Below are positions 1 to 64,000 of a DNA stretch of 64,000 nucleotides, one piece after another. Numbering within the stretch: position 1 is the stretch's first letter; the number at the start of each line of letters is the position of its first letter. The notes below the pieces were generated by a model. That model was given only the letters and a program-made list of their open reading frames with translations. It was not told where the DNA came from and did not search any database. The DNA comes from Marinobacterium sp. LSUCC0821 (GTDB lineage Bacteria > Pseudomonadota > Gammaproteobacteria > Pseudomonadales > Balneatricaceae): NCBI RefSeq assembly GCF_012848475.1, contig NZ_CP051666.1:581501-645500 (forward strand), written 5' to 3'. A program made the position numbers and the translations under genes.

Positions 1-417
1 TGGCAAAACTTTGGTCGTGATCTATTTACCCGTCATGATTATGAGGGTCTGGATAGTGCGCAAGCTGCTGAGATGATGAAAGCTTTGGATGAGAAGCTCA
101 CTAACCTTGCGGGTAGTAACTTTGATGGCTTTGTCGTTGAAACGGCTGACCAGTTTGCCTATTCCGATCCTGTCGATGGCTCTGTTAGTCAGCGTCAGGG
201 AGTACGTATCCTCTTTACCAACGGCGCACGCATTGTTGTTCGTCTATCTGGCACAGGCACGTCCGGTGCAACACTGCGCGTCTATCTAGATCGTTTCATT
301 AATGAAGATTTAGAGTGTGATACGCAAGCCGCTCTTGCACCTCTGTCTGCTGTTGCGTCCAAGCTGATTGGAGTTGAAGCGTTTACGGGTCGCAAAGCGC
401 CGGATGTTGTTACCTGA
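1..417 (+). CDS. pgm: Phosphoglucomutase, C-terminal part (5' truncated by window edge)
   Basis: The reading frame is open from base 1 and ends at TGA 415-417, so only about the last 138 residues are visible. The segment carries the C-terminal phosphate-binding loop of alpha-phosphohexomutases, RLSGTGTSGATLRVYLD, which in this family binds the non-transferred phosphate of glucose-1-phosphate. The spacing and the upstream GRDLFTRHDYEGLDS stretch fit the alpha-D-glucose-specific, eukaryote-like Pgm rather than AlgC/GlmM types. The expected role is interconversion of glucose-1-P and glucose-6-P in the cytosol. The phosphoserine and metal loops lie outside the window and cannot be checked. Confidence 0.88.
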   Translation, partial: WQNFGRDLFTRHDYEGLDSAQAAEMMKALDEKLTNLAGSNFDGFVVETADQFAYSDPVDGSVSQRQGVRILFTNGARIVVRLSGTGTSGATLRVYLDRFINEDLECDTQAALAPLSAVASKLIGVEAFTGRKAPDVVT

Positions 418-423
418 AAATAT

Positions 424-450
424 CGGGGCCTGCGCGTAGCGAAGGCCCCG
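424..450. terminator. GC-rich hairpin after pgm
   Basis: Arms CGGGGCC (424-430) and GGCCCCG (444-450) form a 7-bp GC stem around a 13-nt loop, 7 nt after the pgm stop. It is followed by GAAAATTG rather than a T-run, so it is either a weak terminator or part of the repeat that starts at 457. Confidence 0.45.
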
Positions 451-456
451 GAAAAT

Positions 457-492
457 TGTAGGAGCGCATTACCCGCAGGGTAAGCCGCGATC
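457..492 (+). repeat. REP-like element, single copy
   Basis: The segment begins TGTAGGAGCGCATT, has a small internal stem (ACCCGCAGGGT) and ends AAGCCGCGATC. The same head (TGTAGGAGCG) and tail (CCGCGATCG or close) recur at about 19.0 and 60.5 kb. The layout matches the GTAGGAGCG...CGCGA type of REP sequence familiar from Pseudomonas genomes. It sits between pgm and gloA. Confidence 0.65.
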
Positions 493-515
493 AATTCCCA
501 TTAAGGAAAGTAGTC

Positions 516-956
516 ATGAAATACCTTCACACCATGGTTCGTGTAACCGATATTGATGCATCGCTAGCCTTCTATTGTGATGCTTTAGGAATGGTTGAGA
601 TCTCCCGTAAAGAGAGTGAAGCGGGGCGTTTTACACTTATCTTTTTAGCAGCTCCGAATGATGCAGAGCGCGGCAGGGCTGAGCAGGCGCCGCTGCTTGA
701 GTTGACCTATAACTGGGATCCGGAAGCTTATGAAGGTGGCCGTAACTTTGGCCACCTAGCTTTCGCAGTGGATGATATTTACGCTACCTGTGCCCACATG
801 CAAGCTTGTGGTGTAGTGATTAACCGACCACCGCGAGATGGTCGAATGGCTTTTGTTCGCTCTCCCGATTTGATCTCAGTAGAGCTATTGCAAAAAGGTG
901 ATGCACTAGCACCTGCTGAACCTTGGCTATCGATGGCCAACATAGGTGAGTGGTAG
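516..956 (+). CDS. gloA: Glyoxalase I-type lactoylglutathione lyase (VOC family)
   Basis: This 146-residue protein is a typical length for bacterial GloA, a metal-dependent cytosolic enzyme that isomerises the methylglyoxal-glutathione hemithioacetal to S-lactoylglutathione. The two betaalphabetabetabeta halves are visible. The probable metal ligands are H5 (LHTMVRV), E62 (LLELTYNW), H80 (FGHLAFAV) and E123 (SVELL), the H/E/H/E set of nickel-type GloA. The asparagine-tyrosine stretch TYNW and the start MKYLHTMVRV are characteristic of the family. The ATG is preceded by TAAGGAAAG at a proper distance. The gene stands alone between a REP-like element and a terminator. Confidence 0.9.
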   Translation: MKYLHTMVRVTDIDASLAFYCDALGMVEISRKESEAGRFTLIFLAAPNDAERGRAEQAPLLELTYNWDPEAYEGGRNFGHLAFAVDDIYATCAHMQACGVVINRPPRDGRMAFVRSPDLISVELLQKGDALAPAEPWLSMANIGEW

Positions 957-975
957 CAGATTCGATGTTACAAAA

Positions 976-998
976 AAGCCCTGTGAATAACAGGGCTT
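976..998. terminator. Bidirectional terminator between gloA and hpaD
   Basis: Inverted repeat AAGCCCTG / CAGGGCTT with a 7-nt loop lies between two convergent genes. An A-run precedes it on the plus strand, so the U-tract is best for leftward transcription, that is, for the hpaD operon. Confidence 0.7.
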
Positions 999-1010
999 AG
1001 TGGAGTCCGA

Positions 1011-1934
1011 TTATAGTCGACTCGCGCCTTCGGTTGACGGAGAGTCAGGGGAAACAGCTTGTGGAACCTGAGATCCTGTCACTTCCGTTACAGGGAAGAT
1101 AGCGTTGATCTGTCCTGTACCTGATGCGCCAAAGTATGGTGTTACCACCTCAGCAGGTGCATTGTATTCGCTCCAGCCTAGTGCACCCATCAGCATTGCC
1201 GTGTCGTGCATAAAGCCTTCGCCGTGACCTTTGGCTGCGTATTCAGGCAGCATTTCACAGAAGTCCTTCCACTGCGCGTTCTTCCACATATCGATCACCA
1301 TGTGGTCAAGATGCTCTAGGAATGGGCTCCAGATCTTGTGAGCAAATTCAGGTGCTTTACCGTTCTGTGCAAAACGGTGCGAGAGCGAACCGCTTGCGAG
1401 AATCGCAACTGTACCGTCGTAGTGCTTCTCAATCGCTTCACGAAGCGCCCAGCCAAGGCGTGCACTGTCGTTAAGGTAGTGCACCATACAAAGAGCTGAA
1501 ATAGAGACAACTTTAAAGTGCTGGTCTTCATTCATGTAACGCATAGGAACAAGTGCTCCGTACTCAGGGGCGAGTGAGGTCTTGTCGTGCGCTAGGGTAT
1601 CGATACCTTGCAGATTACACTCTTTAGCAATGATATGGCCGAGTTCAGGGTTGCCTGGGAACTCATAGGTCATGTGGTTGATAAAGTGTGGTAGTTCGTT
1701 ACTGGTGTAGTCGCCTTTGAAGTGATCGTTACAAAGGATGTGATAACCACCGTTTACGAGCCAGTGGGTATCGAAAACGATGATGGTATCTACGCCTAGT
1801 TCACGACAACGACGGCCGATCTCTTTATGGCCGTCAATTGCTGCTTTACGCGTATCTTTACGAGGACCATCGAACTCTGAGAGGTACATCGATGGTACAT
1901 GTGTAATTTTGGCTGCGAGTGCGAGTTTACCCAT
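1011..1934 (-). CDS. hpaD: 3,4-dihydroxyphenylacetate (homoprotocatechuate) 2,3-dioxygenase
   Basis: Ring-cleaving extradiol dioxygenase of the LigB (class III) family. It opens homoprotocatechuate to 5-carboxymethyl-2-hydroxymuconate semialdehyde using Fe(II) and O2. The start MGKLALAAKITHVPSMYLSE is nearly that of enterobacterial HpaD. The probable iron ligands are H12, H57 (FDTHWLV) and E239 (GHGEG), with H186 in SGSLSHRF as a likely catalytic residue. At 307 residues it has a C-terminal tail of about 25 residues, rich in Ser and Pro, past the usual end near INAIFP. It is the last gene of the leftward hpa operon. A 125-nt gap to hpaR and its own AAGGAAAG site leave room for an internal promoter. 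Confidence 0.93.
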   Translation of the reverse strand: MGKLALAAKITHVPSMYLSEFDGPRKDTRKAAIDGHKEIGRRCRELGVDTIIVFDTHWLVNGGYHILCNDHFKGDYTSNELPHFINHMTYEFPGNPELGHIIAKECNLQGIDTLAHDKTSLAPEYGALVPMRYMNEDQHFKVVSISALCMVHYLNDSARLGWALREAIEKHYDGTVAILASGSLSHRFAQNGKAPEFAHKIWSPFLEHLDHMVIDMWKNAQWKDFCEMLPEYAAKGHGEGFMHDTAMLMGALGWSEYNAPAEVVTPYFGASGTGQINAIFPVTEVTGSQVPQAVSPDSPSTEGASRL

Positions 1935-2059
1935 ATTGTTATCTCACTTTCCTTTGTGTGTTTGAGTTTACCGAACGGTCCGCATCCGTTGCGTACAGGG
2001 TTATCTTAATGAGTCTTACTAAAGTCATTATTGCTTCAGCTCAACAAATAAAGAACCTT

Positions 2060-2488
2060 TTAGGCGTCGGGATCTAAGCTCAATATCTTGTTTAAAAGTT
2101 GATCGAGCTTCTGCATATCCTTAGAGCTCAATTTCTTGGTTAGCTGCTGATATCGCTCATCAACTAACGGAGCGACCTCATCAAACATCGCCTCTGCTTT
2201 TGGGGTTAGAGAGATGAGAACTACGCGCTGGTCTTCTGAAGAGCGGCGGCGTTTAATCAAATCCTGTTGCTCTAGGCGCGTTAGAATGCCAGTCAAACTA
2301 GGGCTCAAAAGTGAGCATCGATTGGCTAGCTCTTTGGACTCAGACTCTGGGTACTGCTTGAGTGCACGAATTACTCGCCACTGCTGCTCAGTAAGAGAGA
2401 CCTCCTGCAACACAGGACGGAAGAAACTCATGGTTACTTCGCGTGCCTTAAGCAGTTTTAGAGGTATCGAATCATCAAAATCACGCAT
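2060..2488 (-). CDS. hpaR: MarR-family repressor of the homoprotocatechuate operon
   Basis: 142-residue winged-helix protein. The segments SFFRPVLQEVSLTEQQWRV and LLSPSLTGILTRLEQQDLI (recognition helix region), followed by the RRRSSEDQR wing, closely match enterobacterial HpaR. HpaR represses the meta-cleavage genes and is released by pathway aromatics such as 4-hydroxyphenylacetate. Here it is co-directional with and embedded in the operon it should control, between hpaE and hpaD, rather than at its head. The likely operator is the inverted repeat in the hpaH-hpaF gap. Confidence 0.85.
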   Translation of the reverse strand: MRDFDDSIPLKLLKAREVTMSFFRPVLQEVSLTEQQWRVIRALKQYPESESKELANRCSLLSPSLTGILTRLEQQDLIKRRRSSEDQRVVLISLTPKAEAMFDEVAPLVDERYQQLTKKLSSKDMQKLDQLLNKILSLDPDA

Positions 2489-2544
2489 TTTAGTATTCGC
2501 TTAAATTGAGTGAATGCGCTGGCGGTTAACCAGCGCATATCAGC

Positions 2545-4077
2545 TTATTTACCGAGTGTTGGAACCTTGTGAGTACCATGTGCGACACACACGTTCTTAG
2601 TTTCCATGTAGAAGTCGAAGCTCCAGTCGCCGCCATCACGGCCGATACCAGACTGCTTGATACCACCGAATGGAGAAGGCAGGTTACGGTTGTTCTCAGA
2701 GTTAACCCAAAGCATACCCGCTTCAACTTTACGAGCCATACGCATTGCACGGCCAGTGTTTTCAGTCCAGATGTAACCTGATAGGCCATACTCTGTATCG
2801 TTCGCGATAGCGATCGCTTCCTCTTCAGTTTCAAACTGGATAGCAGTTAGAACAGGTCCGAAAATCTCTTCACGCGCGATACGCATGCTGTTGTCAGCGC
2901 CGGTGAATAGGGTTGGTTTAACGTAGTTACCCTGTAGAGAAATACCGTTGTTAGCTTGATCAACACGTGCACCACCAACAGCGATTTTAGCGCCATCTTC
3001 AGTCGCTAGATCCATGTAGCTTAGTACTTTCGCACAGTGGCCAGTGTGAACAAGTGGGCCCACTTCTGTTTGTGGATCCAGTGGGTGGCCTACGCGAAGG
3101 TTCTTAACGCGAGCTTCTAGGGCTTCGATGAACTTCGGTGCGATACCTTTCTGGATGAGAAGGCGGCTAGATGAAGTACAACGCTGGCCGTTCAAGCTGT
3201 AGATCATGAATACAACTGCATCTAGTGCACGTTCAAAGTCTGCATCATCAAATACAATAACTGGGTTTTTACCACCTAGCTCGAAGTGCATACGTTTTAG
3301 CGTATCTGCACCCTGACGCATAATGTGTGTACCAGTCGCTGATTCACCAACAAGAGCGACAGCCTTGATAGCTGGGTGCTCAGTTAGACGCTTACCAGCA
3401 GTCTCACCGAAACCGTTAACCATGTTCCAAACGCCTTTTGGAAGAACTTCATCTGCAATTTCAGCAAGGATGTAAGCGCTTAGCGGTGTTAGTTCAGCTG
3501 GTTTGTGTACCACGGTACAGCCTGCGGCTAGGGCAGGGGCGATCTTCCAGGTAGATAGCATGAAAGGGGTGTTCCATGGCGTGATGATGCCAACAGGACC
3601 AATCGCGTTGCGGATTGTGAAGTTGGTGTGCTCGTCCTGGTGAAGTGCCAGGCCGTTCTGCGCTTCTGGTGCTTTGTCGGCGAAGAAGCGGAAGTTAGCT
3701 GCGCCGCGAACAGCTGCCTGTTTCATGAAACGAATCGCCTGACCACAGTCCATAGACTCAACTAGTGCGATCTCGTCTGCACGCTCTACAAGTTTGTCTG
3801 CAAACTTATTAAGAATCTTTTTACGCTCAGCGCCTGGAGTGTTTGACCACTCCTGGAATGCATCTTCTGCTGCCTGACAAGCAGCATCTACATCTGCCAC
3901 AGTACCGGCAACAACCTTACCTAGTGATGAGTTATCAGTTGGTGTGATGTTGTCGTATAGTTCGCCACAAGAACCCTGAGTGAATTCACCATTGATGTAG
4001 TGGCCTACAGGTGCATCAGCAAAACGTTTTAGGTAGTCGGTAGCGCGTGCTTGGTTTGTTTGTAGAGTATCGCTCAT
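2545..4077 (-). CDS. hpaE: 5-carboxymethyl-2-hydroxymuconate semialdehyde dehydrogenase
   Basis: NAD-dependent aldehyde dehydrogenase superfamily enzyme that oxidises the ring-fission semialdehyde to 5-carboxymethyl-2-hydroxymuconate. Visible features are the TPWNTPF oxyanion Asn (N169), catalytic base E266 in FELGGKNP and nucleophile C300 in NGQRCTSS. The C-terminal FGGIKQSGIGRDGG motif is typical of the HpaE/BetB group. The start chosen is the ATG at 4077 (MSDTLQTNQ...), because AAAGGAG lies 9 nt upstream; a longer frame begins at 4098 but has no ribosome site. Length is 510 residues. It follows hpaG2 with a 25-nt gap. Confidence 0.92.
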   Translation of the reverse strand: MSDTLQTNQARATDYLKRFADAPVGHYINGEFTQGSCGELYDNITPTDNSSLGKVVAGTVADVDAACQAAEDAFQEWSNTPGAERKKILNKFADKLVERADEIALVESMDCGQAIRFMKQAAVRGAANFRFFADKAPEAQNGLALHQDEHTNFTIRNAIGPVGIITPWNTPFMLSTWKIAPALAAGCTVVHKPAELTPLSAYILAEIADEVLPKGVWNMVNGFGETAGKRLTEHPAIKAVALVGESATGTHIMRQGADTLKRMHFELGGKNPVIVFDDADFERALDAVVFMIYSLNGQRCTSSSRLLIQKGIAPKFIEALEARVKNLRVGHPLDPQTEVGPLVHTGHCAKVLSYMDLATEDGAKIAVGGARVDQANNGISLQGNYVKPTLFTGADNSMRIAREEIFGPVLTAIQFETEEEAIAIANDTEYGLSGYIWTENTGRAMRMARKVEAGMLWVNSENNRNLPSPFGGIKQSGIGRDGGDWSFDFYMETKNVCVAHGTHKVPTLGK

Positions 4078-4102
4078 TTTTAAAACTCCTTTGGGCAAGT
4101 AA

Positions 4103-4885
4103 TTAGTACTTGTCGCCGTAATATTCTTGTTCGCTAACCATGCGGGTCTCTAGCGCACAAATGTTCTCAATTTCACATACGATCGTGTCGCCTGGCTGAC
4201 AGTCGACGATACCGTGTGGTGTACCTGTACAGATCATGTCACCTGGGTTTAGGGTCATCACTTTACTTAGGTACTCGATAACGAATGGCACATTAAAGAT
4301 CATATCTTTGGTGCTGCCCTCTTGAGTCATCTTGCCGTTGACGTGAGTCGTTAGGCGAAGCGCATTTGCATCAGCAATGTCCGCTGTATCAACTATCCAA
4401 GGCCCCATAGGCAGTAAAGAGTCGCGGCTCTTGACGCGTAGGTTAGGGCGGTAGTAGTTCTCTAGGTAGTCACGGATAGCAAAGTCGTTACATACGGTGT
4501 AACCCGCTACATAATCAAGAGCATCTTCCGCTTTGATGTTTTTACCTGACTTACCAATAATTGCGACTAGTTCACACTCGTAGTGTTGGTAATCGATGTT
4601 GTCTGGGCGGTAGCTCACCTGCTTGTGACCGGTTAGGCAGTTAGCGTGCTTAACAAAGATCAGTGGCTCTTTAGGTGGTTCAAATGCCAGTTCTGTAGCG
4701 TGGTCTGCGTAGTTAATACCAAGCGCAAAGATAGTGCCTGGCTCTTTAACCGGTGGTAGCCAAGTAATTGCGTCAGAATCTAGTGCTACATTGATCTGCT
4801 CACCTTCATTTGTGGTGATCTGGTCGTTAGCGTCGATGTTGATATCTAGCTCACGGCCTTCTAGCAAAATACGTGCGCGTCTCAT
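4103..4885 (-). CDS. hpaG2: HpaG C-terminal-type subunit: 2-hydroxyhepta-2,4-diene-1,7-dioate isomerase/decarboxylase
   Basis: Fumarylacetoacetate-hydrolase-fold protein corresponding to the second half of the fused enterobacterial HpaG. FALGINYADHATEL, HYECELVAIIGK, GYTVCNDFAIRDYLENYYRPNLRVKSRD and NPGDMICTGTPHGI are all diagnostic. The acidic metal ligands lie in YECELV. With HpaG1 it should decarboxylate 5-oxo-pent-3-ene-1,2,5-tricarboxylate and isomerise the product. The start is the ATG at 4885, which has GGGAGG 8 nt upstream and is one base past the hpaG1 TAA; a GTG at 4894 is less likely. The tight spacing suggests translational coupling. Confidence 0.9.
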   Translation of the reverse strand: MRRARILLEGRELDINIDANDQITTNEGEQINVALDSDAITWLPPVKEPGTIFALGINYADHATELAFEPPKEPLIFVKHANCLTGHKQVSYRPDNIDYQHYECELVAIIGKSGKNIKAEDALDYVAGYTVCNDFAIRDYLENYYRPNLRVKSRDSLLPMGPWIVDTADIADANALRLTTHVNGKMTQEGSTKDMIFNVPFVIEYLSKVMTLNPGDMICTGTPHGIVDCQPGDTIVCEIENICALETRMVSEQEYYGDKY

Positions 4886-4886
4886 G

Positions 4887-5552
4887 TTAGGCACCTCCCA
4901 AAGTGTTGTTTAGGGTGCCTACACCCTCAATTGAAATAGCAACTTTGTCGCCTTTAGCTACGGCAACACGGTCACCGTAGAAGCCGACTGCAATCACTTC
5001 ACCTTCCTGAAGGGTCATGATGTAAGAGAGTGTGTGAATAAGGGTCGCAACACTGCGCTCCATCTGAGTAAGAGGGAAACTAGATTTCACATTGCCATTT
5101 ACGGCTACATCAACAGTAAGTGAATCTGGAGAAAGGCCAACTGGTGAAACGACTGCTGGGCCTACAGGTGCTGAGTTATCTAGACACTTACCTTTGATAT
5201 CAGGACGGAAGTAGGTTTGCTCCGGAAGAGAGTATTCTGCTACGACTGTGTAACCTTTTACGTAGTTAAGAGCGTCAGCTTCTGAAACGCGGCAAGTCTC
5301 TTTACCGATTACTACGCCTAAACTGCCACCCACGGCCATTTCTGCTACATCAACGCCGTCGAAATCTTTTGCCCAATCTACTACTGCACCGTCAGTGCTC
5401 CAAGTGTTACGTGGCTTGTAGTAAAGCACAGGCTGAGTTGGTGGCTTAACGTAAGGTTTTTCGTTGAACGTATCGCTCATCTTCTTAAGCTGTTCGCTGT
5501 CGTTTAAGGCAACGCAGATCAGCTTACTGTGAACCAGTGTATTCGGGTTCAT
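4887..5552 (-). CDS. hpaG1: HpaG N-terminal-type subunit (FAH-fold isomerase/decarboxylase)
   Basis: A 221-residue FAH-fold protein equivalent to the first half of fused HpaG: LICVALNDSEQL, VLYYKPRNTW, GGSLGVVIGK, GYTVVAEYSLPEQTYFRPDIKGKCLDNSAPVGP. In Enterobacteria the two halves form one bifunctional chain; here they are separate adjacent genes, as in many other Proteobacteria. The start ATG has AAAAGGAG upstream, so it is a genuine cistron and not half of a frameshifted fusion. It lies 12 nt after hpaI. Confidence 0.87.
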   Translation of the reverse strand: MNPNTLVHSKLICVALNDSEQLKKMSDTFNEKPYVKPPTQPVLYYKPRNTWSTDGAVVDWAKDFDGVDVAEMAVGGSLGVVIGKETCRVSEADALNYVKGYTVVAEYSLPEQTYFRPDIKGKCLDNSAPVGPAVVSPVGLSPDSLTVDVAVNGNVKSSFPLTQMERSVATLIHTLSYIMTLQEGEVIAVGFYGDRVAVAKGDKVAISIEGVGTLNNTLGGA

Positions 5553-5564
5553 CCTAATCTCCTT

Positions 5565-6371
5565 TTAGTAACTAGCTTGGGGCTTGGTGCTGACAGGTTC
5601 AGCGCCGCCCTTGAATTTCTGTGCAAGTTTGCGAGTCTCGTTGGCAAGAATCATAGAGTCGACACCCACACCTACAAATGATGCGCCCGCTTCGATGTAC
5701 TCTTGTGCCATGCTTGGGTCGAGGCAGAGTAAGCCACCCCATTTGCCAGCCGCTTTTATCTTACCTAGACCCTGCTTGATCGTTTCAACTACAACAGGGT
5801 TGCCTGCATCACCGATATAACCCATAGATGCTGATAGGTCAGAAGGGCCGATGAATACACCGTCTACACCATCTACAGCTAGGATTTCATCAAGATTTTC
5901 GATCGCTGTTGTCGTCTCTGCCTGAACAATTAAGCAGATCTCAGCGTTAGCTTTTTTAAGGTAGCCAGGGATCTGGTTCCAACGAGCAGCACGAGCTAGG
6001 GATGTCCCTAGACCGCGTACACCCTCAGGTGGATAACGAACGGCACGAACCATCTCTTTTGCCTGTTCAGCAGTGTCGATCATTGGCACGAGTAAAGTTT
6101 GCGCACCAATATCGATTAGCTGCTTAATAAGCGCAGTGTCACCAATAACTGGGCGAACGATAGGGGCAACATCATATGGGGCGATAGCCTGAAGGTGTGC
6201 CATGATCGTGCGCAAATCAAAAGGTGCATGCTCGCTATCGATCAATAGCCAATCAAAACCTGCACACGCGAGCATCTCTGCAACGCTGTTATCAGGTATG
6301 CCACACCACAAGCCGAACTGGGTTTCGCCAGTTGCTAAGCCTGCTTTAAATTGGTTTTTTGGAAGTTCCAT
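5565..6371 (-). CDS. hpaI: 4-hydroxy-2-oxoheptane-1,7-dioate aldolase (class II)
   Basis: HpcH/HpaI-family metal-dependent aldolase that splits 4-hydroxy-2-oxoheptanedioate into pyruvate and succinate semialdehyde. At 268 residues it is near the usual 260-267. Diagnostic stretches are [33 protein letters not shown] with the catalytic His in [37 protein letters not shown] with the metal-binding Glu, and [17 protein letters not shown] with the metal-binding Asp. It lies 10 nt after hpaH and 12 nt before hpaG1 in the operon. The product succinate semialdehyde is presumably taken on by GabD at 7.8 kb. Confidence 0.92.
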
Positions 6372-6381
6372 TACATCAACC

Positions 6382-7185
6382 TTATTCGAAGCTTAGACCG
6401 ATGCCACCTAGTGGACCGAAGTCTGCATGGATGGTGTCACCAGCTTTTACTGGAACAGGGCGGGTGAATGAGCCAGCCAAGATAACCTGGCCTGGTTCAA
6501 GGCCAAGACCATGTGGCGCAAAGCGTTTACACACCCAGCTGATCCCTTTTGCAGGGTGGCCAAGTACGCCGCCAGCTAGGCCTGTCTCTTCAATCTTGCC
6601 GTTTAGGTAGAGCATGGCGCCTGCCCAACGAAGATCCATCTCTGTTGGTTTGATTGGGCGGCCACCCATGATGATGCCGGCATTTGCTGCGTTATCAGAG
6701 ATAGTGTCGTATACCTTGCGGGTATAGCCGGTCGCTGGGTCTGTACGCATGCAGCGAGCTGCAATCAGTTCTAGTGACGGAATCACATAGTCAGTTGCGT
6801 TGTATACGTCAGTGATTGATACGTTTTCGCCGAACAGTGGCTTTTTAAGTACAAACGCCAATTCCACTTCAATACGAGGATCTAGGAAGTCAGATGCCTT
6901 AAGCGTATCGCCATCTTCAAACAACATGTCATCTAGTAACACGCCGTAATCTGGTTCGTCGATATTTACAGCCATCTGCATTGCACGAGAGGTAAGACCT
7001 ACCTTGTAACCAATCACTTTGCGGCCAGATGCAAGCTTTTGATCGACCCAGGTTTTCTGGATGGCGTATGCATCGCTCATATCCATCTCAGGGTAATCCA
7101 GGGTAAGTGCTGGAATCTGTTTGCGTTCAACTTCAGCTTTGTAAAGTCGGTTTGCTGCTTCGATTTGCTGCTCTTTGGTTAGCAC
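6382..7185 (-). CDS. hpaH: 2-oxo-hept-4-ene-1,7-dioate hydratase
   Basis: Hydratase of the FAH/MhpD-like fold that adds water to 2-oxohept-4-ene-1,7-dioate, feeding HpaI. Matching regions include [53 protein letters not shown] (acidic Mg ligands), [16 protein letters not shown] and [15 protein letters not shown]. The start chosen is GTG 7185 ([15 protein letters not shown]), preceded by AAGGAG; upstream in-frame codons to 7215 have no ribosome site and no counterpart in the family. It is the first gene of the leftward hpa operon, so its promoter must lie in the 176-nt gap to hpaF. Confidence 0.9.
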
Positions 7186-7250
7186 GATAAGGCTCCTTAA
7201 AAATATCTGTATCACTCTAAAGTGAAGTGGTTTTAGTTTGCATAAAGTTT

Positions 7251-7286
7251 GTTAACATGTAAACTAATATTTGTTCATATATTAAC
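7251..7286. promoter_or_regulatory. Candidate HpaR operator in the divergent hpaH/hpaF gap
   Basis: The gap contains an inverted repeat: GTTAACATGTAAAC (7251-7264) and GTTCATATATTAAC (7273-7286), 11 of 14 positions paired across an 8-nt spacer. The surrounding sequence is markedly AT-rich. Its position between the two divergent hpa transcripts, and the presence of a MarR-family repressor gene in the cluster, make it the best operator candidate. Assignment to HpaR is inference. Confidence 0.45.
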
Positions 7287-7361
7287 TTTTTTGTTGTTAG
7301 GGCTTTACTGGCTTAAATCGATCCGTGACAATCCAGTTAGTACTTAGCATAGGAATCTGAA

Positions 7362-7745
7362 ATGCCACATTTTGTCGTAGATTACTCAGCAAACTTGCAT
7401 GACCGTTTGGACTTTCAAACACTCTTTAAAGAACTGCATACCTACGTAGTATCTACGGGCGCATTTCCGATTGGTGGCGCGCGCAGCAGAGCAATACGTT
7501 GTGATGACTACTATGTGGCAGATGGCCGAGAAGAGTTTGCGTATATCAACCTCACGTTAAAGATAGGTGCAGGACGCCCGTTTGAGCTGCGTGAAGAGGT
7601 AGCTAAGAAGGTATTTGAAATATTCACAGATTGGATGAAACCGATCACCGACAACACCTATGTGATGATCTCTTTTGAAATGTCTGAACTGGAGCCAGTT
7701 CTCAAGTTCAACATGAACAATATTCATCCACTATTTAAAGATTAA
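7362..7745 (+). CDS. hpaF: 5-carboxymethyl-2-hydroxymuconate delta-isomerase
   Basis: Small (127-residue) tautomerase-superfamily enzyme that isomerises 5-carboxymethyl-2-hydroxymuconate to 5-oxopent-3-ene-1,2,5-tricarboxylate. After Met removal the catalytic N-terminal proline is P2 (MPHFVVDYS). FPIGGARSRA, LTLKIGAGRPFELRE and the C-terminal MNNIHPLFKD follow the HpaF pattern. It is transcribed divergently from the other hpa genes and is followed 30 nt later by gabD, so these two form a second small operon of the same pathway. Confidence 0.92.
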   Translation: MPHFVVDYSANLHDRLDFQTLFKELHTYVVSTGAFPIGGARSRAIRCDDYYVADGREEFAYINLTLKIGAGRPFELREEVAKKVFEIFTDWMKPITDNTYVMISFEMSELEPVLKFNMNNIHPLFKD

Positions 7746-7775
7746 ACAGACACACTATTCAGGGAAATGATCACA

Positions 7776-9245
7776 ATGTCTCTAAAGCTTACAGATCAAT
7801 CGTTACTTAAAAATCTCGCGTTTGTTAATGGCGAGTGGATTGCTTCACACTCTGGTAAAACCTTTCCTGTAACTAACCCTGCAACGGGTGAGTTGCTTGC
7901 CGAAGTACCTGACATGGATGAGGTTGATACGCACCGTGCAATTGATGCGGCTGATGCTGCATGGGATGCATGGAAAGCGGTGCCGTGTAAGCAGAAATCG
8001 AATCTTCTTCGTAAATGGTTCGACCTTGTTATGGCAAATCAGGAAGACCTTGCTCGCCTGATGACAGCAGAGCAGGGTAAACCGTTGGCTGAAGCACGTG
8101 GTGAAGTCGCTTACGGCGCTAGCTACATCGAGTGGTTTGCTGAAGAGGCTAAGCGCGTATACGGAGATACTATTCCTGCAGCGACAGGTGATAAGCGTCT
8201 AGTTGTTATCAAGCAGCCAGTTGGTGTTGTAGGTGCTATCACGCCGTGGAACTTCCCGAACGCTATGATCGCGCGCAAAATTGCGCCAGCCCTAGCTGCG
8301 GGTTGTCCTGTTGTTGCGAAACCAGCTGAAGATACTCCGCTATCATCACTTGCACTTGCAGAGTTGGCAGTGCGTGCCGGGATTCCGGCGGGTCTTATCA
8401 ATATCGTGACAAGTTCACGCGCTAATGCGGCAGCAGTGGGTGGTGCGCTCACGGGTTCTGATAAAGTTCGTAAGATCTCTTTCACAGGTTCAACCCAAGT
8501 CGGCAAGATCTTAATGAAGCAGGCTGCCGATACCGTTAAGAAAGTGAGCATGGAACTGGGTGGTAACGCTCCGTTTGTAGTCTTTGATGATGCAGATTTG
8601 GATGCAGCAATCGAAGGTGTGGTTGCATCTAAATACCGCAATACAGGACAGACCTGTGTTTGTGCTAACCGAATCATTGTTCAGTCAGGTGTCTACGAAG
8701 AGTTTCTTCAGAAGCTTGCCGCTCGTGTAGCTGGCTTCAAAGTGGGTAACGGCCTAGAGGTTGATGATGCGGTTCAGGGGCCACTCATCAACGCTGCGGC
8801 AGTGGAGAAGGTAGAGCGTCATGTTCAGGATGCTAAAGAGAAGGGCGCGCGTGTCATTCTTGGTGGTAAAGCACACGCCTTGGGCGGCACCTTCTATGAA
8901 CCAACTATTCTTGCTGATGTGACAACTGAAATGTGTGTTACCTACGAAGAGACCTTTGGTCCAGTAGCACCTATCTACAAGTTCGAAACAGAAGAGGAAG
9001 CGGTTGCGCTAGCAAACGATACAGAGTTTGGACTGGCTGCTTACTTCTACAGCCGCGATATTGGTCGTGTATGGCGTGTTGCTGAAGCGCTGGATGTAGG
9101 TATTGTTGGTATCAACGAAGGCATCATCTCTTCTGAGATGGCACCGTTCGGTGGTGTTAAGCAGAGCGGCCAGGGGCGTGAAGGCTCTAAATACGGTCTG
9201 GATGACTACCTAGAGATTAAATACCTCTGTATGGGTGGGATTTAA
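7776..9245 (+). CDS. gabD: Succinate-semialdehyde dehydrogenase [NAD(P)+]
   Basis: Aldehyde dehydrogenase of the GabD type. N160-region TPWNFPNAM, E260 in SMELGGNAP and C294/C296 in GQTCVCANR are visible; the second Cys is the redox-switch partner common in SSADHs. PFGGVKQSGQGREGSKYG closes the C-terminal part. It oxidises succinate semialdehyde, an HpaI product, to succinate. The start chosen is the ATG at 7776, because AGGGA (7761-7765) is 10 nt away, against 1 nt for the ATG at 7767. Position directly after hpaF argues for a role in this pathway rather than in GABA catabolism. Confidence 0.9.
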   Translation: MSLKLTDQSLLKNLAFVNGEWIASHSGKTFPVTNPATGELLAEVPDMDEVDTHRAIDAADAAWDAWKAVPCKQKSNLLRKWFDLVMANQEDLARLMTAEQGKPLAEARGEVAYGASYIEWFAEEAKRVYGDTIPAATGDKRLVVIKQPVGVVGAITPWNFPNAMIARKIAPALAAGCPVVAKPAEDTPLSSLALAELAVRAGIPAGLINIVTSSRANAAAVGGALTGSDKVRKISFTGSTQVGKILMKQAADTVKKVSMELGGNAPFVVFDDADLDAAIEGVVASKYRNTGQTCVCANRIIVQSGVYEEFLQKLAARVAGFKVGNGLEVDDAVQGPLINAAAVEKVERHVQDAKEKGARVILGGKAHALGGTFYEPTILADVTTEMCVTYEETFGPVAPIYKFETEEEAVALANDTEFGLAAYFYSRDIGRVWRVAEALDVGIVGINEGIISSEMAPFGGVKQSGQGREGSKYGLDDYLEIKYLCMGGI

Positions 9246-9273
9246 CACCCAGTTAGCTCATCTCTTCTGCATA

Positions 9274-9298
9274 TAAAGCCCTCCTAGTGAGGGCTTTA
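9274..9298. terminator. Bidirectional terminator between gabD and MFS gene
   Basis: Perfect 10-bp stem TAAAGCCCTC / GAGGGCTTTA with a 5-nt loop between convergent genes; T-rich sequence follows on the plus strand. Confidence 0.8.
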
Positions 9299-9302
9299 TT
9301 AT

Positions 9303-10568
9303 TTAAGCGCAAGGGACTGCTTGGACCCTCTGCTGAACTGGGCGTTCATCGACTGGCAAATGGATGATCGCTGAGAGTGCGCCTACACCGACGCCTACCC
9401 ACCAAACAAGATCGTAGCTACCGTAAAGGTCATACATCTCGCCACCTAACCATACACCGACAAATCCGCCTAATTGGTGTGAGAAGAATACGATGCCGTA
9501 GAGTGTGCCCATGTAACGTAGGCCATAGATCTGCGCGATAAGACCTGAGGTGAGGGGTACGGTTGCTAACCAAAGTCCACCCATCAGTACTGAGAAGATT
9601 AAAACTGATTCAGGTGTGATGGGTGACATGATAAACGCTGCAGCAACCACCGTTCTTAGCGCATAGATCGTTGCCAACAGATATTTGCGTGAGTGTCTCG
9701 CGCCCAACCAACCAGCAAGGATAGTGCCGCCTATGTTGGCAAATCCTACAAAGGCGATTGCTGCTGCTCCCAACGCGGGGGTGCTAGAGATACCTAAAGA
9801 TTCGACAAAGCTTCCTGGTGTGATGGTGCTACACACCTCAGTAATGAAAGCAGGGAAGTGGGCTGTGATAAAGGCCAGCTGATAGCCACAAGAGAAGAAG
9901 CCGATAAAGATAAAGATAAAGTTCTTATCTTTGATCGCGCTTTTAACCACAGAGCCAAGGCTCTCCGATTTATTTGTTACCGGTGCTGGTTTATCTGCTT
10001 TGATAAATGGCAGAAATGCGATGCTGAATAGAATGATCGCTGCAAGAATCATGAAGACATCCTGCCATGGGAAGTGGTTTAGCAGTGCCTGAGTTAATGG
10101 TGGCCCTACTACCTGGCCAGCAGAGCCTGCTGCAGTCGCTATGCCTAGTGCCATTGAACGATGCTTCTCTGCTGTTGCGCGGCCAACAATAGCTAGAATA
10201 ACGCCAAAGCCGGTACCGGCAATACCGAACCCTACAATGATCTCTAGCAGTTGGTGTTGGCCTGGTGTGATTGCGAACGAAGAGATCGCAAGGCCAGCAG
10301 CGTAGCAGATAGCACCCAATACAATGGCGCGTCGATCCCCAAACTTCTCTGCAAGGGCACTAAATAACGGTTGGCCAAAGCCCCATGCGAGGTTTTGAAT
10401 TGCAATGGCTAAAGAGAAGTCGGCACGTAGCCAGTTGAAATCATTTGCAATCGGAATCTGAAATAGGCCAAAGGATGCGCGAATGGAAAATCCTAAAAGC
10501 AGAATGATGCTGCCTGCAATGAGGACTGGGGTAAAAAGCCGAGAGTCTAGGGTGTTGGAGGTGTTCAT
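9303..10568 (-). CDS. MFS transporter (12-TM, MCT/OFA-like)
   Basis: 421-residue polytopic membrane protein with about 12 hydrophobic segments, a central cytoplasmic loop after residue 200 (KADKPAPVTNKSES) and an MFS loop 2-3 motif, GDRRAIVLG. The IRASFGLFQIPIANDFNWLRADFS opening resembles monocarboxylate/oxalate-formate type carriers. The substrate cannot be read from sequence. Lying between the hpa genes and the LysR gene, it may import an aromatic or other carboxylate for the pathway, but it has its own orientation and no direct operon link to hpa. Confidence 0.8.
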   Translation of the reverse strand: MNTSNTLDSRLFTPVLIAGSIILLLGFSIRASFGLFQIPIANDFNWLRADFSLAIAIQNLAWGFGQPLFSALAEKFGDRRAIVLGAICYAAGLAISSFAITPGQHQLLEIIVGFGIAGTGFGVILAIVGRATAEKHRSMALGIATAAGSAGQVVGPPLTQALLNHFPWQDVFMILAAIILFSIAFLPFIKADKPAPVTNKSESLGSVVKSAIKDKNFIFIFIGFFSCGYQLAFITAHFPAFITEVCSTITPGSFVESLGISSTPALGAAAIAFVGFANIGGTILAGWLGARHSRKYLLATIYALRTVVAAAFIMSPITPESVLIFSVLMGGLWLATVPLTSGLIAQIYGLRYMGTLYGIVFFSHQLGGFVGVWLGGEMYDLYGSYDLVWWVGVGVGALSAIIHLPVDERPVQQRVQAVPCA

Positions 10569-10630
10569 TGATTTAGCTCTAAAATTTGATACTGCGATAC
10601 TACGCTACGGATTGTTCTAAACAAACAGGT

Positions 10631-11545
10631 TTAGCTTTCAACAGATGCAACGACCTCTTTAAAAATCTCCTGTAGTTGTAGATGCATAGGGTGATCGGCC
10701 ATCTCTTCTCGTGCCCACAGGAAGATATCTCGCGCTTGGCTAAGGCTGCGGTTAAGCTCCAAGGGTTTGAGTTGGTAATGCTGTTTCACAAGTTGCATTG
10801 GAAGGTGGGGGAGGACAGATAGATGCAGTCCTGCTTTTAGCCCCTCCAATAGAAGATACCCTTCGTTCCTATACACAACTTGGGTACGTATCTTAGAAAC
10901 ACCCTCCTCAGCGAGTAGGTCCATCACTTCACGTTCAAAGGGGGAGCCGTGACCAAGGCTGAGCCAACGTGCTGTGGCTAGGTCGTTAACCTCTAATGGT
11001 CTGTTGAGGTTAGCCAGAGGGTGTGTCGTACTGCAGTAGATGCCGATTGAGTCATCAGCCACCTTAGTACGAACACAGCCAGGAATCTGACGATTGGTTG
11101 CGGATGGAGCTAGGGCGAAGTCGAGCTCGTTATCAATTAACTCATCAATCACTTTAGTCGGCCTTGAGACCTCTATAGATAGTGAGATATTTGGATTAGC
11201 AGCTAGGAGTCTATTTTGAACTTCGGGCATTACAGTTGCAGCCAGAAGTGGACCCACACCAATACGCAGCTCTTTATCCAAACCTATACGATGTCTAGAT
11301 GCGATGGAGGTAGCTGCCTCGACGTTGCGCTGTATGGCGCGACCTTCACGCGCCAGTGCTTCACCAACAGGTGTGCCTTTCACGCCATAGCGGCTGCGGC
11401 TAAACAGTGTTGTGCCGGCCTGCATCTCAAGTGTAGACATAACACGTGTGAGAGTTGGCTGAGTAACTGCTAGGTGTTTAGCTGCCTCTGTGAGCGAGCC
11501 TTTTTCTAGCACGACTGAAAGGTAGAAGAGATGTTTAGGATCCAT
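10631..11545 (-). CDS. LysR-family transcriptional regulator
   Basis: 304-residue LTTR. The N-terminal winged helix is clear: HLFYLSVVLEKGSLTEAAKHLAVTQPTLTRVMSTLEMQAGTTLFSR, followed by the two-lobed effector domain (LRIGVGPLLAATVMP...). The gene is divergent from the TAXI-TRAP/sulfatase operon, with the start codons about 100 nt apart, the usual arrangement for an LTTR and its target. The effector is unknown; the target operon suggests an organosulfate or a derived acid. The MFS gene 62 nt downstream is co-directional and may be co-transcribed. Confidence 0.88.
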   Translation of the reverse strand: MDPKHLFYLSVVLEKGSLTEAAKHLAVTQPTLTRVMSTLEMQAGTTLFSRSRYGVKGTPVGEALAREGRAIQRNVEAATSIASRHRIGLDKELRIGVGPLLAATVMPEVQNRLLAANPNISLSIEVSRPTKVIDELIDNELDFALAPSATNRQIPGCVRTKVADDSIGIYCSTTHPLANLNRPLEVNDLATARWLSLGHGSPFEREVMDLLAEEGVSKIRTQVVYRNEGYLLLEGLKAGLHLSVLPHLPMQLVKQHYQLKPLELNRSLSQARDIFLWAREEMADHPMHLQLQEIFKEVVASVES

Positions 11546-11585
11546 ACATTTTTTTTAATTTGGAAGATTAAAATGTAATTTTACA
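11545..11585. promoter_or_regulatory. Candidate LysR operator region
   Basis: TACATTTT (11545-11552) and AAAATGTA (11570-11577) form a perfect 8-bp inverted repeat with a 17-nt spacer; it overlaps the LysR start codon. A second short dyad, TGTAATTTTACA (11574-11585), fits the T-N11-A form of LTTR sites. The location between the divergent LysR gene and its likely target operon supports regulation of both. Which dyad is bound is not known. Confidence 0.4.
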
Positions 11586-11647
11586 CATTTTACCTCGTCG
11601 CGATAGACTTGCTTCACTCGAAAAAAATAACTATCGGAGTTAAAGCA

Positions 11648-12625
11648 ATGTTCAAAAAGGCACTTGGTAAAACAATTCTAGCTGCAAGCATCGGTCTTTC
11701 AGCTATGTCAGCACAGGCTGTAGATATCAGCATGGAAGCAGCTACAGCACAGTCTGTTGTAGGTCTAATGCCTCAGACCATGGCATCATACCTTTCTAAG
11801 GCTGATGTCAATGTACAGTTGGCGATGGGTCAGACTCTGACTAAATCACTTCTAAAAATTGCTAACGGATCTCTAGACTCTTCTGTGATTCCGCCAGGCG
11901 CATACCTTGCACTTAAAGCAGGTAAGGGACCTTACGCGAAGATGGGTGCTGAGAAGGGCGCTGAGATGGCAAGCTCTGTTCGTGCTCTTTACGGTTTCCC
12001 AGGCTCAACTTACCATGCGATCACTTGGGCTGATAACGGCATCAATGAGTGGAAAGACGCTGCCGGTAAGCGTGTTTACATTGGTCCACCAGCAGGTGCA
12101 GCTAACGCACAGATCACATCTCTTGCGGCTGCAGGTGGCCTAGAGAAAGATACCTATGAAGGTATTAAAGCGCCTTGGGGTGCGGCAGCGCAGGCTTTCC
12201 AGGATGGTCAGTTTGACGTTTACGTGGGTTCTTTCCCAGTAGGTTCTCAGGTTGTTGCTGAGCTAAGCCTTAAGCGTCCAATCCGTATTCTAGGAATCCC
12301 AGAAGGTACTCTGCCTAAGAAAGGTCTAGGTATGGAGCCTGCTAATATTCCTGCTGGCACCTACCCAGATCAGGCGAATACTTCTGATTCAAGCTCATTC
12401 CTGACTCTTATGTTCATGGGTGTAAATGCATCGATGTCTGATGACCTTGCTTACACTATGACCAAGGTTTACATGGAGACACGTGAGCAGATGGGTAAAG
12501 ACAACCGTCTTCTTAACCACCTATCTAAGTACAGCCCATTCGTAGGTGTAACAGCACCACTTCATCCAGGTGCTATCAAGTACTTCGAAGAGAATGGCTT
12601 CACTGTTCCAGCAGATCTTAAGTAA
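11648..12625 (+). CDS. TAXI-family TRAP transporter solute-binding protein
   Basis: Periplasmic binding protein of 325 residues with a Sec signal peptide (MFKKALGKTILAASIGLSAMSAQA, cleavage near A24). The mature part has the TAXI-type pattern: ISMEAATAQSVVGLMPQTMA, NGSLDSSVIPPGAY, KRVYIGPPAGAANAQ and DVYVGSFPVGSQVV. The start is the ATG at 11648, with CGGAG 8 nt upstream; a longer frame from 11609 would mask the signal peptide. It heads an operon with the fused permease, a sulfatase and a TauE/SafE protein, so the ligand may be a sulfated compound. Few TAXI ligands are known, so this is inference. Confidence 0.88.
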   Translation: MFKKALGKTILAASIGLSAMSAQAVDISMEAATAQSVVGLMPQTMASYLSKADVNVQLAMGQTLTKSLLKIANGSLDSSVIPPGAYLALKAGKGPYAKMGAEKGAEMASSVRALYGFPGSTYHAITWADNGINEWKDAAGKRVYIGPPAGAANAQITSLAAAGGLEKDTYEGIKAPWGAAAQAFQDGQFDVYVGSFPVGSQVVAELSLKRPIRILGIPEGTLPKKGLGMEPANIPAGTYPDQANTSDSSSFLTLMFMGVNASMSDDLAYTMTKVYMETREQMGKDNRLLNHLSKYSPFVGVTAPLHPGAIKYFEENGFTVPADLK

Positions 12626-12645
12626 CTTCCTATAAGTTATTAATC

Positions 12646-12670
12646 GCAGGGCTGGCTAGGCTGGCCCTGC
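12646..12670 (+). other. Intercistronic hairpin between TRAP binding protein and permease
   Basis: GCAGGGC (12646-12652) and GCCCTGC (12664-12670) form a 7-bp GC stem, with no T-run after it. Such stems after binding-protein genes commonly protect the upstream mRNA or partly terminate transcription, giving more binding protein than permease. Confidence 0.55.
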
Positions 12671-12692
12671 ATACTCAAATCGAGTTCAAATT

Positions 12693-14630
12693 ATGAATAC
12701 TTCTCTCGCAGCTACTATGCAGAAGTGGATCGCTTTTGCTCTGGGTATGGTTGTAGCCTTCTATGGCTTGGCTAACGTCCTACCAGCGATTGGTGACTTC
12801 CGTCTTGGACCCTTCCCAATGCACTGGTTCCGCCCAACCTTCTTTGCACTATGTGTCGCATTGGTATTGGTTGATATGTCTAATTCAAGTAAGAAAACAC
12901 CTTGGTGGGTGCTTCTGATTGGATTGGCTGCTACTGCAGGCCTGTTCTGGGGTAGCTACGAGTTCTATTTCGTCGCGCGTGATATCGATGACGCGATGTT
13001 CCTGTTTGGTACCTACGAGATGTGGGTTGCCGTTTGTGCTTCAGCAGGTGCGCTATTTTTCTGTTGGCGCATCTGGGGTATGCCGGTTGCAATACTAGGT
13101 GTCATCGGTGTTGCTTACATGTGGACTGGTCACCTGTGGCCTGGACCGCTTCGCACTGTAAACAGCGGTGTTGAAGAGATGTTGGCGCAGAACCTTCTCT
13201 TCAGTCTTGATACGGGCATGATGGGTTCTACCTTCTCGATTGTTATCACTACTGTATTCCCATTCATCATTCTTGGGGCCGTGCTTGAGGGTGTAGGTGC
13301 TGGAGAGTCGATGATTCGTATCGCGTTTTACTGGATGCGTCGTACCGCAGGTGGCCCAGCATATGCAGCTGTTATGTCGTCTGGTCTATTCGGTACTGTA
13401 TCAGGCAGTGCGGTTGCCAACGTTGTAGGCACCGGTGTCGTAACTATTCCAATGATTATGCGTCGCGGCTTTTCGAAAAGCTTTGCTGGTGCAGTAGAGG
13501 CTTCTGCTTCGTCGGGTGGCCAGATCATGCCACCTATTATGGGTGCAGCTGCACTTGTGATGGCAGATTTTGCTGGGGTTGGCTACCTGACCATCATTAT
13601 CGCAGTGCTTGTGCCTGCGATCGCTTACTACATCAGCGTTTGTACGATGATCTACTTTGAGACTAAGCGTCTTGGTATTAAGCCTAATGAAGAAGATATC
13701 GCTAACACGCCAGTACCTAATAAGCAGGACTACCTAAACCTAGTTATGATCTTTGGACCACTGGCGGTCATTGTAGTACTGCTGATTCAAGGTATGTCTC
13801 CGTCAGGTGCTTCGATTACAGCGCTGGCACTATTGTTCCCTCTAAGCTTTATCAACCCAGAGGTTCGTAAACAGCCTGCTCGTTTGATTAAGTGTCTATC
13901 GGAAGGTGGTTCTACCTTTGCAGGTCTTCTAATGGCGATTGCAGCGGTATCGATTGTTATCTCGGCATTGTCAGCTACGGGGGTGCCGGTGAAATTTGGT
14001 GTCCTTCTCAACTCTGTTGTTACTGACTCACTAATGATTTCACTGCTTGTTGCTGCAGTAGGTTGTGTGATCTTGGGTATGGGTATGCCGACGCTACCGG
14101 CTTATGTCACTGTGGCGACTATCGCGATTCCAGCAATGCAGATGCTTGGTCTAGATACGCTTACAGCACATATGTTCGTATTTATGATTGCGGTAGGTTC
14201 TGCAATTACACCGCCAGTTGCGATTGCTGCTTATGCTGCTGCAACCATATCTGGTGGCGGGCCTATAAAGACATCTGTTGACGCGTCACGTATCGGTATC
14301 ATGATCTTCTTGATCCCATTCATGTTCGCTTACAACCCACTGATGCTGAGTGTTGACCAGGAGAGCGTTCAGTTCGCTTGGCTGCCATGGGCATGGTTGA
14401 TGCTGAAATTGTTGATCAGTATTCCTGTACTTTCGAGTGCGTTGATTGGTTTTGATAACTCGAAACTGAATATCTTTGAAATTGCGTTACGTATTGCATG
14501 TGTAGTGTTGATGTTTGTACCAGAGGGTTACTGGGATCTGGTAGGCCTTGGTGGTGCGCTGCTTATTATCCTTGCACACCGTCGCATGCTTGGTTTTAAC
14601 AGTCTTATTAAAGAGGGTGGTGCACTATGA
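12693..14630 (+). CDS. TRAP transporter permease, DctQ-DctM fusion (4TM/12TM)
   Basis: 645-residue inner-membrane protein. The first about 150 residues contain four hydrophobic segments (small-subunit-like), followed by the large DctM-type domain with VFPFIILGAVLEGVGAGESMI, GGPAYAAVMSSGLFGTVSGSAVANVVGTG, SSGGQIMPPIMGAAALVMA and LGMGMPTLPAYV. The fused layout is typical of permeases that pair with TAXI binding proteins. It should be a sodium-driven secondary transporter. It lies 67 nt after the binding-protein gene and overlaps the sulfatase start by 4 nt (ATGA). Confidence 0.92.
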   Translation: MNTSLAATMQKWIAFALGMVVAFYGLANVLPAIGDFRLGPFPMHWFRPTFFALCVALVLVDMSNSSKKTPWWVLLIGLAATAGLFWGSYEFYFVARDIDDAMFLFGTYEMWVAVCASAGALFFCWRIWGMPVAILGVIGVAYMWTGHLWPGPLRTVNSGVEEMLAQNLLFSLDTGMMGSTFSIVITTVFPFIILGAVLEGVGAGESMIRIAFYWMRRTAGGPAYAAVMSSGLFGTVSGSAVANVVGTGVVTIPMIMRRGFSKSFAGAVEASASSGGQIMPPIMGAAALVMADFAGVGYLTIIIAVLVPAIAYYISVCTMIYFETKRLGIKPNEEDIANTPVPNKQDYLNLVMIFGPLAVIVVLLIQGMSPSGASITALALLFPLSFINPEVRKQPARLIKCLSEGGSTFAGLLMAIAAVSIVISALSATGVPVKFGVLLNSVVTDSLMISLLVAAVGCVILGMGMPTLPAYVTVATIAIPAMQMLGLDTLTAHMFVFMIAVGSAITPPVAIAAYAAATISGGGPIKTSVDASRIGIMIFLIPFMFAYNPLMLSVDQESVQFAWLPWAWLMLKLLISIPVLSSALIGFDNSKLNIFEIALRIACVVLMFVPEGYWDLVGLGGALLIILAHRRMLGFNSLIKEGGAL

Positions 14631-15943
14631 CCAATATTATCTACATCGTTGCCGATGATCTTGGATACGCAGATCTAGGCTGTTACGGCGGTCGTGAAGC
14701 ACAGTTTGGCCAGATATCTCCAAATATCGATCGCTTAGCTGCAGAAGGGATGATGTTTACAGAGGGTTACTCAAACTCTCCGGTATGTTCACCAACGCGT
14801 TTTGCCCTGATGACCATGGCGTACCAGTACCGCTTGCGTGGTGCCCTTGAAGAGCCTATTAATAGCCGTTCAAAGGGTGACCCTAAGCTTGGCTTACCTC
14901 CTGAGATTCCAACGCTGCCGTCACAACTAAAGAAAGCAGGCTACTACACAGGTCTTATTGGTAAGTGGCACCTAGGTTACCCGCCTCACTTCGGTCCGCG
15001 CGCTTCAGGTTATGAAGAGTTTTACGGCATCATGGCTGGCGGAGTGGATTACTTTAGCCATGTCAGCGGTAAGGGTGATCATGACCTCTTCATCAACGAA
15101 GATGAGCACCATGAGATTGGTTATCTAACGGACCTTTTATCTGAGCGTGCAGTCGATTTTGTACATCGTCGTGCGGAAGGTGCTAAGTCAGGTAAACCAT
15201 TCTTCCTCAGCCTTCACTACACTGCACCACACTGGCCGTGGGAGACGCGTGATGATGAGGAGATCTCTAAGAACATCACAAATCTATTCCACCTTGATGG
15301 CGGTAATATCCATACCTACCAGCGTATGATTCATCACATGGACGAGGGTATCGGTAACATTATGGCTGCGCTTGAAGAGCATGGTTTAACTGAAGATACC
15401 TTGATCGTATTCACCAGTGATAATGGTGGAGAGCGCTTCTCCGATAACTGGCCATTAGTCGGTGGTAAGATGGACCTCACAGAAGGCGGTATTCGAGTGC
15501 CTTGGGTTGCGCGTTGGCCTAAAGCGATTAAAGCGGGTCAAAAATCAACACAGCACTGTATGACGATGGATTGGTCGTACACCATGCTGAAAGTTGGTGG
15601 TGGTGAAGCCGATCCAAGCTACGCAACAGATGGTGTTGACCTAACGCCTGTATTAACAGGTGAGGTTGAAGAGTTTAAACGTCCGCTATTCTGGCGTATG
15701 AACCACCGCAGCCAGCGCGCATATCGTATGGGTGAGTGGAAGTACCTCAAAGTTGATGAGCACGAATACCTATTCAACGTCGTGAATGATGCGCGTGAGC
15801 GCGCCAACCATGCGAAAAACGATCCAGATCGTTTAGCTGAAATGCGTCAGGCTTGGTTAGATTGGAATGACAGTATTCCACCTATACCAGATGATGCTAC
15901 AGTGAGCCTAGGCTATGGCCGGGCTGACATGCCGCAGCGCTAA
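14627..15943 (+). CDS. Cytoplasmic sulfatase, formylglycine type (arylsulfatase-like)
   Basis: 438-residue sulfatase-family enzyme. The maturation motif CSPTR (C54-R58) should supply formylglycine. Other active-site elements are D10-D11 (IVADDLG), K113 and H115 (GKWHLG), H202 (YTAPHWPW) and D265-N266 (TSDNGGE). There is no signal peptide, so it probably acts in the cytoplasm on an imported sulfate ester. It overlaps the TRAP permease by 4 nt and precedes a TauE/SafE gene by 18 nt, which ties import, desulfation and anion export together. No formylglycine-generating enzyme is encoded in the window. Substrate unknown; aryl sulfate is one option. Confidence 0.9.
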   Translation: MTNIIYIVADDLGYADLGCYGGREAQFGQISPNIDRLAAEGMMFTEGYSNSPVCSPTRFALMTMAYQYRLRGALEEPINSRSKGDPKLGLPPEIPTLPSQLKKAGYYTGLIGKWHLGYPPHFGPRASGYEEFYGIMAGGVDYFSHVSGKGDHDLFINEDEHHEIGYLTDLLSERAVDFVHRRAEGAKSGKPFFLSLHYTAPHWPWETRDDEEISKNITNLFHLDGGNIHTYQRMIHHMDEGIGNIMAALEEHGLTEDTLIVFTSDNGGERFSDNWPLVGGKMDLTEGGIRVPWVARWPKAIKAGQKSTQHCMTMDWSYTMLKVGGGEADPSYATDGVDLTPVLTGEVEEFKRPLFWRMNHRSQRAYRMGEWKYLKVDEHEYLFNVVNDARERANHAKNDPDRLAEMRQAWLDWNDSIPPIPDDATVSLGYGRADMPQR

Positions 15944-15961
15944 AAGTTAGCTGAGATTGGT

Positions 15962-16738
15962 ATGGAATTTTCATCGTTGTTGTCGATAGATATAGCCGGC
16001 GTTGTTGCCGGCTTTGTCTTCTCGATGCTGATATTTATGTCTGGTGTTGGGGCTGGGGTACTGGTTGTCCCGTCGCTCATCGTTCTTTTCGGAATGGACC
16101 CAACCCTTGCCGTTGCCACAGGTTCCTTTTACGCTTTTTTAGCTAAAATTCTTATGACAGCTGGTCATGCCAAGCAGGGTGGTGTTAACTGGGGAGTAGG
16201 TCGTAAGTTCCTCTATCTCTGTGTACCAATTACCATTGTTTGTGCACTTAGTCTGACATTAATTACAGACCCAGCAGTCAGAAAAGAGGTCGATTTCTAC
16301 CTCATGCTAGCCGTGCTTCTAGCTGGTATCTTATCAGTCGCTTCGATGTTCACTAAAGCGATTAGGGACTCTTTGAGTAAGTTGGGATTAACGACTCTTA
16401 GTGGTATCACAGGCTTACTCATGGGCTTTACTGGTGTCGGTGGCGGTGTACTTGTGGTGCCGGCATTGGCGTCTTCTGGTGGACTTTCCATTAAGTCAGC
16501 CGTTGCGACTTCAATACCTGTGGGGCTTATTCTCTCTTTGGCGGTCTCTTTAACCCTAGGTAGCCGTGGTTTTATGGACTACTCTATGGTGGCTTCTCTT
16601 ATGGTAGGTTGTTTATTGGCCATGCCGATCGCACTAAAGGTCTTTAAGCTGCTCTCTGAGAGTGCAATTAAAAATATCACCGTTATTTTTATCTCCTTAG
16701 CTCTACTAGGGCTTGTTAAAGAGTTAGTTATTCACTGA
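15962..16738 (+). CDS. TauE/SafE-family membrane protein (putative sulfite/organosulfur anion exporter)
   Basis: 258-residue protein with about eight hydrophobic segments and two repeated signatures, MSGVGAGVLVVPSLIVLFGMDPTLAVATGSFYAF and MGFTGVGGGVLVVPALASSGGLSIKSAVATSI, the internal duplication typical of TauE/SafE. Members are linked to export of sulfite, sulfoacetate or related anions, though many are uncharacterised. As the last gene of the TRAP-sulfatase operon it could remove sulfur oxyanion released in the cytosol. A second, unrelated copy occurs at 42.4 kb. Confidence 0.85.
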   Translation: MEFSSLLSIDIAGVVAGFVFSMLIFMSGVGAGVLVVPSLIVLFGMDPTLAVATGSFYAFLAKILMTAGHAKQGGVNWGVGRKFLYLCVPITIVCALSLTLITDPAVRKEVDFYLMLAVLLAGILSVASMFTKAIRDSLSKLGLTTLSGITGLLMGFTGVGGGVLVVPALASSGGLSIKSAVATSIPVGLILSLAVSLTLGSRGFMDYSMVASLMVGCLLAMPIALKVFKLLSESAIKNITVIFISLALLGLVKELVIH

Positions 16739-16761
16739 AACAACTCTTACTATTTTTTAAA

Positions 16762-16777
16762 GGGAGCCATGGCTCCC
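16762..16777 (+). terminator. Probable terminator of the TRAP-sulfatase operon
   Basis: Perfect palindrome GGGAGCCATGGCTCCC starting 23 nt after the TauE/SafE stop, followed by ATTTCTTG. The T-run is poor, so termination may be partial. Confidence 0.5.
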
Positions 16778-16817
16778 ATTTCTTGATTATGATCAAAGAA
16801 ACTTTAGGAAGCTCTGT

Positions 16818-16838
16818 AAATGAGTATGATTCTCATTT
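16818..16838. promoter_or_regulatory. Fur box upstream of feoAB
   Basis: AAATGAGTATGATTCTCATT (plus one T) is an imperfect 21-bp dyad with only two mismatched pairs besides the centre, close to the classic Fur consensus of ATGATAAT-type hexamers. It lies about 33 nt before the feoA start, where a repressor would block the promoter. Iron repression of feoAB is the expected outcome. Confidence 0.8.
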
Positions 16839-16870
16839 AGAATCTGCTTTTACTCTTTGGTTAGATCTCC

Positions 16871-17125
16871 ATGTCCAACACTAGTACAGACAATCTTTGG
16901 ATGCTTAAGCGCGATGAGCTATGCCAGATTGTGGGCTTCGACTCGCAATTGGATAGTGCCATTAAAGCGCGTATAGATGAGTTGGGTTTTCGTACTGGGG
17001 CAAACATTCTCTGTACTCAAGCTCCTCGCTTGGGTGCGCCTAAGTTGTATCGCGTAGGTAATGCTGTCTACTCTTTAGAAAAGCCTGTCGCCTTAATGGT
17101 TCAGATTCAAAGGATTGAGTCGTAG
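16871..17125 (+). CDS. feoA: Ferrous iron transport protein A
   Basis: 84-residue SH3-like FeoA domain protein. DELCQIVGFDSQLDSAIKARIDELGFRTGANILCTQAPRLGAPKLYRVGNAVYSLEK matches the FeoA pattern (loss-of-density core LxELGF, then RVG...YSLRK-like strand). FeoA is a small cytosolic accessory of the FeoB iron(II) permease. It shares one base with the FeoB start, which implies translational coupling, and is preceded by a Fur box. Confidence 0.9.
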   Translation: MSNTSTDNLWMLKRDELCQIVGFDSQLDSAIKARIDELGFRTGANILCTQAPRLGAPKLYRVGNAVYSLEKPVALMVQIQRIES

Positions 17126-18957
17126 TGAAAAAACTTCTATTAGTGGGTAGTCCTAACTCAGGTAAGTCGATGCTATTTAATCGTCTGACCGGTATGAATC
17201 AACGTGTTGCAAACTTTCCAGGTATTACCGTCTCTACATCTACAGGACCTGCGATAGACCGTTCCGATCTTCTAGTTGTTGATTTCCCTGGTACCTACTC
17301 ACTGACGCCCATTTCGGGAGAGGAGCAGGTATCTGTAGAAGCTTTCTACAAATTCCTTGAAGCGAAACCAGGAGAGATTGAGGCGGTTGTCTGTGTTGTA
17401 GACTCAACGCGCATGGAGAAGGGGTTGGTTTTTGCATTGCAGGTACGTGAGGCCTGTTTACGAGCAGGTCACCCGGTGATGATCGCCGCTAATATGAGTG
17501 ATGTTCTGGCGCGTCATAATCAGTGTGTTGACGCTGATGGCCTAAGTGCAAAACTCGATATGCCTGTCGTGCCAGTCTCTGCTAGAAAGGGTGAGGGGGT
17601 TGCTGAGGTTTTACGCCAAAGTCGCAATGGCATTCCGCTGTTAACGCGTTCACTTACAGAGAGTTTTATTGCTGTTGATCAGGGTCATTTTCGTAACCTA
17701 GCTGAAGAACTTGCCAACGAGTATGGGCCTAAGGGTGACTATCTTCTTCTGGCGCATAATCGTGCCGATCGATTCTTTTTGAATACGATCACAGGTGGTA
17801 TTAGCTTTGTATTGATTATGTTTCTGCTTTTCCAATCAATATTCACCTGGGCTGCGCCATTAATGGATGGTGTAGAGGCTGTCATAGCTTCTATCGCTGA
17901 ATCGGTTCTGCCGTTAATTTCAACGGGTTGGGTTCATGATTTTGTGAATGATGCGCTTTTTGGTGGGTTAGGGGCGTTTCTTGTCTTTGTGCCACAGATC
18001 TTCATCCTGACCCTGGTAGTGGGTGTGATGGAGGACTCTGGCTATCTGGCGCGTGCTGCGGTGATTTGTCACCGTCCTCTGCGTATGTTTGGTCTTACCG
18101 GGAAAAGCTTTGTACCGATGCTTTCGGGCGTTGCCTGTGCTATTCCAGGTATCTACGCTGCACGTACCATTGAATCGCCACGCCGTCGCTGGTTGACCTA
18201 TCTTGCGATACCTTTGATGCCCTGTTCTGCGCGCTTACCTGTTTATGGTCTATTAATCGTTACCTTTGTGCCAAATTTACCTCTTCTTGGCGGTCTATTT
18301 GGTATGCAGGGGTTGGCTATGCTCGGTATCTACTTGTTCGGTATCGTTAGCGCTCTGTTGGTTGCTGCTGTTGTTTCACGTGTAGAGGTAAGCAGTAAGA
18401 GCGATGTGCCATTTGTTCTTGAGATGCCGCCGTATCGTTTGCCTGGGGGTAGGGCTTTGCTCCGTCATGCATGGGATCGTAGTGGTGACTTCGTAATGCG
18501 TGCCGGACCAATCATCTTTTGGGTAAGTCTTGTGGTTTGGGTGCTTGGCTACTTCCCTAACTATGGTGCTAGTTTGAGTGACTCATGGCTGGGCCATCTT
18601 GGTCGTTTTCTTGAACCGGTATTTGAGCCACTTGGTTTGGATTGGAAATACGGTGTTGCAATTATCGCCTCCTTCCTTGCACGTGAAGTTTTTGTGGGTA
18701 CCTTGGGTACTCTCTATGGCATTGAGGGGGCAGGTGAGGAGTTTGGCTCGCTAGCAACACAGATCCAAGAGTCAGGTATCTCGTTAGCATCAGGTATTGC
18801 GCTGTTCATCTTCTTTGCGCTTGCTGCGCAATGTATCTCGACTCTTGCAACGCTTCGCCGTGAGAGCGGCTCCTGGAAGCTGCCTATAGGTATGTTTTTT
18901 GGGTATGGGGTGATGGCTTACTCGTTGGCGTTTATTGCTTATCGGGTGGTTTTGTAA
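17125..18957 (+). CDS. feoB: Ferrous iron permease FeoB (compact form)
   Basis: 610-residue membrane GTPase that takes up Fe(II). The N-terminal G domain has the P-loop GSPNSGKS (8-15), G2 around NFPGITV, G3 as DFPG (53-56, with Phe where Leu is usual) and G4 NMSD (123-126). The permease part includes GGLGAFLVFVPQIFIL, EDSGYLARAAVI and SCAIPG-like SGVACAIPGIYAARTI, the Gate motifs. It is about 160 residues shorter than E. coli FeoB (773 residues). The start is GTG, overlapping the feoA stop. No feoC-like gene follows; a repeat pair and the rpsA terminator do. Confidence 0.92.
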   Translation: MKKLLLVGSPNSGKSMLFNRLTGMNQRVANFPGITVSTSTGPAIDRSDLLVVDFPGTYSLTPISGEEQVSVEAFYKFLEAKPGEIEAVVCVVDSTRMEKGLVFALQVREACLRAGHPVMIAANMSDVLARHNQCVDADGLSAKLDMPVVPVSARKGEGVAEVLRQSRNGIPLLTRSLTESFIAVDQGHFRNLAEELANEYGPKGDYLLLAHNRADRFFLNTITGGISFVLIMFLLFQSIFTWAAPLMDGVEAVIASIAESVLPLISTGWVHDFVNDALFGGLGAFLVFVPQIFILTLVVGVMEDSGYLARAAVICHRPLRMFGLTGKSFVPMLSGVACAIPGIYAARTIESPRRRWLTYLAIPLMPCSARLPVYGLLIVTFVPNLPLLGGLFGMQGLAMLGIYLFGIVSALLVAAVVSRVEVSSKSDVPFVLEMPPYRLPGGRALLRHAWDRSGDFVMRAGPIIFWVSLVVWVLGYFPNYGASLSDSWLGHLGRFLEPVFEPLGLDWKYGVAIIASFLAREVFVGTLGTLYGIEGAGEEFGSLATQIQESGISLASGIALFIFFALAAQCISTLATLRRESGSWKLPIGMFFGYGVMAYSLAFIAYRVVL

Positions 18958-19008
18958 TCATTGATCGGGGTTGTCTCTTTGGGCCAATCCCTCCTACCAA
19001 AGCGGTTT

Positions 19009-19135
19009 ATCGCGGCTTGCCTTACAGGCAATGCGCTCCTACATTCGAGCTTCGCACATAACCCGCTACAGAGTCCTGATGTAGGAGCGCATTGGCGCCA
19101 CGCGCCAAGCCGCGATCGATTAGCTTCGCTAATCG
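19009..19135. repeat. BIME-like pair of inverted REP-like elements
   Basis: A left element in reverse (ATCGCGGCTTGCC...GCGCTCCTACA, 19009-19043) faces a right element (TGTAGGAGCGCATTGG...AAGCCGCGAT, 19080-19116), separated by a 36-nt spacer. A further stem CGATTAGC / GCTAATCG (19117-19135) follows. The same layout, including the spacer start TTCGAGCT-CGCACA, recurs at 60.5 kb. It lies between feoB and rpsA, in the 257-nt gap. Confidence 0.75.
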
Positions 19136-19166
19136 TATTTATCATTTCCCTACAAATTTCAGGCAT

Positions 19167-19194
19167 AAAAAAGAGCGCCGAAGCGCTCTTTTTT
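19167..19194. terminator. Terminator of rpsA (bidirectional)
   Basis: AAAAAAGAGCGC, CGAA tetraloop and GCGCTCTTTTTT form a near-ideal intrinsic terminator; read leftward, it is GAGCGC-TTCG-GCGCTC plus a T-run 20 nt after the rpsA stop. It also works for feoB transcripts. Confidence 0.92.
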
Positions 19195-19214
19195 GTGTGT
19201 CGGTAATCGTTCGA

Positions 19215-20888
19215 TTACTGACCCATCTGCTGCTTGATTAGGTCACCGATAGTGGTTGGACCTGATACTTCAACTTCTACGTTCTGTGCTGCTTTGATAG
19301 CTGCTTTTTCGTCAGCCTGATCTTTAGCACGGATAGAGAAGTTGATTACGCGGTTGCGACGGTCAACACCAACGATCTTACCTTCAACGCTGTCACCAAC
19401 TTTAAGAGCGGTAGTAGCGTCTTCGATACGCTCTGCAGCGATATCAGAAGCTTTAAGAACTGCTTCGATGCCTTCTGCAAGTTCAACAGTAGCTGCACGT
19501 GGCTCAACAGCGATAACTTTACCAGTTACAACTGCGCCTTTTTCGTTAGCTGCTAGGAACTCAGAGAATGGATCGCTCTCAAGCTGTTTGATGCCAAGAG
19601 AGATGCGCTCTTTTTCTGCGTCGATAGATAGGATAACTGCTTCAACTTCGTCACCTTTCTTGAATTCACGAAGAGCAGCTTCAGCGTCAGCTTCCCAAGT
19701 GATATCAGACATGTGAACAAGGCCATCTAGATCGTTAGCTAGGCCAACGAAGATACCGAAGTCAGTGATAGTCTTGATAGTACCAGACACTTTATCGCCA
19801 GCAGCGTACTGCTCAGAGAAAGATGCCCATGGGTTAGCAGTACACTGCTTGATACCCAAAGAGATACGACGACGTTCTTCATCAACGTCAAGAACCATAA
19901 CTTCTACCGCATCGCCAAGCTGAACGATTTTTGATGGGTGGATGTTTTTGTTAGTCCAAGACATTTCTGATACGTGTACAAGACCTTCAACGCCATCTTC
20001 TAGAGATGCGAAGCAGCCGTAATCAGTCAAGTTAGTTACTTTAGCGTTAGCACGTGTGCCAGCTGGGTAACGGTTCTTGATAGCTTCCCATGGATCTTCA
20101 GAAAGCTGTTTTAGACCTAGAGAGATACGACCGTTCTCTTTATCGAACTTGATGATCTTAACTGAGATCTCATCACCTGGGTTTAGCATTTCGCTTGGGT
20201 GAGAGATACGTTTCCACGCCATGTCAGTGATGTGTAGAAGACCATCAACACCGCCAAGATCGATGAACGCACCGTAGTTAGTAAGGTTCTTAACGTAACC
20301 TTTAACTTCCTGGCCTTCTTCAAGGTCAGCAAGGATCTCGTCACGTTGAGCGCTGTTCGCTTCCTGCATTACTGCACGGCGAGATACAACTACGTTGTTA
20401 CGTTTCTGGTCGAGCTTGATCAGTTTGAATTCCAGCTCTTTGCCTTCAAGGTGGTCAACGTCACGTACTGGGCGTACATCTACCAATGAACCTGGTAGGA
20501 AACCCTGGATGTTGTTAACGTTAACTGTGAAGCCGCCTTTAACTTTGCCCGAGATGTAACCCGTAACAACTTCTTCAGCTTCAAATTTAGCCTGAAGTAC
20601 TTCCCACGCTTCTGAACGCTTAGCTTTCTCACGTGAAAGCTTAGTTTCACCAAAGCCATCTTCAACGGCTTCTAGTGCAACTTTAACGTCATCACCGATT
20701 TTGATTTCTAGTTCGTTAGCGTCGTTAAGGAACTGAGAGCGAGGAATGATCGCTTCAGACTTAAGACCAGCGTTAACGGTAACCCAATCAGAATCGATAT
20801 CAACAACAGTACCAGTTACAAGTGTACCTGGAGTCATTGCTAGTTCTTGGAGGGATGCTTCAAACAGTTCAGCAAAGCTTTCGCTCAT
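19215..20888 (-). CDS. rpsA: 30S ribosomal protein S1
   Basis: 557 residues, the usual length for gammaproteobacterial S1, with six S1/OB repeats in order. The strongest are the middle ones: [69 protein letters not shown] and [36 protein letters not shown]1 binds mRNA leaders on the ribosome. The gene stands alone here: prc is upstream and feoB downstream, without the cmk and ihfB partners found in many Gammaproteobacteria. The upstream gap holds an inverted repeat that may belong to an autoregulatory leader. Confidence 0.97.
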
Positions 20889-20933
20889 GAAAGTGTCCTA
20901 TATATGGTGCCTAGAACGGCACGCTAGCCTATA

Positions 20934-20992
20934 CCATCAGCTGCATAGGGTCGGTTTATTAAATCGCTTTTAGATTGGCACTAAGCTGATGG
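20934..20992 (-). promoter_or_regulatory. Inverted repeat in the rpsA upstream region
   Basis: CCATCAGCT (20934-20942) and AGCTGATGG (20984-20992) are perfect 9-bp arms separated by 41 nt, within the 180 nt between prc and the rpsA start. S1 represses its own translation through a structured leader in E. coli; whether this repeat is transcribed as part of such a leader is inference. Confidence 0.4.
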
Positions 20993-21068
20993 ATGTACCA
21001 CCCAAAGCGAGAAAGCGCAGAATTATACAGAAATAGCGGGGTAGAGGATAGTCTGGCGTGGTGTTTTT

Positions 21069-23123
21069 TTAACCAGCCAAACGCGACTGATCCTCTTTGA
21101 AGAACATCTGAATCATATCGATGGTTAACTCGCTCGCCTCTTTGAGTACAGCTTCACTATCAGGGTTAACCGGCTGTGATTTGGCGTCTGTTTCACTCAG
21201 CAGATCATCGAGCGATTTTATTGGCGTTTCACCTTTTGCATTACGGCGTTTGTTCTCTAGATCAATTTGAGCTTGATCGATTGAATCACGCTGCGCGGTA
21301 AGGGCTGTTTCGTTGAGTGGCAACCACTCTTGTGCCTTCTGTTTCTTAAGAAACTCGAGCGTGCCCCACATGTGGTTGAAGTCTGGATCGTTGGCTACGC
21401 GTTGCAGGTAGCGATTCTTCAGCTCTGGAATCCAGCGATCGAGTGAGCTGTAGCGTGCATAGCGTACAGGTCTTACCTGGTCCCAAGGAAGTGCGAAATC
21501 AAGAGCGCTTTCGCCGATTTCACTCTCGTCGATCATAGGCGGAAAGTTGATATCCGGTGCTACACCTTGGTGTTGTGTGCTCTCGCCAGAGATGCGGTAG
21601 AACTTAGCAGTCGTGTACTTTAGCTGACCATGCTTAAGTGGTTGCAGTGTCTGCACTGTGCCTTTACCAAAGGTGCGGCTGCCAACGATAAGACCGCGGC
21701 GGTAGTCTTGAATTGCGCCTGCAAAGATCTCAGAAGCCGATGCGCTGAGACGGTCAATTACAACCGTGAGCGGGCCAGTCCAGGTTGTATCTGGGTTGTA
21801 GTCGCCTAACACATCAACTCGCCCGTTTAGATCGCGAATCTGTACAGTAGGGCCGCGGCTAATGAAGAGTCCTACAAGCTCGTTTGCTTCACGCAGTGAG
21901 CCGCCACCATTTTCACGGAGGTCGATAACTAGGCCATCGATATTCTCTTTTTTGAGATCCTCTATCAACTTAGCTACGTCACGTGTGGTGCTTCGGTAAT
22001 CTTTATCACCTGCTTGAAGTGCTGCGAAATCTATATAGAAGGTTGGTATGTCGATGATTCCGATTTTGTACGGTTGGCCATCGCGCTTCACTTCAAGGAT
22101 GCGTGATTGTGCTGCTTGCTCCTCAAGAGCGACCTTATTTCGAACAAGGTTTATCACTTTGCGTGTGGTTTTATCTGCTGAGCTTGCCGGAATAATCTCT
22201 AAACGAACGATTGAGCCTTTAGGGCCGCGTATACGATCGACCACGTCATCTAGACGCATGCCGACAACATCTTCGATTTCACCCGATTCGCCCTGGCCTA
22301 CACCTACGATGAGATCAGCGGGTTTTAACTGGCCACTCTTATCGGCAGGACCTGCAGGAACTAGGCTAACCACCTTGGTATTCTCATCTTCGCTCTGAAG
22401 TACGGCACCGATGCCTTCAAGCGAGAGGCTCATATTGATTTTGAAGTTCTCAGAGGTGGCAGGTGAGAAGTAGGCCGTATGTGGGTCGTAAATACGGGCC
22501 ATGACATTAGCAAAGCTCTGGAAGACGTCTTCGCTGTTGGTCTGTTCTGCACGTTTAAGTTGGCCAGAGTAGCGTTTAATTAGTGTCTCTCGTGCTTCAT
22601 CTACCGAATTATCGGAGAGTTTTAAATTCAGCACAGCGCTTTTGAGGCGGCGTGCCCAGTAGTCGTCGATCGCCTGCTGGCTTGTAAACCAGGGCTTTTT
22701 ATCGCGGCTAATTTCGAGTTTATCGTCTCTGTTAAAGTTGAATGGCTCTTTGGATTCAAGTCGGCCGATTAGGCTATCGCTTCGCTCCTTGAAACGCTTC
22801 AAGAATAGATCATATGCTGCAAATGCAAAGCTTAGGTTGCCAGCACGAAGCTCGTCATCTAGCTTGGTTTGTCGACTTGCAAAGCTGTCAATATCGCTTT
22901 GTAAAAGGTAGGCACGGCCTGGGTCAATGGCGTCGAAATAGCGATTAAAGATCTCTGTAGACAACTCATCATCGAGTTGAAGCTCACGGTAGTGGTGACC
23001 CTCAAGGGCTGCAACGAGCGACTGAATGGCATCAGAGTGGACTGGCTCAGGTTTAAGGTTTGCTTGAGTTTGTGAAGCAAAAGCAGATAACAGTAGTAGT
23101 ATCGAGAGCAGCGTTGCCCGCAT
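21069..23123 (-). CDS. prc: Tail-specific (C-terminal processing) periplasmic protease
   Basis: S41-family serine protease that degrades or trims periplasmic proteins from their C-termini. Order of parts: signal peptide (MRATLLSILLLLSAFASQTQA), helical N-terminal domain, PDZ domain (IGAVLQSEDENTKVVSLVPAGPADKSGQLKPADLIVGVG), catalytic core with the Ser in DRLSASASEIFAGA and Lys in GSRTFGKGTVQ, then the Prc C-terminal domain. The start chosen is the ATG at 23123, with AAGGA upstream and a clean signal sequence; a TTG at 23147 would add eight residues. Length of 684 is normal for Prc. Confidence 0.93.
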   Translation of the reverse strand: MRATLLSILLLLSAFASQTQANLKPEPVHSDAIQSLVAALEGHHYRELQLDDELSTEIFNRYFDAIDPGRAYLLQSDIDSFASRQTKLDDELRAGNLSFAFAAYDLFLKRFKERSDSLIGRLESKEPFNFNRDDKLEISRDKKPWFTSQQAIDDYWARRLKSAVLNLKLSDNSVDEARETLIKRYSGQLKRAEQTNSEDVFQSFANVMARIYDPHTAYFSPATSENFKINMSLSLEGIGAVLQSEDENTKVVSLVPAGPADKSGQLKPADLIVGVGQGESGEIEDVVGMRLDDVVDRIRGPKGSIVRLEIIPASSADKTTRKVINLVRNKVALEEQAAQSRILEVKRDGQPYKIGIIDIPTFYIDFAALQAGDKDYRSTTRDVAKLIEDLKKENIDGLVIDLRENGGGSLREANELVGLFISRGPTVQIRDLNGRVDVLGDYNPDTTWTGPLTVVIDRLSASASEIFAGAIQDYRRGLIVGSRTFGKGTVQTLQPLKHGQLKYTTAKFYRISGESTQHQGVAPDINFPPMIDESEIGESALDFALPWDQVRPVRYARYSSLDRWIPELKNRYLQRVANDPDFNHMWGTLEFLKKQKAQEWLPLNETALTAQRDSIDQAQIDLENKRRNAKGETPIKSLDDLLSETDAKSQPVNPDSEAVLKEASELTIDMIQMFFKEDQSRLAG

Positions 23124-23236
23124 GAAACAAATCCTTAATCGTCGCAAGAGCTAAAAACAGTAGCGCTCAGTGTAGGCTAGTGGCATGGATGATGTAAAAT
23201 AGTTAATCTTTCTACGCATTTTACGGAGTTACGGTT

Positions 23237-23764
23237 TTGCGAGTATTTGGTCTACTTCTATGTGTCACCCTCTTGGCCGGTTGTGATGGCTCTTCTGAAC
23301 ACCAACCTATTGAAGATAAAGAGGCCTTCCGTCAGTCGCTTCTTGAAAAGGCGTTGAACGATGATACGCGCAAAGCGGGTAATGAGTTTTTGGCAAATAA
23401 TCTGAAACAACCGGGCGTGCAGGTGACTGCATCGGGTCTTCAGTATCGCATCATTACGGATGCGACGGGTGCTAAGCCAGCCCGTGATCAAATCGTTGAG
23501 GTGCAGTATCAGGGGCGTCGAGTGGATGGCGGTATCTTTGATGCAACCGCTGAGGGTAAGTCGATCAAGTTTCCTCTCAATCAAGTTATAGATGGCTGGC
23601 GAGAAGGGCTTTCAATGATGAGTGTTGGCTCAGAGTGGGAGCTTTTCATCCCTGCCGATTTGGCTTATGGCGCACGCAGTCCAAGCGTTGATATTCCAGC
23701 CAACTCGACAATCATATTTACAGTTAAGTTGCTTGGTATTTCAGATGCAGGAGCACAGGAGTAA
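23237..23764 (+). CDS. FKBP-type peptidyl-prolyl cis-trans isomerase, lipoprotein (Mip/FklB-like)
   Basis: 175-residue predicted lipoprotein: signal sequence [15 protein letters not shown] with lipobox LLAGC (C16). A short helical linker (residues 27-55) precedes the FKBP domain: [52 protein letters not shown] and [16 protein letters not shown]. It should assist protein folding in the envelope. The start codon is TTG at 23237, with GGAG 8 nt upstream. It is the first gene of a tight three-gene operon with an aminopeptidase and a thioesterase (2-nt gaps). Confidence 0.88.
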
Positions 23765-23766
23765 TA

Positions 23767-25044
23767 ATGGATCTTCAAAATTTTAATCAGCAGTTGATCG
23801 ATTTTATCGCTGATAGCCCAACCCCGTTTCATGCAGTTGAGAGTATTAAATCTCGCCTTGATGCTGCCGGTTTTAGTGAGCTTCTTGAGAGTGACTCTTG
23901 GAGTGTAAAGGCAGGTGAAGGTTACTACCTTGTCCGTAACCAGTCATCGATCATCGCTTGGCGTCAGCCTGAATCCTTTGATGCCGGTATCCGCATGGTG
24001 GGTGCGCACACTGATTCTCCTTGTTTGCGCGTAAAACCGACTCCAGAACTGTACCGCTTCAACTATCAGCAGTTAGGTGTTGAGGTATATGGCGGTGCGC
24101 TACTCAATCCATGGTTCGATCGTGATCTATCACTAGCTGGTCGTGTTACCTGTAAAACTGCGGCTGGTGATTTGGTCAACAAGTTGATCGACTTTAAAGA
24201 TCCAATTGCTGTGATTCCAAGTCTTGCTATTCATATGGATCGTGAAGCGAATGATTCACGTACTGTGAACAAACAGCTGCATCTGCCGGTTCTTATGGGG
24301 CAGGGTGAGGATAAGATGGATTTCCGTGGACTACTAAAAGCACAACTGCAGAAGCAGGGTGTTGAGGTAGCACAGGTGCTCGATTACGAACTCTCTTTTT
24401 ATGATACCCAGCGTCCGGCTTACATAGGTTTGAACCAAGAGTTTCTTGCATCGGCACGATTAGATAACCTACTGAGCTGCTATATCAGTCTACAAGCTTT
24501 AATTGCGGCTGATAAAGGCCAGGCCCAGATGTTGATCTGTACTGACCATGAAGAGGTTGGGAGTGCTAGTGCTTGTGGTGCACAAGGGCCTATTTTATCC
24601 CAGTGGTTGGAGCGTCTAGTACCAGACAATGAACTACGTAATCGCTTGATTACACAGTCTGTGATGATCTCTGCTGATAACGCACACGGTATTCACCCTA
24701 ACTATGCAGATCGTCATGACGAGAACCATGGGCCATTACTCAATAAAGGGCCTGTGATTAAGATAAACTCTAATCAGCGCTATGCAACCAACAGCGAAAC
24801 CTCTTCGCTATTTCGTGATATTGCGCAGGAAGAGTCTGTTCCAGTTCAAGCATTTGTTGTGCGATCTGACCTGGGCTGCGGAAGTACGATTGGGCCGATC
24901 ACTGCATCTGAAGTGGGTGTACGCACTGTTGATATTGGTGTTCCCCAGTTTGCAATGCACTCAATCCGTGAAATAGCAGGCAGTGAAGATGCTCACTATC
25001 TGTTCCGCATTCTTAAACGTTTTTATGTACGCGCTAAGGTTTAA
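23767..25044 (+). CDS. apeB: M18-family aminopeptidase (aspartyl aminopeptidase-like)
   Basis: 425-residue cytosolic zinc aminopeptidase. Metal-binding and catalytic stretches of M18 are present: [15 protein letters not shown] (first His-x-Asp), [18 protein letters not shown] (Glu pair), [13 protein letters not shown] and the C-terminal [16 protein letters not shown] with a ligand His. It removes N-terminal residues, often acidic, from peptides. It begins 2 nt after the FKBP stop and is followed 2 nt later by the thioesterase gene. Confidence 0.92.
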
Positions 25045-25046
25045 CA

Positions 25047-25457
25047 GTGATTCAGACAGTTGAAGGTTTAAATCAGTTTCTAACCGAACATTTTCCACAA
25101 GGTGAGGGGTTTGGTTATGTTGAAGAGGCTGGTGATGGTTGGGTATTAATGCGCCTTACTGTTGCCGATAGCCATCTACGTCCGGGCGGTACAGTGTCCG
25201 GACCTACCATGATGGGTATGGCAGATGTCGCTATCTGGTCGGCGCTCCAGACTAAAATTGGGCCATCCCCCATGACGGTTACGGGTAACTTGAATATCAA
25301 CTTTTTGAGTAAGCCTGAGCCTGTTGATATGTTGGCTCGAGCACGTGTGCTGCGAGTTGGTCGTCGCAATGGTGTGGGCGAGTGTTATATCTACTCAGGC
25401 AGTGAAGACTCAATGGTAGCGCATGTTACCGCGACCTATTCGATTCCTGCTAAATAG
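25047..25457 (+). CDS. PaaI-type hotdog thioesterase
   Basis: 136-residue single-hotdog-fold protein. LRPGGTVSGPTMMGMADVAIWSAL is the helix-and-loop motif of the PaaI/YbgC-like thioesterases, with Asp in MADVAIW as probable catalytic acid; TVTGNLNINFLSKPEPVDMLARARVLRVGRR supplies the beta sheet. It probably hydrolyses an acyl-CoA; the acyl group is unknown. It begins with GTG 2 nt after the aminopeptidase stop and ends the operon just before a terminator. Confidence 0.82.
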   Translation: MIQTVEGLNQFLTEHFPQGEGFGYVEEAGDGWVLMRLTVADSHLRPGGTVSGPTMMGMADVAIWSALQTKIGPSPMTVTGNLNINFLSKPEPVDMLARARVLRVGRRNGVGECYIYSGSEDSMVAHVTATYSIPAK

Positions 25458-25489
25458 TCTTCACACGATCTCTCGCTCTCTCCCAAAAG

Positions 25490-25520
25490 CCGCCAATCTG
25501 CTCTAGAGATTGGTGGTTTT
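25490..25520 (+). terminator. Intrinsic terminator of the FKBP-apeB-thioesterase operon
   Basis: CCGCCAATCT (25490-25499) pairs with AGATTGGTGG (25507-25516) with one G-U pair, followed by TTTT. Confidence 0.82.
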
Positions 25521-25625
25521 TATCCCTCTTATACTTAGGTTTCAAATTACCTCGGTTTTATAGGCGTAACGCTGCTTAACATGCTAACGTTACGCGCCTT
25601 ATTACACGCTATAGAGATTCAAGAT

Positions 25626-26924
25626 ATGCGCCCACATTCGCAGCAAAAAACCAACCAGAAACCAGTAGTTATAGCCGGCGCTGGTATTGGCGGTTTATCG
25701 CTGGCATTAACCCTTCAACAGCTCGATGTTCCTTGTTTGATTTTAGAGTCTGTTTCAGAGCTAAAACCTTTAGGTGTTGGTATCAACCTACAACCCAATG
25801 CTGTTCGAGAACTGTTTGAGATGGGCATCACTGCTGAACAACTTGATAAGGTTGGGGTGAGAACCCAAGAGTGGGCGCTGGTGGGTCGTAACGGGCGTGA
25901 AATCTATGCTGAGCCGCGTGGCGAAGCCGCCGGTTATAACTGGCCGCAATACTCAGTTCATCGTGGTCAGTTGCAGATGCTGCTTCACGATACCTTGATC
26001 AGTCGCGGGGGTGCAGATTCGCTTAAACTGGGTTTTAAAGTTGTCAGTTACACAAATCATACTGAAGGTGTATCGGTTATCGCAGAATCGAAAAGTGGCG
26101 AGCGTTTAGAGATAGAAGCCTCGCTTCTTGTTGGTGCAGATGGTTTGCACTCAAATGTGCGTGCTCAGATGTACCCTAATCAACCAGAGCCTCACTGGAG
26201 TGGTGCGATTATGTGGCGTGGCGTCACTATGGGTAAAACACTCCGTACGGATGCTTCATTTATTGGTCTTGGTCATCACGATCACCGCTTGGTTGTCTAC
26301 CCAATTTCACAACCAGATGAGAATGGTCTCTCTGTCATGAACTGGATCGCAGAGATTACAGTCGATACAAAACAGGGCCTACCGACCGGCGACTGGAACC
26401 GTAAAGTTGAGCTTGAAGATTTCCTGGAGCACTTTGCTGATTGGGATTTCGATTGGTTGGATGTGCCTGCAATGCTTAAAGGTGCAGGGGATATCTACGA
26501 ATACCCAATGATTGACCGTGATCCAGTACCAAGTTGGGTTGATGGTCGTGTCGTATTAATTGGCGATGCAGCACATGTTATGTACCCGGTGGGTTCAAAT
26601 GGTGCGAGCCAGGCGATTGTTGATGCGCGTGAATTAGGTGCTGCGTTTATTGCACATGGTGTCGGTGTTGAGGCGATTAACGCTTACGATCAGAAGATGT
26701 GTGGTCCTATTTCAGCTCTAGTGCTGCGCAATCGTGGGTCAGGTCCATTTGGTCTGCTGCGTGAAGTAGATGAGCGCTGTGGCGGTGATTTTGAAGAGAT
26801 CAGCGATGTAATTAGTCAGCAGGAGATGGATGAGTTCATGCATAACTATAAATCTGCTGCGGGTTTTGCCATGGAAGCGCTCAATGCTGCTCCATCAATC
26901 ATTCCTGAAGGGGCGAAGGTTTAA
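25626..26924 (+). CDS. FAD-dependent aromatic-ring monooxygenase
   Basis: Class A flavoprotein monooxygenase, about 432 residues. It has the FAD Rossmann motif VVIAGAGIGGLSLALTLQQ near the N-terminus, the middle DG motif LLVGADGLHSNVR and the GD motif GRVVLIGDAAHVMYPVGSNGASQAIVDA. The family includes salicylate, 3-hydroxybenzoate and phenazine hydroxylases; PhzS-like proteins are also close, so the substrate is open. The ATG at 25626 is preferred because the FAD motif then lies at the usual distance; an in-frame ATG at 25581 is possible, and neither has a strong ribosome site. A Dabb protein starts 1 nt after its stop. Confidence 0.85.
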   Translation: MRPHSQQKTNQKPVVIAGAGIGGLSLALTLQQLDVPCLILESVSELKPLGVGINLQPNAVRELFEMGITAEQLDKVGVRTQEWALVGRNGREIYAEPRGEAAGYNWPQYSVHRGQLQMLLHDTLISRGGADSLKLGFKVVSYTNHTEGVSVIAESKSGERLEIEASLLVGADGLHSNVRAQMYPNQPEPHWSGAIMWRGVTMGKTLRTDASFIGLGHHDHRLVVYPISQPDENGLSVMNWIAEITVDTKQGLPTGDWNRKVELEDFLEHFADWDFDWLDVPAMLKGAGDIYEYPMIDRDPVPSWVDGRVVLIGDAAHVMYPVGSNGASQAIVDARELGAAFIAHGVGVEAINAYDQKMCGPISALVLRNRGSGPFGLLREVDERCGGDFEEISDVISQQEMDEFMHNYKSAAGFAMEALNAAPSIIPEGAKV

Positions 26925-26925
26925 G

Positions 26926-27222
26926 ATGTTACAGCACTACATCACACTGAAGTTTAAAGAGGGTACACCCGAAGCACATCGCGATGAGTTTTGTCGTCGC
27001 ATGTTGGCTTTGCAGGAGAGTATCGATGAGGTTAAAGAGATTCAAATAGGTCGCGATATCGTCAATGAGGCGCGCTCTTGGCATCTACTTATAAAGTTAG
27101 TTGTAGCAGATATTGATTCTCTTAAACGTTATCAAGCGCATCCTGAACATCAGGCACTCATTGCATTTAATGGTCCATATGTGGATGTGATAGGCGTAGT
27201 TGATTTTAATAACTTTATATAA
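26926..27222 (+). CDS. Dabb (stress-responsive A/B barrel) domain protein
   Basis: 98-residue dimeric alpha/beta-barrel protein: MLQHYITLKFKEGTPEAHRDEF, KEIQIGRDI, SWHLLIKLVVADIDSLKRYQAHPEHQAL. The HPxH-like ending (HPEHQAL) is characteristic of Dabb proteins, several of which are small catabolic or cofactor-free enzymes. The start ATG follows the monooxygenase stop by one base, so the two are co-translated and probably act in one pathway. Its reaction here is unknown. Confidence 0.85.
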   Translation: MLQHYITLKFKEGTPEAHRDEFCRRMLALQESIDEVKEIQIGRDIVNEARSWHLLIKLVVADIDSLKRYQAHPEHQALIAFNGPYVDVIGVVDFNNFI

Positions 27223-27257
27223 TTTCAATAATTTAAGCTATCTTTCTATTCTGATTT

Positions 27258-28085
27258 ATGAGCAATACGATGTCCTTGGATACAATTAAAAATAACAAAA
27301 TCAATGTTGAGACCTATGGCTCAGGAGATCGTAAGGTCGTTGCGCTCCATTGTGCGCTTGGTCGCGCAGCGAGTTGGAAACAGTATGGTGCAATGTTCGA
27401 TAGCGAAATTACGCTAAAAGCTCCTGATTGGCCTGGTCATGGTAAAAGTGCACCTTGGCAAGATACAGGACTAATGCGTATGACCGCTCGCGATATTGTT
27501 GCAGAGTTGGTCGGCGATGAGTCTGTTGATCTCGTTGGGCACAGCTATGGAGGAATGGTCGCACTCGAGTATGCTGCACGCAATCCAGAGAAAGTGCGCT
27601 CGCTAACACTCATTGAGCCAATCTATCTTGCTGTTGCTGGTGAAGATGACCGCCCTGTATTAGATGACTACCTAGCTCAGATGCAGCCCCATTTTGATGC
27701 CCTTGCAGAGGGTCGCAATAAGGAAGCTGCTGAAATCTTTATGGATATCTGGGGTGGCGGTACACGCCTAGCGGATCTTCCCGAACCTGCACAGGTTGGA
27801 CTGTCACATCAAATTCCAGTTGTAGATGCCTGTAAGCCTGGTGATGAAACAGGGGTAGAAGAGCGAGATACTTTAGCCCGTTTATCTTCACTCGAGATGC
27901 CGATGACTATGATCTATGGTGAGAAAACTCTGCCTGTTGTTAAAACAGTAATGACGGGATTGAAGGCACGTATGCCTCACGCGGCACTCGTTGAGGTGGC
28001 GGATGCTGCCCATATGGCACCAATGACGCACTCAAAAGAGATTAGTGAACAACTACAAGCGCTATGGGCATCTGACGTCGCTTAA
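27258..28085 (+). CDS. Alpha/beta hydrolase
   Basis: 275-residue alpha/beta-hydrolase fold enzyme. The nucleophile elbow is GHSYGG, the oxyanion region is LHCALGRAASW, PDWPGHGKS precedes strand 5, and the catalytic acid and His lie in MTMIYGEKT and DAAHMAPMTHS. Such enzymes follow ring hydroxylation or cleavage steps, as lactonases or C-C hydrolases. It sits 35 nt after the Dabb gene and before a strong terminator, closing a three-gene unit with the FAD monooxygenase. The substrate cannot be read from the sequence. Confidence 0.87.
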   Translation: MSNTMSLDTIKNNKINVETYGSGDRKVVALHCALGRAASWKQYGAMFDSEITLKAPDWPGHGKSAPWQDTGLMRMTARDIVAELVGDESVDLVGHSYGGMVALEYAARNPEKVRSLTLIEPIYLAVAGEDDRPVLDDYLAQMQPHFDALAEGRNKEAAEIFMDIWGGGTRLADLPEPAQVGLSHQIPVVDACKPGDETGVEERDTLARLSSLEMPMTMIYGEKTLPVVKTVMTGLKARMPHAALVEVADAAHMAPMTHSKEISEQLQALWASDVA

Positions 28086-28110
28086 TAGTTGTTTTAATTG
28101 GTCTGAATAA

Positions 28111-28145
28111 AAAATGGCGTGCAGCTCTTCACTGCACGCCATTTT
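28111..28145. terminator. Strong intrinsic terminator, bidirectional
   Basis: AAAATGGCGTGCAG and CTGCACGCCATTTT are perfect 14-bp arms around a 7-nt loop, between the hydrolase and the convergent aldo/keto reductase gene. Confidence 0.93.
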
Positions 28146-28172
28146 TGTTTTTCTATAGGTTTTTCTAGAGAG

Positions 28173-29159
28173 TTAAGCGAACTCTTCAGTATCTATCTCA
28201 ACCTGTTGTGCTGCGCTGTAACGCTCACCCGCAATAGTTGATCGGTTAATAAGCTGTTCCAAATCTGCGACTATATCAGCACCTAGCGTAACCTCAGTAG
28301 CGCCAAGGTTATCACGCATGTGAGATACGAAACGGGTACCAGGAATAGATACGATCGATGGGTCTTTAGCGCGGATCCAAGCCAATGCAAGTTGAGCTGG
28401 TGTGCAGCCAGCGCGCTCAGCTATCGCTACGTACTCTTTCAGTAGCGCTTTGTTCTGGCCGAAGTTCTCAGGATAGAAACGTGGCATTGCACGACGAATA
28501 TCCTTATCCGCTAGTGCGTCCACATCATCGATAGTCAGACTTAGGAAACCACGCGCTAGAGGGCTAAAAGCGACAAAGGTTACATCTAGCTCACGGCAGG
28601 TATCGAGTACTGCGATCTCTGCGTTACGAGTCCAGAGCGAGTACTCAGTCTGAATAGCAGCTACTGGGTGCTCTTTGTGAGCGCGACGCAAAGTTTCAGC
28701 AGACATCTCTGATAGGCCGTAGTTGGCAATCTTACCTTCAGCAATGAGATCCTTCATTGCGCCTGCGCTCTCTTCAATTGGTACATTGGCGTCCAAGCGG
28801 TGAAGGTAGTAGAGGTCAATCTGTTCTGTCTGAAGACGGCGTAGGCTCGCTTCACACTGTGCTTTAATTGTCTCTGGACGGCCATCTAATGCTTTGCCTG
28901 TTTGTGGGTCTACGTAGAGAACACACTTGCTGGCTAGGAATACTTCATCGCGGAAGCCTTTAATCGCTTCACCAACCAGTTTCTCATTCTTACCGCCGCC
29001 GTATAGTGTCGCTGTATCGTAGTGGCGGTAACCCATTTCAAATGCTTCACGGAATCCCTTAATTGCTTCATCGTCTGCAACAGGTGTGTTGTAGGCGTGG
29101 GACATATTCATACAGCCGAGGCCAATTGGGTTATTTCGTAGCATCGAAAGCTTGCTCAT
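28173..29159 (-). CDS. Aldo/keto reductase
   Basis: 328-residue NADPH-dependent oxidoreductase with a TIM-barrel fold. The catalytic tetrad is visible: Asp and Tyr in YRHYDTATLYG, Lys in VFLASKCV and His in DLYYLHRLD. The C-terminal LAWIRAKDPSIVSIPGTR motif binds the cofactor. It resembles the AKR11/YajO-like group of general aldehyde reductases. It is monocistronic, with convergent and co-directional neighbours separated by terminators or hairpins. Confidence 0.9.
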   Translation of the reverse strand: MSKLSMLRNNPIGLGCMNMSHAYNTPVADDEAIKGFREAFEMGYRHYDTATLYGGGKNEKLVGEAIKGFRDEVFLASKCVLYVDPQTGKALDGRPETIKAQCEASLRRLQTEQIDLYYLHRLDANVPIEESAGAMKDLIAEGKIANYGLSEMSAETLRRAHKEHPVAAIQTEYSLWTRNAEIAVLDTCRELDVTFVAFSPLARGFLSLTIDDVDALADKDIRRAMPRFYPENFGQNKALLKEYVAIAERAGCTPAQLALAWIRAKDPSIVSIPGTRFVSHMRDNLGATEVTLGADIVADLEQLINRSTIAGERYSAAQQVEIDTEEFA

Positions 29160-29242
29160 TGGAATTCCTTAAAGCGTTATAACAATAGTGGGTGCAAGGG
29201 TAACAGGGAATGGGGAATTATTGTAGAAGGGAGGTAGCAGGG

Positions 29243-29271
29243 AGGTGACTGTCCCAGAGGGGGAGTCACCT
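29243..29271. other. Hairpin between tpx and the aldo/keto reductase gene
   Basis: AGGTGACT (29243-29250) and AGTCACCT (29264-29271) are perfect 8-bp arms; the 13-nt loop GTCCCAGAGGGGG can pair further. No T-run follows on either strand, so it is more likely a dispersed palindrome or mRNA-stability element than a terminator. Confidence 0.5.
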
Positions 29272-29290
29272 AAAGATCTTATCCTGCAGC

Positions 29291-29791
29291 TTAAGATTGC
29301 GCTGCAGCTAACGCAGCTTCGTAGTTAGGCTCTTGCGCAATTTCAGGGACTAGCTCGCCATGAATGATCTTGCCATCACGAATAACAACCACTGCACGAG
29401 CTAGCAGGCCTTTCATACCAGAATCGATAATCTCAACACCAAAGGTCTTGCCGAAATCGCTGTTACGGAAGGTCGATGCATTGCTGACCTTCTCTAGACC
29501 CTCTGCGCCACAGAAACGTGACTGTGCAAAAGGTAGGTCTGCAGATACGTTTATCACTTCAACACCAGCAACGTCGTTTAGTTTTGCATTAAAGGTACGA
29601 ACAGAGGTCGCACAGGTTGGTGTGTCGATGCTTGGGAAGATATTTAACACCACAGTTTTACCGCTAAGATCAGCAAGGCTGAAGTCCTGGAGGTTTGCAC
29701 CTGTGAGTGTGAAGTTAGGGCATGCGCTACCGGTTGCTGGTAGGTCGCCACAGGTATTTAACGCTTCGCCGCGTCGTGAGAGTAGTGCCAT
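29291..29791 (-). CDS. tpx: Thiol peroxidase (atypical 2-Cys peroxiredoxin)
   Basis: 166-residue Tpx that reduces hydroperoxides with thioredoxin as donor. Peroxidatic Cys C60 lies in FPSIDTPTCATSVR and resolving Cys C94 in QSRFCGAEGL, the spacing typical of Tpx. FGVEIIDSGMKGLLARAVVVI is also conserved. It has an AAAGGAG ribosome site. It is probably cytosolic or periplasm-free, with no signal sequence. Confidence 0.95.
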   Translation of the reverse strand: MALLSRRGEALNTCGDLPATGSACPNFTLTGANLQDFSLADLSGKTVVLNIFPSIDTPTCATSVRTFNAKLNDVAGVEVINVSADLPFAQSRFCGAEGLEKVSNASTFRNSDFGKTFGVEIIDSGMKGLLARAVVVIRDGKIIHGELVPEIAQEPNYEAALAAAQS

Positions 29792-29884
29792 GGTAGAGCT
29801 CCTTTCTTAAATAACACTTTGTGTACGCAGAGCTTGCCAGCAAAGATCTCACAAAGCGACGAATAGTTGTTTCGTTGAGTGATT

Positions 29885-30079
29885 TTATTCACTCGCGCCC
29901 ATCGCTTGTTTAATTTTCTGGTCTGTTTTGTATTGGCTGAGCGCATATACGGACCAAATGGCTGCTGGAATCCAGCCGATTAGAGTTAGTTGTAATATGA
30001 GGCAGATGATGCCGGCAAAAGGGCGACCGATGGTAAAGAATTGGAGCCAAGGTAGTAGAAGGGCGAGTAACAGTCTCAT
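29885..30079 (-). CDS. YqaE/Pmp3-family small membrane protein
   Basis: 64-residue protein with two hydrophobic segments: LLLALLLPWLQFFTIGRPFAGIICLILQLTLIGWIPAAIWSVYAL. The pattern of a polar G-R-P turn followed by LxLIGWIPAAIWAVYxL is the Pmp3/UPF0057 signature; members affect membrane potential and stress tolerance in yeast and plants, with little known in bacteria. The start ATG at 30079 has AAAGGAG upstream; a longer in-frame stretch to 30220 crosses a terminator and is not coding. Confidence 0.8.
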   Translation of the reverse strand: MRLLLALLLPWLQFFTIGRPFAGIICLILQLTLIGWIPAAIWSVYALSQYKTDQKIKQAMGASE

Positions 30080-30138
30080 AAGTTCTCCTTTGTGTAATGG
30101 ATATCTTAACTGTAGTTCATGGTTAGAAATTTGCGCGA

Positions 30139-30166
30139 AAAAAAACCGGCTGCTGCCGGTTTTTTT
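30139..30166. terminator. Terminator of the thiolase gene
   Basis: A-run plus CCGGC, TGCT loop, then GCCGG plus a T-run; symmetrical, so active in both directions. It lies 13 nt after the thiolase stop. Confidence 0.9.
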
Positions 30167-30179
30167 AATGGATCTTTGA

Positions 30180-31361
30180 TTAAACGCGTTCGAAGATAAC
30201 TGCGATACCCTGACCACCACCGATACACATGGTTACAAGTGCATACTTGCCACCAGTACGGTGAAGTTCGTAGATCGCTTTAGTTGCGATAAACGCACCA
30301 GAACAGCCTACTGGGTGACCAAGTGCAATTGCACCACCGTTAGGGTTTGTCTTATCTGCTGGTAGACCTAAGCCTTTAGCAACTGCAATAGCTTGAGCCG
30401 CAAATGCTTCGTTCGACTCGATCACATCCATATCTGCAATTGTTAGACCCGCTTTCTCTAGGGCTAACTTAGAAGATGGAATAGGACCTTCACCCATTAC
30501 ATCGTTTGGTACGCCGGCAACTGCGTAAGATTTGATCTTAGCGATCGCTTTCTGACCATTCTTTGCAGCAGTCTCTGCGTCAGCAAGTACAAGGAATGCC
30601 GCGCCATCGTTAACGCCTGATGCGTTACCCGCAGTCACTGTGCCATCTTTTTTGAATGCAGGGCGCATTGCACCAAGCTTCTCTACAGTTGCACCTGGTT
30701 TTGGATGCTCGTCGGTATCGAAAACCACATCGCCTTTGCGTGTTTTGATAGTGATAGGAACGATCTGCTCTTTGAAGCGACCCTCTTCAATTGCGATCGC
30801 TGCACGACGCTGAGACTCAGCAGCAAATGCATCTTGCTCTTCACGAGTGATGTTCCATTTTTCAGCAAGGTTTTCTGCAGTGATACCCATGTGGCCAGCG
30901 CCGAATGGGTCGGTAAGTACTGCAACCATCGCATCGATCATTTGAGTGTCACCCATGCGCGCACCGGAACGCATAGCTGGTGCCATGTATGTACCACGTG
31001 ACATCGATTCAACACCGCCACCAATACCGTAGTCACAATCACCAAGCATGATCTGCTGAGCAGTTGATACGACAGCCTGTAGGCCTGAAGAACAAAGACG
31101 GTTAACCGCCATCGCCACAGATGACATAGGGAGACCCGCCTGGATAGAAGCGACACGCGCTACGTACGGGTAGCGGCTCTCAGTAGGGATACAGTTACCT
31201 ACAGTCACATAGTTGATCTGGTTAGGATCTACGGCTGAACGGTTAACTGCTTCTTTCATTACCTGGCCAGCTAGCTCAGCAGGCTCGATAGAGCTAAGGC
31301 TGCCACCGAAGGCACCAATTGCTGAACGAACAGCACTAAGAACGACTACTTCACGTGTCAT
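30180..31361 (-). CDS. Acetyl-CoA acetyltransferase / beta-ketothiolase
   Basis: 393-residue thiolase. The catalytic residues are C90 in NRLCSSGLQ, His in GGAIALGHPVGCSG and the second Cys in TMCIGGGQG. It condenses or cleaves acyl-CoAs with acetyl-CoA. The YPYVARVASIQAGLPMSSVAMAVN segment suggests the BktB/PhaA branch, which would fit with the two phasin genes and PHA synthesis in this organism, but degradation roles are equally possible. The ATG at 31361 is chosen since AAGGAG is 8 nt away; an ATG two codons upstream is too close to it. Confidence 0.9.
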   Translation of the reverse strand: MTREVVVLSAVRSAIGAFGGSLSSIEPAELAGQVMKEAVNRSAVDPNQINYVTVGNCIPTESRYPYVARVASIQAGLPMSSVAMAVNRLCSSGLQAVVSTAQQIMLGDCDYGIGGGVESMSRGTYMAPAMRSGARMGDTQMIDAMVAVLTDPFGAGHMGITAENLAEKWNITREEQDAFAAESQRRAAIAIEEGRFKEQIVPITIKTRKGDVVFDTDEHPKPGATVEKLGAMRPAFKKDGTVTAGNASGVNDGAAFLVLADAETAAKNGQKAIAKIKSYAVAGVPNDVMGEGPIPSSKLALEKAGLTIADMDVIESNEAFAAQAIAVAKGLGLPADKTNPNGGAIALGHPVGCSGAFIATKAIYELHRTGGKYALVTMCIGGGQGIAVIFERV

Positions 31362-31479
31362 TTGCATATCTCCTTATGCGTAATTTATTTCGCGTAACAC
31401 GAATATAGCTAGAAAATGCGACAAATGCATGAATATGTCGATTAGACTTGAGCATTAGAGAGGTGCACAAATGGCGCAG

Positions 31480-32226
31480 TTATTGGACCTTTGCTTGGGT
31501 GTTAAGACGGCGCATCTCTGCGTCAAAAGCCACCTGAAGCGCTTCACGAACGTGGCGGACATGGTCCATTGCTGCAGTTCGCGCCCAAGCTGCTTGCCCT
31601 GTACTCACCGCTTGGTAGATCTCACGGTGGTGCTTTTCAATGAGGTGCTTAAAGCCTTCCTCTTTGTCGAAGTGGTCTACCGATGCTTCAACACTAATAA
31701 GAGTCAGCTCTTTTAAGCTTGAGAGGGTATGGATCAATACTGAGTTGTGTGAGGCTTCGATTATACGCCTATGAAAATCGTGGTCGAGTGAAGCGTCCCA
31801 TTTGGGTGATAGATTCTCCATCGCTTTAAACGCTTCTCGAATTCGGTGCTGATCACGGGCGGTGGCACGCTGTGCTGCAAGGAAACAGGCCTGTCCTTCT
31901 AGCTGTTCACGCACTTCAAGAATCTCTATGACGGCCTTTGGATCATGCCCAAAAAGGTTCATGACTGCTGAGTTCGATCTCTTATCGGTGAGGGCACATG
32001 AGACGAATGAGCCGCGGCCATGGTGGGTCTCAATAATTCCTTTGCCGGAAAGGATATGGAGTGCTTCACGCACAATAGCGCGAGATACTCCAAGGCGAGT
32101 TGATAGGGCGCGCTCTGATGGAATCTTCGCTTCCGGACCTAATTCGCCATCAGTAATCATCTTGTGTAGATAGTTGGTTACAGAGGCTACTGCTGTTGAG
32201 CCATGTTCGATCATAGATTTCGCCAT
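31480..32226 (-). CDS. FCD-type GntR-family regulator (GlcC-like)
   Basis: About 249 residues. N-terminal GntR winged helix: YLHKMITDGELGPEAKIPSERALSTRLGVSRAIVREALHILSGKGIIETHHGRGSFV; C-terminal FCD ligand domain with DHDFHRRIIEASHN and a metal-type His late in MDHVRHVREAL. FadR/PdhR/GlcC subfamily regulators bind TGGTNNNACCA sites, and one such site lies just upstream of the ATG at 32226. A GTG at 32256 would extend the frame over that operator, which argues for the shorter form; no strong ribosome site settles it. It is divergent from glcGDEF, so glycolate or a related acid is the likely signal. Confidence 0.85.
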   Translation of the reverse strand: MAKSMIEHGSTAVASVTNYLHKMITDGELGPEAKIPSERALSTRLGVSRAIVREALHILSGKGIIETHHGRGSFVSCALTDKRSNSAVMNLFGHDPKAVIEILEVREQLEGQACFLAAQRATARDQHRIREAFKAMENLSPKWDASLDHDFHRRIIEASHNSVLIHTLSSLKELTLISVEASVDHFDKEEGFKHLIEKHHREIYQAVSTGQAAWARTAAMDHVRHVREALQVAFDAEMRRLNTQAKVQ

Positions 32227-32237
32227 TCGAAAGGTTT

Positions 32238-32248
32238 TGGTCAGACCA
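32238..32248. promoter_or_regulatory. FCD-regulator operator, perfect TGGTCAGACCA
   Basis: TGGTCAGACCA is the canonical palindrome of the FadR/PdhR/GlcC group (TGGT-N3-ACCA). It is 12 nt upstream of the regulator's ATG at 32226, consistent with autoregulation. Confidence 0.72.
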
Positions 32249-32349
32249 GTTTGCACTTTTTCTCGTTGATCCCCAATGTTTACTTGGGGTTGAATATCAT
32301 TTCCTGAGAAACGGCGCTTGCTTAATCAAATTTGTACTTAGATTACTGC

Positions 32350-32360
32350 TGGTCATACCA
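32350..32360. promoter_or_regulatory. FCD-regulator operator, TGGTCATACCA, upstream of glcG
   Basis: TGGTCATACCA is a second copy of the TGGT-N3-ACCA palindrome, 94 nt before glcG. A weaker relative, CGGTCTAACCA, starts near 32416. Both are in the gap between the divergent regulator and the glc operon, where control of glc transcription is expected. Confidence 0.68.
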
Positions 32361-32443
32361 CTATGTAAAGCGATCTTTAATACTGTACAAAGTCCGAAAG
32401 AACGGATGTGTTATCCGGTCTAACCACTGTTAGATGGAGTTGT

Positions 32444-32875
32444 ATGATGATTGAGATTAAGCGTTTAGATATATCAGATGCACGTTTGTTAATTGCTGGT
32501 GCCGCTCAGAAGGCTAATGAGATCGGAGTGCCGATGTGTATAGCTATTACCGACGAGTCGGGCAACCTGGTCGCCTTTGAACGTATGGATGGCGGTAAGA
32601 TTACCAGTGTAACGATTGCACAGGACAAAGCGTTTACGGCTGCAGCAGCGCGTAAAGCAACTCACGAGTATAACGCCGCATGTACGCCGGGCTCTCTCGT
32701 GTTTGGTATTCATACTTCTATGGGTGGTCGTCTATGTGTAGTAGGCGGTGGATATCCGGTAGAGATTGATGGACAGGTTGTGGGTGGTATCGGTTTAAGT
32801 TCCGGTACCCCGATGCAAGATATGGAGTGTGCGCAAGCCGGACTTGAGTATTGGCTTGCAAACCGTGGAGCGTAA
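32444..32875 (+). CDS. glcG: GlcG/HbpS-family heme-binding-type protein
   Basis: 143-residue protein with the GlcG/HbpS pattern: AAQKANEIGVPMCIAITDESGNLVAFERMDGG, IAQDKAFTAAAAR and GGRLCVVGGGYPVEIDGQVVGGIGLSSGT. GlcG proteins accompany glycolate oxidase operons; related HbpS proteins bind heme, but the role of GlcG is unsettled. ATGs at 32444 and 32447 are both near TGGAG. It is the first gene of the glc operon here, whereas in E. coli glcG follows glcF. Confidence 0.85.
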   Translation: MMIEIKRLDISDARLLIAGAAQKANEIGVPMCIAITDESGNLVAFERMDGGKITSVTIAQDKAFTAAAARKATHEYNAACTPGSLVFGIHTSMGGRLCVVGGGYPVEIDGQVVGGIGLSSGTPMQDMECAQAGLEYWLANRGA

Positions 32876-32905
32876 AGTTCCTTATTAAATTGTTTGGAGA
32901 GCGTA

Positions 32906-34405
32906 ATGGAAGCATTGAACCAAACTAGCCGTTTAGCAACGCGTCAGCGATTGGCTAAGCAGTTTAGTTCGATCATTGATCCACATTATGTCATCAGTGA
33001 TTCAGAGACCCTGAAGCCTTATGAGTGTGATGGACTTTCAGCTTACTGCGAAGAGGCACTGTTGGTTGTTCTGCCAGAGACGGTAGAGCAGGCGCAGCAG
33101 GTATTAAAAGTGTGTCACTCTGAGGGTGTGCCAGTCGTGGCGCGCGGTGCAGGTACCGGTTTGTGTGCTGGGGCCATGCCACATGGTGATGGTGTTGTAC
33201 TCTCCATGGCAAAGTTCAATCAGATTCTTGAGATTGATACCGATGCTCGAGCTGCTCGTGTGCAGCCGGGTGTGCGTAACCTTGCCATCAGTGAAGCGGC
33301 GGGTGAGTTTGGTCTCTACTACGGTCCAGATCCATCCTCACAGATCGCTTGTACGATTGGCGGTAACGTTGCTGAAAACTCAGGTGGTGTTCACTGTCTG
33401 AAGTACGGTCTTACTGTTCATAACCTGCTTAGCATTCAATTTCTAACCATGGAGGGCGAGCTGCTCACGATTGGTTCTGAGGGATTGGATAGCTGTGGTA
33501 TGGACCTTATGGCGCTGTTTACTGGCTCTGAGGGTCTTTTGGGTGTGGTAACCGAGGTTAGGGTTAAGTTGCTCCCTAAACCAGAGCGCGCTCAGGTGGT
33601 TGTGGCAGGTTTTGATTCTGTTCCTAAAGCGGGTGATGCTGTTGGTCGTATTATTGCTGAGGGGATTATCCCTGGCGGCCTTGAGATGATGGATGGCTTT
33701 GCGATTCAAGCTGCTGAAGATTTTGCTAAAGCTGGTTATCCCCTGGATGCTCAAGCACTTTTGCTATGTGAGGTTGATGGTACGGATGAAGAGGTATCGG
33801 AACACATTGCAGCAGTTGAGAGTCTATTCCGTCGATTAGGGGCAACCTCTGTACGTACATCGCAGAGTGAAGAGGAGCGAGCGCGTCTATGGGCGGGCCG
33901 AAAATCAGCATTCCCAGCGGTGGGTCGTATCTCACCAGACTACTACTGTATGGATGGCACGATTCCACGTGGCCAGCTTACCCATGTGTTGTTAGAGATG
34001 CAGAAGATGTCTGATTATTACGGTCTTCGCGTGGCGAACGTATTCCACGCTGGCGACGGTAACCTCCATCCTCTGATTCTATTTGATGCAAACGTACCGG
34101 GTGAACTCGAGCGAACTGAGGAGTTTGGCGGGAAGATTCTTGAGCTATGTGTTGAAGTTGGTGGCTGTATCACCGGTGAGCATGGTGTCGGCTACGAAAA
34201 GCTTCGTCAGATGCCTGCGCAGTTCAACGATGCAGAGATTGCACAGTTCCATAAAGTTAAACGTGCATTTGACGCTAACGAGCTGCTCAACCCAGGTAAA
34301 GGTATTCCGACGCTTCGAAGCTGTCAGGAGTATCGCTCGCTTGATATGAACATTACGCCAAACGCGGCAGTACAACAGACTGCTGAGGGGCACTCACATG
34401 ACTGA
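32906..34405 (+). CDS. glcD: Glycolate oxidase, FAD subunit GlcD
   Basis: 499-residue FAD-linked oxidase (PCMH-type FAD domain then C-terminal D-lactate-dehydrogenase-like domain). Visible are the FAD-binding stretches PVVARGAGTGLCAGAMP and GPDPSSQIACTIGGNVAENSGGVHCLKYG, the VANVFHAGDGNLHPLILFD catalytic His segment, and CITGEHGVGYEKLRQMP. With GlcE and GlcF it oxidises glycolate, and also D-lactate, to glyoxylate (or pyruvate) at the membrane. The ATG at 32906 has GGAG 6 nt upstream. It overlaps glcE by 8 nt. Confidence 0.95.
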   Translation: MEALNQTSRLATRQRLAKQFSSIIDPHYVISDSETLKPYECDGLSAYCEEALLVVLPETVEQAQQVLKVCHSEGVPVVARGAGTGLCAGAMPHGDGVVLSMAKFNQILEIDTDARAARVQPGVRNLAISEAAGEFGLYYGPDPSSQIACTIGGNVAENSGGVHCLKYGLTVHNLLSIQFLTMEGELLTIGSEGLDSCGMDLMALFTGSEGLLGVVTEVRVKLLPKPERAQVVVAGFDSVPKAGDAVGRIIAEGIIPGGLEMMDGFAIQAAEDFAKAGYPLDAQALLLCEVDGTDEEVSEHIAAVESLFRRLGATSVRTSQSEEERARLWAGRKSAFPAVGRISPDYYCMDGTIPRGQLTHVLLEMQKMSDYYGLRVANVFHAGDGNLHPLILFDANVPGELERTEEFGGKILELCVEVGGCITGEHGVGYEKLRQMPAQFNDAEIAQFHKVKRAFDANELLNPGKGIPTLRSCQEYRSLDMNITPNAAVQQTAEGHSHD

Positions 34406-35462
34406 TTTAACGCAACAGATTATTGAGCAGGTTAAAGATGCTCAGGCCGCGAATGAGACAATCAGAATTCGTGGTGAAGGTACCAAAGATTTCATGGGTC
34501 GTGCTGTTGAAGCAGACCGTGTTCTAGAGGTTGGTGGCCACAGCGGTATCGTGAACTATCAGCCTGTTGAGCTGGTTTTAACCGCACGGGCAGGCACTCC
34601 GTTGATTGAGCTTGAATCAGCTTTGGCTGATGAAGGGCAGATGCTTGCGTTTGAACCGCCTCGTTTTGGCGGTAAAGCGACATTAGGTGGTACTTTGGCT
34701 ACCAACCTCTCTGGTCCTGGTCGCCCTTGGTGGGGTTCTGTACGTGACCATGTGTTGGGTGTGAATCTAATTAATGGTGAAGGCGAGCGCCTTCGCTTTG
34801 GTGGCCAGGTTATGAAGAACGTGGCGGGTTACGACATGTCTCGTCTTCAGGCTGGCGCTTTTGGTGCACTTGGTGTGATGACTGAGATCAGCCTTAAAGT
34901 TCTTCCAAAGCCAGCAACGACTCGCACTCTGAAGTTCGCTATGGATCAGGCAGATGCGATTGCACAGATGAATAAATTTTCTGGGCAGCCTAAGCCGATT
35001 ACTGCCGCGTTTTGGGCTGATGGACTACTTCATGTTCGTCTAGCAGGTGCGGGTTCTGCTGTTGATGCTACCGCTAAGTCTTGGGGTGGCGAGGAGATAG
35101 ATTCGGCTGAAGCCACTAAACTTTGGCACAAGCTTCAAGATCGTCAGCTGGCGCTTTTTGAGAGCGACACTCTGTGGCGTTTCTCTGTTCGCTCTAATGC
35201 CGAGGCGTTTAAGCTCGACGGCGACAGTCTTATCAACTGGGGCGGTGCAGAGCGCTGGTATAGCGGTGATCGTGATTTTGCTGAGATGGTCAAACTTGCT
35301 GAAGCAGCAGGTGGTCAGGTTTCGCTCTACAAAGGCGGTGATCGTCAGGCTGAAGTGATGCACCCGATGGCGAAGCCGATCGAAGCGCTACAGCAGCGTA
35401 TTAAACACTCAATTGATCCAAATGGTCTGCTAAATCCAGGCCGTGCTTACAGCTGGTTGTAG
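34398..35462 (+). CDS. glcE: Glycolate oxidase subunit GlcE
   Basis: 354-residue second FAD-domain subunit: IRIRGEGTKDFMGR, AFEPPRFGGKATLGGTLATNLSGPGRPWWGSVRDHVLG and GGQVMKNVAGYDMSRLQAGAFGALGVMTEISLKVLPKP. The C-terminal LQQRIKHSIDPNGLLNPGR ending matches GlcE. It lacks the long GlcD C-terminal catalytic domain, as expected. The start overlaps glcD by 8 nt and the stop lies 11 nt before glcF, so the three subunits are made together. Confidence 0.94.
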   Translation: MTDLTQQIIEQVKDAQAANETIRIRGEGTKDFMGRAVEADRVLEVGGHSGIVNYQPVELVLTARAGTPLIELESALADEGQMLAFEPPRFGGKATLGGTLATNLSGPGRPWWGSVRDHVLGVNLINGEGERLRFGGQVMKNVAGYDMSRLQAGAFGALGVMTEISLKVLPKPATTRTLKFAMDQADAIAQMNKFSGQPKPITAAFWADGLLHVRLAGAGSAVDATAKSWGGEEIDSAEATKLWHKLQDRQLALFESDTLWRFSVRSNAEAFKLDGDSLINWGGAERWYSGDRDFAEMVKLAEAAGGQVSLYKGGDRQAEVMHPMAKPIEALQQRIKHSIDPNGLLNPGRAYSWL

Positions 35463-35473
35463 GAGTTGCCCAG

Positions 35474-36682
35474 ATGAAAACGGATATCGTTCAACACTAC
35501 TTGGCAACACCAGAAGGGCAGGAAGCGGAAGATATTCTGCGTACCTGTGTCCATTGTGGCTTCTGTACAGCAACCTGTCCTACCTACCAAGAGCTTAACG
35601 ATGAGCGAGATGGCCCGCGTGGGCGTATCTATCTCATTAAACAGCTGCTTGAAACTGACGAAGTGACTGAGAAGACTCGTACGCACCTTGATCGCTGTTT
35701 GACTTGTCGTAGCTGTGAAACAACCTGTCCATCAGGGGTTCAATATGGTCGCCTTATTGATATCGGTCGTGGCATCGTTGAGAAGAAACTGGATCGCCCA
35801 ATTGGTGAAAAGATGTTGCGTTGGGGGCTGCGCCAAGTGCTTCCGTACCCAAACCGTTTTGGACCTTTGCTCAAGATTGGACAGGTGTTTAAACCTATAG
35901 TTCCAGGTGCTTTAGGTAAGAAGATTCCTACCAAGCGTACCGCTTCACCTTGGCCGGCAGAGCGTCATGCGCGTGTCATGATGGCCTTGGCGGGTTGTGC
36001 ACAACCGAGTGCGGCACCCAATACCAACGCGGCTACTGCGCGGGTTTTGGATAAGCTTGGAATTACTCTTGTTGAAGCGCCACAAGCGGGTTGTTGCGGT
36101 GCTGTGAATTATCACCTCTCTGCTCATGAGGCAGGACTCAACCAGATGCGTCAGAATATTGATGCATGGTGGCCAGCCATTGAAGCGGGTTGCGAGGCGA
36201 TAGTTATGACAGCTTCAGGTTGTGGTGCCATGGTGCAGGATTATGGCCATCTGTTACGTGATGACCCAGCTTATGCAGAGAAAGCCAAGCGTGTGAGCGA
36301 GTTGACCAAAGATATTGGTGAGATTCTTCTTAATGAGGATCTTTCGCCGCTTGCCCCCAATACTGGCAGCGAAAAGATCGCTTTCCACTGCCCATGTACA
36401 CTTCAGCACGCTATGAAGCAGAGTGGCGTGGTTGAGAAGGTGTTAGCGCGTGTCGGATATGATCTTGCTAAAACTAAGGATAAGCACCTCTGTTGTGGAT
36501 CGGCGGGTACCTACTCGATTTTGCAGCCAGAGATTAGCCAGAAGCTTTTGGCTAACAAAGTGAAAGCGCTGACTATCGATGAACCTACTCAAATCGTGAC
36601 AGCTAATATCGGTTGTCAGCTTCACATCGAGACAGCTTCACCTGTTCCTGTTAATCACTGGATAGAGCTACTCGATCGTTAG
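35474..36682 (+). CDS. glcF: Glycolate oxidase iron-sulfur subunit GlcF
   Basis: 402-residue electron-transfer subunit. Two 4Fe-4S motifs lie near the N-terminus: CVHCGFCTATCP and CLTCRSCETTCP. Two cysteine-rich CCG domains follow, with GCAQPSAAPN...GCCGAVNYHLSAH and CPCTLQHAMK...HLCCGSAGTYSILQPE. It passes electrons from GlcDE toward the quinone pool at the inner membrane face. It is the last gene of the operon. No malate synthase (glcB) or permease (glcA) follows. Confidence 0.95.
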   Translation: MKTDIVQHYLATPEGQEAEDILRTCVHCGFCTATCPTYQELNDERDGPRGRIYLIKQLLETDEVTEKTRTHLDRCLTCRSCETTCPSGVQYGRLIDIGRGIVEKKLDRPIGEKMLRWGLRQVLPYPNRFGPLLKIGQVFKPIVPGALGKKIPTKRTASPWPAERHARVMMALAGCAQPSAAPNTNAATARVLDKLGITLVEAPQAGCCGAVNYHLSAHEAGLNQMRQNIDAWWPAIEAGCEAIVMTASGCGAMVQDYGHLLRDDPAYAEKAKRVSELTKDIGEILLNEDLSPLAPNTGSEKIAFHCPCTLQHAMKQSGVVEKVLARVGYDLAKTKDKHLCCGSAGTYSILQPEISQKLLANKVKALTIDEPTQIVTANIGCQLHIETASPVPVNHWIELLDR

Positions 36683-36704
36683 CCTATAGAAGGGCTATGC
36701 ATTT

Positions 36705-37934
36705 CTAACGTGACTCTTCAGTCTCTGGATTGACCAAGTGGTCTCTATTCCAGAGACTGGGGAAGAGCGGAATCCAAATAGCGACCATCAAAAGGGTGCC
36801 AACGCCTCCGAGAAGAATGGATGGAACGGCACCGATCCAAGCGGCTGCTAAACCTGATTCAAATTCACCCAGTTCATTCGATGTAGAGATAAATAGCGCA
36901 TTTACAGCGCTTACTCGGCCACGCATCTCGTCAGGTGTCTCATCTTGCACCCAGGTAGCGCGAATAATCACACTGACCATATCTGCAGAGCCAAGCAAAA
37001 AGAGCATGGCTAGTGATAACCAAAGTTGATCTGAGAAGCCAAAAACAATTGTTGCTAAGCCAAAAACGCCAACAGCGTAGTAGAGAATGCGACCTGAGTT
37101 ACGTTTGATTGGATATCGCGCGATTAGCAATGACATCAAGACTGCACCTACCGCAGGCGCACTTCGAAGGAGACCTAGTCCCACTGAATCTGTTTCAAGA
37201 ATATCGCGCGCAATCATTGGCAGTAGGGCAGTAACACTGCCGATCAGTACAGCAAGTGTGTCCAAAAGCAGCGAGCCGAAAATCAGCTGGTTGCGCCATA
37301 CAAATCTGAAGCCATCAAATAACGCGTTCTTTTTAGCGTTGCTCTGAAGACGTTCAGGTTGAGATTCGATAAGTCCTGCAAAGGTTAAAACAGATAGTAG
37401 GGATACAAGTGAACATAAAAAGTAGAGCGTTTCAGAGCCAAAGATGTAGATAACACCGCCCAGAGCTGGGCCGATAATAGTCGTAGCTTCTCGTCCAGAG
37501 GCGGTAATTGTCTGCGCTTGGGCATGGTTGGCACGTGATACCAGATTGGGAACAATGGCTTGTGAGGCTGGCATGTTATAGGTCTGGGCGATACCTAAGA
37601 GTACACAGGCAAAGTAGATCACATACTCATTAATTGAGTTGGTGTAGCTCGTATAACTGAGCATCAGCATCGCAATGATGGTGATGCCGCGCCCCCACAT
37701 TATGATCTTAACGCGATTGAAACGGTCGGCTACTGATCCCGCATGAAGGGTCAATATTAGTTGAGGTAGGTATCTCGCTAGACCAACCCAGCCTAGCGCC
37801 ATCGCACTTTCAGTAATTAAATAGACCTGCCAGCCGAGCCCGACAAGTAGCATTTGAATCGCAAGTTGAGAGCTTATCTGTCCGAGTAAGAACTTAACAA
37901 AAAGAGGTGTTCGTAACAGAGATGTATGGGTCAT
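36705..37934 (-). CDS. MFS transporter of the EntS-like type (MFS_3)
   Basis: 409-residue polytopic protein with about 12 hydrophobic segments. FGQISSQLAIQMLLVGLGWQVYLITESAMALGWVGLARYLPQL, ADRFNRVKIIMWGRG (MFS loop motif) and the second-half WVQDETPDEMRGRVSAVNALFISTSNELGEFESGLAA segment are typical of the MFS_3 group, which includes enterobactin exporter EntS. Its substrate is unknown, and no siderophore genes are near. It overlaps the TRIC gene by 4 nt (ATGA), so the two are co-transcribed. Confidence 0.85.
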   Translation of the reverse strand: MTHTSLLRTPLFVKFLLGQISSQLAIQMLLVGLGWQVYLITESAMALGWVGLARYLPQLILTLHAGSVADRFNRVKIIMWGRGITIIAMLMLSYTSYTNSINEYVIYFACVLLGIAQTYNMPASQAIVPNLVSRANHAQAQTITASGREATTIIGPALGGVIYIFGSETLYFLCSLVSLLSVLTFAGLIESQPERLQSNAKKNALFDGFRFVWRNQLIFGSLLLDTLAVLIGSVTALLPMIARDILETDSVGLGLLRSAPAVGAVLMSLLIARYPIKRNSGRILYYAVGVFGLATIVFGFSDQLWLSLAMLFLLGSADMVSVIIRATWVQDETPDEMRGRVSAVNALFISTSNELGEFESGLAAAWIGAVPSILLGGVGTLLMVAIWIPLFPSLWNRDHLVNPETEESR

Positions 37935-38608
37935 TTATCGCTGTCCGAGCGGGTGTTACGAGCCTCTTCGTTACTCTCAAGTCTATGTCCGGCATCAATG
38001 AATTTAGGTAATCGAAGGTTGCCGAAAATGGCAGCTAATCGAGTTATAAATATGACTGCCATTGCGATGTAGGTGAGCATAACAGGGTTGATGTGGCTCT
38101 GACCCAAGACTAAAACTGATGCACCTAGAATGGTGCAGGTTGCATAGAGTTCGCCATCTCCGCCACCAAGTACCATTGGGGTTTCGTTTGTTAGTACGTC
38201 ACGAATCAATCCACCCACTACACCAGTGATACACGCCATCATTACTACAATAACCGGCTCATATCCGAGCATCTGCGCTTTTTGCGCACCAATAATCGCA
38301 AATAGAGACAGCCCGGCAGCATCGAGTATGAGAAGTAGACGTCTCGGGTAGCGAAGGTATCGTGCCAGGATAAAGGTCGACAGCGAAGCGATAACTGCTG
38401 TCCAAAGATAGCGTGTGTCTTCTAGCCAAAAAGTTGGGTTAGGGGAGATGGTAAGGTCTCGTACAGTACCGCCACCCAGTGCAGTGACCACCCCAAGCAC
38501 TATGACTCCGAAAATATCGATGCGTTTACCGGTCGCAGCTAAGGCGCCAGTTATTGCAAACACCACGGTACCTAAAAGCTCTGCTGTAAAAAGTAGATTT
38601 TCGAACAC
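37931..38608 (-). CDS. Trimeric intracellular cation (TRIC)-type channel family protein (YicG/UPF0126)
   Basis: 225-residue membrane protein made of two similar three-helix halves. GAFAATGKRIDIFGVIVLGVVTALGGGTVRDL and GYEPVIVVMMACITGVVGGLIRDVLTNETP carry the repeated GG-x-(I/T)-R-D motif of the family. Bacterial TRIC proteins conduct potassium or sodium. The C-terminal about 25 residues are charged and probably cytosolic. It is translationally coupled to the MFS gene by a 4-nt overlap. Confidence 0.87.
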   Translation of the reverse strand: MFENLLFTAELLGTVVFAITGALAATGKRIDIFGVIVLGVVTALGGGTVRDLTISPNPTFWLEDTRYLWTAVIASLSTFILARYLRYPRRLLLILDAAGLSLFAIIGAQKAQMLGYEPVIVVMMACITGVVGGLIRDVLTNETPMVLGGGDGELYATCTILGASVLVLGQSHINPVMLTYIAMAVIFITRLAAIFGNLRLPKFIDAGHRLESNEEARNTRSDSDK

Positions 38609-38913
38609 ACCAACATCCTGTTTAGTTCGGAATGGGATGAAGCAGAGATTACCATCTGCCTGATCGTTGAAGCTACATATTATACCTGCTTTGGCGAGGG
38701 GTAGAGCAAGGCAAGAGATGTTTGAAAATAGAAGGGACTTGCAGCTTTTATATCACTCTAAGCAGCAGTGTGCGTTATGATGTGGCCCAGTTCTAAACGT
38801 TCAGTTTTGTAATTATGGCTGCAGTATTGGTACGGTTTGTGCATAGATGAGAACCTGTACATGAGTGTAATTGTTACAAAATTTGATAAAACTGCAGAAA
38901 TGAGTGATTTGAG
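38609..38913. other. Intergenic gap between TRIC and phosphohexomutase genes
   Basis: This 305-nt gap separates divergent genes, so it must contain both promoters. No clear operator, terminator or repeat was found in it; the right half is AT-rich. A 27-codon frame beginning at ATG 38861 runs into the start of the next gene but has no support as a gene. Confidence 0.5.
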
Positions 38914-40329
38914 ATGCAATTTAAGATTTCAGAAGCGGGTGTAAAATTTGGTACCTCGGGTGTGCGAGGGTTGGTTACGGATCTAACTGATCGCGTCTGC
39001 TATGGCTTTGCTAAGGCGTTTTGGCAGGCCTGTGGTGAGGGGGAAGTCGTCGTTGTTGGGCACGATTTGCGCCCTTCAAGCCCTGAAATAACACAGGCTG
39101 TCATTGCAGCGCTATCTGCTGAAGGATTGCGTGTTATCTATGTTGGTGCGCTTGCAACCCCTGCAATTGCATACTATGCGGCTACGTTTAATGCCCCAGC
39201 GGTTGTAGTAACAGGTAGCCATATTCCATTCGATCGTAACGGCATCAAGTTCTACAACGCTAAAGGCGAAATAGGTAAGCGCGAAGAGCAGGCTATTGCG
39301 ACCGCAACTGTTGATGTTCCTGAAGCGATCTCCTTGAAAGCGCTTCCTGCTATCGATGCTGGTGCAGAACAAGCCTATTTGGCTCGCTATCTCGACTTCT
39401 TTGGATCAGATCTTTGTGATGGGTTACGAGTTGCTATATACCAGCATTCAAGTGTTGCACGAGATTTAATTGCCAAGCTATTTGAACAGATGGGTGCTGA
39501 AGTTATAGCCCTTGGTAGAACAGAACAGTTTGTCCCTATTGATACAGAGGCGGTGCGAGCAGAAGATCGTAAACAGGCTAAAGTATGGGCCAAAGAGGGT
39601 GACTTCGATCTGCTCGTCTCTACCGATGGTGATGCGGATCGTCCTCTTATCGGTGATGAGCGAGGAGATTTTTTACGCGGTGATATCGTCGGTGTCTTAA
39701 CGGCTTACTTCTTAGGTGCGGATACTGTTGTAACCCCTGTGAGTAGTAACACAGCGCTTGAGAAATCTAACTGGTTTAAAGAGACGCTACGTACGCAGAT
39801 TGGCTCTCCTTATGTGATAGCGGGTATGGAGCAGGCCGAAGGGGTAGTGGCAGGTTTCGAAGCGAATGGTGGCTTTTTGCTTGGCTCAGATTTGAGTATC
39901 AATGGTAATTTACTCAGCGCACTGCCTACGCGTGATGCGATACTGCCAATGCTAGCCATTATCGCACTCGCTATTCAACATGAGACACCTGTTAGTCGAC
40001 TGACTAAGTTACTGCCGGCGCGTTTTACAGCAAGTGATCGTATCCCAGAAATTCCTACTGCGTGGAGTCAAGAGCTGCTTGCAAAGCTTAATGCAGGTGA
40101 TGTTCATTTTAGCTCTCTTGTAGAGGGTGAGCAGAGTGGCATTCAAACGGTTGACCAGACCGATGGCTACCGAGTTACATTCACTTCTGGAAATGTGGTG
40201 CATCTTCGCCCGTCGGGCAATGCCCCTGAGCTGCGTTGTTACGCGGAGAGTGATAACGAATCAACTGCTGAAGCCCTTTGCGCAGGCACTCTAAACTGTG
40301 TTGCTGAGCTTTATAAATCCAGTATTTAA
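38914..40329 (+). CDS. Phosphomannomutase/phosphoglucomutase-family enzyme
   Basis: 471-residue alpha-D-phosphohexomutase. The four loops are present: phosphoserine loop TGSHIP (S102), metal loop DGDADR (238-243), the sugar-recognition EANGG stretch (GFEANGGFLLGSD) and phosphate loop RPSGNAPELR near residue 430. It interconverts 1- and 6-phosphohexoses. TGSHIP replaces the more common TASHNP/TGSHNP, so specificity is unsure. It is followed 11 nt later by a hydroxypyruvate isomerase gene, an unusual partner. Confidence 0.87.
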   Translation: MQFKISEAGVKFGTSGVRGLVTDLTDRVCYGFAKAFWQACGEGEVVVVGHDLRPSSPEITQAVIAALSAEGLRVIYVGALATPAIAYYAATFNAPAVVVTGSHIPFDRNGIKFYNAKGEIGKREEQAIATATVDVPEAISLKALPAIDAGAEQAYLARYLDFFGSDLCDGLRVAIYQHSSVARDLIAKLFEQMGAEVIALGRTEQFVPIDTEAVRAEDRKQAKVWAKEGDFDLLVSTDGDADRPLIGDERGDFLRGDIVGVLTAYFLGADTVVTPVSSNTALEKSNWFKETLRTQIGSPYVIAGMEQAEGVVAGFEANGGFLLGSDLSINGNLLSALPTRDAILPMLAIIALAIQHETPVSRLTKLLPARFTASDRIPEIPTAWSQELLAKLNAGDVHFSSLVEGEQSGIQTVDQTDGYRVTFTSGNVVHLRPSGNAPELRCYAESDNESTAEALCAGTLNCVAELYKSSI

Positions 40330-40340
40330 GGGGATAAGCT

Positions 40341-41132
40341 GTGCTTAAATTTGCTGCAAACCTTTCGATGATGTTTAACGAAGTTGAGTTCACGGAACGG
40401 TTCGCTCGTGCGGCAAATGCCGGCTTTGAACAGGTTGAGTACCTGTTTCCTTATGAATACTCAGCGAGTGAGATTAGGTCTCGTTTAGATAACGCGGGTT
40501 TAACGCAGGCGCTATTCAATGCAAGTGCGGGCGATTGGGAATCGGGTCAGCGCGGGTTTGCGGCGGTTGTTGGTACTGAAGATCAGTTTCGCTCAACCAT
40601 TGAGGAGGCTTTAACTTATGCTGAGGTACTGGGTAATGAGCGTATCCATGTTATGTCGGGCATCCCTCCAGAAAATCAGGCTCCAGAGGCATCTTTAGAG
40701 TGCTACCTAAATAATCTGCAGTGGGCAACTGAGCAGGCTCAATCAGTTGGTGTGCGTCTGATGATAGAGCCTATAAATAACCGCGACATGCCTGGTTATT
40801 TTATGAATCACCCAGACTTAGCTATCAAGGTGCTTGAACAGTTAAATAGTCCAAATGTAGCGCTACAGTTCGATTTTTATCACACGCAGATTATCTGTGG
40901 CGATATCGAGACACGCCTCAAAGCCTACTGGTCATATATTGATCATATTCAAATCGCATCTGTGCCATCGCGCAATGAGCCAGACAGGGGAGAGCTTAAC
41001 TTTGACTACCTGTTCAAGTTGCTTGAAGCAAAAGGGTATAAGGGCTTCGTCGGATGTGAGTACCGGCCTGCTGGTGATACTGAAGCAGGATTAGGTTGGT
41101 TCAAAAATCTTAGAGTGAACAGTCATGGCTAA
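40341..41132 (+). CDS. hyi: Hydroxypyruvate isomerase family protein
   Basis: 263-residue TIM-barrel sugar isomerase. MLKFAANLSMMFNEVEFTERFARAANAGFEQVEYLFPYEY is the Hyi opening; RLMIEPINNRDMPGYFM, LQFDFYHTQIICGD and GCEYRPAGDTEAGLGW carry the metal ligands. Hyi converts hydroxypyruvate to tartronate semialdehyde; OtnI, a 2-oxotetronate isomerase, is a close relative and cannot be excluded. The start codon is GTG with GGGGATAAG upstream. It overlaps the next dehydrogenase gene by 8 nt, which fits a glyoxylate/hydroxypyruvate function. Confidence 0.85.
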   Translation: MLKFAANLSMMFNEVEFTERFARAANAGFEQVEYLFPYEYSASEIRSRLDNAGLTQALFNASAGDWESGQRGFAAVVGTEDQFRSTIEEALTYAEVLGNERIHVMSGIPPENQAPEASLECYLNNLQWATEQAQSVGVRLMIEPINNRDMPGYFMNHPDLAIKVLEQLNSPNVALQFDFYHTQIICGDIETRLKAYWSYIDHIQIASVPSRNEPDRGELNFDYLFKLLEAKGYKGFVGCEYRPAGDTEAGLGWFKNLRVNSHG

Positions 41133-42072
41133 AGTTAAAGCACTGCAAATTGCTGGGTTAAGTAAAGATCTGCAAGGCTGGTTGGCAGAGCTTGTAGATC
41201 TCACAGTGCTGCATAAACAACCTGATAGAGAGCAGTTTCTTAAAGAGCAGGGTCAGCAGTTTGAAATAGTCATTACCAATGCTGGGCGTGGTTGTTCTGA
41301 GGCACTCATGGCAGCACTGCCTAATCTTAGGGTGATATTTGGTTGGGGTGTTGGTTACGACAAAGTAGACCTCCCCGCCGCCAAGAGCCGAAACATTGCC
41401 GTTACAAACACACCCGATGTTCTGAATGAGTGTGTTGCTGATATGACCCTGGCCATGATTTTGACGCAAGCGCGCCAATTGATTGAGTCAGAACGTTGGC
41501 TACGTGCAGATCAGTGGGCTGCCACAGGCCAAACACCTATGGGGCGCAAGGTGACGGGTAAAAATCTTGGAATTGTTGGTCTGGGTCGTATAGGGGTTGA
41601 AGTTGCTAAGCGCGCAGAGGCCTTCTCTATGCCTATTCGATATCACAATCGCTCGCCACGCCAAGATGTTAATTATCCCTATGAGAGCTCGCTCCTAGAG
41701 TTAGCTAGATGGAGTGACTACCTTGTTCTGCTCTGTCCGGGTGGTCCTGAAACAGATGGTTTGATTGGTCGAGAGGTTCTTACAGCGCTTGGTAAGAGTT
41801 CAGTTCTAATCAATATCGCTAGGGGATCTGTGGTTGATCAAGATGTGTTGGTCGAAATGCTACTAGCAGGAGAGGTTGGCGGTGCGGCACTGGATGTATT
41901 TACTGATGAGCCAAACTACCCGAAAGAGTTGCTAGAGCTAAGCTCTGTGGTGATGTTTCCACATATAGGAAGTGCAACTGAAGAGACCCGTACAGCGATG
42001 TCGCGTTTAGTAGCGGATAATTTGGAGAACTATCTTAAAACCGGCGAACTGTTAACGCCTGTCGAGTTTTAG
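41125..42072 (+). CDS. D-2-hydroxyacid dehydrogenase (glyoxylate/hydroxypyruvate reductase type)
   Basis: 315-residue NAD(P)-dependent dehydrogenase. The nucleotide-binding glycine motif is LGIVGLGRIGVEVAKRAEAF; the catalytic Arg lies in INIARGSVVD, Glu in DVFTDEPNYP and His in MFPHIGSATEETR. The substrate loop FGWGVGYDKVDLPAAKSRNIAVTNTP is typical. The neighbouring hyi gene and the glc operon suggest glyoxylate or hydroxypyruvate as substrate. It is the last gene of the operon; REP-like repeats and a MITE follow. Confidence 0.9.
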   Translation: MAKVKALQIAGLSKDLQGWLAELVDLTVLHKQPDREQFLKEQGQQFEIVITNAGRGCSEALMAALPNLRVIFGWGVGYDKVDLPAAKSRNIAVTNTPDVLNECVADMTLAMILTQARQLIESERWLRADQWAATGQTPMGRKVTGKNLGIVGLGRIGVEVAKRAEAFSMPIRYHNRSPRQDVNYPYESSLLELARWSDYLVLLCPGGPETDGLIGREVLTALGKSSVLINIARGSVVDQDVLVEMLLAGEVGGAALDVFTDEPNYPKELLELSSVVMFPHIGSATEETRTAMSRLVADNLENYLKTGELLTPVEF

Positions 42073-42090
42073 TTTTATTTCACATAAAGG

Positions 42091-42176
42091 TCACCGCCCC
42101 TGCGGGGAGGTTCCTACAGGCACATAAGAGAATCATAAGGTTTTAGTGTGTAGGAGGTTTCCCAAAGGGATGCCGA
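42091..42176. repeat. Second-type BIME-like inverted pair
   Basis: TCACCGCCCCTGCGGGGAGG...TTCCTACA (42091-42118) faces TGTAGGAGG...TTTCCCAAAGGGATGCCGA (42149-42176). Both start from a TGTAGGA head and contain a small stem (CCCCTGCGGGG; TCCCAAAGGGA), like the REP-like elements elsewhere in the window but with different stems and tails. It lies between the hydroxyacid dehydrogenase gene and the MITE. Confidence 0.6.
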
Positions 42177-42184
42177 CTTCCTAG

Positions 42185-42447
42185 GGAACCTGCGAATAAG
42201 TCCATGGCATCTCAGGCTTACAGTCAAATACATCATCAAGGCGTGTTTTCGATGGCCTAGCGGGCTAAGTCGAGAAAGCACAACACAGAGGATGGATTTG
42301 ACTGTAAGCCCCGAAGGGCGGGCCCTGCAATAGGCATCTACGGCGTTGCTTCTCTTGCTAAGGGCTACAGCCATTAGCGGCGAAAAGCGCCTTGTATCTG
42401 CACATTTCAGGTCTCGCTGAGATACTGTGGACTTGTTCGCAGGTACC
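42185..42447. mobile_element. 263-bp non-autonomous IS5-type element (MITE) with CTAG duplication
   Basis: Terminal inverted repeats of 31 nt, 42185-42215 (GGAACCTGCGAATAAGTCCA and on) and 42417-42447, match at 26 of 31 positions. CTAG directly abuts both ends (42181-42184 and 42448-42451), a 4-bp target duplication of the YTAR type made by IS5-family transposases. The interior has a nested stem, 42215-42234 with 42291-42310 (19 of 20 paired), and no transposase frame. The right CTAG contains the TAG stop of the leftward TauE/SafE gene. Family assignment is from ends and duplication only. Confidence 0.75.
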
Positions 42448-43215
42448 CTAGCCTGCAATAAAGAAATAACCAGTAATGCCAGTACTTGCGACAATGATTG
42501 CCCTGCGCACCCAAATTTGTGGCAGTTTGCGCGATAGGTGACCCGCTAAATATCCACCAATTAATGTGCCGACTAGTAGTGTCAGCATCTCTGGCCAGAC
42601 AATTAAATCATTCCAGATAAAAAGCACAATTGCACATAATGAAATTGAGCTAGAGTAGAGTAGTTTAAGAGCATTCATCTCGTTGATGTTTTTAAACCCA
42701 GCAAGGCTCAAATAGCTCAACGTAATAATCCCTAATCCCGCATTAAAGAAACCGCCGTAAATAGATACGCCAATAAATAACCCCATAATTAATATGTGTT
42801 GTATGGTTGATGCGTGTTTATTTTTGTTTGCCCAGTGCTGCAAAGTGGCATTCATTTGATTGCCAAAAATAAAGATGACCGTAGCAAAAAGAAGAAGCCA
42901 AGGTATAGCGCCTCTAAATTCAGTATCACTGGTTTGGGTTAATAGATAAGCGCCAACACCGCCGCCTACTGCTGATATGAGTGTAAGTTTCAGTAGTTCA
43001 CTTTTAGACTGGGTAAACTCCGAACGCAGTGCCCAGGTACCAGAGATATAACCGGCGCAAGCTGCAAAGGTATTACTAGCGTTTGCAGCAATAGGTGGGA
43101 CACCGACAAAAAGCAGAGTTGGAAAGGTGATAAAACTTCCGCCACCCGCTAGTGAATTGACCACGCCGCCTAAAAGGCCTGCAGCCAAAAGGGTAATTAA
43201 ATCTGAAATGGGCAC
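42448..43215 (-). CDS. TauE/SafE-family membrane protein
   Basis: 255-residue protein with about eight hydrophobic segments and paired signatures AAGLLGGVVNSLAGGGSFITFPTLLFVGVPPIAANASNTFA and GVSIYGGFFNAGLGIITLSYLSLAGF. This is the YfcA-like branch, distinct from the TauE/SafE copy at 16 kb. The transported ion is unknown. It starts with GTG and shares one base with the dsbB stop. Its TAG stop lies inside the CTAG next to the MITE, so the insertion left the reading frame intact. Confidence 0.85.
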   Translation of the reverse strand: MPISDLITLLAAGLLGGVVNSLAGGGSFITFPTLLFVGVPPIAANASNTFAACAGYISGTWALRSEFTQSKSELLKLTLISAVGGGVGAYLLTQTSDTEFRGAIPWLLLFATVIFIFGNQMNATLQHWANKNKHASTIQHILIMGLFIGVSIYGGFFNAGLGIITLSYLSLAGFKNINEMNALKLLYSSSISLCAIVLFIWNDLIVWPEMLTLLVGTLIGGYLAGHLSRKLPQIWVRRAIIVASTGITGYFFIAG

Positions 43216-43709
43216 TATTTTCTCAATACAATAAATAGGTTGTAGATGGCAGCAAGTATGCTCGTAATTGAGATTATTACTAATGCTTCTGCCATGGTAA
43301 TACCGCGAATAATTTCAGGGGTATAACCGCAAAGTTCCCAAGGTTCGAATACTGATGGTATCCATTCGTGGAGTGGCAACCAATTCGGAAAAGGAGCGTC
43401 CATCGTGCAGCTACCCTCAAACCAGTATCGCTCTATACCAAGAACCATAAAACTCTGGTATGCGAAAACTCCTGTGATACCTACCAGGGCTAAAGATAGA
43501 AGCTTTTGTGCAGCTTTGCAGCTAACAGATATACCAGCTATACCAGCGATGAACATCGCTATCAGTGTTGCTCGGATCTGAACACATAGAATGCATGGGC
43601 CATAATCTAAAACATACTGGAAGATAAGTGCTGCAGGCTCCAATACCAAGGGAAGTGCGATTGCGAGGTACCAAATTGGGAGTCTTTTAGTGTTGATGAA
43701 CTTGAACAT
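43215..43709 (-). CDS. dsbB: Disulfide bond formation protein DsbB
   Basis: 164-residue inner-membrane protein with four hydrophobic segments that reoxidises DsbA and passes electrons to quinone. The first periplasmic Cys pair is C39/C42 in YGPCILCVQ and the second pair is C101/C127 on the large loop (GSCTMDAPFPNWLPLHEWIP...WELCG). This is the full DsbB layout. DsbA is not in the window. The downstream TauE/SafE gene overlaps by one base and is probably co-transcribed. Confidence 0.9.
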   Translation of the reverse strand: MFKFINTKRLPIWYLAIALPLVLEPAALIFQYVLDYGPCILCVQIRATLIAMFIAGIAGISVSCKAAQKLLSLALVGITGVFAYQSFMVLGIERYWFEGSCTMDAPFPNWLPLHEWIPSVFEPWELCGYTPEIIRGITMAEALVIISITSILAAIYNLFIVLRK

Positions 43710-43979
43710 GCTTGACCAAGGTTGATTGCTAAGATGCCGATTCTACGTTTTCTCTATGTACAACTCCATACCTGAATTCTTGTTTAATGTGGTTCTCATA
43801 TTTCGTTTTATAGGTTTAGTTGGCTAAATAAGTTTTAATTTATAAACTTATATTGGGATTGGTATTTTAAATATTAAAATCTTATGGTTGTTTTTATTTA
43901 AATAATATTATTTCGAGTGTTGATTTATTTTTAAATAAAAGCATAATTCACAGACTAATTTAATATTAATGGATGTGTA
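43710..43979. promoter_or_regulatory. Strongly AT-rich upstream region of the H-NS family gene
   Basis: About 270 nt between divergent genes; the part from 43790 to 43975 is dominated by A and T runs (TTTTAAATATTAAAATC, TTTATTTAAATAATATTA). Such DNA is the preferred target of H-NS proteins, so autoregulation is plausible. No exact promoter could be chosen. Confidence 0.4.
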
Positions 43980-44378
43980 ATGAGCGATTTTATCAAAACT
44001 CTTCTACGTAAAAATTCCCTTCGTAAACAGTGCCAGGGCGCATCTGTTGCTGAATTAGAAAAAGCAGTTGCGGATCTAACTGATCTTATTGAAGAACGTC
44101 GTGTTGAAGAAGCGGCACGTGCTGAACAAGAAAAAGCTAAAGTTGAAGCGATCGAAAAGATCCGCGAAACAATGCGTGCTGCAGGCGTTCAGCTGGACGA
44201 TCTAGTAGGTAATGTTGAAGCACCAGTTCGCAAGAAAGAGGTTAAGGCTAAGTACCAGATTACTGATGCACAAGGCCAGACTCACACTTGGACAGGTCGT
44301 GGACGTACTCCTGCAATTTTTGCACAGTACATGTCGTCACGCGGTATCTCAAAAGAGCAGCTACCTAGCGCGAATTAA
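43980..44378 (+). CDS. H-NS family histone-like nucleoid protein
   Basis: 132 residues. An N-terminal helical, charged oligomerisation part (residues 1-65, EELEKAV...EERRVEEAARAEQEKAK-like) is followed by a linker and the C-terminal DNA-binding domain KYQITDAQGQTHTWTGRGRTP, whose TWTGRGRTP (103-111) is the AT-hook-like loop of H-NS (consensus TWTGxGRxP). It should silence AT-rich, often acquired DNA. The gene is monocistronic, with an AT-rich upstream region and its own terminator. Confidence 0.88.
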   Translation: MSDFIKTLLRKNSLRKQCQGASVAELEKAVADLTDLIEERRVEEAARAEQEKAKVEAIEKIRETMRAAGVQLDDLVGNVEAPVRKKEVKAKYQITDAQGQTHTWTGRGRTPAIFAQYMSSRGISKEQLPSAN

Positions 44379-44445
44379 TTTATACTTCGCTTAGGGAATC
44401 TGTGAACAAGCCTATTCATGGGCTTATCCGTAGGCTACCTATAGA

Positions 44446-44471
44446 GGCTCTTCCTCGGAAGGGCCTTTTTT
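44446..44471 (+). terminator. Terminator of the H-NS family gene
   Basis: GGCTCTTCC (44446-44454), TC, GGAAGGGCC (44457-44465) with one G-U pair, then TTTTTT. It lies before the chosen rluB start. Confidence 0.8.
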
Positions 44472-44494
44472 ATTTGCTAAAAAGGTTGCGTCAC

Positions 44495-45388
44495 ATGACA
44501 GATGAAAAGTTACAAAAAGTGTTGGCGCGCTCCGGATTGGGCTCACGTCGTGAGATGGAGCGTTGGATTGAAGAGGGTCGTATCCAGATCAATGATCAGG
44601 TAGCGACACTTGGAGATCGAGTTACAGAGAGAGATCTAATTAAGGTGGATGGTCGCCTATTAGAGATCGAATCTGGGCGGCATAAGGCAGCTCGAGTGCT
44701 TATCTACAATAAGCCTGTTGGTGAGGTTTGTACGCGTCACGATCCAGAAGGTCGTCCGACGGTATTTGATAACTTACCTAAGTTAAAACAAGAGCGCTGG
44801 GTGGCTATTGGTCGCTTAGACATCAATACATCAGGTCTTCTTGTCTTTACGACTGATGGTGAAATCGCCAATAAGATGATGCATCCATCAAGTAACATCG
44901 ACCGTGAATACGCTGTGCGTGTTCTAGGCGAAGTGAACGATGATATGTTGCAGCGCCTTAAAGATGGCGTATTGCTTGATGATGGCATGGCTAAATTCAG
45001 CGATGTACAGTACTTCGATGGTGAAGGTGCCAACAAGTGGTTCCACTGTGTGGTTATGGAGGGTCGTAATCGTGAGGTTCGCCGTCTATGGGAGTCGCAG
45101 GGACTGCAGGTTAACCGCTTGAAGCGTGTCCGTTTTGGTCCAGTATTCCTGCCAAGCGATGTGAAAGTGGGAACTTGGAGAGCGCTAGGTCAAAAAGAGG
45201 TTAACGTTCTAACAGATGAGTTGGAACTAGAGCGTCGTGTAGTGCCTGCAATTAAACCGGAAGATCTTGAGAAGGTTAAACGCGAATATAAGCGCCAGCG
45301 TGCTCGTCAGAACACCGATAAGCCACAAGAGGCGCCTGTTGCTGAGCGTCGCCGCCGTAAGGTGCGGTACGTAGGTAAGCGCGGTTAA
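44495..45388 (+). CDS. rluB: 23S rRNA pseudouridine-2605 synthase
   Basis: About 297 residues. N-terminal S4 RNA-binding domain (LQKVLARSGLGSRREMERWIEEGRIQIN), then the RsuA-family catalytic domain with GRLDINTSGLLVFTTDG (catalytic D109) and VMEGRNREVRRLWESQG, and a basic C-terminal tail (RQRARQNTDKPQEAPVAERRRRK). The extended tail is typical of RluB, which modifies helix 80s of 23S rRNA. The ATG at 44495 is chosen because the S4 domain starts there; a GTG at 44402 would put the preceding terminator inside the gene. Confidence 0.92.
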   Translation: MTDEKLQKVLARSGLGSRREMERWIEEGRIQINDQVATLGDRVTERDLIKVDGRLLEIESGRHKAARVLIYNKPVGEVCTRHDPEGRPTVFDNLPKLKQERWVAIGRLDINTSGLLVFTTDGEIANKMMHPSSNIDREYAVRVLGEVNDDMLQRLKDGVLLDDGMAKFSDVQYFDGEGANKWFHCVVMEGRNREVRRLWESQGLQVNRLKRVRFGPVFLPSDVKVGTWRALGQKEVNVLTDELELERRVVPAIKPEDLEKVKREYKRQRARQNTDKPQEAPVAERRRRKVRYVGKRG

Positions 45389-45407
45389 TCAAGTTTGAAC
45401 CGTAAAT

Positions 45408-45430
45408 AAGGGGCTATCAGCCCCTTTTTG
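45408..45430. terminator. Terminator between rluB and the isomerase gene
   Basis: AAGGGGCT (45408-45415), ATC, AGCCCCTT (45419-45426), then TTT; convergent genes on both sides. Confidence 0.88.
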
Positions 45431-45444
45431 TTACTTAGCGTCGC

Positions 45445-46023
45445 TTAGTTGTTCGCTAGTTCAAGCATTTCAGATAAGCGATCCTGACCCCAGAATGGTT
45501 CATCATTCACAATGTAGAAAGGGCTACCAAATACCCCTGCATCAATGGCAGCCTCAGTTTCACTATCTAGTTGCTCATCTAACCCTTCAGATGTGCTAAG
45601 AAGTTGGGTATCTATATTCAGTGACTGTAGTAAGACAATCAGCGTTTCACGGTCTGAGATATCTAGCTCATCAAGCCAGACTGCTTTTAGAATTGCCTTT
45701 GCTAGCGACCCTACATCTGCGCCTGCATCACGCACGGCTAGCAATAGTTTACTTGCTGGGCGGCTATCGACTGGAAAGTGTTTTGGCTGAAAGTTAATGG
45801 CAAGGCCGCGACGCGCGGATATACGTTTCAGCTCTGCCATTCGGTAGTCACGGCGCTGTTGTGAGCGTTGTGGAACTGGGACGCCGCCAGTGGCTGCGAA
45901 CACTTTACCAATATCAAAAGGGTGGTAAACGATCTTGCCCTCTGCTTCGTTCTCCAGTTGATCACCTGCAAGATAGGTGAAGGGAGAGATTGGTGAGAAG
46001 TAGTAGTGAATAGTATGACTCAT
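45445..46023 (-). CDS. 2-hydroxychromene-2-carboxylate isomerase family (DsbA-like, GST kappa-type)
   Basis: 192-residue thioredoxin-fold protein with the opening IHYYFSPISPFTYLAGDQL; the SPISP stretch replaces the CxxC of DsbA, as in HCCA isomerases and kappa GSTs. GVFGSPFYIVNDEPFWGQDRLSEM is the conserved cis-Pro and C-terminal region. NahD-type members act in naphthalene degradation using glutathione, but most relatives are of unknown function. No naphthalene genes are near, so only the family is assigned. It is monocistronic. Confidence 0.82.
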   Translation of the reverse strand: MSHTIHYYFSPISPFTYLAGDQLENEAEGKIVYHPFDIGKVFAATGGVPVPQRSQQRRDYRMAELKRISARRGLAINFQPKHFPVDSRPASKLLLAVRDAGADVGSLAKAILKAVWLDELDISDRETLIVLLQSLNIDTQLLSTSEGLDEQLDSETEAAIDAGVFGSPFYIVNDEPFWGQDRLSEMLELANN

Positions 46024-46108
46024 GGTGGGCGTCCTGCCGATAATTGTTTAACTCAGTATACGCTCGCTTTCGTTCTTTTGATCAATCATTTCTCAATATG
46101 AAAACCCT

Positions 46109-46768
46109 CTAGTTTTCGAGTCTTCCCAACATTTCCACCCATAGGCTCAATCGATCAGAACTTCCAACGAACTGGCCTGTTCCGCGCTCTTTAGCAAGCC
46201 ATAGACCGGTAGCATTGAAGCTGTAGACTGGGATTAGATCCGTACGCAGGTTAGCTGGAACTATCTCTGATTTAAGGTTATCCAGTACTAAGGGCATCTC
46301 ATTGGGTGCAGGGGAGTAGGTGAGTACCATGTGCGCTTCATCCCAGTTAAGGGCTTTTACGTAGGTGATTCTTAGTTTGCCATCATCAATGCCTAATTCG
46401 CGCAGAGTGAAGTACTTTGCTATTGAGTAGTCTTCACAATCGGCCCCGAAGCTCGTGAGCATTTCAAAGGGGGTGGCCCAGTAGTCCTTAGCGTTCCAGT
46501 GGTCGATATCGCTCTTATAGGGGATGAGGTTAAAGAACTCATTTACGATCTTGAGTTTCTCATTTTCAGTTTTTAACTGGTTCTCCTCTATGATCGCTTT
46601 CATCGCGTTGAGTCGTTTTACAGCACCTTGCCCCCATTTAGATTCGACACGCTGAAGCAGCTCCGGTGAGAACTCAACTAAAGAGGTGCTAGCGGTCACC
46701 CAGTGAAGGGTGAGGGTGCTCAATACAATTAGAGCAAGGCTAGCTACATAGCGTTTGGCAGTGTTCAC
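46109..46768 (-). CDS. lapG: LapG-type periplasmic cysteine protease (BTLCP family)
   Basis: 219-residue transglutaminase-like cysteine peptidase with an N-terminal export/anchor segment (LALIVLSTLTLHWV). The catalytic triad is C111 (GADCEDYSIAKYF), H146 (DEAHMVLTY) and D163 (VLDNL). LapG cuts the N-terminal retention module of large LapA-type adhesins to release biofilm cells, and is sequestered by LapD when c-di-GMP is high. The GTG start lies 8 nt after the lapD stop with AGGA upstream. No LapA-like adhesin or type I secretion genes are in the window. Confidence 0.92.
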   Translation of the reverse strand: MNTAKRYVASLALIVLSTLTLHWVTASTSLVEFSPELLQRVESKWGQGAVKRLNAMKAIIEENQLKTENEKLKIVNEFFNLIPYKSDIDHWNAKDYWATPFEMLTSFGADCEDYSIAKYFTLRELGIDDGKLRITYVKALNWDEAHMVLTYSPAPNEMPLVLDNLKSEIVPANLRTDLIPVYSFNATGLWLAKERGTGQFVGSSDRLSLWVEMLGRLEN

Positions 46769-46776
46769 TTAACGTC

Positions 46777-48678
46777 CTAGTTGAAACCGTTTAGCCCTAG
46801 GGATTTTGCAGTATCTCTGTCCGCTTCATTATTGAGCGACTCTGCAAGAATAGGTAGCTCAATAATGTTTGCCATAGAAACAAGTGCCTCAACAAATGAC
46901 TGTTTGCTGCTATCGCTACTTATCTCCTGGGTATAGTCGCGAGCCAGGCGAACGTAATCGATGTTCGATTGTTTCAGCTGCTCCATGTCGATGAAGCGCG
47001 CTTCAAAACGCTTTATCTGTACCTTAGAGTTGAGGCGATGGGCTAGGGTTACAAAACTTTCAAACATCTCGCCTGCCTGGTGGGCAACATAGGAAGAGAT
47101 GCTAAAGATAATGCGCTCAGCAATGTCGGGACGCTCTTGAAGGGCGTTGAATATCTCGCTGCGAAAACTGTTTGAGTTAATGCTGGCTAGGCTTAGATTT
47201 GCTGTTATCTGGGTGTTTTGGTGCTCTTGGCGACCTAATAACTCAATGATCTTGTGCAGTACCTGTTTATCTACCTGCTCAATTACTCCTAACTCTTCGC
47301 TCATCGCAATGAAGCTACCCAGTTGTATATCGGTATCACTTGGAAATTGAATTACTGACTCATAGAAGAGTGGCTCATGTGTATTATTGAAGTTATAGGT
47401 TGGAAATGCCGTTTGAATGGTAAAGCCGCCTGTACCCAGTAGGTTTTGAATAACCTTGCTCCAAGCTTCCCGTGATCGAACGCTTTTAACCTGAGTGGAT
47501 AGGGTAAAGGCGTTAGGTCCAATTAGCTTGGCATTCTCATGGGCTTCGCTAGCAGCGGCTATTAGTTCTGATGCTGAGAGCTCGCTCTCAATCTTTAAAC
47601 AGCCAATATGAGCAACATTGTCGATACCGCGGCCAATGCCAAAAGCGTTAAGTTGTTTGGATAGGTCTTCAAGGAGTGCTTGGCACTGCTCATCTGAATG
47701 GAGTTCAGCAATTGCAATAAACTCAGAGCCCAAAAGGCGATAGAAGGTCTCGGTTGATAGCTTATGGTTCAACAGCGTAGTTTGTACAACGGAGACAAAC
47801 GCGCGAATGTAGTTATCGACCTGTTGAGGTGTTGAGTGTTTTGATATGGCACCAAGCTCGTGAAGTTTTATCAGCATTAGATAGCGTGGATTACGACTTA
47901 AGAAACGCTCCTCCATCTCCATCTCAAGTGATACTCGTGTCTCAAGGCCGGTAAGGCTGTCTGTATGAAGTCGTCGTCCAGCCTGATCTAGCTGCTGTTT
48001 CAAACGATTAATGGTCTTGCGAACTTTGTTCGACATCTCATTCATAGTTAGTGCCACTTGGTGCATCTCGGGCGAGTTTGGCAGAGGTGTTATCTGCTGG
48101 TAGTCACCTTTAGAAATGCTATTAGCCAGCGATTCGATGCGGTTGAGTGGGCGAAGTAGCCATTGGATAAACATTGAGGCGATAAATATCGCTGCCAGCA
48201 GTATGGCTAGTGAATAGGTTAGTGTCTCTTTTGCTTGGTTCCATAACTTGAAATAGCCAAGCCCTGGGTGTGTAGTGACGCTTACCACACCGCCAATGAC
48301 CCAGCCGGTGTTTATTTCTGAACGAGCCTGCATGGTTTGCATCGGTAAGAGGTTGATAAACCAGCTTGGAACAGTTTCAACAGTTGATGCGTTCTGTTTC
48401 AACACTAGGTTGTTACCTGCGATATCATCTAGGCGTATCTCTTGATAGAAGCCAGCATCAAAGATTGAATTGACCATAGTCTCTAAGATTGTGTCATCTT
48501 TAATGCTGATGTATGGGCTGAGCGATAGGCCAAGAGAAGTGGCTGTATCCTGAGCGTGTATCCTCGACTCATTCTCAAGATAGTCCTTTATATTATTAAT
48601 ACTTAAATAAAAATTAATGGAAAATATTAGGGCGAATATCGCGGATACAAGCAGGATTAGCTGCGAACGAAGGGGCAT
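46777..48678 (-). CDS. lapD: LapD c-di-GMP receptor (degenerate GGDEF-EAL)
   Basis: About 633 residues: TM1 (LILLVSAIFALIFSINFYL), periplasmic LapD/MoxY-type domain, TM2 (SLAILLAAIFIASMFIQWLL), HAMP, GGDEF-like and EAL-like domains. The GGDEF site reads LLGSEF and no EAL triplet is at the expected site (GGFTIQTAFPTYNF), so it is a receptor and not an enzyme. With high c-di-GMP it should bind LapG at the periplasmic side and spare the adhesin. The start is the ATG at 48678, with TTGGAG upstream; a GTG at 48693 is less likely. It is first in a two-gene operon with lapG. Confidence 0.92.
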   Translation of the reverse strand: MPLRSQLILLVSAIFALIFSINFYLSINNIKDYLENESRIHAQDTATSLGLSLSPYISIKDDTILETMVNSIFDAGFYQEIRLDDIAGNNLVLKQNASTVETVPSWFINLLPMQTMQARSEINTGWVIGGVVSVTTHPGLGYFKLWNQAKETLTYSLAILLAAIFIASMFIQWLLRPLNRIESLANSISKGDYQQITPLPNSPEMHQVALTMNEMSNKVRKTINRLKQQLDQAGRRLHTDSLTGLETRVSLEMEMEERFLSRNPRYLMLIKLHELGAISKHSTPQQVDNYIRAFVSVVQTTLLNHKLSTETFYRLLGSEFIAIAELHSDEQCQALLEDLSKQLNAFGIGRGIDNVAHIGCLKIESELSASELIAAASEAHENAKLIGPNAFTLSTQVKSVRSREAWSKVIQNLLGTGGFTIQTAFPTYNFNNTHEPLFYESVIQFPSDTDIQLGSFIAMSEELGVIEQVDKQVLHKIIELLGRQEHQNTQITANLSLASINSNSFRSEIFNALQERPDIAERIIFSISSYVAHQAGEMFESFVTLAHRLNSKVQIKRFEARFIDMEQLKQSNIDYVRLARDYTQEISSDSSKQSFVEALVSMANIIELPILAESLNNEADRDTAKSLGLNGFN

Positions 48679-48782
48679 GATGGCTCCAAACACTTACTTT
48701 AATTACAGCGTAGTTCAGTAATTAAGAAATTGTATAATTTTGGATAGCTCTGCATATTAGGTGCCAGAGGTCATAAATAAGA

Positions 48783-50438
48783 ATGAGAAAACTAGTTGTA
48801 CCTGTTGAGTTGAGTGAGCAGCTCAATACTGATGGTTTTAATAGCTTTGTTGATTACTTTGATCACCAGCTCGCTAAGTACCCCTTTAAGCCCGCTTTTA
48901 CCAGTCTCGGCGTAACTCTCACTTTTAGAGATGTCGATAGATATAGCCGTGCTTTTACGAGTTACATACAGAATCACACCAATTTAGAACCTGGTGATCG
49001 CATCGCTCTGCAGATGCCTAACATCCTGCACTACCCAATTGCGATCTATGGTGCGATGCGAGCTGGGTTGGTGATTGTGAATACCAATCCGCTCTATACC
49101 CCTCAAGAGATGCTCTACCAGTTTAAGGACTCTGGCGCTAAGGCGATTGTGGTCTTTTCTGGTATGGCTTCGAAACTTGAGTCCATTATCGATCAGACAG
49201 ATATCGAAGAGGTTTTTCTGGTACGCCTTGGCGATTTCATGCCATCTCTTAAGGGCAGGCTAATCAACTTCGTTGCTAAGTACCTCAAGAAGATGGAGCC
49301 AGAGTTTGGCTTGCCAACGGCTAAGCAGTTTATCGATACATTGAAAATCGGCGATGATATGCCAGTAAAACAGGTTGATCATCATCTGAATCATCTTCTC
49401 TGCCTGCAATACACTGGGGGTACTACGGGTGTGCCGAAAGGAGCTATGCTGACTCAGGGTAATCTGCTGGCTAACTCGTTACAGGGGCATGAGCGCCTCT
49501 CTAGATCAGATCAAGCTTGGAGCGACAAGGTTATCTCTCCGTTACCGCTTTATCATATCTATGCATTTACCGTATCGCAGATAGTCGCTTCAAATGGTGG
49601 GCACTCTATACTTGTTCCTAATCCACGCGACCTAAAGTCACTTACCAAGCTGTTTAAAGCGGGTGATGTGACGACCTTTATCGGCCTTAATACACTGTTT
49701 GTGGCTCTCAGTCGGTTGCCAGCGTTTCGTGCTCTAGATTTCTCAAGCCTGAAACTAACTCTCTCGGGTGGTATGGCTCTGACTCATGCAGCCACTTCAG
49801 CTTGGGAAGATATTACCGGTCTTAAAATTGTTGAGGCTTATGGTCTAACAGAGGCATCTCCCGCTATATCGGCAGATAGACCTGAAGATCCGATTGGCGG
49901 AACCATAGGGACTCCTCTATTTGATACTCAAATATCGGTTCGTGATGACCACAATCAGTCGTTACCACTCGGTGAGTCGGGTGAGCTTTGGGTGAAAGGT
50001 CCACAAGTGATGGCTGGATACTGGCAACGCCCTGAAGCTACGCAAGAGGTCATGGATGCCAATGGATGGTTAAGGACAGGGGATATCGGATATTGCGATG
50101 ATGCGGGTTTCTTCCATGTGATTGATCGTGCAAAGGATCTAATCATTGTATCGGGATTTAATGTCTATCCTAACGAAGTCGAGGATCAGATTACCGATCA
50201 CCCTGAGCTTATCGAGGCGGCCGTTGTAGGAGTTCCTGACGAGCGCACTGGTGAGCAGGTAGTTGCCTTCGTAACCGGTACTGATAATCGTCCCTCAGAA
50301 GAAGAGGTCATTGCATGGCTTAGGGAGCGATTGGCAGCCTACAAGTTACCTCGAAGAGTTATCTATCGTAGGCATCTGCCGAAAACACCTGTCGGAAAAG
50401 TGCTTCGTAGAGCGCTAAGAGATGAGTTGCTGTTATAA
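48783..50438 (+). CDS. fadD: Long-chain fatty acid-CoA ligase
   Basis: 551-residue AMP-binding enzyme that activates fatty acids with CoA and ATP for beta-oxidation. The P-loop-like motif is YTGGTTGVPKGAMLTQ; the second is LPLYHIYAF; the adenylation motif YGLTEASPAIS and the hinge GWLRTGDIGYCDDAGFFHVIDRAKDLIIVSGFNVYPNEVED follow; the catalytic Lys is in KTPVGKVLRR. It is FadD-like in order and length. It is divergent from lapD and 24 nt upstream of an AEC carrier gene. Confidence 0.92.
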   Translation: MRKLVVPVELSEQLNTDGFNSFVDYFDHQLAKYPFKPAFTSLGVTLTFRDVDRYSRAFTSYIQNHTNLEPGDRIALQMPNILHYPIAIYGAMRAGLVIVNTNPLYTPQEMLYQFKDSGAKAIVVFSGMASKLESIIDQTDIEEVFLVRLGDFMPSLKGRLINFVAKYLKKMEPEFGLPTAKQFIDTLKIGDDMPVKQVDHHLNHLLCLQYTGGTTGVPKGAMLTQGNLLANSLQGHERLSRSDQAWSDKVISPLPLYHIYAFTVSQIVASNGGHSILVPNPRDLKSLTKLFKAGDVTTFIGLNTLFVALSRLPAFRALDFSSLKLTLSGGMALTHAATSAWEDITGLKIVEAYGLTEASPAISADRPEDPIGGTIGTPLFDTQISVRDDHNQSLPLGESGELWVKGPQVMAGYWQRPEATQEVMDANGWLRTGDIGYCDDAGFFHVIDRAKDLIIVSGFNVYPNEVEDQITDHPELIEAAVVGVPDERTGEQVVAFVTGTDNRPSEEEVIAWLRERLAAYKLPRRVIYRRHLPKTPVGKVLRRALRDELLL

Positions 50439-50462
50439 TCGCTCCTCCTAAGGAAGGGCTCT

Positions 50463-51359
50463 ATGTTATTTGCATTTATCTCTGCTGTTTTCCCTGTCTT
50501 CTTTGTGGCGGGAATCGGTTTTATTCTCGCTAAGCGTACCGATTATCTAGAGCATCCTGGCCTCAGTATGCTTTCTAGCCAAATTGCGCTTCCAGCTCTG
50601 GTCTTCTATTCCGTGGTAAAAATGCAGGTGCCGCCTGGTGATCTACTCTATTTGATGGGGGTCACAGCGCTTTGTCTGGCAATGGGTGCGAGCTTGGTTG
50701 CCATCTTCTGTAAGGTCCGTAATATTTCGCCAAAGTTTTTCATCTCTACGCTGGTGAATCCCAACACCGGTAATCTTGGCATACCCATTGTTTTTGCGCT
50801 GCTTGGGCCAGAAGCGTTAGCCCCTGCGATTATCATCTCGACAACTGTTTCACTCAGCCACTTCACCTTGGGTACAACCGCAATGTCGGGTGCTTATCAG
50901 TGGCGCAAACTCTTAACTAATATGCCTTTAATCGCGCTTCTATCAGGAGTGCTTGTGGTCTTCTTGGGTATTGAATTACCTAAGCCTGCATTTAAGTCGC
51001 TTGAGATGATCTCAGGAATTGCCCTGCCTATTATGCTGATGCTGTTGGGGCGATCTCTGGCACGCTTGAAAGTGAATGATGCATCCCAAGTGCTACAGAT
51101 ATCTCTGCTGTCGCTATATCGACCAATATCAGGCTTCCTTATCGCTTTTCTAGTGACTCGTTTTGTCGGCCTAAACGATTTAGAGACCCTGAGCCTGTTG
51201 ATTCAAATGTCGATGCCGGTTGCGGTTATGAGCTACATACTGACGGTCCGATACTCAGGTCCTGCAGACCTTGTTGCTGCGTTAACAGTCACCAGTTTGC
51301 CTGTGATGTTGGTCATCGTATCGTTGATATATCAATACCAAGATCTGTTGGTTTTATAG
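50463..51359 (+). CDS. AEC (auxin efflux carrier)-family transporter
   Basis: 298-residue membrane protein with about ten hydrophobic segments in two inverted halves. LVNPNTGNLGIPIVFALLGPEALAPAIIISTTVSL carries the N-G-x-P motif of the broken helix. The family includes malonate, malate and auxin carriers; the substrate is not predictable. It lies 24 nt after fadD on the same strand and may be co-transcribed. Confidence 0.86.
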   Translation: MLFAFISAVFPVFFVAGIGFILAKRTDYLEHPGLSMLSSQIALPALVFYSVVKMQVPPGDLLYLMGVTALCLAMGASLVAIFCKVRNISPKFFISTLVNPNTGNLGIPIVFALLGPEALAPAIIISTTVSLSHFTLGTTAMSGAYQWRKLLTNMPLIALLSGVLVVFLGIELPKPAFKSLEMISGIALPIMLMLLGRSLARLKVNDASQVLQISLLSLYRPISGFLIAFLVTRFVGLNDLETLSLLIQMSMPVAVMSYILTVRYSGPADLVAALTVTSLPVMLVIVSLIYQYQDLLVL

Positions 51360-51447
51360 GGGTTAGCGATCAAAATTGGTGTTATACTCATCCCCTTAAT
51401 TTTTATCGATGCTCAGTGTCGAATCTACAGTTATACCGGAGAAATAG

Positions 51448-51936
51448 ATGAGCGTTCGCGTTGCGATTGTGATGGGCTCTAAGTCGGATTGGCCGACGAT
51501 GGAAGAGGCTGCCAATATTCTTGATACCCTAGGTGTTGAATACAGTGCTGAAGTTGTTTCAGCTCACCGTACACCGGATAAGATGTTCCGCTTTGCTGAG
51601 CAGGCTGCTGATGCTGGTATTCAGGTGATTATTGCTGGTGCTGGTGGTGCTGCGCACTTGCCGGGCATGATCGCAGCGAAAACGATTGTTCCTGTGCTAG
51701 GTGTGCCTGTGCAGAGTAAAGCACTGAGTGGTCAAGACAGTCTTCTTTCTATTGTGCAGATGCCACGTGGTATTCCTGTTGGTACCCTTGCGATTGGTGG
51801 TGCAGGTGCCTTCAATGCCGGTCTTATGGCCGCTCAGATGCTAGCGACTCAAGATAAAGCTTTGGCAGAGCGTCTCTCTGCATGGCGTGCTGAGCAGAGT
51901 CAGGCTGTTTTAGATAATCCTGATCCACGAGGTTAA
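51448..51936 (+). CDS. purE: N5-carboxyaminoimidazole ribonucleotide mutase (class I PurE)
   Basis: 162-residue class I Pur[18 protein letters not shown] (active-site Ser-Asp), [11 protein letters not shown] with the catalytic His, and [20 protein letters not shown] plus [32 protein letters not shown] are all conserved. It moves the carboxyl group from N5-CAIR to CAIR in purine synthesis. TATACT at about 51383 may be part of a promoter. purK follows 3 nt after the stop. Confidence 0.96.
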
Positions 51937-51939
51937 TCA

Positions 51940-53010
51940 ATGCAGTTACCCCGTATAGTAGTTGCCGGTAACGGTCAGCTAGGTCAGATGCTCCAACAGG
52001 CTGGTGCGCCGATCCAGTTAGAAGTGGTACCGGTTCATCCAGTGGGTGATGACCTTGTAGAGCTACGTGATGATGATGTTGTAACCGTAGAGATCGAACA
52101 TTGGGCGGAAAACCCTGTGGGTAATCAGCTTAAGTCTCATCCGAACTTCCGTAATGAGTCTACGCTGCATCAGGTTATCGACCGTCAGCGTCAGAAATCT
52201 TTATTAGATCGACTTGAGATTCCAACTGCACCCTGGGTCAATCTTAATAGTGAAGAGGGGGATATCACTGCCGCTCTGAACTCATTGGGTAGTGCTGCTG
52301 TCGTTAAAGCTCGAATGGGCGGTTATGACGGTCGTGGCCAGTGGCGCTGGAAGCAGGGTGATGCCTCGCTGCCAGAGTGGGATGGAATCTGTATCGCTGA
52401 AGCGATGATTCCATTCAGTCATGAAGTATCAATCGTCGGTGCACGTAACGCAGCGGGAGAGAAGGTCTTCTACCCACTTACTCGTAACTGGCATCAAGAT
52501 GGTATTTTGCGTGCAAGCATCCCATGTCTAGATCTTGATCCAGCACAGCAGCAGAGCGCTGAAAGCTGGTTGGGTCGTGTCATGGACGACGGTGAGTATA
52601 TTGGCGTCATGGCGATGGAGTGTTTTGTTGTCGATGGCCAACTGCTTGTAAATGAGCTAGCACCTCGTGTTCACAACTCAGGACACTGGACGCAAGAGGG
52701 AGCTTCAATCAGTCAGTTTGAGTTACACCTTCGTGCTCTTGCTGGTCTACCGTTGATCAAACCTGAGGTTCGCGGCGCGCCAATGATGTACAACCTTCTT
52801 GGTCGTGATTGGAAGATGGATTGGTTAACAGTGCCTGGTGCTTACGTGCACTGGTACGGCAAAGAGATTCGTCCCGGCCGTAAAGTGGGTCACCTAAACA
52901 TTGTCCGTTCGACTCAAGAGCAGCTTATCGAAAGTCTGAATCAGCTTGAATCAATGGTTGATGCAGGTGAAGAGGTAGTGACTGTTTGGGCGAAACAGCA
53001 GTTGGTTTAA
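51940..53010 (+). CDS. purK: 5-(carboxyamino)imidazole ribonucleotide synthase
   Basis: 356-residue ATP-grasp enzyme that makes N5-CAIR from AIR, bicarbonate and ATP. The N-terminal fold is IVVAGNGQLGQMLQQAG; ATP-grasp features include AAVVKARMGGYDGRGQWRW and NELAPRVHNSGHWTQEGASISQFELHLRALAGLPL. MYNLLGRDW and the C-terminal AYVHWYGKEIRPGRKVGHLN are characteristic. It starts 3 nt after purE, in the normal purEK order, and is followed by a terminator. Confidence 0.95.
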   Translation: MQLPRIVVAGNGQLGQMLQQAGAPIQLEVVPVHPVGDDLVELRDDDVVTVEIEHWAENPVGNQLKSHPNFRNESTLHQVIDRQRQKSLLDRLEIPTAPWVNLNSEEGDITAALNSLGSAAVVKARMGGYDGRGQWRWKQGDASLPEWDGICIAEAMIPFSHEVSIVGARNAAGEKVFYPLTRNWHQDGILRASIPCLDLDPAQQQSAESWLGRVMDDGEYIGVMAMECFVVDGQLLVNELAPRVHNSGHWTQEGASISQFELHLRALAGLPLIKPEVRGAPMMYNLLGRDWKMDWLTVPGAYVHWYGKEIRPGRKVGHLNIVRSTQEQLIESLNQLESMVDAGEEVVTVWAKQQLV

Positions 53011-53038
53011 ACTACTAGCGTTTTACCACCAAGTAATA

Positions 53039-53064
53039 AAAAAGGCCGCAATAGCGGCCTTTTT
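53039..53064. terminator. Bidirectional terminator between purK and phasin
   Basis: AAAAAGGCCGC, AATA, GCGGCCTTTTT: perfect 11-bp stem with T-runs in both directions between convergent genes. Confidence 0.93.
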
Positions 53065-53077
53065 AGTGACTGAATGA

Positions 53078-53587
53078 TTACTCAGCTGATGCAGCTTTTG
53101 GAGCAGCAACTTTGCGAGTAGCAGGCTTCTTAGCAGCTGGCTTAACAGCGTCTGCTACGAAAGCTGGAACGACTTTAGAAAGATCGAATTTAGCTAGATC
53201 GAACTTAGACATGTCGAAAGCTGCAGCGTCGAAAGAACCGAAATCTTTCATTGCTTTCTCAGCAGTTTCAGTCATCTCTGCAACGCTTTTCTCTAGAACT
53301 GCAGTTAGTTCGTTACGAGCAGTGTTAAGAGTAGTGATCTCTTCTTCTGCAACAGCAGTCAGTTTAGCTTCTAGGTTTTTGAAGTAAGCAACCTGAAGAT
53401 CAAGAGCAGCTCTAGGTTCTTTAACTTCTACTAGTGCTTTAGCCTGTGCAACACCAGTGTTGAATAGTTCAGTTGCAGCTTCCTGCTGGATAGCTACAAG
53501 CTTTTCTACTGCTTTCTGGTTGATGGTAGCCATCTGAGTGAATGGAGCCATCTGTGCTTTGAAGTTGTTAATCATTTCGTTGTACAT
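53078..53587 (-). CDS. Phasin, PHA-granule-associated protein
   Basis: 169-residue phasin (Phasin_2-like): an almost all-helical region, MINNFKAQMAPFTQMATINQKAVEKLVAIQQEAATELFNTGVAQAKALVEVKEPRAALDLQVAYFKNLEAKL, coats polyhydroxyalkanoate granules. Residues 119-138 contain four FDxxx repeats (FDAAA, FDMSK, FDLAK, FDLSK), and the tail is Lys/Ala/Pro-rich (KPAAKKPATRKVAAPKAA), as in phasins that bind granules or DNA. The ATG at 53587 is used. Two TGCA palindromes lie 27-104 nt upstream. No PHA synthase is in the window. Confidence 0.88.
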   Translation of the reverse strand: MYNEMINNFKAQMAPFTQMATINQKAVEKLVAIQQEAATELFNTGVAQAKALVEVKEPRAALDLQVAYFKNLEAKLTAVAEEEITTLNTARNELTAVLEKSVAEMTETAEKAMKDFGSFDAAAFDMSKFDLAKFDLSKVVPAFVADAVKPAAKKPATRKVAAPKAASAE

Positions 53588-53613
53588 GGTAGGTTCCCCT
53601 GCAAGTTTAATTT

Positions 53614-53628
53614 TGTTGCACTGCAACA
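53614..53628. promoter_or_regulatory. TGCA palindrome, proximal site of phasin 1
   Basis: TGTTGCACTGCAACA is a perfect 7-bp dyad around a central C, 27 nt before the phasin ATG. The TTGCA-N-TGCAA core resembles the TGC-rich sites of PhaR-type phasin regulators. A half-site, TTGTGCAAAT, follows at 53630. Confidence 0.6.
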
Positions 53629-53672
53629 TTTGTGCAAATATTAACCAGTCACAACCAGTGAGTCAACAACTT

Positions 53673-53691
53673 TTTTGTGCACTGCACAAAA
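53673..53691. promoter_or_regulatory. TGCA palindrome, distal site of phasin 1
   Basis: TTTTGTGCACTGCACAAAA is a perfect 9-bp dyad around a central C. The same 19 bases lie upstream of the second phasin gene at 61220-61238. Confidence 0.7.
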
Positions 53692-53840
53692 TAAATTTTC
53701 TCAACAAATACAGTGCTTGTGGAGTGAAAGCTGGGGAGTAAAGTTGTGAAGTTTAAAGTGAAGGGTGGCCATGATTGGGACTGACCAATTGTATGAATTA
53801 CGTTAAGATGCATTCAAACTTGTCCGGAACCAAAGCGTAG

Positions 53841-54665
53841 ATGAAATCCAAAAACTGTTCGCCCATCGGTCTATTTGATTCTGGTGTCGGGGGCTGGAGT
53901 GTATTAAATGCAGTGCATGAGCTCATGCCGCATGAGTCACTTATCTATGTTGCTGATAGTGCGTTTGCTCCCTATGGAGATAAGAGCCCAAAACAGATCA
54001 TTGAACGTTCATTCTCTATCGTTGATTTCCTCGTTGGTGAGGGCTGTAAAGCGATTGTAGTGGCCTGTAATACTGCTACTGCAGCAGCCATCTCACATCT
54101 TAGAGATCACTATCAGGTACCAATTATTGGCGTTGAGCCTGGTATTAAACCTGCTGTGGAGCAGAGTTTGACAGGGCGGGTTGGTGTTATGGCGACTCAG
54201 TACACTGTTGAGAGTGAGAAGTTTCAACATTTGCTTTCACGGTTTGAAAATAAGCAGATTGTTATTCAACCCTGTCCAGGTTTAGTTGAGCTTATAGAAG
54301 CTCCTGAGACATTGGATCAACAGCTACTTGAGTATCTCTCTTCACAATTGAGTTCGTTTAGGAGGGAGGGCATAGATACTCTAGCACTTGGGTGTACCCA
54401 CTATGGGTTTGTACTCGATCAGATCAAAACAGTGCTAGGTGAGGCTGTGCGTATTATCGATACCCCTAGTGCTGTAGCGCGTGAGTTGAAGAGGCGATTA
54501 GATAGTGAAGATCTTGTCTGTGATGATTCTACTAGCTCGGTTCAACTTCTTACGACCAGTGAAGATCTAGTGCGCGCCCAGAATCGGGTCGAAAAGCTTT
54601 TAAAGAGAGATTGGGTCGTTACACACCAATCCATAGGAGATAAAGATGCTAAAAGCGTTATTTAA
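53841..54665 (+). CDS. murI: Glutamate racemase
   Basis: 274-residue racemase that supplies D-glutamate for peptidoglycan. The pair of catalytic cysteines is C76 (VACNTATAAA) and C185 (LGCTHYGF), with IGLFDSGVGGWSVL and VADSAFAPYGDKSP as substrate loops. No ribosome site is strong: GGAACCAAAGCGTAG precedes the ATG. Its last 20 nt overlap the next gene, a hlyU-type regulator, on the same strand. Confidence 0.94.
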   Translation: MKSKNCSPIGLFDSGVGGWSVLNAVHELMPHESLIYVADSAFAPYGDKSPKQIIERSFSIVDFLVGEGCKAIVVACNTATAAAISHLRDHYQVPIIGVEPGIKPAVEQSLTGRVGVMATQYTVESEKFQHLLSRFENKQIVIQPCPGLVELIEAPETLDQQLLEYLSSQLSSFRREGIDTLALGCTHYGFVLDQIKTVLGEAVRIIDTPSAVARELKRRLDSEDLVCDDSTSSVQLLTTSEDLVRAQNRVEKLLKRDWVVTHQSIGDKDAKSVI

Positions 54666-54930
54666 CAAGTTGTTTGGTGAAAGTGTTACATCTTCTATTG
54701 AAGAGTCAGTTGAGTACAAGGGTTTCACCATTAGCCCCGAACCGCGTAATGCGAATGGTGGTTTCGGTGTGGGTGCAACCATCAGAAAGGAGATTGATGG
54801 CGTTTCTCAAGAGCACCAATTTATTCGTGCAGATGCAGTTGCGACGCGTGAAGGATGTATTGAGCTGACCCTAAACAAAGCGCGACAGACTATTGATCAG
54901 ATGGGTGACTCAATATTTAACCCGCGTTAA
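54646..54930 (+). CDS. HlyU-family transcriptional activator-like protein
   Basis: 94-residue HlyU-domain protein: SVEYKGFTISPEPRNANGGFGVGATIRKEIDGVSQEHQFIRADAVATREGCIELTLNKARQTIDQMG. The family was named for a Vibrio hemolysin activator, but many small members lack an obvious winged-helix region and are of unknown function. It starts inside the murI 3' end with ATAGGAG upstream, so it is translationally linked to murI. Whether it binds DNA here is not shown. Confidence 0.82.
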   Translation: MLKALFNKLFGESVTSSIEESVEYKGFTISPEPRNANGGFGVGATIRKEIDGVSQEHQFIRADAVATREGCIELTLNKARQTIDQMGDSIFNPR

Positions 54931-55913
54931 AGCTCTGCATCGAGGATTTGACTCTCATCAAGATCGGTGTGGCGACCAGCATTTTTTGATTCCAAATGGT
55001 CAGTGAGTTCGACTCTGTTTCGCCCGCCATTTTTTGCCCTGTAAAGCGCTGCATCTGCATCAGAAATGAGGGTTAAAAGGGTAGATTTTATTGACCCTGG
55101 TTCACCTGTGTATTGTCTAATGCCGATACTTACTGTGATCTCTAGCCCAAGATCATCTTTAAGAAATGGTGTCTCTGCGACTGCTTTTCTAAAGCGTTCG
55201 AAAACCCTTTTAGATTCCTCCTCTGGGATTGAGCAGGCAACCATAAACTCCTCACCACCATATCGACCCAGTAGGTCGTATGGCCTGAATGTGTCCCTCA
55301 TGCGTTCAGCAAACTCTTTCAAAACGCGATCACCGACAGGGTGGCCGTAGGTATCATTAATGCGTTTGAAGTAGTCTATATCCAGTATTCCTACCGCAAG
55401 GTTCTCTCCAGTTCTCTGGCTTCTCGCTATTTCTGTATCTAGACGGTCGATTAAAGAGCCGCGATTTCTAAGGCCAGTTAACTCATCATGTTCAGCTTTA
55501 TAGGCCAACATATGGTTTGCGAGATTCAATCGACGTTGCAGTTCAAGCGTTCGCATGCCTACGCCAAGGCGAGCACGCAGCTCTATCGGCTTTGTAGGTT
55601 TGCTAAGGAAATCGTTAGCACCTGCTTGCAGTGCTGTGGCGATGCGGTCTGAATCTGTATGGCCTGTCACTAGGATAATGTAGGGAGGATCGTTAGATTC
55701 AGAGGATCTAATTTTTTGACACAGCGCGATACCGTCCAGTTTTGGCATCTCCCAATCAAGTAGGACGATCCTAGGCGGATCCTCTTGCTCGGTTATGATA
55801 TTAAAAGCCTCTTCACCATTGCTGGCTGTGACAGTATCAAAACCCCAGGATTGAAGCTGTTTCTCCAAAATCATCCTGAGTACTTGGTCGTCGTCGGCGA
55901 TCAAGGCTTTCAT
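54927..55913 (-). CDS. Response regulator with diguanylate cyclase (REC-GGDEF)
   Basis: About 328 residues. Receiver domain (1-120) with D53 as phospho-acceptor (VLLDWEMP) and K105 (SKPTKP), a short helical linker, then a GGDEF domain with intact GGEEF (219-223) and an RPYD inhibitory site at 210-213, the RxxD-x5-GGEEF layout. It should make c-di-GMP when phosphorylated and is subject to product inhibition. The kinase is not adjacent. The ATG at 55913 has GAGGA upstream. It is convergent with the HlyU-type gene and overlaps its 3' end by 4 nt. It could supply signal to LapD, 7 kb away. Confidence 0.93.
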   Translation of the reverse strand: MKALIADDDQVLRMILEKQLQSWGFDTVTASNGEEAFNIITEQEDPPRIVLLDWEMPKLDGIALCQKIRSSESNDPPYIILVTGHTDSDRIATALQAGANDFLSKPTKPIELRARLGVGMRTLELQRRLNLANHMLAYKAEHDELTGLRNRGSLIDRLDTEIARSQRTGENLAVGILDIDYFKRINDTYGHPVGDRVLKEFAERMRDTFRPYDLLGRYGGEEFMVACSIPEEESKRVFERFRKAVAETPFLKDDLGLEITVSIGIRQYTGEPGSIKSTLLTLISDADAALYRAKNGGRNRVELTDHLESKNAGRHTDLDESQILDAEL

Positions 55914-56070
55914 GTAGATCCTCAAATTTTTTCTAAATTAACTTCAGAGTAGTCGTTCTTTTTGTTTTTTCCAGAGAATGATCAATTTTTTTCGTTTTAC
56001 GCTTCAATATTAGGATTATCTAATATATTATGCCTGCCATTATTACCAAAAATGAGTAGGACTCTTTTCG

Positions 56071-57120
56071 ATGATTAAACAGCGATTGACTCTGGCATTG
56101 GCTATCAGTGCTGCAATGACAGGCCTAACAACCCTTAGCTCGTATGCGGCTGATCTTGATGTGGTTGCTGCAGAAGTGAAGCAGGTTGCACAGCAAGTAC
56201 AGTTTGACGGTACAGTTGAAGCGGTAAACCGCGCTGTTGTGGCTGCGCAAACATCAGGTCGCATACTTGAGCTGCCATTTGATTATGGTGATGTTGTAGA
56301 GCGGGGTGCGGTCATTGCTCGTCTTACTCAGAGTGAACAGCGCGCAGGGCTAGATGCTGCTAAAGCTCAGGTTAATGAAGCACAGACGGCATATGATGAA
56401 GCAGTTCGTCAGTTTGATCGCCTTACGTCACTGTTCGAACGCAAACTTGTAGCGATTGCACCAGTTGATACTGCTCGCCAGCAACGTGATGCTGCTCGTG
56501 CACGTCTTGATGCAGCTAAAGCGATGGTTAACGATGCTCGAGCTCGATTCCAGTACACTGAGGTAGTAGCACCCTATACTGGCATTGTGGTGAATAAGCT
56601 CGTATCTGAGGGTGAGGCTGTACAACCGGGTACCCCTTTGATGGAAGGCATTGCGCTAGACCAGCTGCGTGTTCGTGTTCAGATTCCACAAGCAAATGTG
56701 AATGAAGCACGTAACAGCCAATCGATTCAAATTCAGATTGGTGATGAACTTGTTAAGCCTGTTGCGACCAAACTTATTCCCACAGCGGATCAATTGAGCC
56801 ATACCTTCAATCTACTTCTGGATCTTCCTGCTGCACAGTTTGCCGCTAATCCACTACCTGGCCAATTGGTACGTGTTCTATTCGCCACAGACAATGAGAC
56901 CCTGCTTGTACTGCCAGAGAGCGCTATAGCTAAACGTGGTGAGATCAAAGGCGTTTACGTTCAAAAGGACGATGGTGCTATTAATTTCCGTTATATCCGT
57001 ACGGGCGCCAATACAGTTGCTGGTGTTGAGATCATCTCTGGCCTAGCAGAGGGTGAAACTGTACTTGCAGACCCAACCGCCGCTGCAGTCGCTTACAAGG
57101 GGGTGCAGGGTGGAAACTAA
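56071..57120 (+). CDS. RND efflux periplasmic adaptor (membrane fusion protein)
   Basis: 349-residue HlyD/AcrA-type adaptor with a signal peptide (cleavage near SYA-ADLD, residue 26). The lipoyl halves, EAVNRAVVAAQTSGRILELPFDYGDVVERGAVIARL and FQYTEVVAPYTGIVVNKLVSEGEAV, flank an alpha hairpin (residues 85-150); beta-barrel and membrane-proximal parts follow. It links an inner-membrane RND pump to an outer-membrane channel. No TolC-like gene is adjacent. It overlaps the RND gene by 11 nt, on the same strand. Confidence 0.9.
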   Translation: MIKQRLTLALAISAAMTGLTTLSSYAADLDVVAAEVKQVAQQVQFDGTVEAVNRAVVAAQTSGRILELPFDYGDVVERGAVIARLTQSEQRAGLDAAKAQVNEAQTAYDEAVRQFDRLTSLFERKLVAIAPVDTARQQRDAARARLDAAKAMVNDARARFQYTEVVAPYTGIVVNKLVSEGEAVQPGTPLMEGIALDQLRVRVQIPQANVNEARNSQSIQIQIGDELVKPVATKLIPTADQLSHTFNLLLDLPAAQFAANPLPGQLVRVLFATDNETLLVLPESAIAKRGEIKGVYVQKDDGAINFRYIRTGANTVAGVEIISGLAEGETVLADPTAAAVAYKGVQGGN

Positions 57121-60100
57121 TCAAACCGAAAAACTTGGTATTTCGGGGCGTATCGCTAAGAGTTTCCTGACTACTGAGATTACGCCACTGCTTGCAGTTG
57201 TTGGTCTTCTATTGGGTCTGTTTGCCGCGATGGTGACGCCGCGCGAAGAGGAACCGCAGATCGACGTTACCTTCGCAAACGTGATGATTCCTTTTCCAGG
57301 TGCGAACGTCACTGAAGTCGAGTCGCTCGTTACAACACCGGCAGAGCAGGTAGTTTCTGAGATTAAAGGGGTTGAACACATCTACTCAGTCTCAAGCCCT
57401 GGTATGTCGATGCTGACGGTAAGATTTGAAGTAGGTGAGCCGCGTACTGATGCGATTGTTCGCCTCTATAACGCCTTCTACTCGAATCAAGATATGCTGC
57501 CTCACAACCTAGGGGTTGGGCAGGCGATCATTAAGCCTAAGGGTATTGATGATGTACCTGTGGTTGCAGGCACACTTTGGAGTGAAGATCCTGCGATTAG
57601 CAGCTCAGACCTGCTCCATGTAGCTCGTACCATTCAATCAGAGCTGCAGCGAGTTGATGGCACTCGTGATATCACAGTGTTAGGTGGTGCAGCCCGCGCT
57701 ATTCAGATCGATTTTGATCCAGCTCGTCTAGCATCGTATGGACTGAGTCTTGCAGACGTTCGCGCTAAGCTTCAGTTTGCAAATATCACGGCTGATGTGG
57801 GTGATCGAGTTAAAAATAACTACGCCATTCGGGTGCAGGCAGGACAGTTACTTGCGGACGTTGCAGAAGTTGAAAGTCTAGTCGTTGCTGTACGTGGCGG
57901 AGCACCAGTCTACCTGCGTGATATTGCAGAGATTACAGATGCCCCTGTGCAAGCAACTCAATACGTTACCTACGGGACTGGACCGGCTGCGGAGCAGGGA
58001 GCTTCAGTTTTAACGACTGCGGTGACCATTGCTGTAGCAAAGAAACCGGGTGAAAACGCTGTAGACGTGGCAAACGCGGTTATTAATCGTTTTGACCAGA
58101 TTAAAGGTATCTATGTCCCTGATGGTGTAAACGCAACTATTACCCGTAACTACGGCGCAACTGCAGATGATAAAGCACAAACGCTAATCAAGAAGCTGAT
58201 CTTCGCAACCCTGTCGGTTATCGTGCTGGTTCTTTTTGCACTAGGTAGGCGTGAAGCCTTAGTTGTGGGTATTGCTGTTATTGTGACTCTGGCTATTACG
58301 CTGTTTGCCTCATGGGCTTGGGGTTTCACGCTTAACCGTGTTTCTCTGTTCGCTCTAATCTTCTCTATCGGTATTCTTGTCGATGATGCAATCGTTGTTG
58401 TAGAGAACATCCACCGTCATATGAGCATGGGTAAACAGTCGCTTCGTGAGGCGATCCCTGTCGCGGTAGATGAAGTAGGTGGCCCTACGATTCTTGCAAC
58501 CTTTACGGTTATTGCTGCACTGCTTCCAATGGCATTCGTATCGGGTCTTATGGGTCCATATATGCTGCCAATCCCGATTAACGCCTCTACGGGTATGTTG
58601 ATCTCGTTAGCGGTGGCATTCATCCTAACGCCTTGGTTGTTCCTAAAGCTTTTCCGCAACCATATTGATGGCGATCACGGTGCACACAGTGGAGCTGAAC
58701 ACGAGCCTCGCTTCAGCGGTTTCTTTAAGAAGATCCTAGTACCTATGCTTCGCAAGGGTGAGGGTAACAAGAATCGTTATGGTCTGTTGGTGGGTATTCT
58801 TCTGCTGATTGGGGGTTCTGTCTACCTAGCAGTGAACCAGACGGTCATCCTGAAGATGCTGCCATTCGATAACAAGTCTGAGTTCCAGGTCATCCTTGAT
58901 ATGCCTGAGGGTACCACCCTAGAGCAGACCCAATTGGTACTTGCTGAACTTGCTGATGATCTGCAAGCACTGCCTGAACTGAAAGATTTCCAGATCTACG
59001 CGGGAACTGCTGCACCAATTAACTTTAACGGTCTGGTACGTCAGTACTACCTACGTAGTCAGCCGAATCAGGGTGATATCCAGGTCAATCTGGTAGATAA
59101 AGATCTACGTGATCGTAAGAGCCACGCTATCGCTCTAGAAGCGCGCACGCTACTTGCTGAAACAGCTAAGACCTACAACGCCAACGTCAAAGTTGTTGAG
59201 ATGCCACCTGGCCCGCCGGTTATGTCACCGCTTGTAGCCGAGATTTACGGTTTGGATAAAGATCGTCAGTTTGAAGTCGCTAAACAGGTACGTGAAGCCT
59301 TTGCGCAAACCTCTGGTGTTGTTGATATCGATGACAGTGTTGAAGCTGCGCAGAATAAGGAGATCTTTGCAATCGACCGTGTTCGTGCAGCGCACTTTGG
59401 TGTAGCTGAAGCTAACATCGTTGCTGCTATTAATAGCGCGATTCGTGGTGAAGACCTTGGTTATCTCCATGATCCGCAAGCCCGTGTTGCTGTGCCGCTT
59501 AAGCTTCAGCTAGCACCTAAGGATCGTGCTGATCTGAATAAGATTGAAACGATTCAGGTTCGTTCAAATAGCGGTAACCTTGTTGCTCTATCGGATGTAA
59601 CAGAGCGCATTGATACGCAAACTAATCCAAGTATCTACCACAAAGATCTTCTTCCTGTTGTTTACGTAATGGGCGATGTGGCTGGTGATACTGATAGTCC
59701 GCTATACGGTCTATTCGCGATCGATGCAGCCCTAGATCAGGTAACACCGGATGGTCATCCAATCGAACGCTTCTTCTTCTCTGAACCAGAGAATCCATAC
59801 CAATGGAGCTTAAAGTGGGATGGAGAGTGGCAGATCACCTTTGAGACCTTCCGTGACATGGGTATCGCATATTCTGTGGGTCTCATCATGATCTACCTAT
59901 TGGTCGTTGCGCAGTTCCGTTCATACGGTATCCCGTTGATCATCATGGCGCCGATTCCATTAACGATTATCGGTATCATGCCAGGTCACGCACTACTGGG
60001 TCAGCAGTTCACAGCGCCTTCAATGATCGGCATGATTGCCCTTGCGGGTATCATCGTCCGAAACTCAATACTGCTGGTGGATTTTATTCAGCAGCAGGTG

Positions 60101-60331
60101 AGGGAAGGCGTTGGCTTCCAAGAGGCAACTATCAATGCAGCGGCGGTTCGTTCACTACCAATCGCACTCACTGCGGTAGCAGCGATGATGGGTGGTTTCT
60201 TCATCATTGATGATCCAATCTTTGGTGGCTTAGCAGTTTCGTTGATCTTCGGTCTGATGATCTCGACCATTCTAACCCTTGTGGTTATCCCAGTGGTCTA
60301 CTACCACTACCACTGGAAGAAGCACGCTTAA
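57110..60331 (+). CDS. RND-type efflux transporter
   Basis: About 1073 residues, with the expected architecture of 12 hydrophobic segments and two large periplasmic loops. The TM4 proton-relay pair is in FSIGILVDDAIVVVENIHRHM; the N-terminus has PREEEPQIDVTFANVMIPFPGANVTEVE, and GIAYSVGLIMIYLLVVAQFRSYGIPLIIMAPIPL begins the second half. It is an AcrB-like proton-driven exporter; drug, metal or lipid substrates cannot be separated by eye. The start is taken as GTG 57110 (VETNQTEKLG); no ATG lies nearby, and longer upstream frames overlap the adaptor. It is followed by a terminator. Confidence 0.9.
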   Translation: METNQTEKLGISGRIAKSFLTTEITPLLAVVGLLLGLFAAMVTPREEEPQIDVTFANVMIPFPGANVTEVESLVTTPAEQVVSEIKGVEHIYSVSSPGMSMLTVRFEVGEPRTDAIVRLYNAFYSNQDMLPHNLGVGQAIIKPKGIDDVPVVAGTLWSEDPAISSSDLLHVARTIQSELQRVDGTRDITVLGGAARAIQIDFDPARLASYGLSLADVRAKLQFANITADVGDRVKNNYAIRVQAGQLLADVAEVESLVVAVRGGAPVYLRDIAEITDAPVQATQYVTYGTGPAAEQGASVLTTAVTIAVAKKPGENAVDVANAVINRFDQIKGIYVPDGVNATITRNYGATADDKAQTLIKKLIFATLSVIVLVLFALGRREALVVGIAVIVTLAITLFASWAWGFTLNRVSLFALIFSIGILVDDAIVVVENIHRHMSMGKQSLREAIPVAVDEVGGPTILATFTVIAALLPMAFVSGLMGPYMLPIPINASTGMLISLAVAFILTPWLFLKLFRNHIDGDHGAHSGAEHEPRFSGFFKKILVPMLRKGEGNKNRYGLLVGILLLIGGSVYLAVNQTVILKMLPFDNKSEFQVILDMPEGTTLEQTQLVLAELADDLQALPELKDFQIYAGTAAPINFNGLVRQYYLRSQPNQGDIQVNLVDKDLRDRKSHAIALEARTLLAETAKTYNANVKVVEMPPGPPVMSPLVAEIYGLDKDRQFEVAKQVREAFAQTSGVVDIDDSVEAAQNKEIFAIDRVRAAHFGVAEANIVAAINSAIRGEDLGYLHDPQARVAVPLKLQLAPKDRADLNKIETIQVRSNSGNLVALSDVTERIDTQTNPSIYHKDLLPVVYVMGDVAGDTDSPLYGLFAIDAALDQVTPDGHPIERFFFSEPENPYQWSLKWDGEWQITFETFRDMGIAYSVGLIMIYLLVVAQFRSYGIPLIIMAPIPLTIIGIMPGHALLGQQFTAPSMIGMIALAGIIVRNSILLVDFIQQQVREGVGFQEATINAAAVRSLPIALTAVAAMMGGFFIIDDPIFGGLAVSLIFGLMISTILTLVVIPVVYYHYHWKKHA

Positions 60332-60346
60332 TCAATCTGTTATTTG

Positions 60347-60376
60347 AAAAAAACCCGGCACTTGCTGGGTTTTTTT
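60347..60376 (+). terminator. Terminator of the RND operon
   Basis: AAAAAAACCCGGC, ACTT, GCTGGGTTTTTTT: 13-nt arms with one G-U pair, then T-run, 15 nt after the stop. Confidence 0.9.
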
Positions 60377-60496
60377 GTGCGTTTTAAGGGTAAGGGAGCT
60401 TGGGGAAGTGACGCTATAAGGTCAGGCTTCTCGTTTCAATTGAGCTATACCCCCTGGAAGACCGTTGCAATACATACAAAACTGTTTTGGCAGTTT

Positions 60497-60624
60497 GATC
60501 GCGGCTTGTCGCTACGCGCCAATGCGCTCCTACATTCGAGCTACGCACAAAGTCAGCTACAAGCTCCGGCTGTAGGAGCGAATTCAGCGTAGCTGAAACC
60601 GTGATCGATTCGTATCGCGAATCG
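60497..60624. repeat. BIME-like pair of inverted REP-like elements
   Basis: The left element in reverse (GATCGCGGCTTG...GCGCTCCTACA, 60497-60534) faces a right element (TGTAGGAGCG...CCGTGATC, 60571-60606) across a 36-nt spacer, with a final CGATTCG / CGAATCG stem (60606-60624). It matches the pair at 19 kb in order, spacer start (ATTCGAGCT-CGCACA) and tail stem. It occupies the middle of a 452-nt gene-free stretch (60332-60783); the rest, 60625-60740, has no feature I can support. Confidence 0.75.
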
Positions 60625-60743
60625 TATTTCTAATTACGCTAGAGACTCTGGCAAACTGTTTAAAGAGTGGGGACAGAGCGCAGATAGTAGGTTCACGGGG
60701 TTTTTTATCTGATCTGAGTTGTGTGTTTTTTCAGGCAAAAAAA

Positions 60744-60768
60744 TCCCCGCATAAGGCGGGGACTTTTT
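60744..60768. terminator. Terminator of phasin 2
   Basis: TCCCCGC (60744-60750) and GCGGGGA (60756-60762) form a 7-bp stem with flanking A and T runs; leftward T-run after it is long, 13 nt past the phasin stop. Confidence 0.88.
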
Positions 60769-60783
60769 TGAATGCTTTAGCGA

Positions 60784-61140
60784 TTAAGCTTTAGCAGCCA
60801 TGAACTTCTGAAGTTCAGCGAAGTATGGCGCAGAAGAAAGATCTTCTAGGCTAGACTCAACAACTGCAGTTAGTTCAGCTTTAGCAGCTGCAAGAGCAGC
60901 GATCTCTTTTTCAGCAACTTCAGTCATTTTAGCTTCAGCATCTTTCAGGAAAGCAACCTGAAGTTCTAGAGCTGCTTTAGCATCTTTAGTTTCAGATAGA
61001 GTTTTCATCTGAGCTAGAGAAGCGTTAACAACTTCAGTTACGTAAGAAGACTGTAGGCTGATAAGAGCTTCAGCAGTTTTCTTGTTGATCTCAGCCATAG
61101 CCATAACTGGTTTCATGCTGTCTTTGATTTCGTTCATCAT
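60784..61140 (-). CDS. Phasin, second copy
   Basis: 118-residue helical phasin: MNEIKDSMKPVMAMAEINKKTAEALISLQSSYVTEVVNASLAQMKTLSETKDAKAALELQVAFLKDAEAKMTEVAEKEIAALAAAKAELTAVVE. It shares the KALVEVKEPRAALDLQVAYFKN-like core with the 53-kb phasin but lacks its FD repeats and basic tail. The start is the ATG at 61140, with AGGAG 8 nt upstream. Two TGCA palindromes lie upstream, one copy shared with phasin 1. Confidence 0.88.
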   Translation of the reverse strand: MMNEIKDSMKPVMAMAEINKKTAEALISLQSSYVTEVVNASLAQMKTLSETKDAKAALELQVAFLKDAEAKMTEVAEKEIAALAAAKAELTAVVESSLEDLSSAPYFAELQKFMAAKA

Positions 61141-61164
61141 GGGATTATCTCCTGATTTAATTAA

Positions 61165-61179
61165 TTGTGCAGTGCAACA
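61165..61179. promoter_or_regulatory. TGCA palindrome, proximal site of phasin 2
   Basis: TTGTGCAGTGCAACA contains the TGCA-N-TGCA core, with arms imperfect beyond it. It lies 25 nt before the phasin ATG, much as the proximal site does in phasin 1. Confidence 0.55.
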
Positions 61180-61218
61180 TAAGGCCAATTATAGGCATAA
61201 CAATGGTATTGTCAATTA

Positions 61219-61239
61219 TTTTTGTGCACTGCACAAAAA
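61219..61239. promoter_or_regulatory. TGCA palindrome, distal site of phasin 2
   Basis: A perfect 10-bp dyad around a central C; its inner 19 bases, TTTTGTGCACTGCACAAAA, are identical to the distal site of phasin 1 at 53673-53691. It lies 79 nt before the ATG. Confidence 0.7.
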
Positions 61240-61300
61240 TAATTTTATGCCATTAAAAGTGATAAGATGTGCTGGTTAATTTCTATAGAAGATAAAGGCA

Positions 61301-62023
61301 ATGGAACTCACCATACTCTATGAAGATGACTACCTCGTTGCGGTAGATAAGCCTTCAGGTCTGCTAATGCATCCAAGTTGGATATCACCTGCAGATGAAC
61401 CCAATATGATGGGGCTCCTTAAAAGCCAGCTTAATGCTGAGAAGTTACATACCATCCATCGATTAGATCGAGGGACCTCGGGGGTTATTCTCGTAGGCAA
61501 GGAGGTTGAAAGTTCAAAGTTACTGCAGGCTCAATTTCAAGAGAGAGATGTTCAGAAGGTATACGAGTGTGTGGTGCGTGGTTGGGTATTAGAGGGAGCG
61601 GAGCTCGATTATCCGTTGGTTCCTAAAAAGGACAAGTTTGCCGACCCCTTCGCATCAGAAGATAAAGAGGCAAAAGAGGCTGTCACCATCTATGAGCCGC
61701 TTGATCGTATTGAGCTAGACATACCAGTGGGTCGCTATCCACAATCGCGTTACTCAAGAGTTAGATGCAAGCCTAAAACAGGCCGCAAGCATCAAATTCG
61801 TCGTCATATGAAGCATATTCTCCATCCAATTATTGGGGATACAAAATACGGGGAGGGGCGTCACAATAGGATGTTTCGTGAATCTCTAGATTGTCACCGC
61901 ATGTTGCTGATGGCGCGCTCTATTGAGTTTAACCATCCGATTTCAAATCAACGACTAACTATCGAGTCACCGCTATCCCAAGAGGTGGTTGCCCTTTACC
62001 AAAAATTTAATTGGTTGGCTTAG
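61301..62023 (+). CDS. truC: tRNA pseudouridine-65 synthase
   Basis: 240-residue RluA-family synthase. HRLDRGTSGVILVGK includes the catalytic Asp (D56). The opening ILYEDDYLVAVDKPSGLLMHPSW, VRGWVLEGAELDYPLV and KTGRKHQIRRHMKHILHPIIGDTKYGEGRHNR closely follow TruC, which modifies U65 of tRNAs, rather than RluA or RluD. It is monocistronic and divergent from the phasin gene. Confidence 0.91.
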   Translation: MELTILYEDDYLVAVDKPSGLLMHPSWISPADEPNMMGLLKSQLNAEKLHTIHRLDRGTSGVILVGKEVESSKLLQAQFQERDVQKVYECVVRGWVLEGAELDYPLVPKKDKFADPFASEDKEAKEAVTIYEPLDRIELDIPVGRYPQSRYSRVRCKPKTGRKHQIRRHMKHILHPIIGDTKYGEGRHNRMFRESLDCHRMLLMARSIEFNHPISNQRLTIESPLSQEVVALYQKFNWLA

Positions 62024-62121
62024 GAATTTTTCTCGAGAAAACAGCAATATAAGTACAGTTAGTGATACCATACTCGCAATCTATTTGAACCCTACACAAA
62101 ACCGATTTTAGAAGAGTTTTT

Positions 62122-62913
62122 ATGAGCCGCCCAGATGATCTTAACGCTGCAATTAAAGCAGAAGATACTGACCCTAATAGCTTAATCAACCGCATCAAAG
62201 CTGATCTTCGTATCGGACTTATCGGCGCTATGGATCAGGAGATTGAGCGCCTCAAAAGCTCAATGTCTGATGTGGAAGAGCGCACGATTGCGGGCTTCAC
62301 TCTGTTTTTCGGTACCATCGATGGTGTTGAAGTTGTGCTTCTTAAATCGGGTATTGGCAAGGTGAATGCTGCAGTAGGTACAACACTGTTGCTGGATCAC
62401 TTTAAACCGACCTGTGTAATTAACACAGGTTCTGCTGGTGGTTTTGATCCATCGCTTAATGTTGGTGATGTGGTTATCTCTGAAGAGGTCCGCCACCACG
62501 ACGTAGACCTAACTGTTTTTGGTTACGAAATAGGTCAGATGGCCCGTATGCCAGCGGCTTACCAAGCGGATAATCTGCTGCTGGATATCGCTGAGCAGTC
62601 TATTGCTAACTTTGCAGGTATTGGTTGCCAGCGTGGTTTGATAGGTACTGGCGATAGCTTTATGAGTAATCCGCAGCATGTAGCACGGGTTCGCTCGCTT
62701 TTCCCAACAATGAAGGCTGCAGAGATGGAAGCTGCTGCGATAGCGCAGACATGTTACCGCTTTGAAGTACCATTCATTGTTATCCGTTCTCTATCGGATA
62801 TTGCAGGGCAGGAGTCTAACGTTAGCTTCGATCAGTTTATTGAGACGGCGTCTGAGAACTCTGCTCAGATGGTTCTAGCGATTGTTCGTCAGCTTATTGC
62901 TCTGGGTCGCTAA
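62122..62913 (+). CDS. mtnN: 5'-methylthioadenosine/S-adenosylhomocysteine nucleosidase
   Basis: 263-residue nucleosidase that hydrolyses MTA and SAH to adenine and a thioribosyl product. The core starts at residue 30 (RIGLIGAMDQE), with acid E40 at the position of E12 in E. coli and the catalytic Asp in RSLSDIAGQ; ALLKSGIGKV-like LLKSGIGKVNAAVG and INTGSAGG are conserved. It has an N-terminal extension of about 28 residues (MSRPDDLNAAIKAEDTDPN...) compared with E. coli. Its last 20 nt overlap the convergent TlpA-like gene. Confidence 0.91.
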   Translation: MSRPDDLNAAIKAEDTDPNSLINRIKADLRIGLIGAMDQEIERLKSSMSDVEERTIAGFTLFFGTIDGVEVVLLKSGIGKVNAAVGTTLLLDHFKPTCVINTGSAGGFDPSLNVGDVVISEEVRHHDVDLTVFGYEIGQMARMPAAYQADNLLLDIAEQSIANFAGIGCQRGLIGTGDSFMSNPQHVARVRSLFPTMKAAEMEAAAIAQTCYRFEVPFIVIRSLSDIAGQESNVSFDQFIETASENSAQMVLAIVRQLIALGR

Positions 62914-63400
62914 GCGCTTTTATCGCCCTAACCATCTTCGGAGAGTCCCAATGGCGCTCTCCGATCACTTTGTCCAAGATATTCCCATCTCTATCGAGTA
63001 GCAGCGTCATTGGAAGGCCCTCGATTCGAAGCTTACTGAAGCTTTCGCCTGGCTCATCTAACCAAATCTCTGGCTCTTTGCCCTCAAAGTTTTCCAATAC
63101 AAAAGCTTCAACAGCCTCGGCTTCATCGCCAACATTGATGGCAATGACCCGTCCATGATTGGGTTTGAGTTCGTTGTTTAAGCGGCCAAGTGCTGGCATC
63201 TCACGAATACAGGGAGGGCACCAGGTCGCCCAAAAGTTTATAACACGTACTTCGCCGCTGGACTGGCTAATCGTGACTGGTTCACCCTCAAGCGTCTTGT
63301 AGGCGATCACTGGAAGGGATTGCGCATATCCGAATGGTGAAATGATCGCAGTGATTAGTAGTAGCGTAAGAGATAGAAGAGTGTGTACTCTGGTACCCAT
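62894..63400 (-). CDS. TlpA/ResA-like periplasmic thioredoxin
   Basis: 168 residues with a signal peptide (cleavage near residue 26) and a thioredoxin fold. The active site is WCPPC (C61, C64) in INFWATWCPPCIREMPAL; cis-Pro lies in IEGLPMTLLL. The family includes TlpA, ResA and DsbE/CcmG, used in cytochrome biogenesis or envelope thiol reduction. It is convergent with mtnN (20-nt 3' overlap) and divergent from the final gene. Confidence 0.87.
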   Translation of the reverse strand: MGTRVHTLLSLTLLLITAIISPFGYAQSLPVIAYKTLEGEPVTISQSSGEVRVINFWATWCPPCIREMPALGRLNNELKPNHGRVIAINVGDEAEAVEAFVLENFEGKEPEIWLDEPGESFSKLRIEGLPMTLLLDRDGNILDKVIGERHWDSPKMVRAIKALSDPEQ

Positions 63401-63431
63401 ATTAACTCACCTTAAACAGTAGGATTATGTA

Positions 63432-64000
63432 ATGGCAAAGGTTGCTTTCATCGGTTTGGGCGTCATGGGTTATCCCATGGCTGGTCACTTAGTAAAAGCG
63501 GGTCACGAGGTTAAAGTTTATAACCGAACTCAAGCTAAAGCGGAAGCCTGGGTTGCTCAACATGGCGGTTCATTCGGTAAAACACCTGCTGAAGCTGCAA
63601 TTGATGCTGAGATCGTGTTTGTCTGTGTAGGAAATGACCAAGACCTTTATCAAGTTACCATAGAAGCAGAAGGTGCACTTGCCGGTATGAAGAGCGGTGC
63701 TGTTCTTGTGGATCACACAACTGCATCTGCAGAGGCTGCTCGTAAGTTGGCTGAGGTATGTAATTCACAGGGCTATGGTTTCATCGATGCCCCAGTGTCG
63801 GGTGGTCAGGCTGGTGCTGAGAATGGTGTTCTAAGTGTAATGTGTGGTGGTGAAGCTGCTACTTACGAAAAAGTTGCCCCAGTAATTGATGCCTATGCAA
63901 AGTCACAGCGACTATTGGGTGCAGCAGGCGCAGGCCAGCTGGCGAAGATGATGAATCAGATCTGTATTGCAGGGTTGGTGCAGGGTCTTGCTGAGGCGAT
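63432..64000 (+). CDS. NAD(P)-dependent beta-hydroxyacid dehydrogenase (2-hydroxy-3-oxopropionate reductase type), 3' truncated
   Basis: The frame runs from ATG 63432 to the window edge, with 189 residues visible. The Rossmann motif is AFIGLGVMGYPMAGHLVKAGHEV, followed by YNRTQAKAEAW; the substrate motif FIDAPVSGGQAGAENGVLSVMCGG is characteristic of 3-hydroxyisobutyrate dehydrogenase and tartronate semialdehyde reductase (GarR/GlxR) types. The catalytic Lys is in QLAKMMNQICIAG. Glyoxylate genes at 32-42 kb make GlxR-like activity attractive, but HibD cannot be excluded. The 3' end is beyond the window. Confidence 0.85.
   Translation, partial: MAKVAFIGLGVMGYPMAGHLVKAGHEVKVYNRTQAKAEAWVAQHGGSFGKTPAEAAIDAEIVFVCVGNDQDLYQVTIEAEGALAGMKSGAVLVDHTTASAEAARKLAEVCNSQGYGFIDAPVSGGQAGAENGVLSVMCGGEAATYEKVAPVIDAYAKSQRLLGAAGAGQLAKMMNQICIAGLVQGLAEA

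Follow-up and report, generated by a model that had tools for sequence, protein, structure and literature searches.

A TAXI-TRAP, sulfatase and TauE/SafE operon of Marinobacterium sp. LSUCC0821 as a candidate entry module for sulfated phenolic acids

Which compound is taken up and desulfated by the operon in which a TAXI-type TRAP transporter, a cytoplasmic sulfatase and a TauE/SafE family protein are combined? The locus was analysed within a stretch of 64,000 nucleotides, here termed the window, and its features are listed in Table 1. All positions that an earlier note had given for the operon were reproduced as open reading frames, with the LysR gene diverging from them; they also bear out the 4-nt overlap of permease and sulfatase (ATGA) and the 18-nt gap before the TauE/SafE gene. 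The transporter is of the TAXI type, a TIGR02122 binding protein and a TIGR02123 fused permease being adjacent and each above cut-off. The Sec-type leader of the TAXI protein was read from the sequence. The inverted repeat between the LysR and TAXI genes recurs in locus L004 of a congener, whose genome also contains L179, and was not found in loci L003, L005 and L006. The MFS transporter adjoining LysR possibly represents a second uptake route.

Table 1. Features of the operon and its neighbourhood (positions in the window; scores in bits)
Feature	Position	Strand	Basis
HpaD, 3,4-dihydroxyphenylacetate 2,3-dioxygenase	1011..1934	-	TIGR02298 453.5, cut-off 315.95
HpaR regulator	2060..2488	-	TIGR02337 over cut-off
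HpaE dehydrogenase	2545..4098	-	TIGR02299 over cut-off
HpaG, two subunit genes (4103-4894, 4887-5552)	4103..5552	-	TIGR02303 over cut-off; second model TIGR02305 224.5, just under cut-off 228.65
HpaI aldolase	5565..6371	-	TIGR02311 over cut-off
HpaH hydratase	6382..7215	-	TIGR02312 over cut-off
HpaF-like isomerase (5-carboxymethyl-2-hydroxymuconate delta-isomerase type)	7362..7745	+	PRK15031, E 1.5e-34, 119.1, below cut-off 215
Succinate-semialdehyde dehydrogenase	7767..9245	+	TIGR01780 over cut-off
MFS transporter, adjoins LysR	9303..10568	-	PF07690
LysR-type regulator, diverges from operon	10631..11545	-	PF00126 and PF03466
Inverted repeat TTTAA-N9-TTAAA, LysR/TAXI intergenic, candidate LysR binding site	11554..11572		
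TAXI-type TRAP solute-binding protein with Sec-type leader	11648..12625	+	PF16868 NMT1_3; TIGR02122 TRAP_TAXI 106.8, cut-off 84.35
Fused TRAP permease (QM)	12693..14630	+	TIGR02123 TRAP_fused 442.5, cut-off 320.65
Cytoplasmic S1-type sulfatase, CSPTR	14627..15943	+	PF00884 194.2, cut-off 25
TauE/SafE family protein, presumed anion exporter	15962..16738	+	PF01925 99, cut-off 32.6

The sulfatase is the constant element, being 69-90% identical across 80 homologous loci while its partner genes change. Genes in these loci were called by a composition-scored caller and then by direct tblastn, replacing a greedy longest-ORF calling in which the sulfatase cluster was found in only 50 loci. The sulfatase alignment contains 79 rows, comprising the window and 78 of the 80 loci (L020 and L032, missed by gene calling, were recovered by tblastn), and in some of the rows an early start codon has led to a false extension at the N-terminus. 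It can be observed that CSPTR, residues 54-58, is kept in all 79 copies, and that D10, D11, C54, R58, K113, H115, H202, D265, N266 and K281 are invariant throughout. These comprise the (C/S)xPxR motif and the metal- and sulfate-site residues by which an S1 formylglycine sulfatase is recognised. Because the start codon overlaps the stop codon of the permease gene and the translation opens with MTNIIYIVADD, no signal peptide fits on inspection of the sequence; both the motif and the lack of a signal peptide had been proposed earlier. Since these residues are invariant and the TAXI-TRAP-sulfatase arrangement recurs in other genera, the arrangement appears to be more than chance.

The score for the choline sulfatase BetC model TIGR03417, 110.9 bits, falls below its cut-off of 433.45. 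The best solved relatives are 6bia and the S1_19 iota-carrageenan sulfatase 6b0j, in alignments spanning almost the entire length, and the best PDB matches include S1_19 (E 5e-67) and S1_16 carrageenan sulfatases. This kinship counts against phenylacetate sulfates as substrates and would suit an enzyme whose substrate is a sulfated sugar acid or a sulfated piece of an oligosaccharide, with the hpa neighbourhood being incidental. A class II aldolase and a 2-dehydropantoate-2-reductase-like gene near some sulfatase copies, and an SMP-30/gluconolactonase-type gene near one plasmid relative, are in keeping with such a substrate. Nevertheless, it is highly improbable, considering that the enzyme is cytoplasmic, that linkage to hpa genes exceeds chance, as described below, and that no glycoside hydrolase is found among the neighbour families listed (25 of 50 families in one scan).

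A matured formylglycine was assumed in the earlier note. In the single-contig genome of the window (2.36 Mb), which holds only one PF00884 gene, no match was obtained to the FGE-type model PF03781 or, at E 0.001, to the anSME model TIGR03942. Moreover, 33 of 37 sulfatase-holding genomes lack both an FGE signature and an anSME over cut-off by the criteria of this analysis; the set includes G019, with a sulfatase remnant only, and G005, where the contig ends within the gene. Raw PF03781 matches are present in 31 of the 37, and a conclusion from these counts that maturases are common was dropped: every match listed for the 37 genomes was read in six frames for the two-cysteine signature which we take to be that of characterised FGEs, and it was found only in G044, G125 and G137, in a test that is pattern-dependent, as a first, stricter pattern missed G044 and G137. 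Locus L098 of G037, outside the 37 genomes, served as positive control. By their length and core motif, the remaining PF03781 proteins are presumably OvoA-, EgtB- or other non-FGE members. An anSME over cut-off was found only in G116; weak TIGR03942 matches in 12 further genomes (44 to 115 bits, cut-off 349) were not counted. Furthermore, PMC11500405 gives a longer maturation motif, CxPxRxxxLTGR; where its LTG ends, 78 of the 79 copies have TM or SM, and TG occupies this position in the sulfatase of G089 and in three plasmid relatives (L105, L106 and L109). The idea that LTG loss tracks FGE absence was dropped, given that G089 reads TG yet has no PF03781 match and that the three plasmid relatives read TG as well.

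Since neither FGE nor anSME was found in 33 of the 37 genomes, the implication is that the enzyme either matures by another route or stays unmodified. C54 is presumably oxidised to formylglycine by such a different route. We suggest tentatively that the whole clade may be activated by such a formylglycine-forming system or may work with an unmodified cysteine, a proposal with nearly as much for it as against it. The missing maturase matches, together with the altered LTG (motif from PMC11500405), would also be expected if this genome had no working sulfatase at all, with the cysteine remaining unmodified and the protein performing some other hydrolysis of the alkaline-phosphatase superfamily. 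That seems highly improbable, as every sulfate-site residue checked is kept and a neighbouring SulP or TauE gene is what a release of sulfate would lead one to expect; in addition, PMC6189696 describes that E. coli modifies such sulfatase cysteines by an unknown route and that a choline sulfatase with unmodified cysteine turns over slowly. How sulfatases mature when FGE and anSME are both missing is an old question, which is isolated here in a small genome whose sulfatase gene is its only one; if the proposal is true, genomes of this kind would be ideal for tracking down the missing third maturation system.

Around the constant sulfatase, the partners are exchanged. Among the 80 loci, a TRAP permease (62-93% identical) is present in 16 and a Bug receptor in 57, never both, and in 51 of the 64 loci that lack the permease a Bug gene on the same strand is no more than 250 bp away from the sulfatase. 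SulP accompanies the sulfatase in 21 loci and TauE, the rarer exporter, in three, again never both (a SulP-like gene near L004, of 24% identity, was not counted as an exporter). A LysR gene of at least 38% identity lies no further than 6 kb from the sulfatase in 34 loci, a MarR gene is present in 24, and no locus has both. Such swapping and mutual exclusion fit import, cytosolic desulfation and sulfate export. The route predicted earlier is accordingly supported by genomic evidence, namely the conserved residues, the lack of a signal peptide and the exchange of importers and exporters. Anion export by TauE/SafE is suggested by SulP taking its place in other loci. The exact four-gene order including TauE, which was to be sought across genomes, was found among the loci compared only in the window and in congener G001 (L004), whose TAXI gene carries a one-base insertion; the order is thus shared, but within the genus. 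Congener G002 has the permease-sulfatase pair with no TauE match in the 1.5 kb covered downstream, and G005 has a sulfatase-TauE pair at a contig end. Regarding the TAXI ligand, none of the six alignable glutamate-contact positions of VcGluP (residues from PMC11574862) is kept: with a numbering offset that is inferred, H123, E125, G156 and D157 are replaced and Y200 and M201 fall in a gap, while S75 and the two main determinants, Y45 and Q93, are not alignable. At alignable positions, the protein therefore does not have the contact residues of the glutamate type (VcGluP, TtGluBP).

The models for HpaD, E, G, H and I place a homoprotocatechuate meta-cleavage pathway in the window, and from this neighbourhood a sulfated phenolic had been suggested as substrate. 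In five of the ten family genomes holding both, no more than 15 kb separate HpaD_Fe from the sulfatase (chance 2.4e-8, with the threshold chosen afterwards and relatedness not corrected), one of the five linked copies, in G019, being a remnant without its active-site half. With other importers, hpa genes also adjoin the sulfatase in a different genus and in L017, a MAG of a betaproteobacterium, where Bug-sulfatase-SulP is followed by homologues of hpaI-aldolase-hpaH-hpaD(72%)-hpaE-hpaG. In G089, hpaI-hpaH-hpaF-hpaE, a LigAB dioxygenase and tctABC stand beside a 60% identical sulfatase, and in G045 hpaD is accompanied by genes for 4-HPA 3-hydroxylase (NF045920, NF045919), some 9-11 kb away from the sulfatase. 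With hpa genes beside the sulfatase in several lineages and with different transporters, the aromatic link appears stronger than first assumed, but a flanking hpaD was detected in only 4 of the 80 loci (4 of 46 with full 10-kb flanks). Genome-level co-occurrence, a check that had been proposed, is not enriched (10/16 vs 48/100, p = 0.42), and a genome-wide association of hpa genes and sulfatase is unsupported. The close congener G001 has the operon, though with the one-base insertion in its TAXI gene noted above, and lacks HpaD.

Other copies of the sulfatase have kynurenine genes as neighbours, in 2 of the 80 loci, or VanA-type oxygenases, in three, or DOPA-dioxygenase-like genes, also in three, counts that have no outside control, as the VanA, DOPA-dioxygenase, kynurenine and DUF3237 queries came from the loci themselves; the substrate may therefore vary. 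Aromatic neighbours that differ by lineage, the occurrence of the sulfatase in marine and many Burkholderiales genomes and the lack of genome-level enrichment would all be consistent with general organosulfate catabolism, in which sulfated carboxylates of various kinds, whether aromatic or not, are processed and the hpa substrate is one of many products. We consider this possible but rather doubtful, because the high identity of the sulfatases suggests, without proving, a narrow substrate and the hpa linkage recurs alongside different importers. It should be noted that the exporter genes also speak against sulfur scavenging as the main role.

The favoured explanation is that the operon is an entry module for the catabolism of sulfated phenolic acids, most likely phenylacetate-type sulfates, which we regard as probable from the gene content and linkage. 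The window genome has no HpaB (no PF03241 match), though hpaD to hpaI are present, and its single PF08028 match is a 607-aa protein; neither model indicates a 4-hydroxyphenylacetate 3-hydroxylase, and the catechol may therefore arrive ready-made. The predicted ligand here would be 3,4-dihydroxyphenylacetate O-sulfate, with 4-hydroxy- and hydroxymethoxyphenylacetate sulfates also used in relatives. In the periplasm the TAXI protein would capture the organosulfate, and the fused TRAP permease, presumed to work inwards, would deliver it to the cell. Subsequently, the cytoplasmic sulfatase, if active as predicted, would split the ester, and TauE/SafE would expel the sulfate, which would otherwise accumulate. 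The freed catechol would enter the neighbouring HpaD-E-F-G-H-I route and, with succinate-semialdehyde dehydrogenase, yield pyruvate and succinate. LysR is the probable sensor of the substrate, which would make the operon inducible. By mass spectrometry, as PMC12432060 describes, sulfates of hydroxy-, dihydroxy- and hydroxymethoxyphenylacetic acid were annotated in seaweeds, and these are plausible substrates. If true, a TAXI-TRAP transporter would gain a concrete ligand class, in a family for which few ligands are known as described in PMC11574862, and bacterial recycling of sulfated algal phenolics would be shown. No account of such an operon was found among the open-licence PMC papers searched.

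Among known systems, AtsRBC/AtsA of Pseudomonas takes up aryl sulfates and then desulfates them inside the cell, AtsRBC being an ABC transporter that serves sulfur starvation. Uptake and intracellular desulfation are shared, although here predicted from genes; the present clade differs in its secondary TAXI-TRAP or Bug-type uptake, its exporter and its linkage to ring-cleavage genes, which points to carbon catabolism. AtsA is reported as an S1_4 sulfatase (PMC5066984). In the acesulfame cluster of Shinella, a formylglycine-type sulfatase gene likewise adjoins LysR and TauE/SafE genes; however, the sulfatase of this Shinella/Bosea plasmid cluster is a different one of 502 aa that keeps CxPxRxxxLTGR, its partner is an amidase, its substrate is xenobiotic, the host has FGE genes, and TRAP genes are not named in the available part of the source (PMC11500405). 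The choline-O-sulfatase BetC is also an S1 sulfatase for a small organosulfate, but its host has a putative FGE (PMC6189696), unlike the window genome with no FGE match. In the alignment, 6b0j and 6bia share the sulfate-site residues of the operon enzyme, whereas they are marine polysaccharide enzymes and the operon sulfatase is cytoplasmic, with no polysaccharide genes among the neighbours scanned and listed. A TAXI binding protein with a TRAP permease is common to VcGluP, to the o-phthalate transporter of Azoarcus CIB, one aromatic-acid precedent as cited in PMC11574862, and to the operon, in which the alignable glutamate contacts of VcGluP are replaced or missing and the predicted ligand is a sulfated phenolic acid.

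The four operon genes, encoding a TAXI-TRAP binding protein, a fused TRAP permease, an S1 sulfatase and TauE/SafE, matched the earlier note exactly in description and spacing, and curated models placed each in its stated family. The sulfatase gene starts within the end of the permease gene, a 4-nt overlap that takes in the stop codon. As had also been claimed, the sulfatase carries no signal peptide: its N-terminus, read from the sequence as MTNIIYIVADD, leaves no room for one, and a Sec-type leader was read on the TAXI protein. The locus is contiguous with the homoprotocatechuate (hpa) genes. Among these, HpaD, HpaE, HpaG (C-terminal type), HpaI, HpaH and HpaR scored above cut-off, the N-terminal type of HpaG just under it, and HpaF matched its model below it; the ring-cleavage pathway is present in the window genome. 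Directly downstream of the TauE gene, a FeoA gene is followed by a FeoB gene, the pair being preceded by a sequence resembling the Fur box consensus.

Positions of features in the window and in the fetched loci (L-numbers)
Feature	Position	Remark
Homoprotocatechuate genes	window 1011-7745	
Succinate-semialdehyde dehydrogenase	window 7767-9245	model cut-off exceeded
FeoA/FeoB region with preceding sequence	window 16818-18957	
FeoA	window 16871-17125	PF04023
FeoB	window 17125-18957	PF02421
LigA-LigB pair, UPF0261-like protein (PRK02399 models), tctA-tctB-tctC	L183 208-1361 and 10232-14681	genome G089
LigB-family gene (4,5-DOPA-extradiol-dioxygenase-like)	L058 9083-9898, L061 11391-12206, L076 11391-12209	below cut-off; Hydrogenophaga
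Sulfatase, then tryptophan 2,3-dioxygenase-like and kynureninase-like genes and Bug receptor	L033 11676-15511, L073 11308-15485	
DUF3237 protein	L005 11325-11780, L175 11175-11636	L175 from G019
Class II aldolase (PRK07044 type)	L171 8897-10663, L175 7716-9482, L017 13927-14688	

A single scan of genomes from bacteria and archaea yielded at least 593 confirmed sulfatase relatives, the best 80 of which, by record titles, come from marine gammaproteobacteria (Marinobacterium, Marinomonas, Amphritea, Halomonas) and many Burkholderiales. In an alignment of 79 rows (the window copy and 78 others, with L020 and L032 left out after being dropped in gene calling), identity to the window sulfatase ranged from 70 to 90% where a TRAP permease is present (16 loci) and from 69 to 75% in the other 62 copies. 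The CSPTR motif is invariant in all 79 rows, as are D10, D11, C54, R58, K113, H115, H202, D265, N266 and K281, whose roles are assigned as in the S1 family; 6bia has the same ten residues in its alignment to the sulfatase. Partners were counted by tblastn in these 80 loci and assigned to families by scanning representatives against Pfam and NCBIfam, the counts being lower bounds because in 16 loci the sequence to one side is shorter than 4 kb. A TRAP permease (at least 50% within 3 kb) was found in 16 loci and a Bug/TctC receptor (at least 26% within 4 kb) in 57, never both; among the seven with neither, a DctM-type permease takes the place in L050 and L072, and no importer was found with the TRAP permease and Bug queries in L018, L042, L047, L078 and L080. 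Nearness of a Bug gene is by itself weak evidence, given how abundant such genes are in Burkholderiales, but of the 64 loci lacking a TRAP permease, 51 have a Bug gene on the sulfatase's strand and no more than 250 bp from it. The presumed exporters SulP (at least 40% within 7 kb; 21/80) and TauE/SafE (within 5 kb; 3/80) never coincided, nor did the regulators LysR (at least 38%; 34/80) and MarR (24/80). The simplest reading of a constant sulfatase with changing partners is that an anionic organosulfate would be imported, cleaved by the sulfatase in the cytosol, and its sulfate removed by whichever exporter is available.

The proposed association with hpa genes recurred in some local neighbourhoods, whereas genome-wide co-occurrence did not bear it out. 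Of 116 genomes in the family of the window organism, 16 have the sulfatase or part of it and 58 have HpaD_Fe, the hpaD-type 3,4-dihydroxyphenylacetate 2,3-dioxygenase, without enrichment of one with the other (10/16 genomes with a sulfatase against 48/100 without, p = 0.42). In five of the ten genomes with both, the genes lie no more than 15 kb apart (12.7 kb in the window genome, 7.1 kb in G013, 7.5 kb in G019, 7.3 and 8.6 kb in G045, 6.4 kb in G046), genes on separate contigs being scored unlinked. About 0.1 linked genomes were expected (P = 2.4e-8, with the 15 kb limit set after the distances were seen and relatedness uncorrected); the five represent three genera, G013 and G019 being congeners, as are G045 and G046. 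The G019 sulfatase is a remnant of residues 175-438 only. In G045, hpaD adjoins both components of p-hydroxyphenylacetate 3-hydroxylase, and in G046 a VanA-type gene lies about 12 kb from the sulfatase copy. In a close congener of the window organism (G001), the whole operon is present, no HpaD_Fe was found, and the TAXI gene (L004, L179) has its reading frame broken by one extra base when compared with the window copy, possibly through decay or an assembly error. No HpaD_Fe was found in G004, whose sulfatase consists of the last 139 residues only, mid-contig. Both cases would fit decay after pathway loss, in a tiny sample.

Across the 80 loci, hpaD is in reach of the sulfatase in only four, each of which belongs to the 46 whose flanks extend a full 10 kb. 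This low count, the missing genome-wide enrichment and the G001 operon without HpaD_Fe speak against a strict tie to homoprotocatechuate. Two further linkages are independent of the five genomes above. In L017, a betaproteobacterial MAG, MarR, Bug, sulfatase and SulP genes come first, and the opposite strand then carries hpaI-aldolase-hpaH-hpaD(72%)-hpaE-hpaG homologues. In G089, a sulfatase of 60% identity and tctA-tctB-tctC have as neighbours hpaI-hpaH-hpaF-hpaE, a gene resembling that of HpaR, and a pair of dioxygenase genes of the LigA and LigB types. VanA-type oxygenases stand beside the sulfatase in 3/80 loci, as do DOPA-dioxygenase-like LigB genes (3/80), which in Hydrogenophaga lie directly 3' of the sulfatase or SulP gene. 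Tryptophan/kynurenine genes accompany it in 2/80, which suggests a sulfated tryptophan metabolite as the substrate in those bacteria. Six plasmid relatives were viewed: nearby are a 3-hydroxyanthranilate dioxygenase gene, about 4 kb away, in Polaromonas (where the sulfatase relative is 58% identical), phenylacetate-CoA ligase in Variovorax, maiA and monooxygenases in Novosphingobium and a gluconolactonase-type gene in Comamonas; the Methylobacterium neighbours were not telling, and one record was without annotation. Aromatic catabolism is the common theme of the neighbourhoods, and homoprotocatechuate the most frequent single partner found. A DUF3237 protein adjoins the sulfatase in 5/80 loci (L005, L006, L007, L011, L013) and also lies beside hpaD in G019; it could belong to the same pathway. 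A class II aldolase recurs near sulfatase or hpa genes in three places, lying inside the hpa run in L017; two of the three also have a 2-dehydropantoate-2-reductase-like gene.

Homoprotocatechuate may reach the window cell with both hydroxyl groups in place, for instance in sulfated form, because no HpaB was found in the window genome (it was found in 1/15 genomes searched) and the only PF08028 match there, 607 aa long, differs from the two-component oxygenase (model NF045920, 384 positions). According to excerpts of PMC12432060, sulfates of hydroxyphenylacetic and dihydroxyphenylacetic acid (both at confidence level 2) and of hydroxymethoxyphenylacetic acid (level 3) were annotated by mass spectrometry in seaweeds, and phenolic acid sulfates are higher in green algae. 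These would match the 4-HPA hydroxylase of G045, hpaD and the VanA-type gene of G046. Of six alignable glutamate-contact residues of VcGluP, none is kept in the TAXI protein (residue numbers shifted by 28, as judged from the HTE and GD matches). This protein is likely no glutamate binder, though Y45 and Q93, the two main determinants in the contact list excerpted from PMC11574862, fall in a part that does not align.

Maturation of the sulfatase was unexpected in its gap. The window genome, a single contig 99.25% complete, has one PF00884 gene and neither a PF03781 match nor a TIGR03942 match at E 0.001, the models of the two known formylglycine maturases, FGE and anSME. Among 37 sulfatase-holding genomes (15 of the family, 22 via named loci; G019 with its remnant only, and the G005 copy cut by a contig end), 31 had some PF03781 match, none being found in G000 (the window genome), G001, G005, G089, G128 and G135. 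Among all the matches listed, the two-cysteine signature of the FGE type occurred only in G044, G125 and G137, and in the control G037 outside the 37. anSME exceeded the cut-off only in G116, with weak matches in 12 others. Judged in this way, 33/37 genomes, many of them drafts, had neither anSME over cut-off nor the signature. Benjdia and colleagues, as cited in PMC6189696, PMC8326336 and PMC6315715, reportedly inferred a third maturation system in E. coli in 2007. In excerpts of PMC6189696, the E. coli machinery is still called elusive, a P. aeruginosa arylsulfatase with the same CSPTR motif was 95% converted there without a co-expressed enzyme, and unmodified choline sulfatase turned over slowly. 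Because of this conversion and slow turnover, both another maturation route and an unmodified enzyme are possible for the window-type sulfatase.

The organosulfate uptake and desulfation system is real, widespread and modular, although we infer all of its functional steps, and its substrate prediction is reasonably specific. Its novelty lies in the combination of parts, as far as the literature was searched. According to excerpts of PMC11500405, acesulfame plasmids likewise carry a sulfatase gene close to LysR and TauE/SafE genes.
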